Positions 1-64,000 of a stretch of 64,000 nucleotides of DNA are shown piece after piece. The notes beneath the pieces are model-generated. The model searched no databases. It worked only from the letters and a program-made list of their open reading frames with translations, and had not been told where the DNA came from. The stretch is taken from positions 49,800,001 to 49,864,000 of the forward strand of contig CP141127.1 of NCBI GenBank assembly GCA_035236585.1, in the 5' to 3' direction. The translations under genes and the position numbers were made by a program. Source of the stretch: Warburgia ugandensis. Lineage: Eukaryota > Streptophyta > Magnoliopsida > Canellales > Canellaceae. Every line of letters begins with the position of its first letter. Position 1 is the first letter of the stretch.

Positions 1-2110
1 TCAATCTCTTTTCTTTGTCATATATGTACATCCTTACACATACATACTGTATACTTTGTATATATATATATATATATATACTATCAAAACCATGAAAAAT
101 AGTTAATGTCTCAAAGCATAATCATACCCAATTTGTACTGAGTTGATAGATAATCCCGACTCTGCTAGAATACTCCCTCATTTGGGCAGTATCTCTAATC
201 CATGATTACCCAACATCTCATCATGCCATATCATAAGGCATTTCACTATGCCATGCATCATAATGCAAAAATACTCAAAAGACTACTATGCATGCAGTCA
301 GAATCCATACTAGCGTACCTAGATAACTGCCCAATAATTCACCTATACGATCCTTGGTGGAAATCATAATATCCATGTTCATATGGGGGGGACCATGGCG
401 GTCACAGTGGCAGCCTTCCCATAATTGCCCCACCTTACTTTTAGCCTCACTTAGGCTTAGTATCCATATCATAACAAGTTTCGGAGAGCGGGTGGCCAAA
501 CCCCACTAACTCTCCTAGTATAGCATCCCCAAGCATACGCCTATTTAAACAAAACCTCAAGCCCCATGCTTGTATGTAAAGTAATTTTCATACGTATCAG
601 ACAATCTATCTATTTACTGAGGGCTGGAATATCTTCTAGTTCCCTATTCACTTAGAGTCTTTTCCTCAATTCTAACTTAACCATTTCATATGTATTTTGG
701 TTGGATCATAAGGGTTTTCAAGGGATTTAATACAAGTATTTACATTACACTTGTCAACATTTCTAGACATAAGATCATGTATTCAACATGTATATCTCAT
801 GTAGATGCATTCATAAAATCCTCCTACCTCTAAGTAGTGATCCATCTCTTCAGATCTTCCTTGATTCTGACTAACGCATGTAATCTATAAATCCATACAT
901 ACTGTTAATATATATACAATATGAATAATCCTATTTTTTTTTTATCCTATCTATATTCCTTGTTTAATCTTGTCCTTTGATATAAAGGATTAGATCTTGT
1001 GTCCTATCATGATCCATCTTCCTCAAATAGTATTTATTCTTTTGATCAAATAGATTTGCTTGTTAGAATGATCTTCTAATATTTCATATCTAAGTATTTT
1101 CTATTCTAAGTCTTTGTGTATTCCTTTCTTTGATATTGATATTTCATAGATCTTTGATCAATAATTTATACTTTTTGATAAAGATCAAGTTCTTTGATCT
1201 TCTATCATCTAGTTCTTCTTTGATCTAAGTTCAGTTATTTGATCATCCCTAAGGAGGATGATCTTAGTTATCTTTCTTGAATCATATTTGATCAATGGTT
1301 CATATCTTCTATTCTATTTAATCTAAATTGTAAGAAATATATATATATATATATCATCAAGAAGTATTTATTTCTTTTTATTGTTCTTGATCATTCAAGA
1401 TCCCATGGATCTTGTTTGATCATCCTTATCTTATTTACAATTTTTATTAGGGTTAGATAATTTACTAACATTTTGTACTCTTATTATTATTATTCAACCA
1501 GTTAATGTTTTACTAGTTGAAGATAACTTATTTCATCCTAAGTCTAGACTGCTACTCTTACTTCCAATTTACGAAGGCTTACTAGCTGAATGGCTAAACA
1601 CAAAGTGGTTACTTCAATCTTGATGTAAGGAGGCATTTAGACCTCACAAACTTCAATGGAAGGTAGGGGAATAGTGAGGCTCTATTAGAGAACCCCCTTA
1701 ACCACCATGTTCAGCATTCACTAGAGTGACCTTAACTCAACCTTTCATAGGGTTCCTATGAGCAATTTAACCCTAAGTACTCTTTCTAATTGATTTTAAT
1801 TAAATTCATGAACATTTAAAATGACATTCATGGGGTTTATTATTCTCCTAGTTTGGGCCAAGGATTTGATAATCCTTATATTGTCCTACTAACTATAGCC
1901 CTTACTAATATTAAGTTAAAGTCATTCACTCATCTTAATTGTCCATGAATTTCTATATTCTATTAGTTTACATTTTTGGTAATTTATGCCCTTTATATCT
2001 TAACAACTACTTAACATTTGAATCTACTAATAAAATTTGACAACAATTAAACCATAAATCTTAAAGCATAAATCCAATATAGGTTTAACAACCATTTATA
2101 CTAACATTCA
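1..2110 (-). mobile_element. Long gypsy LTR fragment, minus orientation
   Basis: This stretch has no gene. It is collinear with the interior of the solo LTR at 16424-20962 (roughly its 16900-18860 part) and is the reverse complement of the 14600-15730 part of the LTR at 12380-16216. Shared landmarks include the block around 1560-1900, with a run describing a 'gatgtaaggaggcatttagac'-type core and the following 'tgtcctactaactatagccc' core. It is cut by the window edge on the left. On the right it stops at the shared word CTAACATTC (2102-2110), where gag sequence begins. Neither LTR terminus is present, so this is a fragment, not a solo LTR. Confidence 0.75.
59..80. repeat. (TA)11 microsatellite
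   Basis: Uninterrupted TA dinucleotide run inside the LTR fragment. A similar short run occurs at about 1336-1354. Confidence 0.9.
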
Positions 2111-2751
2111 GTGTTACACATATGAGTCACAGATCTCCTTAACTGCATAAATTTATTATCGTACTCTACCACTGACATGTTTCCTTGTCTAAGTTCCAAG
2201 AACTCAATCAGTTTTCTTGCTTATACATGAGTAGCAAAATATTTGTCATTGAAGACTTCCTTAAATTCCTCCCATGTAGTATCCTCAGAATTTGAGAAGA
2301 AGGTATTGTTAGTTGATCTCCACCAAAATGCAACTTCTTGTTTTAATAGAAAGGTGAAAATTTTAACCTTCAACTCTGGAGGAGTATGCAGTGCATTGAA
2401 AGTCCTTTTTATTTCATATATCCATTCCTCAGCCTTCACAGTTTCACCCTTTCCATTATACCCCATAGCCATCTTTTGTAATCTCTCCATCATTTTGTCA
2501 ACCTTTTCTAGGGCTAATGGAGAATTTCTAGCTCCTCCACTTGGTACAAGGGAAGATTGACCCTGTAGTAGTGTGGGAGTATCTGGTGTTGGTGTTGTTG
2601 TATTGTGTCTCACTTCAGGTTGAGCCTGAGCTTGAGTACTTGGTATCTCTACTGGAGGTGATGAACATTGGGGTTGTTGAATGTGAGGAAGAAGGTTCCT
2701 CAATACTCTTATTACCATCTCTTCCACATTATCCATTGTTAATCTCTCCAT
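2111..2751 (-). pseudogene. gag: Broken Ty3/gypsy gag
   Basis: This is the capsid part of a gypsy retrotransposon gag (Retrotrans_gag family). The first 176 codons (2751 to 2224) hold a low-complexity Pro/Thr/Gln-rich N-terminus, then the family core with AEEWIYEIKRTF, FLLKQEVAFWW and TWEEFKEVFNDKYF. An in-frame TAA lies at 2221-2223. The same frame then continues with LIEFLELRQGNMSVVEYDNKF and a partner of the usual 'L.RYAPH' segment, until it is cut at 2111 where an unrelated LTR fragment begins. The zinc knuckle and all of pol are missing. A primer site and LTR end lie just upstream (2923-3163), so this is the 5' end of one minus-strand element. Family identity is firm; the clade is not. 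Confidence 0.8.
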
Positions 2752-2922
2752 ATTATCTTCTAGAGTATTTTGACCTGTCTACATTGTAACTCTCTTTGGT
2801 GGCATCTGCTCATAAACTAAAATTTCTATTAGTATTCTACACAACTATTTCTATCTTAATCTAAAATTGGATTATCATCTTCATATAGGACATAAGGGTG
2901 CTGTACTGTGACTGGATGAATG

Positions 2923-2934
2923 GCTCTGATACCA
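2923..2934 (-). promoter_or_regulatory. Primer binding site for tRNA-iMet
   Basis: On the minus strand this reads TGGTATCAGAGC, the usual plant gypsy/copia primer site complementary to the 3' end of initiator tRNA-Met. It lies two bases from the LTR end that begins (plus strand) TGTAATAGCCCGG at 2937. Confidence 0.85.
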
Positions 2935-2936
2935 AC

Positions 2937-3163
2937 TGTAATAGCCCGGTGGCTCCCACATACAACAATATTATCGCTCTGGGAAACTAGCCACCCATAC
3001 AACCAGCCCCCTCATAGTTTTCTTCTTCCCCAGTTTCCCGAGGAAAAGGCCTTGTTGTAAGGAGAGTCACACACCACTCTTATCAATAGCCCAATAACTT
3101 TCCCCTTAGCGATGTGGGACTAACTCTCTGTCCTTGAACCATCTTCCATCTATGAGGTACATA
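2937..3163 (-). mobile_element. LTR end fragment of the gag element at 2111-2751
   Basis: On the plus strand it begins TGTAATAGCCCGG next to the primer site, so this is the 3' end of a 5' LTR on the minus strand. It contains GCGATGTGGGACTAAC (minus strand GTTAGTCCCACATCGC), a motif shared with the related fragment at 30857-31084. The right edge is approximate. At 3164 the sequence changes to a plus-oriented fragment of the long LTR family. This is too short to be a complete LTR. Confidence 0.6.
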
Positions 3164-3497
3164 TGGATTGATGGGCTTGATGATGATAATTTGCTATAGA
3201 TTAAGATCTATGCCCTTAAATTGGATAAAATGGCTTAAGATCTTGATTGGTTAGATCAAGAAGGATCAAATCATGTGATAAGATGATATCAATGATCTAG
3301 TGATGAGATCACTATGAGCAAATGAGTAGATTTGATAAAAAATAAAAGATCAAGATCTAAAACCCTAAATAGGATGAAAGATGACCATTGGATCATGATG
3401 ATATGTTAAATGTGAATTATTAATGTTATTGTAAATGTATTTTATTTATTAGTAGATTTAATTGTTAGATTTACTTATCTAAAATGCTCATAGGAAC
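3164..3497 (+). mobile_element. Plus-oriented fragment of the long LTR family
   Basis: It matches 14233-14570 of the LTR at 12380-16216 (cores 'ggattgatgggcttgatgat' and 'gatcaagatctaaaacccta'). It then jumps to the words matching 14809-14825 (AAAATGCTCATAGGAAC), so about 240 bp is deleted relative to that copy. It is in the opposite orientation to the fragment at 1-2110. Confidence 0.7.
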
Positions 3498-3913
3498 TGT
3501 AACGATCCTAATTTTTAAATTTCATTTTAAAGGATTATAAATTGATTTAGATGAGCATAAATGGGAGAATCTTCATATTTAGGTTTCGCTAAATTTTTCT
3601 TTTGAAATACATCAATTTGGACGCCAATACCTTCCTATTTGGATTGTACTTAGAAAGACAAATCAAATGACACTAATATTGCTGAAATCGGAGTTTGGAT
3701 GGAGAAGATATGAGAATTTAAATATAAAAGCCATTTTGGAAGAAGAAAAAAACCTTAAATAGAGGGGGCCATAATTGATATGGGCACCCCCCACTAAAGA
3801 GTACTTGACGTAGTCATCAGTTCTATTCTTCCCAAACCCAACAGACTAAAGAAATAGAGAAAAAAAACAAAAAAGAAGAAAATGTTGGGCAATGGAAACC
3901 CGACACCATGAAG

Positions 3914-3916
<3 letters not shown>

Positions 3917-4004
<88 letters not shown>
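3917..4004. repeat. (GA)44 microsatellite
   Basis: A nearly pure GA run of about 88 bp inside the LTR at 3498-5770. It produces Arg-Glu and Ser-Leu repeat frames that should not be annotated as proteins. Confidence 0.95.
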
Positions 4005-4007
<3 letters not shown>

Positions 4008-5408
4008 AGAGGAGAGGGGAAGGAGTGTCGATTGTGGTCATCGGTGAAACTGGGTTTATCGGCGACAATGGCAGCTCTGATCAGAGATCCCTCCATTCAA
4101 GCAAGTGTCCAAGACCTGAGGGAGAAAACCCCTTTGGTTCCACCACCATTGGAGGAGGAACGACACATGATTGGAAGGGAAAAGAGGAACACATGAAACA
4201 ATCACTGAAAAATCTTTAGACAACGTCTTCTATGACAACAATCAAACGTTGTGGCACCATGGAGGTAAGTTTTCCGCAAACCCAACCTTGTCTTGTTTTG
4301 ATTTTGTGTAGATGCTAGTAGATCTAGGGTTGTTAGAGTAGGGTTTCATGTATCCATCACTAAACAAGATCAAACCACTGATCTTGTCTGTGTTTAACAA
4401 AGAGAGATCAACAGGAACTCTGATACTCCTGTCGGAGCTACGATCACCCATTTGGGACTCGGATCAAAGTGATCTGACCCCTAACCCTATCCACAATGAT
4501 AATCAGAGAATTGAATCAACTCGCAAGGGGGGATCCATGAATCAAACTTTGTCCTTGAGCAGTGGACAGGGATTGCTAGGGTCGTTGATCAACCTTTCCA
4601 TTGTTCTGATCATCGGATCAGAGCTCGGACAGTGGTGATCTGACTCCTAAGTCCCGATCCGCTAAATTTGACCATCCAAAATCATAGTTTAAGGTTAAAA
4701 TGAGTAAATACATTCCTATGGTGGTTGGGATTCTGTAAATCTCAACTGTTGTAGTAGGAACAACCATTACAGGTGGTCACGGCACCCTTTCAAGACGTAT
4801 CCGTAGTCGTCGTAGAGGCTGTGGTGGCTATTCTCTAGATATCGGAGAGCATGATTCATTGATCTAGTCATAAGCATAGTGTTCCATAGGATTTTTGTTT
4901 TGTGACCCACATAGATGGGCTTGATGATGGTCTTTAGATGAGTACTCATGACCAACCGGTTGATGTGTTCACCAAGGTGCATATGTGCACGTGATGATGT
5001 TGTCAGTTTAGGATTGCTGACATTCGTAGTTTAATCGATCACTATAATACTTTGAGGACCTTATGATGTTTGATTTATCAAGTTAGATAGTGGATCTTTT
5101 ACATAGTTCTCCAGTTATGTTTACATGTGATTTTGGGATATGTTCTATATTGTAAATTTACTTGAGATTACTATGATGATTCAACCATTTGAAAAATGCA
5201 TGTTTAAAGTTGTACATGTTTTATATGGATACTATCTAAAATGTTTTAACATGAAACTGTGGAACTGAGATTGAAAAATGACTTTAATCATGTTTCTTAT
5301 CTTTGATTTTTTTTATCATATTCTTTAGAAATTGCATGAAAAAGGATTTGAGATGCTGTTTAGAATTGCATGAAAAACTTGGTAAAATATATGTGAAACT
5401 ACGTACAT

Positions 5409-5437
5409 GAGACATTGTAAATTGTTTACAATGTCTC
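5409..5437 (+). other. Conserved LTR hairpin, GACATT version
   Basis: The arms GAGACATTGTAAA (5409-5421) and TTTACAATGTCTC (5425-5437) are perfectly complementary around a 3-base loop. It matches in position and sequence the hairpins at 11947, 16804 and 25865, except that one base pair is swapped on both sides (ACATT/AATGT instead of ATATT/AATAT). Confidence 0.8.
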
Positions 5438-5770
5438 AAGTTGAAGAAATAGAACAGGGAAAATGAAGCAGAGGACTATGTTAGAGAGTTCAAGATGACT
5501 AATCAGGTATATCAAATAGGTTTGCATTATGGTTAATTAAAATAGTAGACTGAAGTAACACTTTGATCTAATATGACTTTACTTTATGGATATGTAGACA
5601 TGCAACTTGAGGTTGCTGTTGTGTGGCTGTGATTGGATTGATCTTGGCAGGTATATTTTAAGTTGTCGATGTTTCATTGGTTTTGACATAATTTTGATTT
5701 TCAAAACACAAAGTTTTGTATGTAAATGTGATGGGATGGAGATGGAGTCTCCCTTATCCTTTTTGTTTAC

Positions 5771-8700
5771 AACTTCAAAAATCTAAAACATGTGTCCTCT
5801 AAGACCCAATGTATTCTATCTAGAATGATCAATTTCAAGCATCTACAAGCATTAAAGAAGTAAAAAATTAGGAACATATATATAGTAAAGAACACATCTT
5901 AATGTTACCGCTCAAATGCTTATTCATGCAACAATTTGCTTGCCTTCTTGAATAAAACAAGAAAATATAAAAGTTGTGATTACTTAAACTCAATGTATTT
6001 TGTCCTGAATGATCTATTCCAAGCTTTATAGAAGTAGAAAATCAGGAACATATTTAGTAAAACCATTCAAACACATATGCCTGTAACAACTTACATGGCT
6101 TCTTGAATAAAACATCAAAATCTAAAGCATGCATCTTCTTACAGTAAATGTATTCTATCTAGAATGATCAATTTTAAGCATTAAAGAAGCAAAAAATCTT
6201 GATCATATATAGTAAAAAAGGGATGGTAATGTTACCATTCAAATGCGTATAACAACAACCATACTTCAAGCAACAATTTGCATGCATTTATGAATGAAAC
6301 ATCAAAATCTAAAACATAGAACTTCTTAATGGTCAATTTGAAGCATTTAAAATTATCAAAGAAGTAGAAAAGTAGGAACATATATAGTAAAAAATGCATG
6401 GTAATGTTACCATTCAGAGGCATATTCAAGCAACAATTTGTTTGCCTTCTTGAATGAAGCATCAAAATCTAAAGCATGGGTCTTCTTAAACTCAATGTAT
6501 TCTATCTAGAATGATCAATTTCAAGCATTTACAAGCAGTAATGAAGCATAAAATGATGAACATATATAGTAAAAAATGCATAGTAATGTTACCATTCAAA
6601 CGCATATTCAAGTAACAATTTGCATCCTGTATTGAATAAAACATCAAAGTATAAAACATGGGTCTTCTTAAACTCACTATATTCCTTCTAGAATGATTAA
6701 TTTTAAGCATTTACAATTATTTAAGAAGCAAAAAATCAGGAACATATATAGTAAAAAACTCATGGTAATATTACCAATCAAACACTTATTACAATAAGCG
6801 TACTTCAAGCAACAAATTACATGCATTTTTGAATGAAACCTCTAAATCTAAAACATGGGCCTTCTTAAACTCAATGTATTCCATCTGGAAGAGCAATTTC
6901 AAGTATTTAAAAACATTAAAGAAGCAAAAAATTAGGTACATATATAGTAAAATACGCATGGTAATGTTACCAATCAAAAGCATATTGAAGCACCAATTTG
7001 CATACCTTTTTGAATGAAACCTCCAAATATAAAACATAGGACTTCTTAAACTTAGTTTATTCTATCTAGAACAAAAAATTTCAAGCATTTACAAACATTA
7101 ATAAAGAAGAAAATCAAGAACATATATAGTTAAAAATGCATGGTATTGTTCCATCCAAACGCATATTCAAGCAATAATTTGCATGCCTTCTTGAATTAAA
7201 CATCAAAATCTAAAACCTAGTACTTCTTAAACATGATTCATTCTATTTAGAATGATCAATTTCAAGAGCATTTATAAGCATTAAATAAGCTGAAAATCAA
7301 GAACATATATTGTAAAAATGCATGGCAATGTTATCATTCAAAAGCGGATTACAACAAGCAAACTTTAAGCAAGAATTTGATATGCTTTTTGAATGAAACA
7401 TCAAAATCTAAAACAAGGGTCTTCTCACAATCAATGTATTCAATCTAGAATGATCAATTTTAGGAACATATATAGTTAAAAATGAATGGTAATATTACCA
7501 TTCAAACACATATTCTAACAACAATTTGCATGCCTTCTTGAATGAAATATCAGAATCTAAAACATGGGTTTTCTCCAACTCAATGTATTCTATATAGAAT
7601 GATTAGTTTCAAGAATTTACAAACATTAAAAAATAAAAAAATCAGGAGCATATATAGTGTAAAACACATGGTAATGTTACCATTCAAACTCATATTACAA
7701 TGAGCATACTTCAAGCAACAATTTGCATGCCTTTCTAAAAGAAACATCAAAATCTAAAACATGGGCCTTCTTAAACCTAATGTATTCTATCTAGAATGAT
7801 CAATTTCAAGAATTTACAAGCATTAAAGAAGCAAAAAAATTAGAAACATATATAGTTAAAAATGCATGGTAATGTTACCATTCAAATGCATATTCAAGCA
7901 ACAATTTGCATGCCTTGTTAAATGAAACATTAAAATCTAAAACATGGTACTTCTTCAACTCAATGTATTCCATCTGGGCTGATCAGTTCCTAGCATTTGT
8001 AAGCATTAAAGAAGAAAAACATAAGAAGCATATATAGTAAAAAAAAATTCATGGTAATGTTGTCATTCAAACGCATATTATGACAAGCATACTTCATGCA
8101 ACAATTTGCATGCCTTTATGTATGTAACTTCAAAAATCTAAAACATGGGTCCTCTTAGACCCAATGTATTCTATCTAAAATGATCAATTTTAAGCATTTA
8201 CAAGCATTAAAGAAGCAGAAAATCAAGAACATATATAGTAAAAAACACATGTTAATGTTACCACCCAAGCACTTATTTATGCAACAATTTACGTGCCTTC
8301 TTAATGAAAACAAGAAAATCTAAAACATGGGATTTCTTAAACTCAATGTATTCTATCTTGAATGGTCAGTTTTAAGTATTATAGAAGCAAAAGATCAGGA
8401 ATATATTTAGTAAAAAATGCATGGTAGTGTTACCATTCAAACACATATGCTAGCAACAATTTGCATGCCTTATTGAATGAAACATCAAAATCAAAAGAAT
8501 GTGTCTTCTTAAACTAAATTATTCTATCTAGAATTATTAAATTTGAGCATTAAAGAAGCAAAATATCCTCACCATATATAGTAAAAAAGGGAGGGTAATG
8601 TTACCATTCAAATGAGTGTCACAATAAGCATACTTCAAGCAACAATTTGCATGCCTTTATGAATGAAACATCAAAATCAAAAGCATGCATCTTCTTAAAC

Positions 8701-11575
8701 TAAATTATTCTATCTAGAATTATCAAATTTGACCATTAAAGAAGCAGAATAGCCTGACCATATATAGTAAAAAGGGGAGGGTAATGTTACCATTCAAATG
8801 AGTGTCACAACAAGCATACTTCAAGCAACAATTTGCATGCCTTTTTGAATGAAACATCAAAATCTAAAACATGGTCTTCTAAGTGATCAATTTGAAGAAT
8901 TTACAATTATTAAAGAAGAAGAAAATCAAGAACATATATAGTAAAAAATGCATGGTAATGTTACCATTCAAAGGCATATTCATGCAACAATTTACCTGCC
9001 TTTTTGAATGAAGCATCAAAATATAAAACATAGGTCTTCTTAAACTCAATGTATTCTTTCTAGAATGCTCAATTTGAAGCATTTACAAGCATTAAAGTAG
9101 CACCAAATGAGGAACATATATAGTAAAAAATGCATGGTAATGTTACCATTCAAATGAGGATTTCAACAAGCATACTTCAAGTAACAATTTGATTGCCTGT
9201 TTGAATAAAACTACAAATCTACTCATGCATTTACAAGCATTAATGAAGTAGAAAATCAGGAATGTATATAGTTAAAAATGCATGATAATGTTACCATCCA
9301 AATGCATATTCAGGCAACAATTTGCATACCTTCTTGAATTTAACATCAAAATTTAAAACCTGGGACTTCTTATAATCAATGCATTCCATCTAGAATGATC
9401 AATTTCAAGCATTAAAGAGGTGGAAAATCAGGAACATATATAGTAAAAATGGATGGCAATGTTGCCATTCAAACTAGATTACAATAGGAAAAATTTACGC
9501 AACAATTTGATTTGTTATTTTTAATGAAATTTCAAAATCTAAAACAAAGGACTTCTTGAACTCAATGTATTTGATCTAAAATGATCAATTTCAAGCATTT
9601 ACAAGAATTAATGAAGATGAAAATCAGGAACATATAAAATATGAATGGTAATGTTACCATTCAAACGCATATTCTAACAACAATTTGCATGCCTTCTTGA
9701 ACGAAACATCAAAATCTAAAACATGGGGTTTCTCAAAATCAATGTATTCTATTTAGAATGATCAATTTCAACCATTTACAAGCATTAAAAAAAATGAAAA
9801 TCAGGAACATATATAGTGTAAAATGCAAGGTAATGTTCCCATTCAAATGTGTATTACAACGAGCGTACTTCAGGCAACAATTTGCATGCGTTTTTGACAG
9901 AAACATCAAAATAAAAAAACATGGGCCTTCTCAAACTCAATGTATTCTATCTACAATGATCAATGTCATACATTAACAACATTATAGTAGCAGAAAATTA
10001 GGAACATATATAGTAAAAAATGCATGGCAATGTTACCAATCAAATGCATATTCAAGCATTTACAAGCATTAAAGAAGCAGAAAATCAAAAACATATATAG
10101 TAAATACGCATGGTAATGTTGCCATTCAAATGCATATTCAGGCAGCAATTTGTATGCCTTCTTAAATGAATCATCAAAATCTAAAACATGAGAGTTCTTT
10201 AACTCAATGTATTCTATCTAAGATGATCAATTTCAAGCAATTGCAATTATTAAAGAAGCAAAAAATAAGAAACATATATTGTAAAAAAATGCATGGTAAT
10301 GTTACTATTCAAACGCATATTATGACAAGCATACTTCACGCAACAATTTGCATGCCTTTTTGTTTGAAACTTCAAAAATATAAAACACGGGTCCTCATGG
10401 AGCTAATTCATTCTATCTAGAATGATTAATTTTAAGCATTTACACATATTAAAAAAGAAAAAAAAAATTAGGAACATATATATAAAGAAATACATGTTAA
10501 TGTTACCACCCAAACACTTATTCACATAGCAATTTGCATGCCTTCTTGAATTAAATAAGAAAATCTAAAATATGAGATTTCTTAAGCTCAATATATTCTA
10601 TCTTGAATGATTAATTTCAAGCATTACAGAAGCAGAAAATTAGGAACATATTTAGTACAAAATGAATGGTAATGTTACCATACAAACACATATGCCAACA
10701 ACAATTTGCATGCCTTATTGAATGAAACATCAAAATTTAAAGCATGCACTCCTTACACTAAATGTATTCTATCTAGAATGATTAATTTTAAGCATTAAAG
10801 AAGCAGAAAATCTGATGACAATGTTACCATTCAAATGGGAATCACAACAAGCATACTTCAAGCAATAATTTGCACGCCTTTTTGAATGAAACTTCAAAAT
10901 CTAAAACATTGGCCTTCTTTGTGATTGATTGGAAGCATTTACAATTATTAAAGGTATAGCAAATCAGGAACATATATAGTAAAAAATGCAAGGCAATGTT
11001 ACCATTCAGAGTACTTAAGCAACAATTTGCATGCCTTCTTAAATGAAGCATCAAAATCTAAAACATTGGTCTTCTTGAACTCAATGTATTCTATCTAGAA
11101 TGATCAATTTCAAGCATTTACATGCATTAAAGAAGCAAAAAATGAGAAACATATATGGTAAAAAAAGGATGGTAATGTTACCATTCAAACACTTATTCAA
11201 GTGACAATTTGCATGCCTTCTTGAATAAAACATTAAAGTATAAAACATGGGTCCTCTTAAGCTCAATGCATTCCATCTAGAATGTTTAATTTTAAGCATT
11301 TATCATCATTAAAGAAGTGGAAAATTAGGAGCATATATAGTAAAAAAATGTATGGTAATGTTACCAATCAAACACTTATTACAACAAGCGTACTTCAAGT
11401 AGCAAATTACATGCCTTTGAATGAAAAATCCAAATCTAAAACATATGCCTTCTTAAACTCAATGTATTCTATTTAGAATTATCAATTTCAAGCATTTCTA
11501 AACACTAAAGAAGCAAAAAATTAGGAACATGTATAATAAAATATGCATGGTAATGTTACCAATCAAATGCATATC
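5771..11575 (+). repeat. Satellite array block A, about 32 monomers
   Basis: Head-to-tail AT-rich tandem repeat. Successive copies of the landmark GGTAATGTTACC start at 6401, 6583, 6765, 6961 and 7143, giving spacings of 182, 182, 196 and 182. The longer form carries an insert of the type ATTACAACAAGCATAC. Other fixed words are CAACAATTTGCATGCC, AAAATCTAAAACATGGG, TTCTATCTAGAATGATC and GGAACATATATAGTAAAAAA. The variant monomer with TTAATGTTACC recurs at 5899, 8252 and 10497, each time with the same neighbouring variants, which shows higher-order repeat organisation. The small open frames in this block are by-products of the repeat. Confidence 0.95.
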
Positions 11576-11946
11576 TGTGATGACTTGGGTTTTTGTAACA
11601 CATTTTGTAATACATTTTTCAAAGGCAGGGACCTTAGTAGTAAAAAAATTTCACAAACAATGTAGTGGAAATTCTTTTCTTTTAAATCAATTCGTAACAC
11701 AACCCAAGTCTCACCTCAATATACATAATACACATAAAGATTTTTGTATCAAAATAAAATTTTATTGAATACTAGGAATCATCTAGTAGTTCACTTTACC
11801 CAGCCCTTGTATTACAATTATAATCCATTGTCCAAATACAAAGTACATAGTTTGGTTTCACAATCTTCAAAGAAGATACCTTGATCAGTCTGGTAGCATC
11901 TATGCTCTTCAAGCTATATGTCCTCAAGTCTCCTTCCCTGTATCTA

Positions 11947-11980
11947 AGATATTGTAAACATTCAAACATTTACAATATCT
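11947..11980 (-). other. Conserved LTR hairpin in L0
   Basis: The arms AGATATTGTAAA and TTTACAATATCT pair perfectly around a 10-base loop, about 370 bp from the LTR end at 11576. Confidence 0.75.
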
Positions 11981-12379
11981 CAACAAGCTATGCTTGGCAG
12001 GGGATACAAGAATATAATACTTCATTAATACAAGAATACAATATCTCATTCATCATTCTATCATGTTTACCCATTCATGGACCATCTTACCATAAAGTAC
12101 ATACATCATTTATATAGGATAGGGTAAACTCATTAAAATAGTGAAAATAAGCAAAATTTGTTCCTTCCCCTGGCTATACTCCCACTTAGGAGATCAATAT
12201 TCACCCAAATCTCATATGGGGATTTTCTATCCAAGAACTCATGTATTTCATCATACATGGCATCTCATCATGCCATGGCATTTCACTCTGCCTATCATAT
12301 GTGTATCATAATGCAAAATCATCAAGGACTACTATACTACAATCTAAATCCGTACAGCGCACTAGGATAACTGTATAAT

Positions 12380-15300
12380 TGTAATAACCCCAATTTTTAT
12401 GAATATAATTGAATTATTAAAAATTACAAGTTAAAATTCTAAAAGTGGAACTAGAACTTTGAGTACTAGGAAAATTCATTTTTATAGAAATAAAATCAAG
12501 ACTTAAAACTTTGATATTTGTAATGTACTCAAAAATCCAATCAGAATGACTATAAGTACATCAAATTCTGAGTCTGAATGAAAAATACTTATTTTTCTCC
12601 ATTTTTATGAATAAAAGAGTAAAATAGTCATTTTACTCATAACTGAGACCTAAGATATCAAAATTTGGAATGTACTTAGAAAACCGATCAAAATGACACT
12701 AAGTACACTCAATTCTGTGTTCATAGGGCAAAATGGAATTAAAAGAGCAAAATGGTCTTTTCACAACTATGTGGAGCACACAAGGTGGGCCAATGGTCTG
12801 GAAGACCATCATCATGAGTCAAACCACTACCAGTTGATAGTGGAGAAGGAGGTGGTAGTGGGATTCCAATGACAATTTAATAATAAAAAGAAATGAAACA
12901 TAATTATGACATATAATCATGGAAAATTCAAAAATCTCTATAAATAGCCCATAAAATTTCCTAAAAATCCTCCACGAGGTACCCTAGAATCTCCTAAAAT
13001 CCCAACTCCAAAATCTTTCTCTATCTTCCCCATTTCTCTCTTCTTTCTCTCTTTCTCTGTGGGCATGTCCCCAGATGCACTCGGGCAGACTACCCTGTGT
13101 TTGCATCGGGAGCGTCCACGTACGTGTCGTCCCCGATGAACCAGGTTTCCCAGGCGAAAACCTTAATTCAATTAGGCATAGATTTCCAAACATCAGTTCC
13201 ATATCTTGACCGTTAGATCTGTTCAGCCTAGTATACTCCTTAAAATCCCTAAATAAATTTTATGATCCAACAGTTGGATAGTTAGTAAACTTATAACAAA
13301 ATTCAAGCACTAGTGAATCACCATCTCCAGCAAGTTCTCCATCTATTTTTAGCCACCAGAAGGTCTCCCCCAGTTGTTGATCCGTCAGAGATGGAGGATC
13401 TTGCTTGGATGGTAGAGATCTAATCATAGATGGCTCATATTGGAATTCTAAGCCGTTGGATGATTTACGAGGGCCTAAAAGCCCTAATAGATGAGATCTT
13501 AGCCCTTGATATTGAGAGATGGATGGTGATTCATGGTAGGGTGATCAGATGGTCCTGATTGGATCGTCTCACCCATAGCCAACCCATCTCAGATCATCAG
13601 TAAAAGGCAGCAACAGGCATGGGCCATTAGTTGTCCCTGCTCTTAGTACACCCAGATTAGATCTGAATCGTTTATTTTTTCACTGAAATTTTGTTTCTTC
13701 AATTAGGAGCTCAATTTCGCTCAGATTTTAGATCTGAAAGTTGTTATAGATTCCTTGTTACTTGTATAAGGTATTGAACTCAGAAAATTTATTTTTTGAT
13801 GCATATAAAATTCTTTTTATAAAGAAAAGTATTACTATTTCTATGATCAATAAAATTTGGAATGATCAGACTTTATAACTCTGATCCACTAATGATCTTG
13901 TGATTTTGGAACATGGAATCAAGGGTTACAAGTGACTGATCTGTGTTTAATTAAGAAACCTAGCCTTAAAAGAAGAAAAATCATAAAAATGAACATGGAT
14001 CTTCATGATCTGATTAATCAAGCATGATCAGACCTTTTAAAATAGTTTATATGATGATCTAAATGTATAATTACAATAATTAAATGGTTGGATGTAATTT
14101 ATTTTCCAGATATTAAGATCTTGACCCATAAAAGTAGTAAAATCCATAGAAGTGAATGTTAATCTCCTTGATCAGTTTGATCAAGGATGATTGGACAGTG
14201 TGGATGTATTTCGATGATGATATAAAGTTAAGATCATATGGATTGATGGGCTTGATGATGATAATTTGGGATAGATTAAGATCTATGCCCTTAAATTTGA
14301 TAAAATGGCTTAAGATCTTCTTGATCAATTAGATCAAGAAGGATCAAATCATGTGAAAAGATGATATCAATGATCTAATGATGAGATCACTTTGAGAAAT
14401 TGAGTAGATGTGATAAAAATAAAAGATCAAGATCTAAAACCCTAAATAGGATGAAAGATGACCATTGGATCATGATGATATGTTAAATGTGTTTATTTGA
14501 ATTATTAATGTTATTATAAATGTCTTTTATTAATTAGTAGATTTAATTGTTAGATTTATTTATTTATGCTTTAATGCTTATGCTAAGAAAATGTAATTAA
14601 GTGAAAAATAGAGTTGAAGGACATTTATATGGCATGAATGACATGGACTTAATGATAGTAAGGGCTATAGTTAGTAGGACAATATAAGGATTATCAAATC
14701 CCTGGCCCAAGCTAGGAGAATAATAAACCCCATGAATGACATTTTAAATGTTCATGAATTTAATTAAAATCAATTAGAAAAAGTACTTAGGGTTAAAATG
14801 CTCATAGGAACCTTATGAAAGGTTGATCTAAGGTCACTCTAGTGAATGTTGAACATGATGGTTAAGGGGATTTTCTAATAGAGCCTCACTCTTCCCCTAC
14901 CTTTCATTGACGTTTGTGAGGTCTAAATGACTCCTTACATGAGGATTGAAGTAACTACTTTGTGTTCAACCATTCAACTAGTAAGCCTTAGTCAAGTGGA
15001 AATAAGAGGAGCAGTCTAGACTTAGGATGAAATAAGCTATCTTCAACCAGTAAAACATTAATTGGTTGAATAATAATAATAAGAGCATAAAAGATTAGTA
15101 AATTTATCTAATCCTAATAAAAATTGAAAGTAAGATAAGGATGATCAAACAAGATCCATAGGATCTTGAATGATCAAGAACAATAAGAATCCTAATGTTG
15201 TATTTTATTATGTATCCATGTATGTATAGATTCGATAAGCCAAACCCTTGATCAAATATGATTCAAGGAAAAGAACCAGGATAATCCTCCTTTGGGATGA

Positions 15301-16216
15301 TCAAATAACTTAACTTAGATCAAAGAAGAACTAGATGATAGAAGATATAGGCCCTTGATCTTTATCAACAAGTATAAATTGTCGATCAAAGGATCTATGA
15401 AAGATCAAGATCAAAGAGATGGACACACAAAGACTTAAACATAGAAAATACTTAGATATGAAAAATTAGAAGATCATTCTAACTATCAGGTCTATTGATT
15501 AATAGGATAAACACTTTTTGAGGAAGAGATATTGTATGAATTATAGGAACAGAAGACAGATCAAGATCCTTTATATCAAAGGACAAGATTAGACAAGGAA
15601 TATAGATAGGAGATTATCCAAAATTGTACATATAATGACAGTATGTATGTATTTACAGGTTACAAACATCAATCATGGAAGATCTGAAGGGATGAATCAC
15701 TACATGAAGGTAGGTGGAACTTTAAGAATACAAGACCTATGGTCTATGGAATTTTTGTTATACATAGACATTATAATGCTTAAGGATGATAATATGCTTA
15801 GTTACGTTTGAATCATAATTCATGTATATGAGATAGAAATAACTATTGAAATTAGATGGAGGCATACAACATGGCAAGACAAAGACCATACTGTTGATAA
15901 AAATTATGTACTATTGTGGAAAGGATTGGATTACATTTTAATTTGTGTATTTTGGACATAAGATGTAACAAAGGGGCTGTGTATGTGAACCACTGGATCG
16001 ATCCTACAATTTTAATAAAATGAGTTTCTTTGGAAACATATGTTGTATACAAAATTATGCATGTATATGTAAGTGAAATGTGGCTTTGAGTTTTCTGAAA
16101 AAAATTTCAAAGAAAAAAATGTCCACTGCTTAAGCTTTCAAAATGTTTGCACAATTGGTTGACCACCATTTGAAAATAAGTAACACAAATGTATTTCAAA
16201 AACCTGGGTCGTCACA
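12380..16216 (+). mobile_element. Solo LTR L1, 3837 bp, with perfect duplication
   Basis: It begins TGTAATAACCCCAATTTTT and ends AAAAACCTGGGTCGTCACA. ATAAT lies immediately outside both ends (12375-12379 and 16217-16221), a perfect 5-bp target-site duplication. The surrounding L0 sequence is continuous when L1 is removed. There are no coding domains, so this is a solo LTR. It aligns in its first 500 bp with the 5' end of L0 and over 14600-15730 with the reverse complement of 840-1900. It lacks the hairpin, having lost several hundred bases near its 3' end relative to L2. Confidence 0.92.
12939..12946 (+). promoter_or_regulatory. TATA box of LTR L1
   Basis: TATAAATA in the context CTCTATAAATAGCC, about 560 bp inside the LTR start. 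The box lies at a similar distance in L2 and L0, and somewhat closer in L4. This supports a real LTR promoter and the assigned orientation. Confidence 0.6.
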
Positions 16217-16803
16217 ATAATAATCCACTATTACCAACTATGAAAGTAACAAAATCCATGTCCGCATGGGCGAGGACCATGGTTGTCACAGTGGTGGTCT
16301 CCCATGATTGCCCCACCCGACCTTTAGCCTCTCTTTGGGCATGATATCCATCATATCGTACATTTCAGGAAGCGGGTGGCCAAACCCTCATAACTTTCCT
16401 AGCATAGCATCCCCAGCCTTAGATGTGACGACCCGGGTTTTTGAAAACATGATTTGTAAAGTATTTTGAAAGGCAGGGCCCTTAAGAGTGTAAATTCTTT
16501 TCTTTAGAACTTGTTTTGAAAACCCAAGTCACCACTTCATACATAACATAAGTACAATTTGTGTACAAAATAAAATTCCATTGAAGGAATATACTTTTAT
16601 TAAACTCCAGGATCCATTCAGTGGTTCACAGTACAACCAAATCTAGTACAATACTTGTCCAAATTACATAATCCAAAACTCAAGCTCACCATACAATAAA
16701 ACTCTCAACAAATAAAAATACATGTCTTCATGGGTATACCTTGAAGATTATTCTCTTCAAGTCTTCTATAGTCTTCAGCTCCTAACTCTCCTTCCCTGGA
16801 TCT

Positions 16804-16830
16804 GAGATATTGCAACAAGTACAATATCTC
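16804..16830 (-). other. Conserved LTR hairpin in L2 (short arms)
   Basis: Arms GAGATATTG and CAATATCTC are separated by 9 bases. This is the same location as in the other LTRs, with the inner part of the stem lost. Confidence 0.7.
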
Positions 16831-19050
16831 AGCAAGCAATGCTTGGTAGGGGATTCAAGAAACATAATAATTGACAATGTAATTCCAATACTTCATAATC
16901 TCATTATCCTTAAACATACTCTATACTTTGTAAGTTATGTATATCTATATACATACATACCCATTCTTGGGTAAACCAGTTAAATTCGTGAAAATAGTCA
17001 AATATCAATTCTCTTCATTTTGAGAATTTAGTATTACAGCTAATCTCATACTGGGAATTTCCCTTCTTGGGAAAGATTGGTAATATACAATTACCTAGCA
17101 TTTCATTATGCTATAACATAAGGCATTTCACTATGCCTATTCCCATATGCATCATAGTGCAAAATAATCTGAAAGGTTGCTATGCTGCAGTTTGATCCGT
17201 ACTAGCGCACTCGGATAACTGCCCTGTTCACCACTGATACCACGGTGGAAAATATTATGTCACTGCCCGTATGGGAGGGCAAGACTTTCACAGTGGTGAC
17301 CTTCCCATAATTGCCACCACCCGACTTTTAGCCTCTCATTGGGAAGGTATCATCATATCATCAAATTTCAAGGAGCGGGTGGCCAAACCCTCATAACTCC
17401 TCTAGCAATAGCATCCCCTAGGCTCATGCCTATTAAAACAAACTCACAAGCCTCCAAGCTTGTATGTAAAATAGCTTTCATATATATCAAACCATATGTC
17501 TGTTTACTTAGGGCTGAAATATTTCCTAGTTCCCTATTCACTTATAGTTTAGTCCTTAACCATCTTATAGGTGTTTGGTTGGATCATAAGGTTTTCAAGA
17601 GATTTACTACAAGTATTATCATTACTCTTGTCAACATAAGATCATGAGTACAATTATGAATATATCATGTAAATGCATTCATCAAATCCTCCTACCTTTA
17701 ACGATTGATCTCTTTTCCCCAATCTTCCATGATCCTGACTGATGTATGAAATCTGTACATCCATACATATTGTCAATATATAAATTATGAACAATCCTAT
17801 TGATCACTAGATCTGATGTTTAGAATGATCTTTAGATCATTCATATCTAAGTATTTTTCTATCTCTAAGTCTTTGTATGTTCATCTCCTTGATCTTGATC
17901 TTTCATAGATCCTTTGATTGACAATCTACACATGTTGATAAAGATCAAGGTCCTAGATCTTCTATCATCTAGTTCTTCTTTCATCTAAGTTCAGTTCTTG
18001 GATCATCCCTATGGAGGATGCTCTTGGTTTTCTTCCTTGAATCACCTTTGATCAAGGGTTTGGATTATCTAATCTAATGAACTATAACAAGTATACTACT
18101 AAACATACATACTAAGTACAATATAGTGTTCTTATTCCTATTGTTCTTGATCATTCAAGATCTAATGGATCTTGTTTGATCGTCCTTATCTTACTTACTA
18201 TTTTTATTAGGGTTAGGTAATTTACTAACCTTTTATGCTCTTATTATTATTATTATTCAACCAGTTAGTGTCTTACTTGGTTGAAGATAATTTATTTCTT
18301 CCTATCACTAGACAACTCCTCCTTATTTCAGGATGACCAGTTACTTACCAGTTAAAGTCTGCTCAAAAGGTGGTTAATACAACCCTCATGTAAGGAGGCG
18401 TTTAGACCTCTCTTACGTCAATGGGAGGTGAGGGAAAAGCACTTGGCTCTTATATACCCCCTATAACCACAATGTTCAGAGTCCACTGGAGTGATACTAG
18501 CTCAACCTTTGACAAGGTTCCTATGAGCTCTTTACCTTAAGTCCCTTCTCTAATTGATTTTAATTAATTTCCATGGATATGCACGATGTCATCCATGGAT
18601 GTTCATTATTTTCCTACTTTGGGCCAAGGCAATGATAAATCATTCCTTATATTGTCCTACTAACTATAGCCCTTATTAAGTCAAAATCATTCATTCATCT
18701 TAGTTGTCCATGAATTTCTATATTTCATTAGTTTACATTTTTGGTGATTTATGCTCCTTGTATCTTAACAATTGAATAAAATTTGACAATAAGTAAATCA
18801 TCAACTTGAAAGCATAAATCAAATATAATTTTAACAACTATATACTAACATTCTTCCTATGAATGTAACTTAAGCTAGTGAAATAAAACTAACATGATCC
18901 TAAGTTATGAAACACATCTTCTATCATAATGAAATCATGTTTAAATCCTAATTTACACTAACATGATCCTAAGATAATCAAATCTGCTAACAAATTACTA
19001 ATTTAGGGCATATCGTACTAAAATTTAAAGATTACACTATCATGCTTTCT

Positions 19051-19156
19051 AACTTAGAACATAAATCACATTTACACTTCTATATCCAATAAAAGACAAT
19101 TAAAACTTAAAACATAAATCACATTTACACTTCTATATCCAATAAAAGACAATTAA
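19051..19156. repeat. 53-bp tandem duplication inside L2
   Basis: Two adjacent copies around the core AACATAAATCACATTTACAC start at 19058 and 19111, with one mismatch seen (TTAGAAC versus TTAAAAC). Confidence 0.85.
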
Positions 19157-20383
19157 ACTAATTTTATTAAGATTATTATAAAGCTTTCAATATGACCCAA
19201 CCATTAGATCTTAGGTGTTTTCCTTTAGATTAAGGGTTTTAATTACCTTTAGGGCTTTTAATCCATTAAGATCCAAAAATCATATCCACTTGATTTTGTC
19301 ACATTTCCTCTATGATCTAACTGGATTCCATCATAATATCATCCCTTTAATCCATCCCAAGGATCTGATCATACTTGATCTCATTGATCAAGTGGGTCCC
19401 TTTGTATTTTTTTTATTTTTATTTTAGGGTTTTTCTACCATAAAGGGTAGATCCCCTATTTTATCCAAGACCTGTCCAAATTAACCATAGATATTACTTT
19501 ATTACATTATTATATAATCACTAAAATAAATTTCCAAGATCTGATCACCTCAGATCTTGAAGATCTTAGAAATTGGACACTTATTTCCAAAATACAGAAA
19601 AATACAGAAATAAATTTTAAAAATATTATGACTTCATTAGAAACTAGACATTACAAGATTTCCATAGCTTCTTTCTGATATCAATTTGGAGTTCATATGA
19701 CTCCACAATCTTAAATTGAAGTTTTCAGCCGTTCCTAGGGTCCAGATTTGATCTAGGCCCACCAGAATTAATCTCTCTCAATTGAGGGTCCAACACTGCT
19801 CAGATCTATCTGAAACTTCTACCCTAGGGGTTTTGGCCCATTCTAGATTGATTGGTGGAGTCAGACTTTTCATCTGAGTACTCCGTCGTCATGAATTAAG
19901 GGTTCTGTTGTTTACTTTATTTTTACCTTTTTATTAACAAAATTAAGTACAGTAAAATAAAAATTACATAAAACAATACTAAACACATATGAAAAGTATT
20001 TCCACTTACTTGATTGGAGAGAAAACCTCATTTATATGCCCAATTTAAAAAAATACCTTGTTGATGAAGATATAGCCTAAAATCCACCTTTCTTGTAAAT
20101 ACCATTGTTTGAACCGTTGGATCTTGAAATTTCTTTGGGGGTTTTGTAGAATAGATATGTTGGGAAGTTTTGGTTGGTGGAATTGATCAGATTAGATCTA
20201 GAACAGAGTGCCTAATTGATTTTAGGTCTCTTATTCCAATCTAAAAAGAAAAACAAGTTGAAAAGAGATCTAACTCTTGGAAATTTTGGGTTTTTGGGGA
20301 GGGGTATAGATCTAATTTTTCAAGGAGAGTGAATAGAATTTCATGGAAAATTTATGAGGATTGTTGAAAGATTTTTGGGGTTG

Positions 20384-20391
20384 TATTTATA
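20384..20391 (-). promoter_or_regulatory. TATA box of LTR L2
   Basis: Minus-strand TATAAATA, about 570 bp from the LTR 5' end at 20962, matching the placement in L1. Confidence 0.6.
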
Positions 20392-21120
20392 GGCATTTTG
20401 GGTCTCTTTCCATGATTATAATATGTTATTTTTTAAATATAAAATGGCATGAAAGTCTTCAATGCTCCCATGCCTAATTTTTCTTCCCCATGCCTAATTT
20501 TTCACATGCGCTGTTGATCAAATTGGTTGTTGGGGACGTGGTGGTCCCCATGTGGGCCCCACATGGTGTAAAAAGTCCATTTTGCCCTTTATGCATAAAA
20601 TTTTGGGTTTTATTCCCATGATCTTGGATTTTAGTGTACTTAGTGGCCTTGGATTCGTATTTCTCAGTACATTCTAAATTTTGATGTTTCATATTTTGAT
20701 TTTTGGGTAAAATTACTATTTTACCCCTTTTGTCCAAAAAATGAAAAACTTAAGGATTTCTCATCCGAATTCGAAATTTGTCGTGCTTACAGTCATTTTG
20801 AAGGGTTTGCTAAGTTTAATTTCAATTTTACATATCTTATGATTTCATTATACTTTTATAAAAAGTATATTTTAAATAACCCTAATATTTCAGCCCAAAA
20901 TATCTGAAACTCAAACTTTATTGATTTTTCTCAATCAATTTACAAAAATTGGGGTTATTACACTAGACCTGTGTAAAACAAAATCACAAGGCACCATGCT
21001 TGTATATAAAATGAGTTGCTCGTATCAGACAATGTGTCTGTTTAACTAAGGATGGAATATTTTCTCTGCCTTATTCTTAGGGTTTCCTTAGTCGACACAT
21101 CTCACTAATTTCTCATCTTT

Positions 21121-21210
21121 TGATTGGATCATTAGATTGGATCAGTTGGATGGATCATGTGGTTGTTGGATGGATCATGTGGTTGGATCATTTGCTTGGA
21201 TCATTATTGT
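21121..21210. repeat. TTGGATCAT-type minisatellite in L0
   Basis: Irregular tandem copies of GGATCATGTGGTTG and TTGGATCATT words within the LTR. Confidence 0.6.
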
Positions 21211-22874
21211 TCTAAGGTACCACAAGTATATACTTATATCATGAAGGTCTATAATTCCAGATAGAAGATCATGCATATATATAAACACATGAATCTTTAA
21301 TACATTCTTGCACATCCACCTACCTCAAAGTGGTATTCACTCCATATTGTCCAACATGGTCTTGATTCGTACATCTGTCAAACCATACGTATAAAGTTAT
21401 TCCTTTATACAAGTATTCTTTCTACATGTATTTGGTTTATCCTATGGAGGATGCCCTAATTTTCCTTGAATCATATATATCAAGGTTTCAAACCTTCTAA
21501 GCTAACAAATTTATACTATAAGTAAAATCACAAAACAATAATATACTCTACATTGTATTTCTTTTCTTTAGTTGTTTTTGATCATTCAAGATCTCTCTTT
21601 CAAATCTAGATTTGGATTTAAATTGAGTTTGGAATTGAATTTTCAAGTTTCCATCAATTTCAATGGTCCAGATTGATTCTAGACTATTATATCTTATTTC
21701 TTAAAATTAATAGTCCAGATGAAAAATAAGACTACTGTGATCATCGTTGTTAAGGTTTTTGGGCTTCTGAATCCATTGGACGTTCAGATTTTCCATTTGA
21801 GGTGTCCTTGATGGTGTTCTAAGCTTGCATCACTGGTACTAGTTTTCTAGAATTTTTGCTGGAAAACTAGTCTGGTGACCCAATTTTAGGGAAAATATAT
21901 TAAAAAATAAAAATAAATGGATAGGAAGCCTACGTGGAAGTGTCTAGAAGAGAAGATCTTGCCAAAATTAAGAAAATCCTCACCAAAACGTGAACTATGC
22001 TAGAGATGACATAATTTGTGATCCTCTAATGAAATCACTTGTGGATCTTGCAATTAACATAGGAATTTTTTAGATAAGCTTATTACAAATTGATTTAATG
22101 ATTTAGATTTCCGGTATGAGGGTTAGATCATTGGATTTCTATAGGTTTTCCACTTAGGGTAAAAATGGAAATAAGCAAAGAAAGAGAGGAAAAGAGGGAG
22201 AAAGTAGAGAAGGAGAAGGAATTTGGAGCTAGAATCAGAGGAGGATTTTTTGAATTTCATGCTAAATTTTATGAACATTTTTTGGGAATTTTTCTGAGGT
22301 ATTTATGGGCATTTTCTAAAAAATTTAATCATTTTCTCCTAATAATTATGTTTTTCTCTTTTGAATTTTATATTAAAAAGATTTTCGCCACTTCCACCTA
22401 TGTTTCCACTACCATTTGGTAGTGGTTTGACCAATTATTGATGTTTCCATATCATTGCCCCACATTAATATGAATTGACCATTTTGCCCTTTTTGTTGAA
22501 AAATGTAGAAAAATACAAAATTTTCATACGAACTCGAATTTTGACTTACTTAGTGTCATTTTAATCAGTTCACTGAGTATATTTTTAATTATACATGTCT
22601 TATACCTTAATTGTGAGGTGGAATTACATTTTTGCCCTTTTTAGGTTAAAATTTGAGAAAAATATAGATTTTTCTCCCGATCTCAGAATTGAACAAACTT
22701 ATAGTCTATCTAAGCCAATTTTCAACGTACATATCAAATATCTAGGTTTCCAACCTTGATTCCACTTCTATGAGAAGTTCATTTTTAATAACCCTAATAT
22801 TCCAGCCTGATTTTCCTTGGAATTTTCAATTTCATTATTTATTCAATCTCCTTACAAAAGTTAGGGGTGTTACA

Positions 22875-25491
22875 TATTCAAGCACCAATTGGCATACCTT
22901 TTTCAATGAAACTTCAAAATCTAAAACATGGGTCTTCTTAGACTTAGTGTTTTCTATTAAGAATGATCAATTTCAAGCATTTACAAGCATTGATGAAGTA
23001 GAAAATTAGGAACGTATATAGTTTAAAACGCATTGTGATGTTGCCATCCAAATGCATATTCAGGCAATAATTTGTGTGCTTTCTTGACTAAAACATCAAA
23101 ATCTAAAGTCTAGGACTTCTTCAACTTAATGTATTCCATATAGAATGATCAATTTCAAGCATTTAGAAGCATTAAAGAAGCAAAAGATCAGGAACATATA
23201 TTGTAAAAATGAAAGGCAATACTACCATTCAAACACAGATTACAACAACCAAACTTTAAGCAACAATTTGCATTGCTTTTCAAATGAAACTTAAAAATCT
23301 AAACTAAGGCTCTTCTTGGACTCAATTTATTATATCTAGAATGATTAATTTTAAGCATTTAAGCATAATAATGATGATGAAAATTCAAACCAAATATAGT
23401 AAAAAATGCATCGCAATGTTACCATTTAAAAGCATATTCAAGCAACAATTTGCATTCCTTCTTCAATGAATCATTAAAATCTAAAACGCTTGAGTTATTC
23501 AACTCAATGTATTTAATTTAGGCTGATCAATTTCAAGAATTTGTAATCATTAAAGAAGTAGAAAATAAGAAACATATATATTTAAAAAATGCATGGTAAT
23601 GTTACCATTCAAACACGTATTATGACAAGCATACTTCATGCAACAATTTGCGTGCCTTTTGTATGAAACTTCAAAAATCTAAAACATGGGTCCTCTTAGA
23701 CCCAATGTATTCTATTTGGAATGACCAATTTCAAGCATTTACAAGCATTAAAGAAGTAGAAAATCAAGAACATATATAGTACAAAACACATGTTAATGTT
23801 ACCACCCAAGCACTTATTCATCCAACAATTTATGTGCCTTCTTGAATAAAACAAGAAAATCTAAAATATGGGATTTCTTAACCTCAATGTATTCTATCTT
23901 GAATGGTCAATTTCAAGCATTATAGAAGTAGAAAATCAGGAACATATTTAGTAAAAAATGCATGGTCGTGTAACCATTCAAACAAATATTGTAGCAACAA
24001 TTTGCACGCCTTCTTGAATGAAACATAAAAAATCAAAAGCATGCATCTTCATACACTAAATGTATTCTATCTAAAATGATAAATTTAAAGCATTAAAGGA
24101 GTAGAATATCTAGACCATATATAATAAAAAAAGGATAGTAATGCTACCATTCAAATGCCTATCACACCAAGCATTCTTCAAGCAACAATTTACATGGCTT
24201 TTTGAATGAAACATCAAAATCCAAAACACGGATCTTCTTAGTGATCACTTGGAAGCATTCACAATTATTAAAGAAGAAGAAAATTAGGAACACATATTGT
24301 AAAAAACACATGGTAATGTTACCATTCAAAGTCATATTCAAGAACTAATTTGCATTCCTTCTTAAATGAAGCTTCAAAATCTAAAACTTGGGCTTCTTAA
24401 ACTCAATGCATTCTATCTAGAATGATCAATTTAAAGTATTTACAAGCATTAAAGAAGTAGAAAATGAGGAACATATATAGTAAAAAAAATCATGGCAATG
24501 TTACCATTCAAACGCATATTCAAGCGACAATTTGGATGCCTTCTTGAATAAAACTTCAAAGTATAAAGCATGGGTCCTCTTAAACTCATTGTATTTCTTC
24601 TAGAATGATAAATTTTAAGAATTTACAATCAATAAAGAAGTAGAAAATCAGGGATGTATATAATAAAAAACGCATGCTAATGTTACCAATCAAACAGTTA
24701 TTACAATAAGCATACTTCAAGCAACAAATTTCATGCCTTTTTGAATGAAACTTCCAAATCTAAAACATGGCCTTCGTAAATTCAATCTATTCCATCTAGA
24801 ATGATTAATTTCAATAATTTACAAGCATTAATGAAATAGAAAATCAGGAACGTATATAGTTAAAAATGTTTGGTAATGTTACCATCCAAACACATATTCA
24901 AGCAACAATTTGTATCCCTTCTTGAATGAAACATCAAAGTAAAAAACATGGGCCTTCTTAAAATGAATGTATTCTATTTGGAATGATCAATTTCAAGTAT
25001 TTACAAGCATTAAAGAAGCAAAAAATTCAGAGACATATATAGTAAAAAATGCATGGTAATGTTACCATTCAAACACATATTCGAGCAACAATTGCATGCC
25101 TTCTTAAATGAAACATCAATATCTAAAACATGGGACTTCTTCAACTCAATGTATTTAATCTAGGCTGATCAATTTCATGCATTTGCAATCATTAAAGAAG
25201 TAGAAAATGAGAAACATATATATATATATATATATATAAAATTCATGGTACTGTCACCATTCAAACACATATTATGATAAGCATACTTCACGCAACAATT
25301 TGCATGCCCTTTTCTATGAAAATTCAAAAATCTAAAACATGGGTCCTCTTAAACCCAATGTATTCTATTAATAATGATTAATTTCAAGCATTTGCAAGTA
25401 TTAAAGAAACAAAAAATCAAGAACATATATAGTAAAAAACACATGTTAATGTAACCACCCAAGTGCTTATTCATGTAATAGTGTACGTGCT
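22875..25491 (+). repeat. Satellite array block B, about 14 monomers
   Basis: Same monomer and orientation as block A, resuming in register after L0. The marker monomer TTAATGTTACC recurs at 23793, and a degenerate copy (TTAATGTAACC) lies at 25446. Between 10497 (block A) and 23793 about 2.0 kb of satellite remains once L0 is removed, close to the 2.2-2.4-kb higher-order unit. At 25217-25238 one monomer's ACATATATAG word has expanded into a TA run. Confidence 0.95.
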
Positions 25492-25864
25492 TGTGACACC
25501 CTGGGGTTTTCATGAAATTTTTTTGCATTTATTTCAAAAGATGGCGCCTCTAAATTTTAAAATACAAAAATAGCGAAAGACTTTTCTTTGAAATTCATTT
25601 TCCCAAAAACTTGGATGTCACTTTTATGCTCACACTATACATATAAATATAGTTTTCTAGAAGATAGAAATTCATTTCTTATAACATGACCCATCCAGTG
25701 GTTCACTTGTACAGCCCCTATAACATTATATTAAATGTCCAATATTACAATTCAAATGACTAACTACACAATACAAAAGCTTTAATAAAATGTATAACGG
25801 CGTGCAGAAGTATGGTTGCTGGATTCCTCTTCTTATGTACATCTTCTCCTGTCTATCAGTATTT

Positions 25865-25899
25865 GAGATATTGTAAACATAAAACGTTTACAATATCTC
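25865..25899 (-). other. Conserved LTR hairpin in L3, 14-bp arms
   Basis: Arms GAGATATTGTAAAC and GTTTACAATATCTC pair perfectly around a 7-base loop. This is the longest version in the window and lies about 370 bp from the LTR end at 25492. Confidence 0.85.
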
Positions 25900-26054
25900 A
25901 GCAAGCTATGCTTGGTAGGGGAGTTTAAGAAGCATCCTGAATCTTAATATACATTAATTATTCCATAGTAATAAGAATATTCATTTTCATCGAAATTATA
26001 TTGAATTGGATTTACTGTATGTTTCACATTTCAATAATCCATTTATAAACTAAA

Positions 26055-26215
26055 TATCTACTTGTTTCATAATCATTAACAATCCATTGATAAATCAATT
26101 ATTAACATGTTTCATAATCATTAGCGATCCATTTATAAATCAATTATTAACATGTTTCATAATTATCAATATCTACATGTTTCATAATTATAAGTAATCC
26201 ATTGATTTATCGAAC
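26055..26215. repeat. 45-bp tandem repeat inside L3
   Basis: The word TGTTTCATAAT recurs at 26063, 26108 and 26153 (period 45), with a shortened copy at 26178. The units share ATTAACATG and ATCCATTTATAAATC cores. Confidence 0.8.
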
Positions 26216-27074
26216 ATCTTTAATTATTATTTATTATCTAAATAAACTAATCCAATTCCGTGAATCATACTCTGCATAACAATTCTACCCATTCATATAC
26301 CTATATGAAACTACACCCTCAATCATATACATATAGCATACGTACACATATATGGAAATTGTTAAAAGACATACAAAATTATGAATATAATCAATATCCT
26401 CTAATTTACATTCTCATACTATACTGGGTTTCAGAATCATACCCCTCATCATGTGGGGTTCATAATCATGCAGCCTCTGGTGGTATATCAATATAATCCT
26501 CATGCCTCTCATTATACGGGGTCCACAATCCTCCAGCCATTGCTGGGAAAACAATATAAGGCATATCATTTGCCACATCATATAAGGCATCTCATAATGC
26601 CATCATATAAGCACCATAGTGCATCAAATATAAGGACTACTATGCATGCAATCTGATCCGTACAGTGTGTCTAGATAACTACTTTCCTACTCCATGGATA
26701 CCAAATGTGGAAAATCATCTATGTCATGTATATATGGGGAGGTAGACCGTCATAGTGATGGCCTTCCCATAATTGCCCCACTCAACCTTTTGCCTCTCTT
26801 TGGGCATGGTATCATCATATATCACATTTTAAAGAGTGGGTGGCCAAACCCTCATAACCCCACTAGCATTGCATAGCTAGGCATACACTTGTATAAAACA
26901 AAACTCTTAGGCCTCCATGCCTAGATGTAAAGTAATCATAATAAAAAGTGATTTGTTGCTCATGTATTTCATAACAAGAATAATATCCTCACTTATTTAG
27001 TGATAATCCACCAAGGATGTAGCTTAACAAACTCATAAGCATGAATTTTAAACATGCAATGCTTCTGCTTAACA

Positions 27075-27094
27075 TTTTTTTTTTTTTTTTTTTT
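27075..27094. repeat. Poly(T) tract
   Basis: Uninterrupted run of 20 T inside L3. Confidence 0.9.
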
Positions 27095-28752
27095 ATCATT
27101 ACAATTCTAAGCATATCCAATATCAATTATATCATTTCAATATCATAATATTCATAATCATAAATAAGACCAAGTTTAGAACATGCATCTTATTATTAGA
27201 CATGCTTTCTTAAAATATTGTAATGACTTGGGTTTTCTCATGCATTTTTAAATGCAATATCTAATTTCCTAAGGCGGGATGCATCCCTATTTGAAAACCA
27301 TTTTATAAAAACCATGCAATGCAGCAGAAAATCTTTAGTTTTAAACTCATTTTGAAAACCCCGAGTGTCATTTGCTTTCACAACAACCAAAGTAATTTTT
27401 GAAAAACTTTAGAAGCCATAAATGTTTTTCCCCAGGTCTTTCCAGTCACAGCACACAGCCCAACTATAAATTAATACAAATACATGTCCAAAGGGTTGAG
27501 AGTTTACTTACATGTATAACTGTCTCCTTTTTAATTCACTTGCTCATAGCACTAATATCTCCTGAGGCATCATCTATTTGTGAGTGGAACTATCCTTTTT
27601 AATTCTTTATATACTATACTCAGTAGGAGTCTATCACTACTATTTTTATAATGCATGAGATGTTTTAAAATCATATGCTCTTTCAAAACATGTGCATGTC
27701 TGAATACTCAAGTTCAATATCGATATTAAAATCCATTGTCAAACTGAAATACTAACGACTTAAAGGATCACATAATCCAAAATCGAAAGTATCATATACA
27801 TATATATCATAACATTATGATATGCATAAGATGCTTCATTGAATCCAACTCATGGATATCTAGTATGGTATGGTCGACCAACCTCATATCATGCCATATG
27901 CAATGCAAATAAGTCCACAAAACCATAGGGTCCAACTATGCCCACGACCTCGCCGCCGTGTGGTCCCCGGGTACCTGAGGACACAGCGTCATAGCCTCCA
28001 CAGGGCATATGACACATCGACCCAGTTCCATGACACCAGTGGTAGCCCCCTGTACCACATGCAGTCGACGTAGGGACATGCCCTTTTTGGGCGTGGTACC
28101 CATCCACCTAATAGTGGTAGAGGCTAGAGGCCAACCCAAACCTCTCGGCATAGCGCCCACGAGCTTATTAACTCAAATCATAAACAGATCAAACAAGCAA
28201 AAACAATCATAGTTCTTTTAAAAGAATCTAGTAGCGATAGAGCACCTACCTGGCTAGGTCGCGCTAACCCCTTTGTCCTCGTACGCTCTTGAACATGGTT
28301 TGGGGAATCAAGGTTAGATTGGCCTATCTTTTATGGGTTTTAGAGTGGTTGGTCTTATTACTTAGGCATTAGGGGTCCATCCCTATGCCTATGGGTGTCC
28401 TAAGGTCCTAATTGGGCCTTGGTTTCCTTAGTTTTCCAAAGGTCTAGCGGCCATGCGCCACCATCCTATTCTAAGGTTCATGCCTACCTTTGATTGAGCC
28501 TTGATTAGGGATTTTATAGTTTAGGTATGTCCGCGTCATCGACACAGACACAACGGCTTTTGCGATGCCTCAATCGGAGCTCTAGATCTCAAGTTATAAG
28601 CGTTTTAGTGTCACACGTACATAAGGGCCTTAAGAGTGAAAAGGCGGAATGTTAGCGTGCTGCGCGTCAGTGGCATGCGCCTGCCTTTTCTTAAGGAACG
28701 GAAAAATCCCAGTTTGCTAGCGCACTGCGCGTCTATGGAATGCACCTCAGTG

Positions 28753-28772
28753 GGCGCGTCTATAGACGCGCC
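28753..28772. other. 20-bp perfect palindrome, CpG-rich
   Basis: GGCGCGTCTATAGACGCGCC is its own reverse complement. It lies just after two imperfect copies of a GCGTGCTGCGCGTC / GCGCACTGCGCGTC word, upstream of the L4 TATA box in plus coordinates, which places it downstream of the box in transcription. Confidence 0.85.
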
Positions 28773-29169
28773 GGGTTTTCTGCCCATTTTTCCCTTTTGC
28801 GGGAGCTTCCTCAAACACGCTCGTTTGGTTCTCTTAGACGCGGTCGACGCATCTCGTCCCGGTGGGACATTCTGGTCGTTTGGGGGACCGGGGCATCCTC
28901 AGGATACCCTGGTTCGACCCTGTCGAACCAGTGCAGCCCAGGGATCGTCCCTGGGTCCTTGGTGACTCTTTAGGGCTTTATTTTGCATGATTTTTCATGC
29001 AAAAACTTAGGGAAATTGATCCTAGGACTACTGTGAAGACGGGTTTTGAGGGATCTTGGGCATACCTGGCTCGTTGCTAGGTTTTTCTCCTCATTTCCCC
29101 TCTAGGTTGTTTCTCCAAAATGAGTTTTCTTCAAGCTTTTGGGCTGCCATTAGAGGCGCCCAAGAGCTC

Positions 29170-29177
29170 TATTTATA
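29170..29177 (-). promoter_or_regulatory. TATA box of LTR L4
   Basis: Minus-strand TATAAATA inside the self-complementary context GAGCTCTATTTATAGAGCT. Confidence 0.6.
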
Positions 29178-30856
29178 GAGCTATAAGAGGGTTCTAGAGG
29201 GGGCTCTCACCGCCCTTGAATGGCAGTGGAGAAACCTCTAGAATGGTGGTGATTTCTCCTCTAATCACCACCGTTCTAGAACCCTCTAGGAGGTTGAAGA
29301 TGAAGGGTGCCCGTATCAAAACGGGCCCCTGTGTTTTGCATGCTAAATTCGTTTTTTGTAAAAATTACATTTTTGCCCCTGAACTTCAAAGGGCCATAAC
29401 TTGCTCATTTTAACTCCATTTTGGGTGATTTTGGTCTTGTTGGATTCCTTTTTCCGAGGCACACCTAATGGTACCATTTTCAGGATCAAATTTATGGTTT
29501 CAGTCAAGGTGAATAGTGAAATGACTAAAATGCCCTTATCTTCAAAAACTGAACTTTTTATTGCTAACTTGGGATTTTGATATTACAAAATTGGAGTCAT
29601 TACAAATATCCACCTACCTCATGTGATGCATTCATCGAATTCCACTAGCTTTAATCACCCTCTTCTCCATGATCGACCCTGTGCGCTTCAATCTATACAA
29701 CGCGTAAAAATTCTTTTCTTACTACATTCATATACATATAGATATTTAGATTTAATTATGATCAATGATCTCATCCTACGTCCTTGGTATTTGATTATAA
29801 GCTTAGCGTCATGATCATATAGTTGAGGCCCCTATTTCTCATTCTATTCAGTTCCTTTCAAGTCTAATTAATCAATTCTCAACCCTGGATCAAGACTCTT
29901 CCTATAATTTTCCTTGATTAGGACCATCAACTCTAATCGAAGATCCAATGGTTGCTCAAGGTTCTAATCAATCTTTGGTAGTCATAATTTTTTTGAAATT
30001 ATAAGCCTTTTGATCATAATTATAAGAATCCGATGAAATCTAAAGCTCGGGTCATAAATATTGGATCTTTACATAAGATCAAAACTCATGTGAGTTGATT
30101 AAGGCTTCTGTCGATATCTATCCTTAGATTAGGGTTGAGATCGACAGTTGGATTTATGTGAACCTCAAAGTTTAGTGCTTTCCATTAGATTACATAGCCA
30201 GATTTAACTAATTTAAGGGTGCACATTGGTTGATAGACCAATTTCAGCTTTGGATTGATGATCAGAACTCATCTGTGGGGTTTGATCATCGATTTGACAT
30301 CAATAAGTCACTATTTAAATAGTAACATATTAGATAGCCGAGGTTTCTTAATAGGTTTTCATCCAAAGTAAACCATTCTAGTCACATCTTAGGTAATTCA
30401 GGGTCATAGGATTCATCCATGGTGTCTGATCATCGATCAGACATTGCAAAATTACTATGTGAACAGTACCCGATTAGACGATGTAGATTGTCTGTCAGTT
30501 TCTAGCTTAGATCGATGATCTCGGTCAAATTCAGTTACCTATTCCTAGGTTTGGATTAAGACAAGGACGGTTAGATCATCCTTAAATCTAGATCTAGCAT
30601 AAAATCCAATGGATTTAACAAAATACATGAAATAAAAGATAGGGTTTCATAGATCTTACCTTTAGAGCGTATTTCCATGCTTCCTCCACCCTTGGATGAG
30701 CCAGATTGACATTGATTTTAAGTGAACCGTCCCCGATCTAGTCGCATAGTAGAGTCCTCTTCAATCGATGGCTTAGATCATCCCAGATCTGTCCAAAACC
30801 ATGGGGTTTTGGTTCTTTTAGGCCAGTCATAGAAGATGACTGGCTTGGATCATTGA

Positions 30857-31084
30857 TGTCACAACCCCGTCGGGCCCACAGCAGTGATATTGTCCCGTGC
30901 GCACGCGCACGGGTTTTGCTCTTCCCCCGCGTCCAGGGGAAAACCGGTCACTGCTGTTAAGGGAGGCATTCCCCCCTTATAACTCAGGCCCATCACCCCC
31001 CCTAGCCGATGTGGGACTAACTCTCCTGCGTCCCGCCCTCAGACCATCTTGGGTCCCCTCACAAGGCCAACCCTCAGGCCATCT
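30857..31084 (-). mobile_element. GC-rich LTR fragment with GATGTGGGAC motif
   Basis: The plus strand begins TGTCACAACCCCGTCGGG and carries GCCGATGTGGGACTAACTC (minus strand AGTCCCACATCGGC). It is related to 2937-3163. In many plant gypsy elements such an LTR end is followed by the tRNA-iMet primer site, but no primer site is present here. The right boundary is where Athila-like leader sequence begins. The open frame at 30897-31097 is a shadow of this fragment. Confidence 0.55.
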
Positions 31085-31841
31085 TGGAAAGTGTTAATTT
31101 GGAAAAGTTTTAATCTTAGAATTTTTACATTTTTAGGGTTTTGCATTAGTTTATTGTTTTAATTGCATTCTTAGGGCATGTTTACTACTTTAAGGTAATG
31201 TATATGTTGATTGAACTGCCATGGAGTGTGAAAATTAATTAGTGAGGGCACCCAACCCCACAAGATCAAGGGTTGATTTCATCACCACTCCTTAGCCCGC
31301 CTAAGATAATCATCACAAGCGTGCAACTCTATCTTTTAAATTAATCCAAAATCAATTAGAAGAGACCTATCGGGCTATCTCATGCTTATAGGATCCTCCT
31401 ACTAAGATGCGATCTATTGTCACTACAGTGGCTTTTGAGCACTGTGTTTATAGAGGGTGTCTTAAAATCCAAGTGATTTTTCCATGCTTTCTTTTGACAT
31501 TTGTTGAGGTCTAAACACTTCCTTACATGAGGATTGTATTAACTACCTTGCGTAGAAGTCAAATCTGAAAGAGAGGAGGCATGCTTGATTAGTCTAAATT
31601 AAAAACATTCTCCCCACACAAATTCAAGAAAGTCAGAATATTGGTTATTATCCTAAGGATTGTTTGACTGTACCTTTTGTTTGTGCATCATGTAGAGTTA
31701 GAGTCAACATTTAGGTTAGGACATTTTAGATTAGGCTAGTTTATGCTAAGGTGTGGATCTCAGAACCCAGAGTTAGTACCTTTAGACCTAGAGATTCAAC
31801 ACATCTATTGACAAGGGGAAAGAAACCTAACTCCTATCCTC

Positions 31842-32551
31842 ATGGCTAAACCACCAGTAGTGACTAAGCACAAAATAATTAGAGACTTATATGCCCCTCT
31901 ACAACTTAATACCCCATCCTACATAGCTTTACCTCCCCCAAATGCTGACCACTTTGAGTTAAAGCTGGGAGTCATTCAATTACTCCCTACATTTTATGGT
32001 CAAGACTGAGAAGACCCCTACCTACATATCAAGGACTTCCTTGATATTTGTGCCTCATTTAGGTTCTAAAACTTCTCAGATGATTCTATTAAGCTTAGGC
32101 TCTTCCCATTTTCACTTAAGGACAAACCCAAGTCATGGCTAAATTCCTTTGAGGTAGGTTCCATACATACATGGGACCAATTGTCTAAGAAGGTTTTGAA
32201 CAAGTTCTTCCCTATTCACAAAACAAATGCCCTTCGTCATGAAATTATCAATTTCCAACAAAGGGATGATGAATAATGTTATGAATGTTGGCAATGGTGG
32301 AATGAACTGCTGCAAAAATGCCCTCATCATGGATTGAGAAATGGCTGCAAGTTCATTACTTTTATGAGGCATTGAAGCTTCAAAATAGACAAATGATAGA
32401 TGTAGGGAGTGGAGGGACCCTCATGTTAAAGGATGAAAGTGAGGTATGGGAATTCTTTCAAATAGTGGCAATAATTCTCAACAATGGGATTAATCAAATA
32501 GAAGAGAAAGAATTAACCAGACCACTAAGAAAGGAGATCTCTATGAGATAG
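31842..32551 (+). pseudogene. gag: Athila-like gag, broken (plus copy)
   Basis: Capsid gene of an Athila-lineage element. The ATG at 31842 starts MAKPPVVTKHK, followed by the conserved LYAPLQLNTPS, HFELKLGVIQLLPTF and EDPYLHIKDFLDICASF words. In-frame stops interrupt it: TGA in 'QD-stop-EDPY' (about 32008) and TAA after FRF (about 32066). Further stops and a frameshift follow near 32276-32340 before the segment FYEALKLQNRQMIDVGSGGTLML. It closes at SMR-stop (32551), where family members normally continue in another frame with KGG-YE. The zinc-knuckle part, present in the minus copy at 54924-54965, is deleted between 32551 and 32580. The two stops and the terminal frameshift are shared with the minus copy. 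Confidence 0.85.
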
Positions 32552-32569
32552 GGGTGCATAATAATCTAT

Positions 32570-33810
32570 CCCAGATGGGCTAGGCATCCCAATTTTTCTT
32601 GGTCAAAGAATAATCACCAAGGGGGACCACCAGTGAACCCCCTACCCAAAATTTTCCTCCTAAGCCTATAGTTCCTCTACAACCACCTAGCTTCTAACAA
32701 TCTCAGCAACCAAAGAAACCATCTTTAGAGGATAGAATTGGGAGCATGATAGCAAAATAGAATGAAGAAACAAAAAGGGCTCTAAATGTCAATTCCCAAG
32801 CCCTATCCAAACTAGACATGCAGGTAAGCCAATTGTCAGCTGAACTACATAACATGGTAAAGGGTAAGTTCCCTAGTCAACCCATCCCTAACCCTAGAGG
32901 TCAATTTGAGATAGGGTCAAGTTCTTAAAGCCTTGACCATCATGAGCATGCCAAGTCCATAATGACCCTGAGGAGCTGTTGTCAAATTGATGACAAAGAA
33001 GGTCAAGCTAAGGAAAATGCAAAGGAGAAAGAGGCAACCACAACACATAAGAAAGAGATTCGATAGATATCTCCTACTCCTAAGCCTACAGTGGAGGCAC
33101 CCTATGTGCCTAAAGCCCCATTCCCTCAATTATTGAACAATGCTAAGAAAGGAACAAATTTTAATGAGACAATGGAAGTGTTTAAACGTGTACAAATCAA
33201 TATTCCATTACTCAATGCTATAAAGGATATTCCTTCTTATGTCAAACTTCTTAAAGAGCTCTGTGCTACAAAGAGAGAGCTTAATGTGCAAATCACCAAG
33301 CAGGTGAGCTCTTATATTATAAGAGATCATGTCATAAATAGGACATTACTTAACTTAGGGGCTAGTGTGGACATATTTTATCTATGAGCAGCTAGGGCTT
33401 AGTGAGCTTAAGCCAACCAACACCACATTGAAATTAGTTGATAAACCAGTTAAGATTCCTCATGGTATGGTTGAGGATGTATTAATATAGGTGGACCAGT
33501 TTTATTTCCCTATGATTTCATTATATTGGATGCCTAGCTTGTAGTAGACCTTGTAATTATATCCCAGTGACTCTTGGATGTCCATTCTTAGTGATGTCCA
33601 ATGCAATCATAAATTGTAGAAATGGTGTATCACAATTATCCTTTGGCAATATGAAAGTTGAGCTCAATGTCTTCAATGCCAACCATAAAAAATCATATCT
33701 TGATGGCTCTTACAACATGATTGAAGATTTAATTCCACAAGTTCTACCACCATTATCCACCTTTGATCCACTAGAGGCTTGTCTTACACATTGTAACTTC
33801 AATTATTAAT
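32570..33810 (+). pseudogene. Athila-like gag end and protease remnant (plus copy)
   Basis: It begins with PRWARHPNFSWSKNN, equivalent to 54780-54840 of the minus copy. It continues through the linker with EAPYVPKAPFPQLL (33091) and reaches the retropepsin site. Where the minus copy reads LLDLGASVN, this copy reads LLNLGASVD: codon 33352-33354 is AAC, so the catalytic Asp has become Asn. A second piece (33567-33809) holds CPFLVMSNAIINCRNGV and FGNMKVELNVFNA, matching the protease C-terminal part. Frameshifts separate the pieces. The homology ends at about 33810 and no RT follows. Confidence 0.8.
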
Positions 33811-35508
33811 GTCTTGCTAAAGATGTTAAACTTAACTGTTACTTGGAGGCAACCTACGGTTTTAGAGTCTACATCACTCAATTTCCATATAAATCCTATT
33901 TTTTTCAAACATTGAGGACAATGTTTCATTTAGTTTAGGGGGTGTGGATGCATATAGGGATTTTGAATATTTTTTAGTTTTCTTGATTCTTTTGAAGAAA
34001 ATAAGTTTTTAAGGTAGAGTTCCCTTACTATGATGAGAACTAAATGTTCATAATTTATTAATTCCATAGTTTTCACCTCTTAATGGAAATGCATATGATT
34101 AGTTTTGCATATCATTCATGTGTTGAAGCATTTTTTGAAAGTTAATTCTCATAAGCTATTTACACATAGCTCATAGTCAAGATTAATAGAGAGGTATGAC
34201 TTAGAGACCCTGAGGAAAGTTAGTAGAGACCTATAACCCAGTGAGATTTTGAGATTATCTTCTTTTAAAAAGTTATGAGTAATTCCATAATTTCCTCAAT
34301 ATACATAACTTAGTATGATCATGTTATCCTTGTTTTAGTTAAACTCCAAGAATAAATAGGAGTAATGGCTTTATTTCTAGAAAATTTATTGAATCTGATA
34401 GGCTTTAGGAAACTTAGGAAATGATATAGGCCATCCTTGCTCATCACAAAGATATAAAGCCTACCCAGTGTGTCATACCACTTGTGAGCCCCTTTGAGCC
34501 TTTTCTTTCTTAACCCCATTTACATTAACCATAACAAGCCAATAACATAAATATCCATTACCCATTGTCAAAATGAATAGAGTTAGTATAAAAAGTTCAA
34601 AAATGGGACAAAAAGTCAAAGAAATGAGAAAAATTAGCTATCTTTCTTCCAAAGAAGCCAAAGGAAAAGGAGAAAAATGAAAAAAAAATAAAAATAAAAT
34701 AGAAAGATAAAAATATGAAAGAGATATTCACTTCAAGTACAACCTAAAAGAAAAGTTGTCCTAATAAAAATTCATTAAAGATCTCTACTCAATTTTGAAC
34801 CTTTGAAATCCTTATACCCTTCTTTTTTGAACCAATCCTAAGCTTATGTTTTGTCTTAGTTAAAGGCCTATTGATCTTAGGTGGAACATGGCCTTAAAGA
34901 GGAAATAAAAAGAAGGAATTAAGGTAAAAGATCCCTAATATTCTTGGTGATAGCATCCACTCTGATGGATCACTTTCCTTTGACTCGTGAGCATTTAAAA
35001 GGATTTATGTGAACCATTAACTTATTGGATTTAGTCATAATGAGAGAAATATATTTAACCCTTATCTGAGAGTTTCATTTTTGAGAGTGTACATGTGAGG
35101 ATTTGAGGTCAAAACATATTTTCAGTGGAATTTAAGCATATCTGGTTAAAATTTGAGATTTATGTGTCTGTACAATGCATATACCCCCTAGGAAATAACT
35201 AAAATAAAACATCTTTCATGTGTATGATTTGTAAAATTGTCAAATCTTCTCCATTAAGTTGTGAAAAACTAATAGAATGCTAATGAATGACAATTCTTTG
35301 GGATAAAATAGGGACCTCAACCTTATTGAATTTTGTGGGTATATTCATAGCAAACCCTCACAAGGAATAACTCGTCCACTAGGGGTTCAAGGGCTTGTTG
35401 CATATGCTAAATGCAATCGTAAGTACCTACGAAAATGCCACCTTGTATCAATTTTTGAAAAATGATTTTTCACATTTTTTTCTTGGGAGTAGCAAAATGC
35501 TAGTTGTG
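33811..35508 (+). other. Athila-like 3' untranslated region
   Basis: No coding domain is visible. Near its start is ATTGAGGACAATGTTTC followed by TTTAGGGGGTGTGG (about 33912-33953), a word order common downstream of pol in Athila/Tat elements. At the far end, CTTGGGAGTAGCAAAATGC (about 35482) may be the decayed polypurine tract region before the LTR. The rest is AT-rich without recognised structure. Confidence 0.5.
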
Positions 35509-38256
35509 TGATAAGTGTTTAATTTTGCATAATAACCACCCAATTAGTACCCATGTGTTACAACTTATATTGTTAAATTAGGACTTTTAGACCAAAATTC
35601 ATAACACATGCATTTTTGACCTGCTAAAGCAAAAGTTGGTTATTTTGTAGATCCAAAAGCTAATACAAGGTAAGTGTATGATTAATCAAGTTTTCTAGGA
35701 TTTAATAAAGATTTTTCACTTTTTGTAGTAAGTAAGATGTTGATCTAGTGGTCGAGATCAATTGGTATGAAATTGAGGATCAAGATTAAAAGATCGAGTA
35801 AAAACCTCAAATTTATCAATTCAATGAAAACCAAAGGCCAAGATCATCTTATAGACTAGAAATTGATAAGATTAAATTAGCTAAAGATGGACAAAGTGGG
35901 CCCATGAAGTAAGCCATGTATTTCCACCACCTTTGCATGGAAGGCACCTTAGCCATATAAGCCATGAAAGAAGGTGGCAAGCTAAGGAATTCAATCCAAA
36001 TCATACAAGCCATTCATGCCAAGGTTGAAGCCAATAAAACAAGCCAAGGAAGCCTCCTAAGATAGCCATGAAGCTTAGCCAATGATGCTTTAAAATTAAG
36101 CCATCTAAGCCATCAAGCTAAGTTAAATGGAAGGTTAGGATTGGAGGAGATTCAAGAGAATTAACCATGAGATTTTAAGAGATATTTTGAAGATAATTAA
36201 GGAAAATATTATTAGGATAAGTTGGAATATGACCAATAGGATTTTGATGTTTTTCCCACTTTTTTCATCTTTTTATCACTTTTCACCTCATCACTAAAGA
36301 CTACCACGAGTTTGACTTTCTATTCAAGAGTCCTATCATTCCATAACACTTCCACTATCCTAAACGTCCTTCCTAACCATCTAACCAATCCCCACTTCCT
36401 AGAAAACAACTTAGCCAATCAGTTTTCCCCATATCATCCCACTTTCTTTCTAAAAGAAAAGACGCCTATATCCTTTTCAAAATTAGAAACTAGCCAGCCC
36501 GTACTTCTTATCTCTCTCTCTTATGTTATGTTTATGACATCATCTTGCTAATTTATCTTTCACCTAACCTTCCTCATTCAATACCTTATCCCTAGGGACA
36601 CTTTTCTTATGTTTTCTCCCCTTCCTAAGTTAGGAAACCTTTCATCTACATATAGCCCCATAATCTATACGAATTTTCTAAGTAGAGATGAGTGACATAC
36701 CTTGAAATCATGCTTTCCTTTGGTTTCATTTGCTGCTGGACTTTGGAATACTTTTTATGATTTTCTTCCTTTGGTCTTCTTGGTATTCTCTTGCTTATTT
36801 TCCCTCCAATTCAGGTTAGTAACTTAGATGTTTTACTTTTGTTCCATTGCTTTAAGTTTTCATTGTTTTGGTCCTTAGAATTCATGCTACTTTCTAGCCC
36901 TTAATCTCTTTCTTCTCCACTCCATTCTATAAAATTTTCTTTATTATTCCATCAAGATTCAAGTTATTTATTCTCTGGTAGTGACAACCAAGGGAAGAGC
37001 TAGCTTAAATATTAGATTTCCCCACTTGAATTACATATTTTCTACCCTCTTTTTCTCTTAATTTGTAGTTTATTTTCCTTTAGTTCACCCACTAGGCCTT
37101 TGTTTTTCTCAAATTCCTTTTTGGGTTTTCTTTGGATGAAATTGTACTTTAGAGTGTGAGAATTAGTTTAGAATTTTCTTGTTTTTAGATAGGATTTTAG
37201 GGTTTAGAAAAGTGAACAAATTTTTGGAATTTTGTACAGTTTTATGCTCATAAATATGATGTAAATTGATATGATTCAATAGAGTTCTTTGGTAATTCTT
37301 ATTATGGATTTCTTATTTCATCAAAGTACTTAAGATCTAAGTTTTTTTCTTGCATAAAATTTGTGGTTTCAGTAGCTCTCTAATGCAAGATTTATTGATT
37401 GTTTTTAAGTATTGAAATCTATAAATTGGTTTTTCCTTAACTTTGTGCTTTAATTTCAGCCATCAAAACATGTTATTTTCTTGAATCCTAAGATACCTAT
37501 TTAGATTTTCATGTTGTTTATTAGATCCAATAGTTAGTTCGCATAGTAACTCATTGTAGGTGCATTAGATTTTACCATCTTTAGGGCTCTAGAACCAAGC
37601 ACAAAGTCCATAAACCATGCACAATGGTCTAAATCCCATTCCTTTTAAATTCATGGTTAATTTAGTTTTATAAGTAGTTAATTTTTTGCATCTTATTTTA
37701 GATTTAGAAAGTTTTAATTTTGAATTTTAGAAAGTTCCATCTTTAGGAAGTTTTAGGATTTAAGAAGTGAATATCTCTTTGGTTGTAGTTTTCATTCACA
37801 TGCATGTTTCTAATTTGTTATTAAAGTTAGTTATCTCTCATTATTCATTTGTTTTTTATTTTTGTATTAGAAAGTTTCCTAAATTGGTTTTAGAAAGTTC
37901 TAACTTTAGAAAGTTTCTAATTCTAGTTTAGGAAAGCATTAATTTAGGAAATTTTTAATTTTAGAAAGTGCATGTTTTAGGAAAAATTTTCGTTTTGCAT
38001 GTTTCTTATTTTTTTCTTAGTTTCCATTTCTCATTTTTTTAGTTTCCATTTCTTATTTTTACTTATTTTATAATTTCATATTTTAATTTCCATTCTTAAT
38101 TTGGTAAAAAAAATCACTTGAATTTTGGCTAGGTTAAATTGTTTAAAGTAGAAACTACTAACATCACAATAATTCACTCCTCGTGGGATCGACCTCGCTT
38201 ACGTGAGAATACTACATTAATTCATGCACTTGCGAGTTTTAATTAAAACAAGAACA
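35509..38256 (+). mobile_element. Probable 3' LTR of the plus Athila-like element
   Basis: The proposed start is TGATAAGTGTTTAATTTTG at 35509, just after a purine-rich word. The end is near 38250-38256, where satellite resumes. The terminal part holds GTGGGATCGACC and AATACTACATT (38183-38215), the sense-strand equivalent of the LTR end at 57039-57102. The start is inferred only from word order and could be wrong. Inside are a cluster of AAGCCA words (35890-36120), a pyrimidine-rich stretch (36300-36650) and a TTTAGAAAGTT-rich stretch (37680-37990). No genes are seen. Confidence 0.5.
37680..37990. repeat. Irregular TTTAGAAAGTT repeats
   Basis: About ten diverged copies of the words TTTAGAAAGTT and TTTAGGAAG are spread through this AT-rich part of the LTR. 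Spacing is irregular, so this is low-order repetition and not a satellite. Confidence 0.55.
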
Positions 38257-38902
38257 TGCGTATTACAACAAGCACACTTCGAACAACAATTTGCATGCCT
38301 TTTTTAATGAATGTTAAAAATCTAAAACTTGTGTCTTCTTAGACATAGTGTATTCTATCTATAATTATCAATTTAAACATTTAAAAGAATTAAATAGTAG
38401 AAAATTGGGAACATATAAAGTAAAAAATGCATGGTAATGTTACTATTCAAATGCATATTCAAGCAACACTTTGCATGCCTTCTTGAATGAAAAATAAAAA
38501 TAAAAAACTTGGGCTTTCTTGAACTCAATGTATTCTATCTAAAATGCTCAACCTCAAGCATTTACAAGCATTAAAGAAGTAGAGAATTAGGAATATATAT
38601 AGTTGAAAATGCATGGTAATGTTACCATTCAAACATGTATTACAATAAGCATACTTTAAGCAACAATTTGCATGCCCTTTTTATTAAAACATCAAAATCT
38701 AAAACATGGGCCACTTTGAAGTCATTTTATTCTATCTATAATGATCATTTTCAAGCATTAACAACCATTAAAGATGCAAAAAATTTGGAAAATATTTAGT
38801 AAAAATTGCATGGTAATGTTACCAATCAAATGCACATTCAACCAAAAATTTGCAAGCCTTTTTTAATGAAGCATCAAAATCTAAAACACGGGACTTCTTA
38901 GG
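38257..38902 (+). repeat. Satellite array block C
   Basis: About three and a half monomers in the same orientation as block A. The block ends with the target word TTCTTAGG (38895-38902) next to the hAT terminus. Confidence 0.92.
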
Positions 38903-39098
38903 TAGGCCTGGTAATTCGGGTTGGTGGGTCGTGTTTGTGTCGACACGAACATGACACGTTAGAGTTATGGGTCGACACGAACATGACCCACTTAATAATT
39001 GTGACAAGAATTCGTGACATGAACATGGCACGATTATTAAACGAGTCGACACAACACAACTCGTATAACACGATTAAGTAAATATAAAATAAATAATA

Positions 39099-39172
39099 GA
39101 GGATGGTTTTAGAAGAACCATCCTATATTACATTGTAATATAAGACGGTTCTAGATGAACAGTCCTATATTA
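39099..39172. repeat. hAT palindrome cluster, left outer
   Basis: Two palindromes: GGATGGTT...AACCATCC (39101-39124), then TGTAATATAAGACGGTTC...GAACAGTCCTATATTACA (about 39134-39174, a few mismatches). They are the same unit as the cluster at 40628-40799. Confidence 0.8.
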
Positions 39173-39541
39173 CACTTACATTATACAACTTCCTATCTTC
39201 AATTGACTCAATCACTAGAGTTAAATCCAGGTAAAATCAATTTTACAGACTTACTTTACTAGTTTATTTCTGATTTAAGAATTAGATCCCAACTACATGA
39301 TACCCCTGCTCCCCACCCACTCCCTAGAGCAATGCCCTAGTTCTTTGTTGCAGGGAATGGTGACTGTAAAAACAAGGGCCAAAAAATTCCCTTCCTTTTA
39401 ATCTTATTTGCAAATTGTAAGCACTATGGGAAGATAAGTTCATAAGATTATGGTGCTTGCCGTGTGCTTGTGAATCAAGGTTATCCATAAGTGACGAATG
39501 GTGTTTGAGGCCTGTAAATCAGTTTACACATGATTATATAA

Positions 39542-39599
39542 AACCATCCTATATAATTAAAATATAGGACGGTTATAAGTAACCATCCTATATTACATT
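39542..39599. repeat. hAT palindrome cluster, left inner
   Basis: AACCATCCTATAT and ATATAGGACGGTT (39542-39574) form one inverted pair. The second arm also pairs with AACCATCCTATATTACA (39582-39598). Same unit family as the outer clusters, with one arm shared between two possible hairpins. Confidence 0.75.
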
Positions 39600-39700
39600 T
39601 GATAGAAGTCCTCCAATGAATCATCCTTCCAAATAAAGACAAAAAAAACAAAAGAGCCAACATAGACGATTAAGTAAACCACTACATGGATGACTACTCC

Positions 39701-40306
39701 GACTCCTGTAGATCCAAATCTTCCCATGCCTCTCACTGTAGCAACAAGAACTTCAACTTCCAAAACCTCGGGCGTCATTATCCTCTCAATGATCAATTGA
39801 GCAATCTGATCTCCTTGCTTCACTTCAAAATCAACATCAGAATGGTTGAACAAAATCATGCCCACTAAACCTCTGTAATGGGTGTCAATCACACCTGCAC
39901 CCATGTTGATCGAATGCTTCCAAGCAAGACCAAATCTCGGTGCTGCAAATAACAAGCTCGTCCATTAGTATATCATCAAATGCATCAAAAGGTTTTCTAT
40001 TTCGAGCACATACCTATGCGAGTGTAGGTTCCTTTGGGTATTCCTATGCTTAAATCGGTAGGAACAAGGGCTTTTCCTCTTGTGGGAACGGTTGTTGACG
40101 TAGAACTAGAAAATAAACAAACGATGGAAGATTGAGATGGGCATTGCTCAAAATCATTGATACCCAGATGGATTGAAGCATACATTACCTTTAAAGATCA
40201 TATCTTGCTAAGAGTGGAGAACCTTTTGAAGGTAAACTAGCATTCTCGGAGAGCCTTTTTACTCTCAAAAGAAATAGAAGGTTTGGAGAACATGTGGATA
40301 CGCCAT
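39701..40306 (-). pseudogene. DUT: dUTPase pseudogene with introns, captured in the hAT element
   Basis: dUTPase hydrolyses dUTP to dUMP and keeps uracil out of DNA. The gene reads leftward. An ATG (40304-40306) starts M-A. The reading frame shifts before the conserved RVKRLSENASLPSKGSP. Exon 1 ends at 40189, after a TCA-to-TAA nonsense change in the GYDLSS site (codon 40191-40193). Intron 1 is 40106-40188 (GT..TAG). Exon 2 (40014-40105) holds TVPTRGKALVPTDLSI. Intron 2 is 39943-40013 (GTATG..GCAG). Exon 3 (39942 to 39701) restores the frame across the junction and carries [18 protein letters not shown] (catalytic Asp kept), [10 protein letters not shown] and the C-terminal RFGSTGV. The stop codon after GSTGV is lost. 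Introns show capture at the DNA level, not through mRNA. Homology is my reading of family motifs; no database was used. Confidence 0.9.
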
Positions 40307-40486
40307 TTTGGTTAGTTTTCTAAATTTTTGGGAGGGGGTCGTTGGTTTCAGGGCTTGTGATTTGATCTTGTTTTCCCATTTTTGATTGGAAGCGCTAAGA
40401 ATTTAGGAAAAGAAGGGGACAAGTGGGAAATGAGGCAAGAAGAGAGCCTTTAATAGAGGGAAAATGCATTGAAGAGGTTGCCAAAA

Positions 40487-40508
40487 TTTGGGCGCCATTT
40501 CTTCCCGC
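40487..40508 (-). promoter_or_regulatory. E2F-like sites upstream of the captured dUTPase
   Basis: TTTGGGCGCC (40487-40496) and TTCCCGC (40502-40508) lie about 180-200 bp upstream of the dUTPase ATG. TTCCCGC fits the E2F consensus; the first has one extra G relative to TTTGGCGCC. dUTPase is an S-phase gene, and E2F control of such genes is established knowledge, so a piece of the original promoter was probably captured with the gene. Function here is inference. Confidence 0.45.
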
Positions 40509-40627
40509 AATATTTAGAACATTTTTCATTTGAAAGGGGGAGAAATTAAATCCACTACAAGGACGGGTAGGCATTTTGAAGTGAATCTACTTCAGCAGAA
40601 AGTAACATGTAATATTACAGGACTAAA

Positions 40628-40799
40628 TGTAATATAAGACGGTTCCAAATGAACCGTCTTATATTACATTCACAGATGTAATATAAGACGATTCTAGATG
40701 AACCGTCCTATATTACATTTACAGTTGTAATATAAGACGGTTCCAGATGAACCGTCCTATATTTTAATATAAGACGGTTTTTGAAGAACCGTCTTATAG
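40628..40799. repeat. hAT palindrome cluster, right (four tandem hairpin units)
   Basis: Four adjacent palindromes of about 34-41 bp. The first (40628-40668) has perfect 18-bp arms TGTAATATAAGACGGTTC and GAACCGTCTTATATTACA around CAAAT. The next begin at about 40677, 40726 and 40766, with arms differing by one to a few bases (GACGATTC, CCGTCCTATA). The strand would fold into a row of hairpins. Confidence 0.9.
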
Positions 40800-41027
40800 T
40801 TTCAACCACAGGTTAGATGCGTCAACGTGATGAATAAATAGGTCGTGTGTCAAATAGGTCAACATGATGGGTCGCATTGATTGGCCCGAACACGACACGA
40901 TTTTTGGCATGTCATTTTCGGGTCAACTCGAAAATGACACGAACACGATAAGACTCGACCCAAACCTGCTAAATTCATGTTGAGTTTGGGTCATGTTATC
41001 GTGTCGGGTCATATTTTTCCACCCCTA

Positions 41028-43019
41028 TTCTTAGGCTCAGTTTATTGCACCTAGGATGATCAATTTCATGCATTTATAGTCATTAATGAAGCAAAAAATC
41101 AAGAACATATAGAGTAAAAAAACACATGGTAATATTACCAATCAAACACATATTCAAGCAACAATCTACATGCATTTTTAAATGAAACATCAAAATCTAA
41201 AATATGGGACTCCTTATACTCAATGTATTCTATCTAGAATGGTCAATTTCAAGAATAAAAAAAGTAAGAACATATATAGTAAAAAATGCATAGTAATGTT
41301 ACCATTCAAATGCATACTCCAGCAACAATTTGCATTTCTTTTTGAATGAAACATAAAATTTTAAACACAAGTCTTCTTAAAATTAATGTATTCTATCTAG
41401 AATGATTAATTTCATGCATTTACAATCATTAAAGAACCTGTAAATCAGGAACATATAAAGTCAAAAATGCATGGTAATGTTAGCATTCAAACGCATATTC
41501 CAACAATAATTTGTATGCCTTCTTGATAGAAACATCAAAATCTAAAATATAGGTCTTCATCAATGTATTCTATTTAAAATGATCAATTTGAAGAAATTAC
41601 AATCATTAAAGAACTAAAAAATGTAGAGCATACATTGTAAAAAATGCACGGTAATTATACCATTCAAACGCATATTACAACAAGCATACTTCAAGCAATA
41701 GTTTACATGCCTTCTTAAATGAAACATGGGACTTCTTAGACTCAATGTATTCTATCCACAATGATTAATTTCAAGCCTTTACAAGAAAAAAAGAAGCAAA
41801 CAATTAGGAACATATATAGTAAAAAATATATGATAATGTTATCATTTAAACAAATATTCAAGCAAGAATTGCATGCCTTCTGATTGAAACATAAAAATCT
41901 ACAAAACAGGCCCTCTTAAACTCAATGTAGTCTATATATAATGATCAATTTCAAGCATTTACAATCATTAAAGAAGCAAAAAATTAGGAACATGAATAGT
42001 AAAAAATGCATGGCAATGTTACCATTTAAATGTGTATTACTTCATGCATACTTTATGCAACAATTTGCATGCCTTTTTTTATTGCAACTTTAAAATCTAA
42101 AACAAGGGCCTTCCTAGACTCAAAGTATACTATCTAGAATGATCAATTTCAACCATTTACAAGCATTAAAGATACAAAAAGGCTTGAATATATATAGTTA
42201 AAAATGCATGGTAATGTTACTATTCAAATGCATATTCGAGCAACAATTTGCATGCCTTCTTGAATGAAACATCAAAACCTAAAACATGGGGCTATCTTAA
42301 ACACAATGTATTCTATTTAAAATGATCAATTTCAAGTATTTATAAGCATTAAAAAGTAGAAAATATGTAACATATATAGTAAAAAATGCATGGTAATGTT
42401 ACCATTCAAACAGGTATTACAACAAGCATAATTTTGGTAACAATTTGCATGGCCTTTTGAATGAAGCTTCAAAATGTAAAACATGGGTCTTCATAGACTC
42501 ATTGCATTCTATATAGGATGATCAATTTCAACCATTTACAGGCATTAATGGCGTAGAAAAATAGGAACATATTTAGTAAAATACACAAGGTAATGTTACC
42601 AATCAAACCATATTCAAGTAACAATTTGCATGCCTTTTTTAATGAAACTTCAAAATCTAAAACATGGGTCTTCATAGACTCAATGTATTCTATTTAGAAT
42701 GATCAATTCCAAGTATTTATAAGCATTAAAGAAGTAGAAAATCAAGAACATAGATATTAAAAAATGCATTGTAATGTTACCATTCAAAAGGATATTCAAG
42801 TACTAATTTAAGCATCAAAATCTATAACATGAGTCTTCCTAAGCTCAATCTATTTTGTCTAGGATGATAAATTTCAAGCACAAAAGAAGCAGATAATCAG
42901 GAAAGTATATAATAAAAAATGCATGATAATGTTACTATTCAAACACTCATTGCAACAAGCATAATTTAGGTGACAATTGCATGGCTTTTTGAATGAAACT
43001 ACAAAATGTAAATCATGGG
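41028..43019 (+). repeat. Satellite array block D, about 11 monomers
   Basis: It resumes with TTCTTAGGCTCAG after the hAT element, in register with block C. Monomers show the standard words (GGTAATGTTACC, TTCTATCTAGAATG). It ends in AAATCATGGG where the next LTR starts. Confidence 0.93.
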
Positions 43020-43846
43020 TGTTGTTGTTTTTCGCTAGTGCACGGGCTATTATGGTATAGCTAATGCATGTACGGGTCAATCCCAAAGGGATGCGCTTTA
43101 AGAATTTGGAGCTTTTAATAAAAATTAATTATTTAAAAATTAAAATTAATTGACAAAAATTAACAGAAATATAAATCGGACTTTAGATGTATTTAATCAA
43201 TAAAATTACAAAATTCTAATTTCATAAAACAGAAATTTAACAAAAAAGTTAAGAAAATTCCAATTCCCTGGACTACTTATCTTCAAATTCTACAGATCTG
43301 GTGTCCTAAATCATGATCAGCCTTCATCCACACCTTTCTAGCACTTTTGATTAATTATCCACTGGGGGAAAAGCACAGACCCGTCTGGTTGGTGATGTCA
43401 TGGTGGAGAGAAGAAGAGAGCAGTGATAAGGGGGATGTGGGAAAGGCTAGGGTGAGCAAAATTGGGTTGTGCGTGCCTAGGCTGTGCAATCCGGCTAAGC
43501 AGAGGGCAAAGGTGTAGGTTAGGGTGAACGGTGAATGGTGAAGCAAGAGAGTTGAGGGAGCTCTTGGCTGTTGCTGATAGGATGGAAAGGAAGGTGAGAA
43601 GCAGAGGAGAGGGGTTAGGAATGGAGTGGGAAAGGGATTGACAGTTTTGGTGCGGCTGGTGAATTCTAGGTTGGTGTGTGATGGAGCAGAAGAGATAGGG
43701 AGCGTCGCATGGCTCTAGGCATCATATATGGTGGAGTGCTGGAATCAAAACTAATATGGGTTTTAGCTTGGCCGATGAAGACTATGGAAAGTAGGGGAGC
43801 CTGCGCAGTGAAGATGGAAGACAAGGGGAGTTTAGCAGTAGATGAG
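43020..43846 (-). mobile_element. 3' LTR end of the minus Athila-like element, truncated
   Basis: It begins on the plus strand TGTTGTTGTTTTTCGC, then has CACGGGCTATTATGGTATAGC and GGGTCAATCCC (43041-43084), matching 57039-57102 of the 5' LTR. About 830 bp remain of an LTR that is about 1.7 kb at the other end. The chromovirus LTR interrupts it at 43847. Frames in the purine-rich part are not genes. Confidence 0.75.
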
Positions 43847-46800
43847 TGTAACAACCTGGGTTTTTAAAATGCTTTTTAAATGCAAAAGATGATTATGATG
43901 CTAGATCGATCTCTATCAAAAGCATTTTGAAAATCAAATAACAGTGGAAAAACATTATGGTTTTAAGACTCATTCTAAAAAACCCTGAGTGATATTTTTT
44001 TCTTTTCTTAAAAGGATTATCAGTGAAATAAGTACTACATTCCTACTAAAAATTCAGCAGAGCCTCCTTTGTTTTTTAGACATTAGACATTTAACGCTAT
44101 CATTGTAAAGTACTTGATAAATATTCATTTGATAATTTTAATAAATAAACAAAATCTTAATGTCCTCAAATTCCAAGACTTGCCAATCACAGTCTAAGTT
44201 ATGAAAATAAATAGTTTTAGTTAAATACATTACATTCCCACACAAGTACTACTAATTCTAATATAACTACATCAAACCTCTCACCTTTTACTTGTTTAAT
44301 GAAAACGCTTAAGTTGTCTACTACTTATGCTTGTCTTGCTTGCAAGGATTTGTAAGGAAAATAGTAGGTTGAGTATTCAAACATACTCAGTAGGAAATCT
44401 AAGCACCATAAAACTCAAAATCACAGCATAGAGCATACATGCTAATTTAAAAATAAGTTTCTCATGTAATATATTTAAATGCTTAAAGTAGGAACTAATC
44501 AAATCATATGTCAATAATCCTCATTTCTTTTGCAAACATCATGCAAATAGGCACTTGGCCATATATTAGCCAATTTGGTCATGAGTACTTGTCTAAAGAC
44601 CACAATCTCACCCCTATGTGGGGTCACAAAATAGAAATCGCATGGACTACTATGCTCACAACCAGATCACGAAATCGCGTCTCTCTGGTATCTAGAGAAT
44701 AGCCACTGCAGCCTCCACAACGACTATGGATACTTCTCAAAAGGGTGTCGTGACAACCTCCAACGGTTGTTCCTACCACAACAGTTGAGAAAAACGATGC
44801 CACTTTGGGCATGGATACCTCCTTTGGTGGTTAGAGGTCGGGAGACCAGCACGTACAACCTCTTAGCATAGCATCCAGTAGGCCTATTGCCCAAACAAAT
44901 ATAAATTCTATATAAATTTCTCAATACAAACATCTGCCATATTCAACATATTCCACTCATTCCATTTCTGAAATTAGTCTCAAACCATGAAATAAATGCA
45001 TACATTAAATTGTCATTTTTAATCCCAAAATAATAATGAACATATGATACAGCTATGAAAGGGTATTTCAATTGGTATTATGCATTAGAAAGATTAGTTT
45101 TCATGCTAGTTGCAAAATAGTTTATGCACAATTGTTTTTAAAGCATACCAACACTAATTTATAATAGAATCATGCATGCTAACATTGCAAACACAACCAT
45201 TCTCACATAAATACATTCTAAACTCGAAAATCACACCAATGATGGTCTCAACTTGAAATTCATTTGAAAACATAGCAATGTCAGATCACCACCCACCTCT
45301 TGTGAAGAATGTCCTTTTTCCTAAGCCTTCGCAATCATCTTAAACAACAGAATTGACTGCACCTTAGCTTACACAATGCCTAATTTTGAGATTTTTAGGA
45401 TTAGTCCTCATTTCTATACCATTCACATAGACATAACTTAAGGTCTCATTCATTTCATGGTTGTAATAGTCTAGATCAACTCAGGATTAAGAAATCTTTA
45501 GATTTTAAATCCCTCATTAATCCTAGGCTAGAAATTTGAGTCATTCATCAATGGATTATCATCCTATTCATTTTCATCTGACTAATCTGCCTAGCATTGT
45601 CCATGTTAAATATCGATTATAGCATTCTACTTATGCTCTTGTTGTTGTCAAGGTTGAATCATCTAACAATTCATCACCTAACCTAGTCTAGTCTGTCAAT
45701 TGTTTGATTACTTTTAAATTTAAGAATCTCTTCTATTTTTCACATACCAATCCAACCTAATGTGACTAATTCTGAATCAATCATAGAGAATAGTATCAAA
45801 TCATTTTCTAACTTGTTATACCCCCTCTCTAATAAAAATCTAAGGGTCTAAAGTGGTCTATTTCTGATTTTTCTCACTCCTTTGGGGTTTTTAATGATGA
45901 AATCTAAGTTTGATTTCTTGGTTAGTTGTCTAGGTTGAATTTTCATCAACTTAGATGATCAAATCAAAATTTTATGGCGTATCCTATGGCTAACATCAAT
46001 TAAAAATAGTCAAATATATATATATATATATATATTTCACATGATTTGACTATTTGAATCCATTAATTTTGGTCTTTCCAAGAATATTCTTGTGTGCTAT
46101 GGGTTCTAATCAATCTCAGATCATCCATAATCACCGAATTTACAAATTTATGATTTAACAATTGAATTCTATTACAATTCGATGGTTGAATCTTCACCAT
46201 CTGATCTCAGATGATTTATTTAAGTCCCCATCAATCTTTGTTCAGTAACATGGGCAGGATTGACGGCTGAATTTCTCTTAAAAATTGATCTAGAGCTCAG
46301 ATTATCCCTATTTGATCTTAGATGGGTGATCTAACTCTTATCAATCTCTGTCCACAATCACGGGTGAGATTAACCATTGAATTCTCAATGGATCAAGGTT
46401 TAGGGGTTAGATTCACTATTGTTCGAGCTCTGATCAAATGATTAGAACCTTAGACAAAGTGATCAACGGCCCTAACATCCTCTGTTCTCCAAGCAGGAAT
46501 GAGATTTACATGTAGATCCCCTTCATGGGTTGATCAATGGCTTGGATCATCCCTATCCGAGTTCCAGATGAAAGGTTGGACCTCAGACAAGGTGATCAGA
46601 ATCACCAATGGTGGTGTCACCTGGTTAGGGATGCGGTTTAGGGTTTGATTAGGCCATTAAGGCTGGATTTTTCTACCTTATAGCTAACAAAACCCTAATT
46701 TTATATTATACACGCAAATTGAACTCCAAAAACAGAGAACCGTGTGAAAACTAACCTCTACAGACACTCCCAGATCTCCAATCGTCACTGGAGAAGATGG

Positions 46801-47638
46801 ATTTGTGGATTTTTTGGCAACAGTCCATGCATGCCATCTTTCTCCCTTACATCTGGCTTTGTTCCTCCTCTGATGGCATTAGAACCAAAGGGGTTTTGCT
46901 TCCCAACTCCTGAAGAACCGATCGGATGGTTGGATCTCTGATCGAGATCACCGTTGTCACTAACGAACTCTGTTTCACTGATGACAATGGATTTCCTATC
47001 CACCTATGACAAACCAGATTTTTGGCTCTAGCACACCCTTTCCCCTCTCCTCTCCTCTCCTTTGCTCCCACTTTCTCCTTCTCCTTCTCCTTCCCTGGCA
47101 TTGGGTTTCTCCTCCCCGATGCTTTTCTCTTTCTTTTTTTCTTTTTTTTCCTCTTTCCATCGTTTCTTGTTGGGTAGAGCTTGGGTAGGGCTCGAGAAAC
47201 AGATTTGTTTCCATTTTGAAACAAGGTGGGGTGGGGATGCCAATATCAATTTGGCCTCCTCGCATTTTTGCTTTAATCATTTTTTTCCTTCTTCTTTTAT
47301 ACATTAAGCATCATATAATGGTGCCTCTTCCCATCATTATACTCACACTATCCTAGTCAACACACATGATTCCCACTCATGGTGTTTCTTAGACACCTCG
47401 TTAGCATCATACCCTTTGTGAGAAAAATCACCATTTATTCATCCGACTTGGATTTCTGCAAAATTAGTGTCGTTGCGATCGTTTTTTTGAGTACATTCCA
47501 ATTATAGAGGTTTTAACACTCAATTTGATATTCCTAAAAAAATTTACTTCTAAAACTCAAATTTTCAAATTTGTGCATTTCCATTCCATTCAAATTTTAA
47601 AAATACAATAAGAAAGCTTAAAAATTTAGGTTGTTACA
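43847..47638 (-). mobile_element. 3' LTR of the Tekay-like chromovirus, 3792 bp
   Basis: The plus strand begins TGTAACAACCTGGG and ends AATTTAGGTTGTTACA. Its first about 460 bp align at roughly nine bases in ten with 52236-52660, the matching end of the 5' LTR. A minus-strand TATAAAAG (47294-47301) lies about 340 bp inside the 5' end. A small inverted repeat, GAGTAT / ATACTC at about 44373-44390, sits where the other LTRs have the longer hairpin. Open frames at 46744-47307 lie over low-complexity purine/pyrimidine stretches and are not genes. Confidence 0.85.
47294..47301 (-). promoter_or_regulatory. TATA box of the chromovirus LTR
   Basis: Minus-strand TATAAAAG inside the LTR, near its 5' end, as expected for an LTR promoter. 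Confidence 0.5.
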
Positions 47639-47665
47639 TTATTACCCCCTTCAAGGAATTTCGTC
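47639..47665 (-). promoter_or_regulatory. Polypurine tract of the chromovirus
   Basis: The minus strand reads TTGAAGGGGGTAATAA directly before the LTR start TGTAACAACC. This is the plus-strand priming site of the element. An AATTTCG/GAGGACGAAATT-type word precedes it, as in many plant chromoviruses. Confidence 0.75.
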
Positions 47666-47684
47666 CTCAAAATTCCTTTTATTA

Positions 47685-48860
47685 CTACTCATCAAAGAAT
47701 TTAGGATATTTATTTTTCATTTCCAATTATGTTTCCCATGTTTCCTCTTCAATAGATGAGTCGTCCACAGAATATTAACCAGTGAAATTTCTTTGTTTCG
47801 TAATTTCTTGACCTTCTTATCGAGAATCTAAACTGGCTTTGTTTCCAAAGTTAGATCTAGCTATATCTCTACCGGTACCTGTGCAAGTACATGTGTGAAA
47901 TCTGGTATGTACTTATGTAGTATATGGAAAACATTGTGAACTTTTGCTAACTGTGGTGGCAATGCTAATCTATATGCAGTCAAGCCAATTCTCTCAAAAA
48001 CCTCAAATGGACCAATAAAATGAGGATTGAATTTCCCCTTCATGCCAAATCTCATAACACCCTTAGTTGGAAAAATCTTCAAGAACACGCAGTCTTCAAC
48101 TTCAAATTCCAAGTGTCTACGTCATTTATCAACATAGCTCTTTTGTCGACTTTGAGCTATGAAAAATCTTCTCCGAATAAGTTTCACCTTGTTTGCACAC
48201 TGTTCTACTAACTTTGATGGTATAACTCTATTTTCACCCACTTCATTCCAACACATAGGTGAATGACAAGCCCTTCTATAAAGGGCATACCGATGCTTGA
48301 GTGGAAACTATTATTGTATGCAAATTCGACTAAGGGTAGGCTCTCATCCCAACTCTCCTTCCCGTCAATCGCACATGCCCTCAACATATCTTCCAAAGTT
48401 TGAATTGTACATTCAGATTGGCCATCAGTCTGAGGATGGAAAGCTGTACTGTAGTTTAAAGATGATCCCAATGACTTTTGCACTTATTTCCATAACTGTG
48501 ATGTGAAAAGACTGTCTTTATCGGAAGTGATAATTAGTGGTATCCCATGCAAACTCACCACCTCTTTAATATACAACTGAGACAAGCTATCAATGAACTG
48601 ATTTTGTCGAATAGGAAGAAAATGTACCAATTTGGTCAATCGGTCTATGATTACCCATATCATATCATGTCCCTTTGATGTCTTGGGTAATACCACTATG
48701 AAGTCCATCGTAATATGATCTCACTTCCATTTTGGGAGTTTGAGTGGTTGTAACAGTCTAGCAGGTCTCTGGTGCTCATCCTTAATTTGTTGGCATGTCA
48801 AGCATCGTGCACAAATCCTCCTACATCTCTTCTCATACCATTCCACGAGAATTGACCCTT
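47685..48860 (-). pseudogene. Chromovirus integrase with chromodomain, broken
   Basis: It inserts element cDNA; the chromodomain guides insertion to chromatin. Reading leftward: a zinc-binding remnant (CARCLTCQQIKDEHQRP, about 48790-48740), the core with DRLTKLVHF and SDKDSLFTSQLW (both Asp present), then [19 protein letters not shown] with the catalytic Glu, and [17 protein letters not shown]. The C-terminal part (48112-47861) has GKFNPHFIGPFEV and YRLALPPQLAKVHNVFH. A chromodomain follows (about 47850-47690) with KVKKLRNKEISLVNILW, EEETW and KYPKFF, ending at a TAG (47685-47687). Stops and frameshifts lie between the pieces (for example near 48150 and 48715). The order PR-RT-RH-INT-chromodomain and these motifs fit the Tekay/Del clade. 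Confidence 0.88.
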
Positions 48861-49079
48861 CAAATCTTGATACATCTTTGTAGCACTAGGGTAAATAGTA
48901 TACCAGGATTGATGTTCCTCTTATAGAATTTCTTTCCTCAGTTCATCATTTGTTGGCACTACTAATCTTCCTTGCATGAAAACATTGTCATCTATCTCCC
49001 TGACAAACCCTAATTTCCCAACTATTTCCCAACTAATGCTTGCATCTTAGCATCACTCTTCTACATCTGCTTAACTTTC

Positions 49080-50500
49080 TCAATGATAGTGGACTTCACG
49101 GCTAAATTTTCTATAAAAGATCTCTCATGACTTATCTCAGGTTTACATTCTATCACCTATTGTAGCAACTTCCATCTCCTAGAAGGTAAGCTTGCACACA
49201 ATCCTTGCATCTTTCAACTCAAAGCATTTACTACTACATTTGTCTTCCCTGGATGGTATTGAATAGAGAAGTCATAATCTTTCAAATACTCCATCCATCT
49301 TCTTTGTCGCATATTCAAGTCTTGCTGCGAAAAGATGTACTTGAGGCTTTTATGGTTTATGAACACCTTGAACTTTTCTCCATACAAATAGTGCCTCTAG
49401 ATCTTTAAGGCAAAAACTATGGCAGCAAGTTCCAAGTCATGTACAAGGTAATTAACTTCATGTCTTTTCAATTATTGTGAAGCATAGGCAATCACCTTCC
49501 CATTTTGCATGAGTACACATCCCAATCCTCTCCCCAAGGCATCACTATAGATCACAAAGCCACCATTGCCTGATGGTAATGTGAGTACTAGTGTAGTGGT
49601 CAACTTCCTCTTTAGTTCTTTGAAGCTTCCTTCACATGTATCATCCCATATGAACTCCACGTTCTTTCTCGTCAACTTGGTCAAAGGTAAGGCAATGCGT
49701 GAGAACCCTTCAATGAACCTATGGTAATATCCCGCAAGTCCTAGAAAGCTTCTCATTTTTGTCACTGTTCTAGGTGTGTCCCATTTTTCCTGTGCTTCAA
49801 CTTTTCATGGATCCACTACAATGCCATGTTGAGAAATAAAATATCCTAAAAAGTTCACTTCCTTTAACCAAAATTCACACTTACTATATTTTGCATATAG
49901 TTGGTGTGCCCGAAGTGTATGTAGTACTATTTGCAAGTGTTCTTTGCATTCCTCAATATTCTCTGAGTAGACTAGAATATCATCCATGAATATTATAACA
50001 AATTTGTCTCGTAGTCTTCAAATACTTGGTTCATGAGGTCCATGAATGTAGTTGGGGTGTTTGCAAACCCAAATGACATCACCTTGAACTCATAATGCCC
50101 GTACCTAGATTTGAATGCTATCTTTGAAATATCCTCTTCCCTAACTCTAAGCTGATGATATCCAGACTGTAAACCAATCTTGGAAAACACAAGAGCTAAT
50201 TGAAGTTGATAGAATAAATCATCTATACATGGTAGAGGATATTTGTTTTTCACTATGATCCTGTTCAACTTTTAGTAATCAATGCAAAGTCTCATTGATC
50301 CATCCTTCTTCTTAACAAAAAGGATTGGGGCTCCCCAGGGGGATACGCTAGCTCTGATGAACCCTTTGTCAACCAACTCTTGAGGTTGAGTCTTCAACTA
50401 CTTTAGTTCTGCTGGAGCCATTCGATATGGTGCTTTGGAGATAGGAGATGTGCCAGGTATCATGTCGATGGTGAAGTCTATCTCCCTTTTTAGTGGTAAC
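49080..50500 (-). pseudogene. Chromovirus reverse transcriptase and RNase H, broken
   Basis: It copies element RNA into DNA. Reading leftward: [20 protein letters not shown] (about 50480), then [20 protein letters not shown] and [10 protein letters not shown], then [21 protein letters not shown] and [21 protein letters not shown] (50268-49993). The catalytic box reads FMDDILVYS (just past 49990), then [10 protein letters not shown] and FLGLAGYYHRFIEGFS. RNase H has IYSDALGRGLGCVLMQ, LELAAIVFALKI and HKSLKYIF, where the family TDHKSL is INHKSL, so a conserved Asp is lost. In-frame stops are at 50398-50400 and 50272-50274, a one-base frameshift lies near 50000, and more stops occur in RNase H. 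Confidence 0.88.
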
Positions 50501-50729
50501 CCTAGTACGTCTTTAGGGAACACCTCTAGAAATTCACAAACTACATCCACTTCTCCTGGTTTAGGCTTTGCCACCTCAATAGCTTCTATCTTAGCTAGGA
50601 AGAACTAACATCCTTGAGCAATATGCTTCACCGCCTTTAATGTGAAAATAACACATACCCCTAAATAATCCTATCTCCCCTGCAATGATATCTCTACTTC
50701 TCAAGAATGTTAAAGGTGATCTTCTTTCT

Positions 50730-51010
50730 TCAACAATTGATAGTTGCATGGTGTAAGGCTAACCAATCCATCCCAAATATGATGTCAAATTCTATCATAT
50801 CTAGGTAGATGAGGTCGATGTTCATGTGCTTGCCTGGAACCACAATTGGTACATCCTGAAAGTATGTTTGTGTGCCAATAGACTTGCCCAAAGGTGTCAT
50901 GACTTCTAAACAGAATTCTAAGTTTTGAACCATATCATCAGTGCAAGAAGCAAACTCCTAAGACATAAAATGTGAAGTGCAGAACTAGTATCAAATAATA
51001 CTCTAGCAAG
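50730..51010 (-). pseudogene. Chromovirus aspartic protease, active site altered
   Basis: It normally cuts the gag-pol polyprotein. The C-terminal half (50933-50730) is clear: DIIFGMDWLALHHATINC matches the family DVILGMDWL..H.A.IDC block. Upstream, the catalytic triplet expected as DTG reads DTS (codons 50984-50992, VLFDTSSALHI). A stop or shift separates the two halves. Confidence 0.8.
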
Positions 51011-51145
51011 TTATTCATAAATGTGAAGTGTACCTTCCATTACCGTGTTGGATGCCTAGGCTTGTCCTGAAGTAATGGTAAACACTCGTCCTTGGCTGTG
51101 CTGAATCTCATCTCCTTTATGCTCTTCCTCTTTCTTCTTCTTATG

Positions 51146-51882
51146 ACAATGAGTGGCTATGTGTCCAACCTCTCCATAGATGAAGCATTTGAAGTAAGGT
51201 GTACATGGCTTGCCTGGATGATACTTTCTACATCGAGGACAAGTTCTAGCTTGTGATGCTTTGCTCTATTGTCGAATTGTCGCTTGAATGGGTATTGGGG
51301 TTGAGAAAACTAAATGGGCCTCTTGCCTTTGTTGAATAGCCCATTGGTGCTGGTATTTTTCTCCTTTTCTTTTCTGTCCGCCAGGGTCCCCTGATAATCT
51401 TTCTCATAAATAGAAGCCATTTCCACTACCTTAGCCATGGTGGTTAATTGGAACCCAATAACCCTATTTCTTAGTCCAGGATTCAACCCATCTATAAACT
51501 TCTCTATTATGCTTTGTTCTGTGGCACACACAGAGGGTGCAAATCTATGGAGACTTGTAAATTTATTTTCATATTGGTTCACCATTAGACTCCCTATTCT
51601 AGACTCATGAACTCCTCTTACTTTTGCACATGTCATGGAAAATATTTCTCATTAAACACGGTCTTGAAATCCTCCCATAGAATAGTCTTACCCTCCTCAA
51701 AGTATATCCTTTCAGTTGTCTCCCACAAGAAGTCTGCTTCACCTTTAAAGACAAAAGTTGCCATATCAACTTTTCTTTCTTCTAGAATCTTCATAGCTTT
51801 GAACAACTTCTCTATGTTAAAGATCAACTTTTTCATTGCATCTAACTCCTCTTCACCAGAAAATGAGGGGGCCATCTTCTGA
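51146..51882 (-). pseudogene. gag: Chromovirus gag with degenerate zinc knuckle
   Basis: Capsid and nucleocapsid gene. It starts MAPSFSGEEELDAM (51875) and contains WEDFKTVFNEKYFP, then in a shifted frame (51636 on) NQYENKFTSLHRFAP and EKFIDGLNPGLRNRV, the usual gypsy gag core. A CPRCRKYHPGKPC motif precedes the zinc knuckle at 51146-51187. The knuckle reads CFIYGEVGHIATHC, where the second Cys of the CX2CX4HX4C pattern has become Tyr, so RNA binding by this knuckle would be lost. The frameshift lies near 51636. Confidence 0.85.
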
Positions 51883-52221
51883 AATCACTCTAACTGGGCC
51901 TCTGTTTAGTCAGTAACCCTCTCTTGTGATGATGCCTTTGGCACAGGTGCTTATGCCTAATTGTTCACAATTTGCTCCATATGTTGCATAAATGACTGAA
52001 AGGATTCTGCCATGCTATTCCCAATTTTAGAAGAACTAGTAGAGGGATTGGTTGTCTTTGGAGCTTCACCTCGTCTCCTCCTAGGTAGCATCTATTTTAT
52101 CAAGAGTCGTTTGATTCGTTTGAGTGCTCTTATCATGCTAGTTAAATTTTTTTTCTTCTAATTATATAAACTAAGTTTAAGTTCTTATCTCTTAACTTGA
52201 CTATGAATGGCTTGAACTTAG

Positions 52222-52233
52222 GCTCTGATACCA
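52222..52233 (-). promoter_or_regulatory. Primer binding site of the chromovirus, tRNA-iMet
   Basis: The minus strand reads TGGTATCAGAGC, two bases from the 5' LTR end at 52236. Same site type as at 2923-2934. Confidence 0.88.
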
Positions 52234-52235
52234 AC

Positions 52236-52660
52236 TATAACGACCCAGGTTTCTAAAATGCTTTTTAAATGCAAAAGATGATTATGATGCGAGATCGATC
52301 TCTATCAAAAGCATTTTGAAAATCAAATGACAAGGGGAAAACATTATTTTTTCTTTTCTTAAAAGGATTGTCAGTAAAATGAGTATTACATTCCTACAAA
52401 AAATCCAACAGAGTCTCCTCTATTTTTTGGACATTAGATATTTAATGCAAATCATTGCAAAGCAACTAATAAGCATTCATTTGATATTTTAATAAATAAA
52501 CAAAAACTTAATGTCCTCAAATCTCAAGACTTTCCAATCACAGTCCAAGTTATGAAAATAAATAGTTTAAGTTAAATACATTACATTCCCATGCAAGTAG
52601 CTACTAAGTCTAATATAACTACATCAAACCTCTAACCTTTTACTTGTTTAATGAAAATGC
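52236..52660 (-). mobile_element. 5' LTR remnant of the chromovirus
   Basis: It begins TATAACGACCCAGG (the terminal TG has become TA) and aligns with 43847-44308, with a gap of about 40-45 bases near 52347. It stops abruptly at GAAAATGC, where Athila-like RT begins. About 3.3 kb of LTR is missing compared with the 3' LTR. Confidence 0.85.
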
Positions 52661-53520
52661 CTGGAGCGTTACAAAGCCCAAAAGGCATACGTCTGTAGGT
52701 GAAAGTTCCGAAAGGGCAGGTGAAGGTGGTCTTCTCCTGATCCTCTAGTGCTATAGGAATTTGGTTATAACAGGAATATCCATCCAGAAAATAGTAATAG
52801 CTATGTCCAGCTAACCTCTCTAGCATTTGATCAATGAAAGGTAGAGGAAAATGATCTTTCCTAGTGACTGCATTCAACTTTCGATAGTCAATACAAACTC
52901 TCCACCCAGTGGTCATGCAAGTGAGGACTAGCTCGTTATCCTCATTTTTGACTACCGTGACCCCAGATTTCTTAGGTACAACCTGAACGGGGCTGACCCA
53001 AGTACTATTAGAGATAGGATATATGACGCCAACATCTAAGAGTTTTAGGACTTCATCTCTAACCACGTCCTTCATGTGGGGGTTCAGTTGCCTTTGAGTC
53101 TCCCTAGAAGGTTTTGCATTTTCTTCTAGATGTATCATATGCATGCATAAGGCCTTTTATGTCTGCTATTGTCCACCCTAAAGCAGTTTTATGTTCCTTA
53201 AGAACATCTAAAAGCTTACCCTCTTGTTCTTTATCTAAGTCTAATGCTATTATTACAGGTAAGGTTTCATCTGGGCCTAAATATGAATATTTCAAGTTAT
53301 CAGGCAAGGGTTTTAGGTCCAAAGACTGTGGGTGCTCTATTGAGGGTATGGGGACAGATTTAGACGGTGGGAGTGGGTCCACATAAGGACCCCACTTAGA
53401 GATATCCATGAGTGGTGCAGCATCTAAAAGATTGTTTACCTCCTCAATAGACTTGTCTATATCAAATTCTCCATTAAAATCCATCAGACAAGCCTCTAGT
53501 GAGTCTGAGATGGACAATGG
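52661..53520 (-). pseudogene. Athila-like reverse transcriptase, cut short
   Basis: The linker (53517 on) holds DLKPLPDNLKYSYLG and ALGWTIADIKG, then a frame change near 53130. The RT part (53144 to 52661) has EVLKLLDVGVIYPISNSTWVSP, VQVVPKKSG, WRVCIDYRKLNAVTRKDHFP, LPFIDQMLERLAGH, FLDGYSCYNQIPIA (Gly to Cys in GYSGYNQ) and RRMPFGLCNAPG. The frame then runs into chromovirus LTR, giving a chimeric C-terminus. The YMDD-type box, RNase H and integrase are gone. The motifs fit the Athila lineage. Confidence 0.88.
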
Positions 53521-54520
53521 TGAATACTCTCATTAATTAGACTCTCAATCAAGTTGACATCACAGGGAACATCGAGGTCTAAATGTTGTTGATCGGCATT
53601 AAAAACATTAAGCTTAACCTTCATGTTGCCGAATGAGAGTTTCATTACACCATTCCTACAGTTAATAATGGCATTGGACGTTGCCAAGAATGGACACTCA
53701 AGGATGACAGGGATTTGACTACCAGGGTCGAATACAGCTTGGGTGTCTAGCACAATGAAATCAACTGGGTAATAAAACTTATCCACCTGGATCAAGACAT
53801 CTTCAACCAAACCATGAGGTATCTTGATAGATCTATTAGCTAATTGCAGCGTGGTAGTGGTTGGTTTCAACTCACTGATTTTTAGTTGCTCATAGATAGA
53901 GTATGGCAACAAGTTAACACTAGCCCCTAAGTCAAGAAGTGCCCTATCTATGACATGATCTCCAATGGCGCAAGTGATTGTAGGACATCCTGGGTCTCTA
54001 AATTTGGGTGGGTCTTGTGTTGAATCAAAGAGCTCACTTGTTCAGTGAGGAAGGCTTTCTTTTGCACATTAAGCTTTTGCTTCGTTGTGCAGAGCTCTTT
54101 TAAGAATTTGGCATAGGCCGGGATATCTTTAATTGCATTGAACAATGGTATATTGATTTGTACATGTTTAAACGCTTCCATTAACTCATTAAAGTTTGAT
54201 ACCTTCCTAGCTTTATTCAATAATTGGGGAAAGAGGGCTTTAGGCACATAGGGTGCCTCCACTATAGGTTCTACAGGGTTGGTCTATATTTTCTCTTTTT
54301 TTACTATTTCTGTTGCCTCTTTTTTCTCTATAGTTTCCTTAGCCTGCCCTTCTTTCTTATCAATTTGACGACCATTTCTAAAGGTAATTATGGACTTGCC
54401 ATGCTCATGAGGGTTATGGTTTTGAGAACTTGACCCTATCTCGATTTGACCCTTAGGGTTAGGGATGGGTTGATTAAGAAACTGACCCTTTCCTCTATTA
54501 TGTAATTCAGCACACAATTT
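53521..54520 (-). pseudogene. Athila-like protease region
   Basis: It holds the linker EAPYVPKALFPQLL (54262 on), NIPLFNAIKDIPAYAKFLK and the retropepsin site at 53922-53933, reading LLDLGASVNLLP. This is the DLGA form of the active site common in Athila elements, with the catalytic Asp present. It continues IPHGLVEDVLIQV and CPFLATSNAIINCRNG. The open frame is broken by a stop or shift around 53912-53948. This copy is better preserved than the plus copy at 33352, which lost the Asp. Confidence 0.85.
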
Positions 54521-55807
54521 GGCTTATTTGTACCTCTAACTTAGCTATGGCTTGAGAGTTGACATTGGCAGAATGCCTACTTTCATTTTGCAATTGGTGT
54601 AAGGCCTTTTTATTATATTCATTATCTTTTGCAAATTGGTCCACCATGGTGTGGATGTTTTCCTCTGAATATGGTTTCTTTTGTTGTAGACGTTGTTGAA
54701 AGCCAGGTGGCTGATGGGGAACTGTAGTTCTAAGAGAAAAGTTTTGGAGAAGGGGATTTACAGATGACCCCCCTTTATGGTTATTCTTTGACCAAGACAA
54801 ATTGGCATGCCTAGCCCATCTAGGGTTGTAGGTCTCAGAATATGGGTTGTCGCTAGGTTGGCGATATGCATTCAATGCATTCACTTGGTCTACAAGATAT
54901 TCAAGAAATGCTTTATTAGATGGACACGCTGAGGTTAAATGGGCTGGACTAGAACAAGTAGCGCATACCTCTTGTGGAGGTTTTTGGGATAATGTAACAG
55001 CCATGAAAGATTGAAACATAGTTTCAAGCTTGTTCATTCTTCCATCTAATTTTTTAGAGACAAAGTCAAGCTTATCGGATAGATCAGTATGTGCTCCTAT
55101 CTCATAGATACCTCCTTTCTTAGTGGCCTTGTTAGTTCATTCTCTCCTATTTGAATTATCCCTTGTTGAGAATTATTAGCTACAGTTTGAAAGAATTCCC
55201 AAGCATCACTTTCATCTTTTAACATGAGGGTCCCTCCACTCACTGCATCTATCATTTGTCTATTTTGAGGTGTTAATGCCTCATAGAAGTATTGAACTTG
55301 CTGCCATTTCTCAAATCCATGGTGAAGGCATTTTTGTAGCAGTTCAATCCACCATTCCCAATATTCATAATATTGTTCATCATCCCTTTGTTGGAAATTT
55401 ATAATTTCTATATGCAGGGCATTTGTTTTGTGAACGGGGAAGAACTTGTTCAGGAACTTCTTAGACAATTGGTCCCATGTATGTATAGAACCTACCTCCA
55501 AGGAATTAAGCCATGACTTGGCTTTGTCCTTAAGTCAAAATGGGAATAACCTTAGCCTAATCGAATCATCCAAAATATTTCAGAACCTAAATGTGGCACA
55601 AATATCAAGGAACTCTTTGATATGTAGGTATGGGTCTTCTCAATCCTAACCATAAAAAGTAGGGAGTAACTGAATTACTCCCGGCTTTAACTCAAAGTGG
55701 TCCGCATTAGTTGGAGGTAATGCTATGGAGGAAGGGGTATTAAGTTGGAGTGGCGCATAAAAATCTCTAATAGTCTTGTGCTCAATCTCTATTGGTGGTT
55801 CAGCCAT
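54507..55807 (-). pseudogene. gag: Athila-like gag, broken (minus copy)
   Basis: The ATG at 55805-55807 starts MAEPPIEIEHK. DFYAPLQLNTPSSIALPP and HFELKPGVIQLLPTF follow. In-frame stops are TAG and TGA in 'FYG-stop-D-stop-EDPY', and TGA after FRF. The rest, from VGSIHTWDQLSKKFL to RKEVSMR (55501-55097), is open and contains NALHIEIINFQQRDDEQYY and QNRQMIDAVSGGTLML. A frameshift at its end separates it from the C-terminal part (55037-54507), which carries an intact zinc knuckle CATCSSPAHLTSAC (54924-54965, CX2CX4HX4C) and NPRWARHANLSWSKNN. The TGA at EDPY, the stop after FRF and the terminal frameshift are shared with the plus copy. Confidence 0.87.
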
Positions 55808-57013
55808 GGGGATAAGAACTAGGTTTCTTTCCCCTTGGTTCTAGATGCGTTGAATCTCTAGGTTTAACGGTAGTAGCTCTGGGTTCTGGGATCGACACCC
55901 TTGCATGAACTACCTAATCTAAAATGTCCTACTTCTAAATGTTAACTCTAATTCTATGTGATGCAAGCAAAAAGGCACAATCAAACACCTTAGGCTAATA
56001 AGCAATATATTGATTTTCTTAAATATGTGTGGGGACAATGCTTTTAATTAGCCTAATCTAGTGCTCCTCTTCTTTAGACTTGATTATTGCTTACCAGTTA
56101 GGTTCTTCGCAAGGTGGTTAATACAACCCTCATGTAAGGAGGTGTTTAGACCTCACAAACATCAACAGGAGGTGAGGGAAGAGCGAGGCTCTATTAGACA
56201 ACCCTCAATAACCACAGTGCTCCAAAGCCACTCGAGTGACAATAAATTGAGTCTTCGTAAGAGGGTCCTACGAGCATCTGATAGCCCTATAGGTCTGTTC
56301 TAATTGATTTTAATTTGAATTAAAGGCTAGGTAGCGCGCTTGAGGTGATTATCCTAGGTGGGCTAAGGAGTGGTGATGAAATCCACCCTTGATCTTATGG
56401 GGGTAGGGTGTCCTTAGTAATTAATTCCACACTCCATGGCAGTTTGATCAGCAGATATATCACCTTAAAGCATTAACTGTGTCCTAAGATGCAAATAAAA
56501 GCGATAAACTAATGCAAAACCTAAAAATGCAACAATTATAAGAGGATGCTTTCTATATGATTTATACTACCAAACAATGCAAATTGACTCTAAATGCAAC
56601 CCTAATTTAGGAATTTAAATGAGTGAGGAAACTTACACTGTGATTTTTGATGAAGATCAAGTGTGGGCCACCTTATCCCACACTTGCCTTGTATTATTAC
56701 AACCCTTTAAAAATTGAAATTAAAAGAGCAAATTACAAAGGGGCCTCACTACAAGCTTCACTCAAAAGGAAAAAAAATCCTAATCTAGGAAAGTAGGGAA
56801 ATTTTCATGTTGATGAAGATTTGGTGGCCAAATTCCTCCACTTTCCTCTTTCCTTGAAAAAGAAAATTTAGAAATAAGTACTAATTTCAAGAAATTAGGT
56901 GGTTATGCACTAAAACAAAATTGCAAAATGCACCTAAAATGCAATTCCTAATATTTTTTAATTTTCTAGATTTTTAATTTTTTTATTTAAATTTTATAAA
57001 AACTCCTTTGCAA
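55808..57013 (-). other. Athila-like leader (5' untranslated region)
   Basis: About 1.2 kb between gag and the primer site with no gene. The part 55900-56545 aligns with the reverse complement of 31090-31840 in the plus copy, including the words CATGTAAGGAGGTGTTTAGAC and TCCACACTCCATGGCAG. Confidence 0.7.
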
Positions 57014-57032
57014 GTCCTCAGCAATGGCGCCA
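57014..57032 (-). promoter_or_regulatory. Primer binding site, tRNA-Asp type
   Basis: The minus strand reads TGGCGCCATTGCTGAGGAC. It resembles TGGCGCCGTTGCCGGGGA, the complement of the 3' end of plant tRNA-Asp used by Athila elements, with three differences. It lies six bases from the LTR end at 57039. Confidence 0.8.
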
Positions 57033-57038
57033 AAAACT

Positions 57039-58732
57039 TGTTCGTGTTTTTCACAAGTGAACGGGCTATTGTAGTATAGCTATGTAAATACGGGTCGATC
57101 CCACACGGACTTGCTTTTAAATGATGGAGTTTTAAGTAAAATTCAATTAATAAAAGAATAAAAATAAAGAATATACTAGAAATAAACTAACAATAAAATC
57201 CAGATTTATTAGAATGTGGATAAAACAAAATCGGAATAGCATAGGGACACAGTTGGTATTAAAATGAGGACACATTTGGAATTCCACAGATCTGATAAGG
57301 GTAGACTTGGAAATTTTCTAGATTTTTGGTTTTAATAAAAAACTAGGAAAACTCGTTGAGGGAAAAATCGGAGGAGATGGGGAAGAAGGAAGAAGAGGGA
57401 GAAGAAGAAGGAGGGAGAGGAAAAGAGGGAAAGAGAGGAAGAATGGATGGATCAGGGTTTTCTCCCATGGGCCGGCTGGTGGAAACAATGGGGAGCAGAG
57501 GAGTGTGTGGAGGTGCGGGAGCCTAGGCTTGGTGCGTAAAGATGGCGAAGAGGTGAGGGGAACAATCTGGGAAAGATCAATTGAGGGTGGATATGAGTAG
57601 AGGTGAAGATGGAGGAAGAATATGGGAAGAAGGGTAGATGTGGCTAGGTTCTAGGTGACGGTGAAAAGATGAGGTGAAACAGGGAAAAAAAATGATGCCT
57701 TTTCTGGGGAAAAATGGAGAAGATGGGGAAAAGGACCGGGGGACTTTGGTAATCGGGCATGGTGAAACAAGTGAGGAAAAACGATGGACGCAAAGAAAGA
57801 AGAAAATAAATAAATAAATAGTGATGCGATGAGGGGCTAATGATGGGAAGAATGGGTAGAGGCTAGTGAATTCTGGTGGTGGAGCCACAAAGTAGTGGGG
57901 AAAGGGAATAGTAGCTTAGGAGGGGCCGCGATAGAAGCAGGGTGGTGCACATGAGAGGGCTAGAAAGAGGTGCTTGGGAGATGCAGTCAATGTAAATGAG
58001 GGAGACGGAGACTAAGAGAGAAGAGAGATAGTGGTATTGGAGAAAAAGATGGATGGGAAGAAGAAGATGGTGCGTGAAGTGTAAGGGAAAGAAGAGAGAA
58101 ATACTGAAGGTGAAGGGGAGTGTGCAATGGTGATCTTGGTTTAGAAATCGTAATGGAAAGAGAGGAGTGGTGAGGTGTGGTTAAGGTGAAGAAAGCTGGA
58201 AGCTGGGTGTCTTCAACAAGGGAGATGGGACAAAGAGGGGAAGAAGTGCAGTAAAATGATGGAAGCACAACAAAAATTCAAATGGAATGTAAAGCAAACA
58301 AAATCATGAGACCTCTCCTAAAAACAAAAACTCCTCCTTAGGCTTGTGCAGCTCTCCTCTTTATAGCCTTTTCACTCCCTTGTTTTTCTCCAACAACTCT
58401 TCTTATCCCCATCTAAAATTCTTCTTCCTTTTCTAATTCATTTAGGACTCTTCCTCTTGATCTCTACTTGATCTACACCATTGAAATTAGATCTGCTCCA
58501 TCCAACCATCCTTTAGTTGATCTGCAAAATAAAAGACTAAACTAGAATCATCAAAACTGTACATTAATCATCTAATAAGCTCTAATGATCATCTGACTGT
58601 TGATTTTGAAAATTTAAAAGTTTGGATGGTCAATTTGAGCCAAATTAAAAATCAAGCTAACTTTTGCAATTTTGAACAGTTAGATGATCTAAGTGAATGC
58701 TAAACTAGGGGTCTTTTAGCCAAAAATGAACA
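57039..58732 (-). mobile_element. 5' LTR of the minus Athila-like element, 1694 bp
   Basis: The plus strand begins TGTTCGTGTTTTTCAC next to the primer site and ends AAAATGAACA where satellite resumes. A minus-strand TATAAAG (58359-58366) lies about 370 bp inside its 5' end. The middle (57360-58260) is strongly purine-rich on the plus strand. Long pyrimidine frames such as 57577-57888 and 57987-58268 result from that bias and are not genes. Near the primer site lies a tRNA-Asp-like stretch (57069-57102). Confidence 0.75.
58359..58366 (-). promoter_or_regulatory. TATA box of the Athila-like LTR
   Basis: The minus strand reads CTATAAAG, about 370 bp from the LTR 5' end. Confidence 0.5.
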
Positions 58733-59530
58733 CTTAACATATTCTATCTAGATTGATCAATTTTAAGCATTAAAGAAGAAAAAGGTCAGTAACATATATA
58801 ATAAAAAAATGCATTGTAATGTTACCACTCAAATGCATATTCAACCAACATTGTGCTTGCCTTCTTGAATAAACATCAAAATCTAAAGCATTGGCCCTCT
58901 AAAACTAAATGTATTCTATCTAAATTGATCAATTTCAAGAATTTAAAAGTATTAAAGAAGCTAAAAATATGGATCATATGTAGTAAAAAATGCATGGTAA
59001 TGTTACCATTCAAAAGCGTAGTACAACAGGCATACTTTAACTAGTAATTTGCTTGCCTTTTTTAATGAAACTTTAAAATCTAAAATATTGGACTTTATAT
59101 CTCAATTTATACTATATATAATGATTGATTTTATGCATTTACAAGAATTTAAGAAGGAAAATTTTTGGAACATATATAGTAAAAAATGTATGGCAATGTT
59201 GCCAATCAAATGCATATTTAAGAAACAATTTGCAGGCCTTTTTGAATGAAACTTCAAAATCTAAAACATGGGATCTATTGGACTCAATGTATTCTATCTA
59301 GAATGAGCAATCTCAAGCATTTACAAGAACTACAAAAACATAAAATCAAGAACATAGATAGTAAAAAAATGCATGGTAATGTTACCATTCAAATGCATAT
59401 TCATGCTACAATGTGCATGCCTTCTTAAATGAAACATCAAAATCTAAAACATTGGATTTCTTAACCTCTATGTATTCCATCTACAATGATCAATTTCTAG
59501 CATTTACAAGCATTAAATAAGAAAAAAATT
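58733..59530 (+). repeat. Satellite array block E, about 4 monomers
   Basis: Same monomer and orientation as the other blocks (GGTAATGTTACC at about 58998 and 59379). It fades out in CATTAAATAAGAAAAAAATTA, after which unrelated sequence begins. This is the right edge of the array inside the window. Confidence 0.9.
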
Positions 59531-59589
59531 ACTTAAAAATATCTACATTTCAAAGAAAATAATCAAAACCAAAAGAACACAAAACTCAT

Positions 59590-60850
59590 TACATACCCAA
59601 CCCATTTAGTTCGTATTTCATTATGATTTACTCTAGAGTCACTCTTCTTGTTTGCCCACTCAAAAAGCACAATAGCCTGTAATACAATATATTTAATTAA
59701 GGTCACATTGTTCAGGTAGATCTATAAAAAACTGTAGAAAAATATAAGATTATGAAAAGTAAAATGTGTCTTATCTTTCTTAAATAGGAGATAGGAATAC
59801 TATCTAATATGAGGGTCCTCATGTACCTCAAGACATAGCACCTGCACTCCCAATCTGACTGTTGTTTAGGGCACTGTGCAACAAGGGCAATAGAAAGGAA
59901 CCCATAAATATTATTTGTAATATTGTAGTTTAATTACTAGTTAGTTAGAGTAATTAACTATCTCCTGTACCTTGACATTCTTCCAAGTGAGTTTTGGTGG
60001 TTGTACAATCTCAGTCACAAATAGGCCATTTGAACCATACTCTATAAATTTAAATTTGAAATACATTATAGATGAATAAAAAATTATTTATCTACACAAC
60101 GCATTAAAAAAAGTTTACTTACTTATAAGTTCTATGAGGGATGGACTAATGTGCAAGCCATAAGAATAAAAAACGAAAACATGCCCACCGTTCACATCCA
60201 AAATGAGCATCATCTAATGAGACCTACATAGATAGTCAAATGAATTGTAATTAAAGGTGACAATGCCTAAGTATAGAATAAGTTGGAGAAAAAACAAGAA
60301 AATTAAAACTTATCTGCTATTGTAGGGAATCATTAAGCTTGTCCTTAAGAGTAGCGAAGGAAACCCAACAAAATATCCTGAACATGCCTCTCTATTAACC
60401 ATCACTCTGCCACTCCAGAAATGAAGCCAGGGTCAAACAATTGATAAAGTGTATGCTCACCCTCAAAAAGGCTAGTCACATCATTCAAGAAGCCACATAA
60501 AATAAATAATTATTACCTATACCGTGAAAATATATCATGTAAATGTCAAATATTTTATAAGCAAGTATGTGCATAACTCCATGTAGGAGACAATGTGAAG
60601 GTGCTAGAGTTGATCCCATAGGAAAACTAATAATAGCTCCTCCACCATAAGTGGCACTTTAGCAGCATCCTCGGCAAGCACTCCCTCCTTGATTCATATG
60701 AGGTTGATTACCATATCATCATTGATGAGACTATAGATTAACCTTAGGGATCAAGGCATGTTAGGTGGAATTCCACACGCTTCTTAGATGGCTTCTTTAA
60801 AAGATGTAAAATTTATCAATTAAATAATTTAATTAATGAAGAGGACCTAA
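59590..60850 (-). pseudogene. Ulp1-like (C48) cysteine protease pseudogene of a transposon
   Basis: Plant CACTA and Mutator elements often carry a Ulp1/SENP-like peptidase. Reading leftward: a degenerate N-terminal part (60850-60330), then an exon with ILDVNGGHVFVF and SYGLHISPSLIELI. There the catalytic HW pair has become His-stop (TAG at 60214-60216). Next is an exon ending WKNVK at 59971, an intron 59874-59970 (GTACAG..GCACAG), and an exon opening CPKQQSDWECRCYVLRYM. This is the oxyanion Gln and the catalytic Cys block (Cys codon 59844-59846), with the usual ECGYYV changed to ECRCYV. Joining across the intron restores one frame, which supports the gene model. Stops elsewhere show it is dead. 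Confidence 0.65.
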
Positions 60851-60872
60851 TTTTTATTTTTTTTAAAACAAA

Positions 60873-60890
60873 GATATATATATATATATA
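60873..60890. repeat. (TA)n microsatellite in a probable intron
   Basis: Short TA run just inside a GT-starting intron of the Transposase_24/Ulp1 pseudogene. Confidence 0.8.
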
Positions 60891-60899
60891 TAAGTACCT

Positions 60900-62870
60900 G
60901 TTCCATTGGTGTAACAACAATAGGTGATATTGCAAAGACAGGTGACCTTGATGCAGCATGTTGTTGTTGATTAACCATATAAAGTTATTAAATAATTAAA
61001 TTGATGTCTCTAGTTAAAAATTATTGATGAGAAAGGTAGTATGACAAGAGACATACCATGGACTCTATGAGAAGGACTAGTGCCTCTGGCCAAGCAATGT
61101 GATATGCAGTTTCTTGCCCAACGGTTATAATATTTCCATTTATAATGGAAATGGTATGCAAGCATTAGCATTCAAAGCCATGGTAATGGACACCCACTTG
61201 GTATGTGTTGAGGTACTAATTCCATGCAAAATAGTTGATTCATGGTCATAAGATGAACCAACTGCCACGATGTTTTGGCAGGAATCTAAGGCCAACAAGC
61301 ATTGACCCACCTACAAATAAACTATGCAATAGAGAGAGGTTAAGATAGAGATTTATTATAAAAGGACAATGAAAATTTCTAGTTTTGTCTATATATATAC
61401 AACTTGGGCTAGAGTTTCATTTTCGAGGGGCATTGGATGTCTCCATTATCTTCTTTAGTAGGGGAATTGCAATTAGCATTTGATGGAGGTACGGGGGAAC
61501 TGAGAGATTTACATACAAGGAATGGAGTAACAATCATCAAAACTCCCTCACGCAACTAACTAAATATATCCATCTTTATTTTCCCAACTAGCTCATTGTA
61601 GGCCTCCTCATTTTCTTGAACTGCAAGTAAATGTCCTTTACCAAATAATTTAGAAGGAGCAACATACAATGCATGCCCTTAACTCGACTAAGGTGGTCCT
61701 TCTTATTGCCCATAGCCCTATACAGGATGTCCTTGTTGGTAGCAGCGCTGCTTAGAGTTTCTATAGTTGTTCTTTCTTAGGTAATAATGTCCTACAAAAT
61801 TTAATTAAAAAGACATGATCATGGCCATCTAATTAATTGCATAAAATTTATAGACAGGTGGAACCACTTACTATGTGAGAAGCAATTTTCGAAGTATTTT
61901 CATCTGAGAACTTGTTGTTAGTATGGCCCACCAAATGTGCCATCTTCTACAGGATGGAGTGATCAATGGGTTCAGTAGTCCCAACTTTCTTTTTCTGTCA
62001 AGCAAAGATACTATAGTTAGAGAACAACACATATATATTAATAGTAGCATTAATTTGAAAGGGATAAATTTTGATAGATGCCTACTTTGTGCTTTTCTAA
62101 ATGAGCATAGCCAAGGTGGACAAGTGGTGCTACATATTTGTTTCATGCACCTTTCTTCCCGTTGCACTCTTTGCCTGCACATTTGTACATGCGTGATCAA
62201 GTGCAATAATCAGATGTTACATGTAATTAATTAAATGAAACATCCTTTCTGCACATACCTCAAACTTGGTAGAAATGCAGTTCTATTCAAATTCATTCCA
62301 AAGCTCATGTTCAATGACATCAGAGTAAATGGAAGGCATAGTCTACAACCTCCACGCATCGTTGACATATGGAGTTATGTAATTGCTAACAAGGTAGTTA
62401 TTCCATTTACTCCATTGCTCACAAACTCCTTACAAAGCACGCATCTTCTTTTCATCAGGCATGTTAAAGGCAATCTGCAAAGTACAAAGCAAATTACTAT
62501 ATTTGAAAATAAGGTAATTATAAATTATATAAAAGATGTTATTAATATTTATATACCTTCACATTTTCCCATATTGAATCTTTTGTAGAGGATGGAACAA
62601 GTCTACAGTCTTCAAATGTTATAGGAACCATGCTTCTTATTGTAAAGCAGACGAAACTACTATAAGCAGCTTTACTCTCACCTATCTCTTGCCATTTGCT
62701 AATGTATTGGATAGTTTTTTTAATTCCCTTAGACTTTCTCTTGATAATCTTTTCCAATGTTGTTTGCCCTCTACCCTTTCTCTTTGGAGTAGTACACATG
62801 TTGGCCTCTTGTTCATGCTCTTCATGTTGGCCATAATCTTTATTTTGATTTTCTTCTCATTCAATCATTA
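60900..62870 (-). pseudogene. Transposase_24-like plant transposon ORF, broken
   Basis: Probably the upstream part of the same gene as the Ulp1 domain. Reading leftward: a basic N-terminus (TPKRKGRGQTTLEKIIKRK, about 62780), then GESKAAYSSFVCFTIRSM, VPITFEDCRLVPSSTKDSIW and ENVK. This matches the pattern '..G..SS.LG...R..VP..Y.DWR.VP...K..IW' of Transposase_24 (Ptta/En/Spm-associated). An intron leads to MPDEKKMRAL and EQWSKWNNYL (about 62470-62380), then MAHLVGHTNN (about 61935), then NKKDHLSRVKG and SKLFGKGHLLAVQENEEAYN (about 61720-61610). A C-terminal block VGQCLLALDSCQNIVAVGSS and ILHGIS (about 61310-61210) follows. Several in-frame stops occur. No CACTA termini are seen, so the element's ends are unknown. 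Confidence 0.55.
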
Positions 62871-62925
62871 CTACAAAGAAGAAAACAATGATATTAGAAT
62901 AATGACATGGAAAAAGGCCATGTAA

Positions 62926-64000
62926 TTCATTTAATGAAAACAAATCGAAAGCAAATTAGATAAAACATGCTTGAAAATAGAAACTTTCTAAAGAATAGAT
63001 ATTTCTAAAATTAAACTTTCCTAAAACTAATCATAAAAACTAATTTGCATGATTCTAAGTAAATTACGATATAAGTAAAGCAATGTCAAATTGCATGATT
63101 CTAGCCATCACTAGTCTTTAACTAGTGCATCGCTTTCACATCTCTTAGTGGGAAAGATGCATCCCACACTGATGATGTGAATAGAGCTTGCTAATGGTCA
63201 TTCATAAGATTCTTAAGGGTTGAACTTCTTAAATCTAAATAACTATATGTATTTGATTGACATTAAGCATCAAAAGTATTCTTTTGCCACAAAATATTGT
63301 AGAGACTGACTCCTATAGAACTAAAGAAATGTGATAACCAAAGTACAAAAATTTTACTAATAATTTTTTTTAAGGATAATAAGATGATTAAATGAGGTGG
63401 GAAGTGTGTGTGTGTGTGTGTGTGTGCGTGTGTTTGTGTGTTAGCTTGTGAGTAAAGGAGAATTCTTTCTTCCTCTCTGTCTAAAGATAAAACATAACTA
63501 ACATGTGCTTCTTGCACATACTTGGAAAACTTTACAAGAACTATAGAATCATTGGATTCTCTCAACTACAAAGAAGTTTGGAAGAAGAAGAAATCTCTCT
63601 CCAAAATAAAGCACAAAGGTGAAGATTAGACAAAGAAGGTCTTCAATACAATTGATGGAAATAATTATAATAGAATAGCTTAGAGCTCCTAGCTTGAGAA
63701 CATGCTTGCAAGCTAGATTTTCAATCTCTTCTACAAATTGTTTTATGGTAGCTAAAGTCTTTAATTTATTGTGTGGTAGCCAACTGATTTACTACAGATG
63801 AGATGCTAGTCATTTGAATGGATATAGCTCATCATAAAACAAGATTTCAAATTTGAAAGTGACATCTCAAAAACCTGTCTCATATCCTTGGTTGCCTATT
63901 TTAACTAGACAATTAGTTATTATGTAAATATTGTCAAATGGTTCTAATGTTTATCCTTACATAGTTGATTGTTCTTCAAGAGCATTAGTTGTTCTTCAAG
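62926..64000. other. AT-rich stretch with no recognised gene
   Basis: I see no protein family, LTR end, satellite or RNA gene here. The only structured feature is the GT repeat at 63404-63440. The frame at 63263-63565 runs through that repeat and has no recognisable domain. Confidence 0.5.
63404..63440. repeat. (GT)n microsatellite, slightly interrupted
   Basis: GT run from 63404 to 63426, then one C and one T interruption before two more short GT runs. Confidence 0.9.

Follow-up and report, generated by a model that had tools for sequence, protein, structure and literature searches.

A hAT-type transposable element that probably captured an entire dUTPase gene together with its introns

A 2125-bp element at positions 38903-41027 of the window (the whole 64-kb stretch of DNA analysed here) is very probably a non-autonomous Pack-hAT that acquired an entire plant-type dUTPase gene at the DNA level, and the captured copy has since decayed. 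The element is an insertion with a target-site duplication, and it contains two introns, homology along the full length of dUTPase and a coding sequence that has lost its function. The alignments and splice models described below support a cargo that comprises the complete coding sequence with both introns, and DNA upstream of the gene was probably taken as well.

Results

The insertion site is an ordinary satellite monomer

The element is flanked by two identical copies of the 8-bp sequence TTCTTAGG, at 38895-38902, where it closes the left satellite flank, and at 41028-41035. The bases adjoining the two copies are unlike on either side (C/A before, T/C after), which fixes the length of the duplication at exactly 8 bp. 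A satellite with a period of approximately 182 bp is present on both sides of the element. Among the self-matches of more than 250 bp in the matches listed, the left satellite extends to 38898-38901 at the furthest and the right satellite begins at 41025-41029 at the earliest.

The empty site was reconstructed by fusing 100 bp of each flank with one copy of the duplication and comparing the product with the satellite by BLAST, a test that is independent of the 8 letters themselves. Fifty-nine of the 72 matches spanned the junction by at least 20 bp on each side, and 47 junction-spanning matches were free of gaps within 15 bp. Averaged over the 20 best matches, the bit score was 163.6 when one copy of the duplication was kept, compared with 141.8 when both were kept and 151.2 when neither was. 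The one-copy join thus restores a satellite monomer and scores best, which shows that the duplication is real and that the site before insertion was an ordinary satellite monomer. The initial annotation had described a 2125-bp element with a perfect 8-bp duplication, and the coordinates, the unlike neighbouring bases and the restoration of the empty site all bear this out. Duplications of 8 nt occur in all of the rice and maize hAT elements annotated by Gisby and Catoni (2022), according to the available text of their report (PMC8903248).

The ends are of hAT type

The inverted ends of elements of the hAT superfamily are short and of the T/CAGGG type. The termini of the present element, TAGGCCTGGTAA and, read from the other side, TAGGGGTGGAAA, are short inverted ends of this kind that agree by eye at 9 of 12 positions, the resemblance being weak past these first 12 bases (10/20 over the first 20). 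The left terminal and subterminal part (38903-39093, plus strand) starts with TAGGCCTGGTAA and contains repeated GACACG/GGGTC words, which presumably resemble the subterminal words of other plant hAT elements. The right subterminal and terminal part (40812-41027, minus strand) ends with CCACCCCTA. When the 200-bp subterminal parts were compared, they matched as inverted repeats, and none of 500 letter shuffles attained their score.

A total of 61 open frames of at least 25 amino acids touch the element, the longest being 123 residues (dUTPase exon 3) and the next 84 residues. As judged from these lengths, no single open frame in the element is long enough for a transposase, and, with a minority of the 61 frames compared with Pfam, the element gave no match to a hAT transposase or to a named family. 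The 8-bp duplication and the letters of the ends are the grounds for the hAT assignment, and the element is best regarded as non-autonomous.

A dUTPase gene with two introns lies on the minus strand

Three dUTPase exons are present on the minus strand of the element, at 40379-40189, 40105-40014 and 39942-39701. Exon 1 (191 bp) is followed by an 83-bp phase 2 intron at 40188-40106 (GTAATGTA..TTTTCTAG), exon 2 (92 bp, placed by the protein alignment and the splice model) by a 71-bp phase 1 intron at 40013-39943 (GTATGTGC..ATTTGCAG), and exon 3 runs to the final codon that aligns with Arabidopsis dUTPase. Both introns have GT..AG borders. This structure was the best of 1374 models, which covered GT/AG combinations giving introns of 50-130 bp with donors confined to two ranges, each model being scored against the Arabidopsis protein. 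The pair of introns given above scored 533, the runner-up 517 and the unspliced sequence 115. Moreover, the T fraction is 0.41 and 0.35 in the two introns, as against 0.25 in exon 1, 0.21 in exon 2 and 0.30 in the first 252 bases of exon 3. The three exons and the introns of 83 and 71 bp had been recognised in the initial annotation, and the ranking of the models confirms them.

With stop codons replaced by X, the spliced product aligned with residues 4-166 of the 166-residue Arabidopsis dUTPase (4oop) at E = 3.8e-64, which is the comparison with plant proteins that had been called for, and it matched Pfam PF00692 at E = 1.6e-33. The identity to the Arabidopsis enzyme is 96/136 in a gapless core of 136 residues, and the alignment needed no frameshift correction. 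The match to Arabidopsis starts at codon 12 (base 40346) of a frame that is opened by a candidate ATG at 40379. In the initial annotation exon 1 was started too late, since it reaches back to this ATG. Because the frame extends this far, the block between the palindromic arrays described below holds the whole coding sequence and a further 224 bp upstream of it.

The element retains two introns, which indicates that a DNA template was used and upholds the earlier proposal that the gene was taken as DNA. The gene is taken to be the host's own, because it is close to Arabidopsis dUTPase. In the manner of Pack-TYPE elements, the present element is non-autonomous, has a TIR structure and a duplication, and carries host gene sequence in which introns are kept. 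In the literature covered, no account of where introns lie in plant dUTPase genes was found, and the text of PMC3082524 contains no word beginning with 'exon' or 'intron'. In searches of other genomes, 84 stretches of prokaryote DNA fitted the search pattern, two of which encode relatives with 56-58% identity in Nitrospinia-type MAGs; nine stretches in viral contigs fitted it and none of these encodes a relative. Both the Nitrospinia-type MAGs and the viral contigs were rejected as a source of plant DNA, since neither is plant.

On the 3′ side, the exon 3 frame stays open past its final aligned codon, which ends at 39701, as far as a TAA at 39595. The stop codon of the captured gene may have been lost. 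The initial annotation spoke of a lost stop, of which the continuation of the frame is borne out and the loss itself is something that we infer. The stretch at 39601-39700 (minus strand) is probably the former 3′ end of the gene together with 3′ flanking DNA, its boundary being suggested by the adjacent palindromic unit.

The region upstream of the candidate ATG (40380-40603, minus strand) probably consists of 5′ UTR and promoter-proximal DNA, although we infer both its outer boundary and the identity of the promoter. It contains two GC-rich words within 20 bp of sequence, GGGCGCC at 40490 and TTCCCGC at 40502. Across both strands of the window, TTCCCGC occurs nowhere else and GGGCGCC occurs once more, at 29155 on the opposite strand. 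These words might be the remnant of a promoter. An E2F-type promoter was considered and rejected: the strict E2F pattern, WTTSSCSS, is not matched anywhere in the upstream region, and its two occurrences in the element are at 40880 and 39383. No paper linking dUTPase to E2F target genes in Arabidopsis came up in a literature search.

The coding copy has decayed

Exon 1 contains two nonsense codons, a TAG at 40322 and a TAA at 40193; a single nonsense codon in this exon had been reported previously, so the presence of premature termination stands and the count does not. In addition, the element is changed at 9 of the 67 sites that are invariant in four eukaryotic enzymes. Seven of these nine changes can be explained by a single C:G-to-T:A step (six G to A, one C to T), four of the seven being in a CpG context, and of the remaining two one requires a G to C change and the other requires two changes. 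When each functional enzyme was left out in turn, the departures of the element and of the omitted enzyme from the invariant sites were 13 versus 5 of 72, 10 versus 4 of 71, 12 versus 10 of 77 and 11 versus 10 of 77, that is, a clear gap in two of the controls and barely any in the other two.

Three motifs that we take to belong to the catalytic site of dUTPase are altered, AGYDL to ARYDL, PRSG to PRFG and GGFGSTG to GRFGSTG. The copy therefore has neither the open frame nor the conserved motifs of a functional dUTPase. The two nonsense codons and the alterations at invariant sites identify it as a pseudogene that is unable to encode a full-length enzyme, in keeping with the earlier view that it is not a working enzyme now.

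The CpG ratio is 0.50 in the dUTPase block, 1.7 and 1.26 in the two ends, 0.76 in the whole element and 0.31 in the window. The ratios of the ends are far above that of the window, indicating that the ends have not lost CpG. The decay might reflect the silencing and methylation of a transposon, an interpretation with which these values agree only in part.

Palindromic units adjoin the gene

Seven clear copies of a near-palindromic 49-bp unit are present in the element, two at 39094-39180 (the left units), one at 39561-39599 and four at 40627-40811. The clear copies score 51-90, the maximum over 200 shuffles of the element being 32. The middle units occupy 39532-39600, in which the copy at 39561-39599 scores 51; a second candidate at 39513-39554 (score 24) is within the range of the shuffles. 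The right array, delimited at 40604-40811, comprises the four clear units and a possible 9-bp remnant at 40607-40615, the score of which (18) is likewise within the shuffle range. The right array has a predicted folding energy of -86.7 kcal/mol, compared with -32.6 kcal/mol for shuffled sequences (z = -14.7), and three shorter palindromic pieces fold at z = -7.3, -4.7 and -11.0.

Both the dUTPase block and a segment of approximately 350 bp at 39181-39531 are situated between palindromic arrays. The latter, which lies between the left and the middle units, is possibly a second captured piece. Five peptides covering 39279-39567 had no match in Pfam at E values up to 1. Over 39186-39531 the CpG ratio is 0.16, which is low in comparison with the dUTPase block (0.50) and the ends (1.26-1.7). 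A 15-bp near-direct repeat (39676 and 40549) was considered as a mark of the capture junctions and was rejected, because two pairs agree at 13 of 15 positions and 2 of 20 shuffles equalled that.

When the whole element was compared with the rest of the 64-kb window, only two matches of 20-25 bp (E = 0.4) were obtained, and the window contains no second copy of the element with its cargo.

Discussion

How the gene may have entered the element

A copy of the dUTPase gene may have entered the element through template switching as a break was repaired, perhaps at the adjacent palindromic arrays, and we put this forward tentatively, as a proposal that falls somewhat short of an even chance. The element with its cargo would then have inserted into the satellite array and generated the 8-bp target-site duplication, and decay after capture would have introduced the nonsense codons and the changes at invariant sites, mostly C:G to T:A. 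In animals, there is support for the copying of host DNA into TIR elements by gap filling, with microhomology at the breakpoints and breakpoints skewed internally, as described in PMC8277862, and filler DNA at excision sites has been documented in rice in the available text of PMC4423477. The palindromic arrays make a gap-filling route attractive for the present element. That arrays beside the gene offered a place for breakage and template switching is plausible but unproven.

Three other routes, set out next, would lead to the same kind of object, and their odds overlap those of the preferred explanation. In the first, a small hAT element with palindromic arrays inserted into the satellite without any cargo, and an internal break was later filled in place with a copy of the dUTPase gene, which would never have been mobile. 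This has a substantial, if less than even, likelihood, since most single-copy animal Pack-TIRs are consistent with it and their breakpoints are skewed internally, at least in the portion of PMC8277862 that treats them; moreover, palindromic arrays adjoining the gene would be natural sites of breakage. The support for this model nevertheless comes from animals (PMC8277862), and one copy of the element provides no separation from capture before insertion.

The second route, which we regard as a minority possibility, is that two related hAT copies inserted on both sides of a dUTPase gene, either the original or a duplicate, and that their outer ends then moved together. Tandem insertion and re-mobilisation is the other route proposed for plant Pack-TYPE elements, with hAT examples among those given for all DNA superfamilies (PMC8903248; reviewed in PMC13317346, as far as the text of both extends). 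The dUTPase block is indeed contiguous, with a length of at most about 1 kb. However, self-comparison shows that the interior of the element does not match the hAT ends, and extra steps would be needed to explain palindromic units on both sides of the gene as well as in the middle of the element. The single copy is equally compatible with a capture that preceded insertion, with in-place filling and with re-mobilisation.

If capture did proceed by break repair, a stronger version of that proposal would be that the 49-bp units are hot spots for capture, at which foldback arrays break or cause replication to stall, whole host genes then being loaded between the arrays, with introns and upstream DNA, by template switching during repair. 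The segment at 39181-39531 and the dUTPase gene would then be two separate loads. We consider this reading as a whole unlikely. The coincidence between the edges of the arrays and those of the cargo is not independent evidence for it, because the edges of the segments were drawn from the arrays.

The third route would have the arrays derive from an older CACTA-type or foldback element that took up the gene and was itself engulfed by the hAT element. Palindromic subterminal repeats are known in CACTA elements such as soybean Tgmt* (PMC2613891, in the part available), and the present element contains five CACTA words. It contains no TAGTG, however, which excludes an intact inner CACTA pair, and its outer duplication is 8 bp rather than 3 bp, so that an inner CACTA element was rejected; nested capture as such appears improbable.

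It is very improbable that the pseudogene is regulatory, in the sense that the element is transcribed and that its strong hairpins are a source of small RNAs acting on the parental dUTPase gene: the marked folding of the right array is what would be expected of such a source, but this array is not part of the aligned dUTPase exons or introns, the coding part is altered at 9 of 67 invariant sites, and the idea is somewhat weakened by the lethality of DUT1 RNAi in Arabidopsis. In that work, as described in the accessible text of PMC3082524, induced RNAi killed seedlings and two lines with 12% and 34% of the normal mRNA level survived, which suggests that strong silencing of the parental gene would be harmful and that mild silencing might be tolerated.

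Relation to known gene-carrying elements

The preferred explanation, capture of a whole gene by a non-autonomous hAT element, places the present case among elements for which the term Pack-hAT is already used in the literature. Gene-carrying hAT elements, some with introns, have been described in maize, grapevine and animals, as far as the reports cited below go. Maize Pack-hATs (Gisby and Catoni, 2022; PMC8903248) are likewise non-autonomous elements with hAT inverted ends, an 8-bp duplication and host gene sequence, and the present element differs from them, on the account given there, in that one gene is present over its entire coding length, the two introns included. The maize elements Ds2-22 and Ds-l4-354 (Du et al., 2011; PMC3260210) are also small hAT elements in which gene pieces keep their introns and were thus taken from DNA. 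By the description in that article, Ds2-22 holds two exons and one intron and Ds-l4-354 a gene fragment, whereas the homology here covers residues 4-166 of 166. Many maize Ds-l elements are found in repetitive DNA in the same report, as the present element is found in a satellite, and an entire gene, coding for a hypothetical protein, is annotated in Ds2-18.

In grapevine, the hAT family Hatvine-6 also carries genic exons and introns (PMC2528002); according to the available text its members share a common transposase coding sequence, in contrast to the present element, which has no frame of transposase length. Animal Pack-TIRs, which include Pack-hAT-N8_XT and Ssk-FB4, are similarly TIR elements with copied host DNA (PMC8277862). 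Ssk-FB4 carries a gene with introns, as is the case here, and the authors connect template switching with the repetitive ends of FB4, but Ssk-FB4 is an animal element that is treated as a Pack-MULE and not as a hAT element in the part of the article available. Soybean Tgmt* (PMC2613891) shares with the present element palindrome-forming repeats inside both ends and, as described, differs from it in having CACTA ends, a 3-bp duplication and a transposase gene.

The initial annotation held that gene capture by small hAT elements is seldom described. Du et al. (2011; PMC3260210) do call it 'a rare feature' of hAT elements, but Hatvine-6, the maize Pack-hATs and the animal Pack-TIRs, 208 of 370 of which are hAT elements in the available account (PMC8277862), limit that claim. 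In the portions of the literature that were searched, no plant hAT element was found to carry a known housekeeping gene in complete form. The present element thus looks like an unusually complete case of a known route of gene capture.

Apparently, the cargo of a small cut-and-paste transposon can be a housekeeping gene in its entirety and not only fragments, and the case shows how plant genomes may come to be seeded with dead and occasionally useful gene duplicates. The palindromic arrays beside the cargo suggest, in a form open to testing, the sites at which such elements break and are refilled. It is also a trap for annotation, in that a nearly complete dUTPase gene model is the cargo of a transposon.

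Other features of the window

Blocks of the approximately 182-bp satellite are present in the window at 5758-11574, 22872-25490, 38253-43020 and 58730-59540, and the dUTPase-bearing element lies inside one of them. Periods of 346-383 bp also occur in these blocks, their long matches are mostly 72-89% alike, and other DNA is interspersed.

The minus strand of 49472-55534 contains broken LTR-retrotransposon genes of one or more elements, with domains of gag (PF03732), aspartic protease (PF13650), reverse transcriptase (PF00078) and RNase H (PF17919). Two inverted pairs link 31114-33292 with 54061-56543 (83% over 1486 bp and 79% over 514 bp) and probably mark an inverted copy of a portion of that retrotransposon, judging from these matches. 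No match to Rfam was obtained in the window at gathering scores. A dispersed repeat of approximately 1 kb occurs at 809-2006, 14588-15729 and 17794-18771 in two orientations, its copies being 79-84% identical, and a run of approximately 50 GA dinucleotides occupies 3917-4016.
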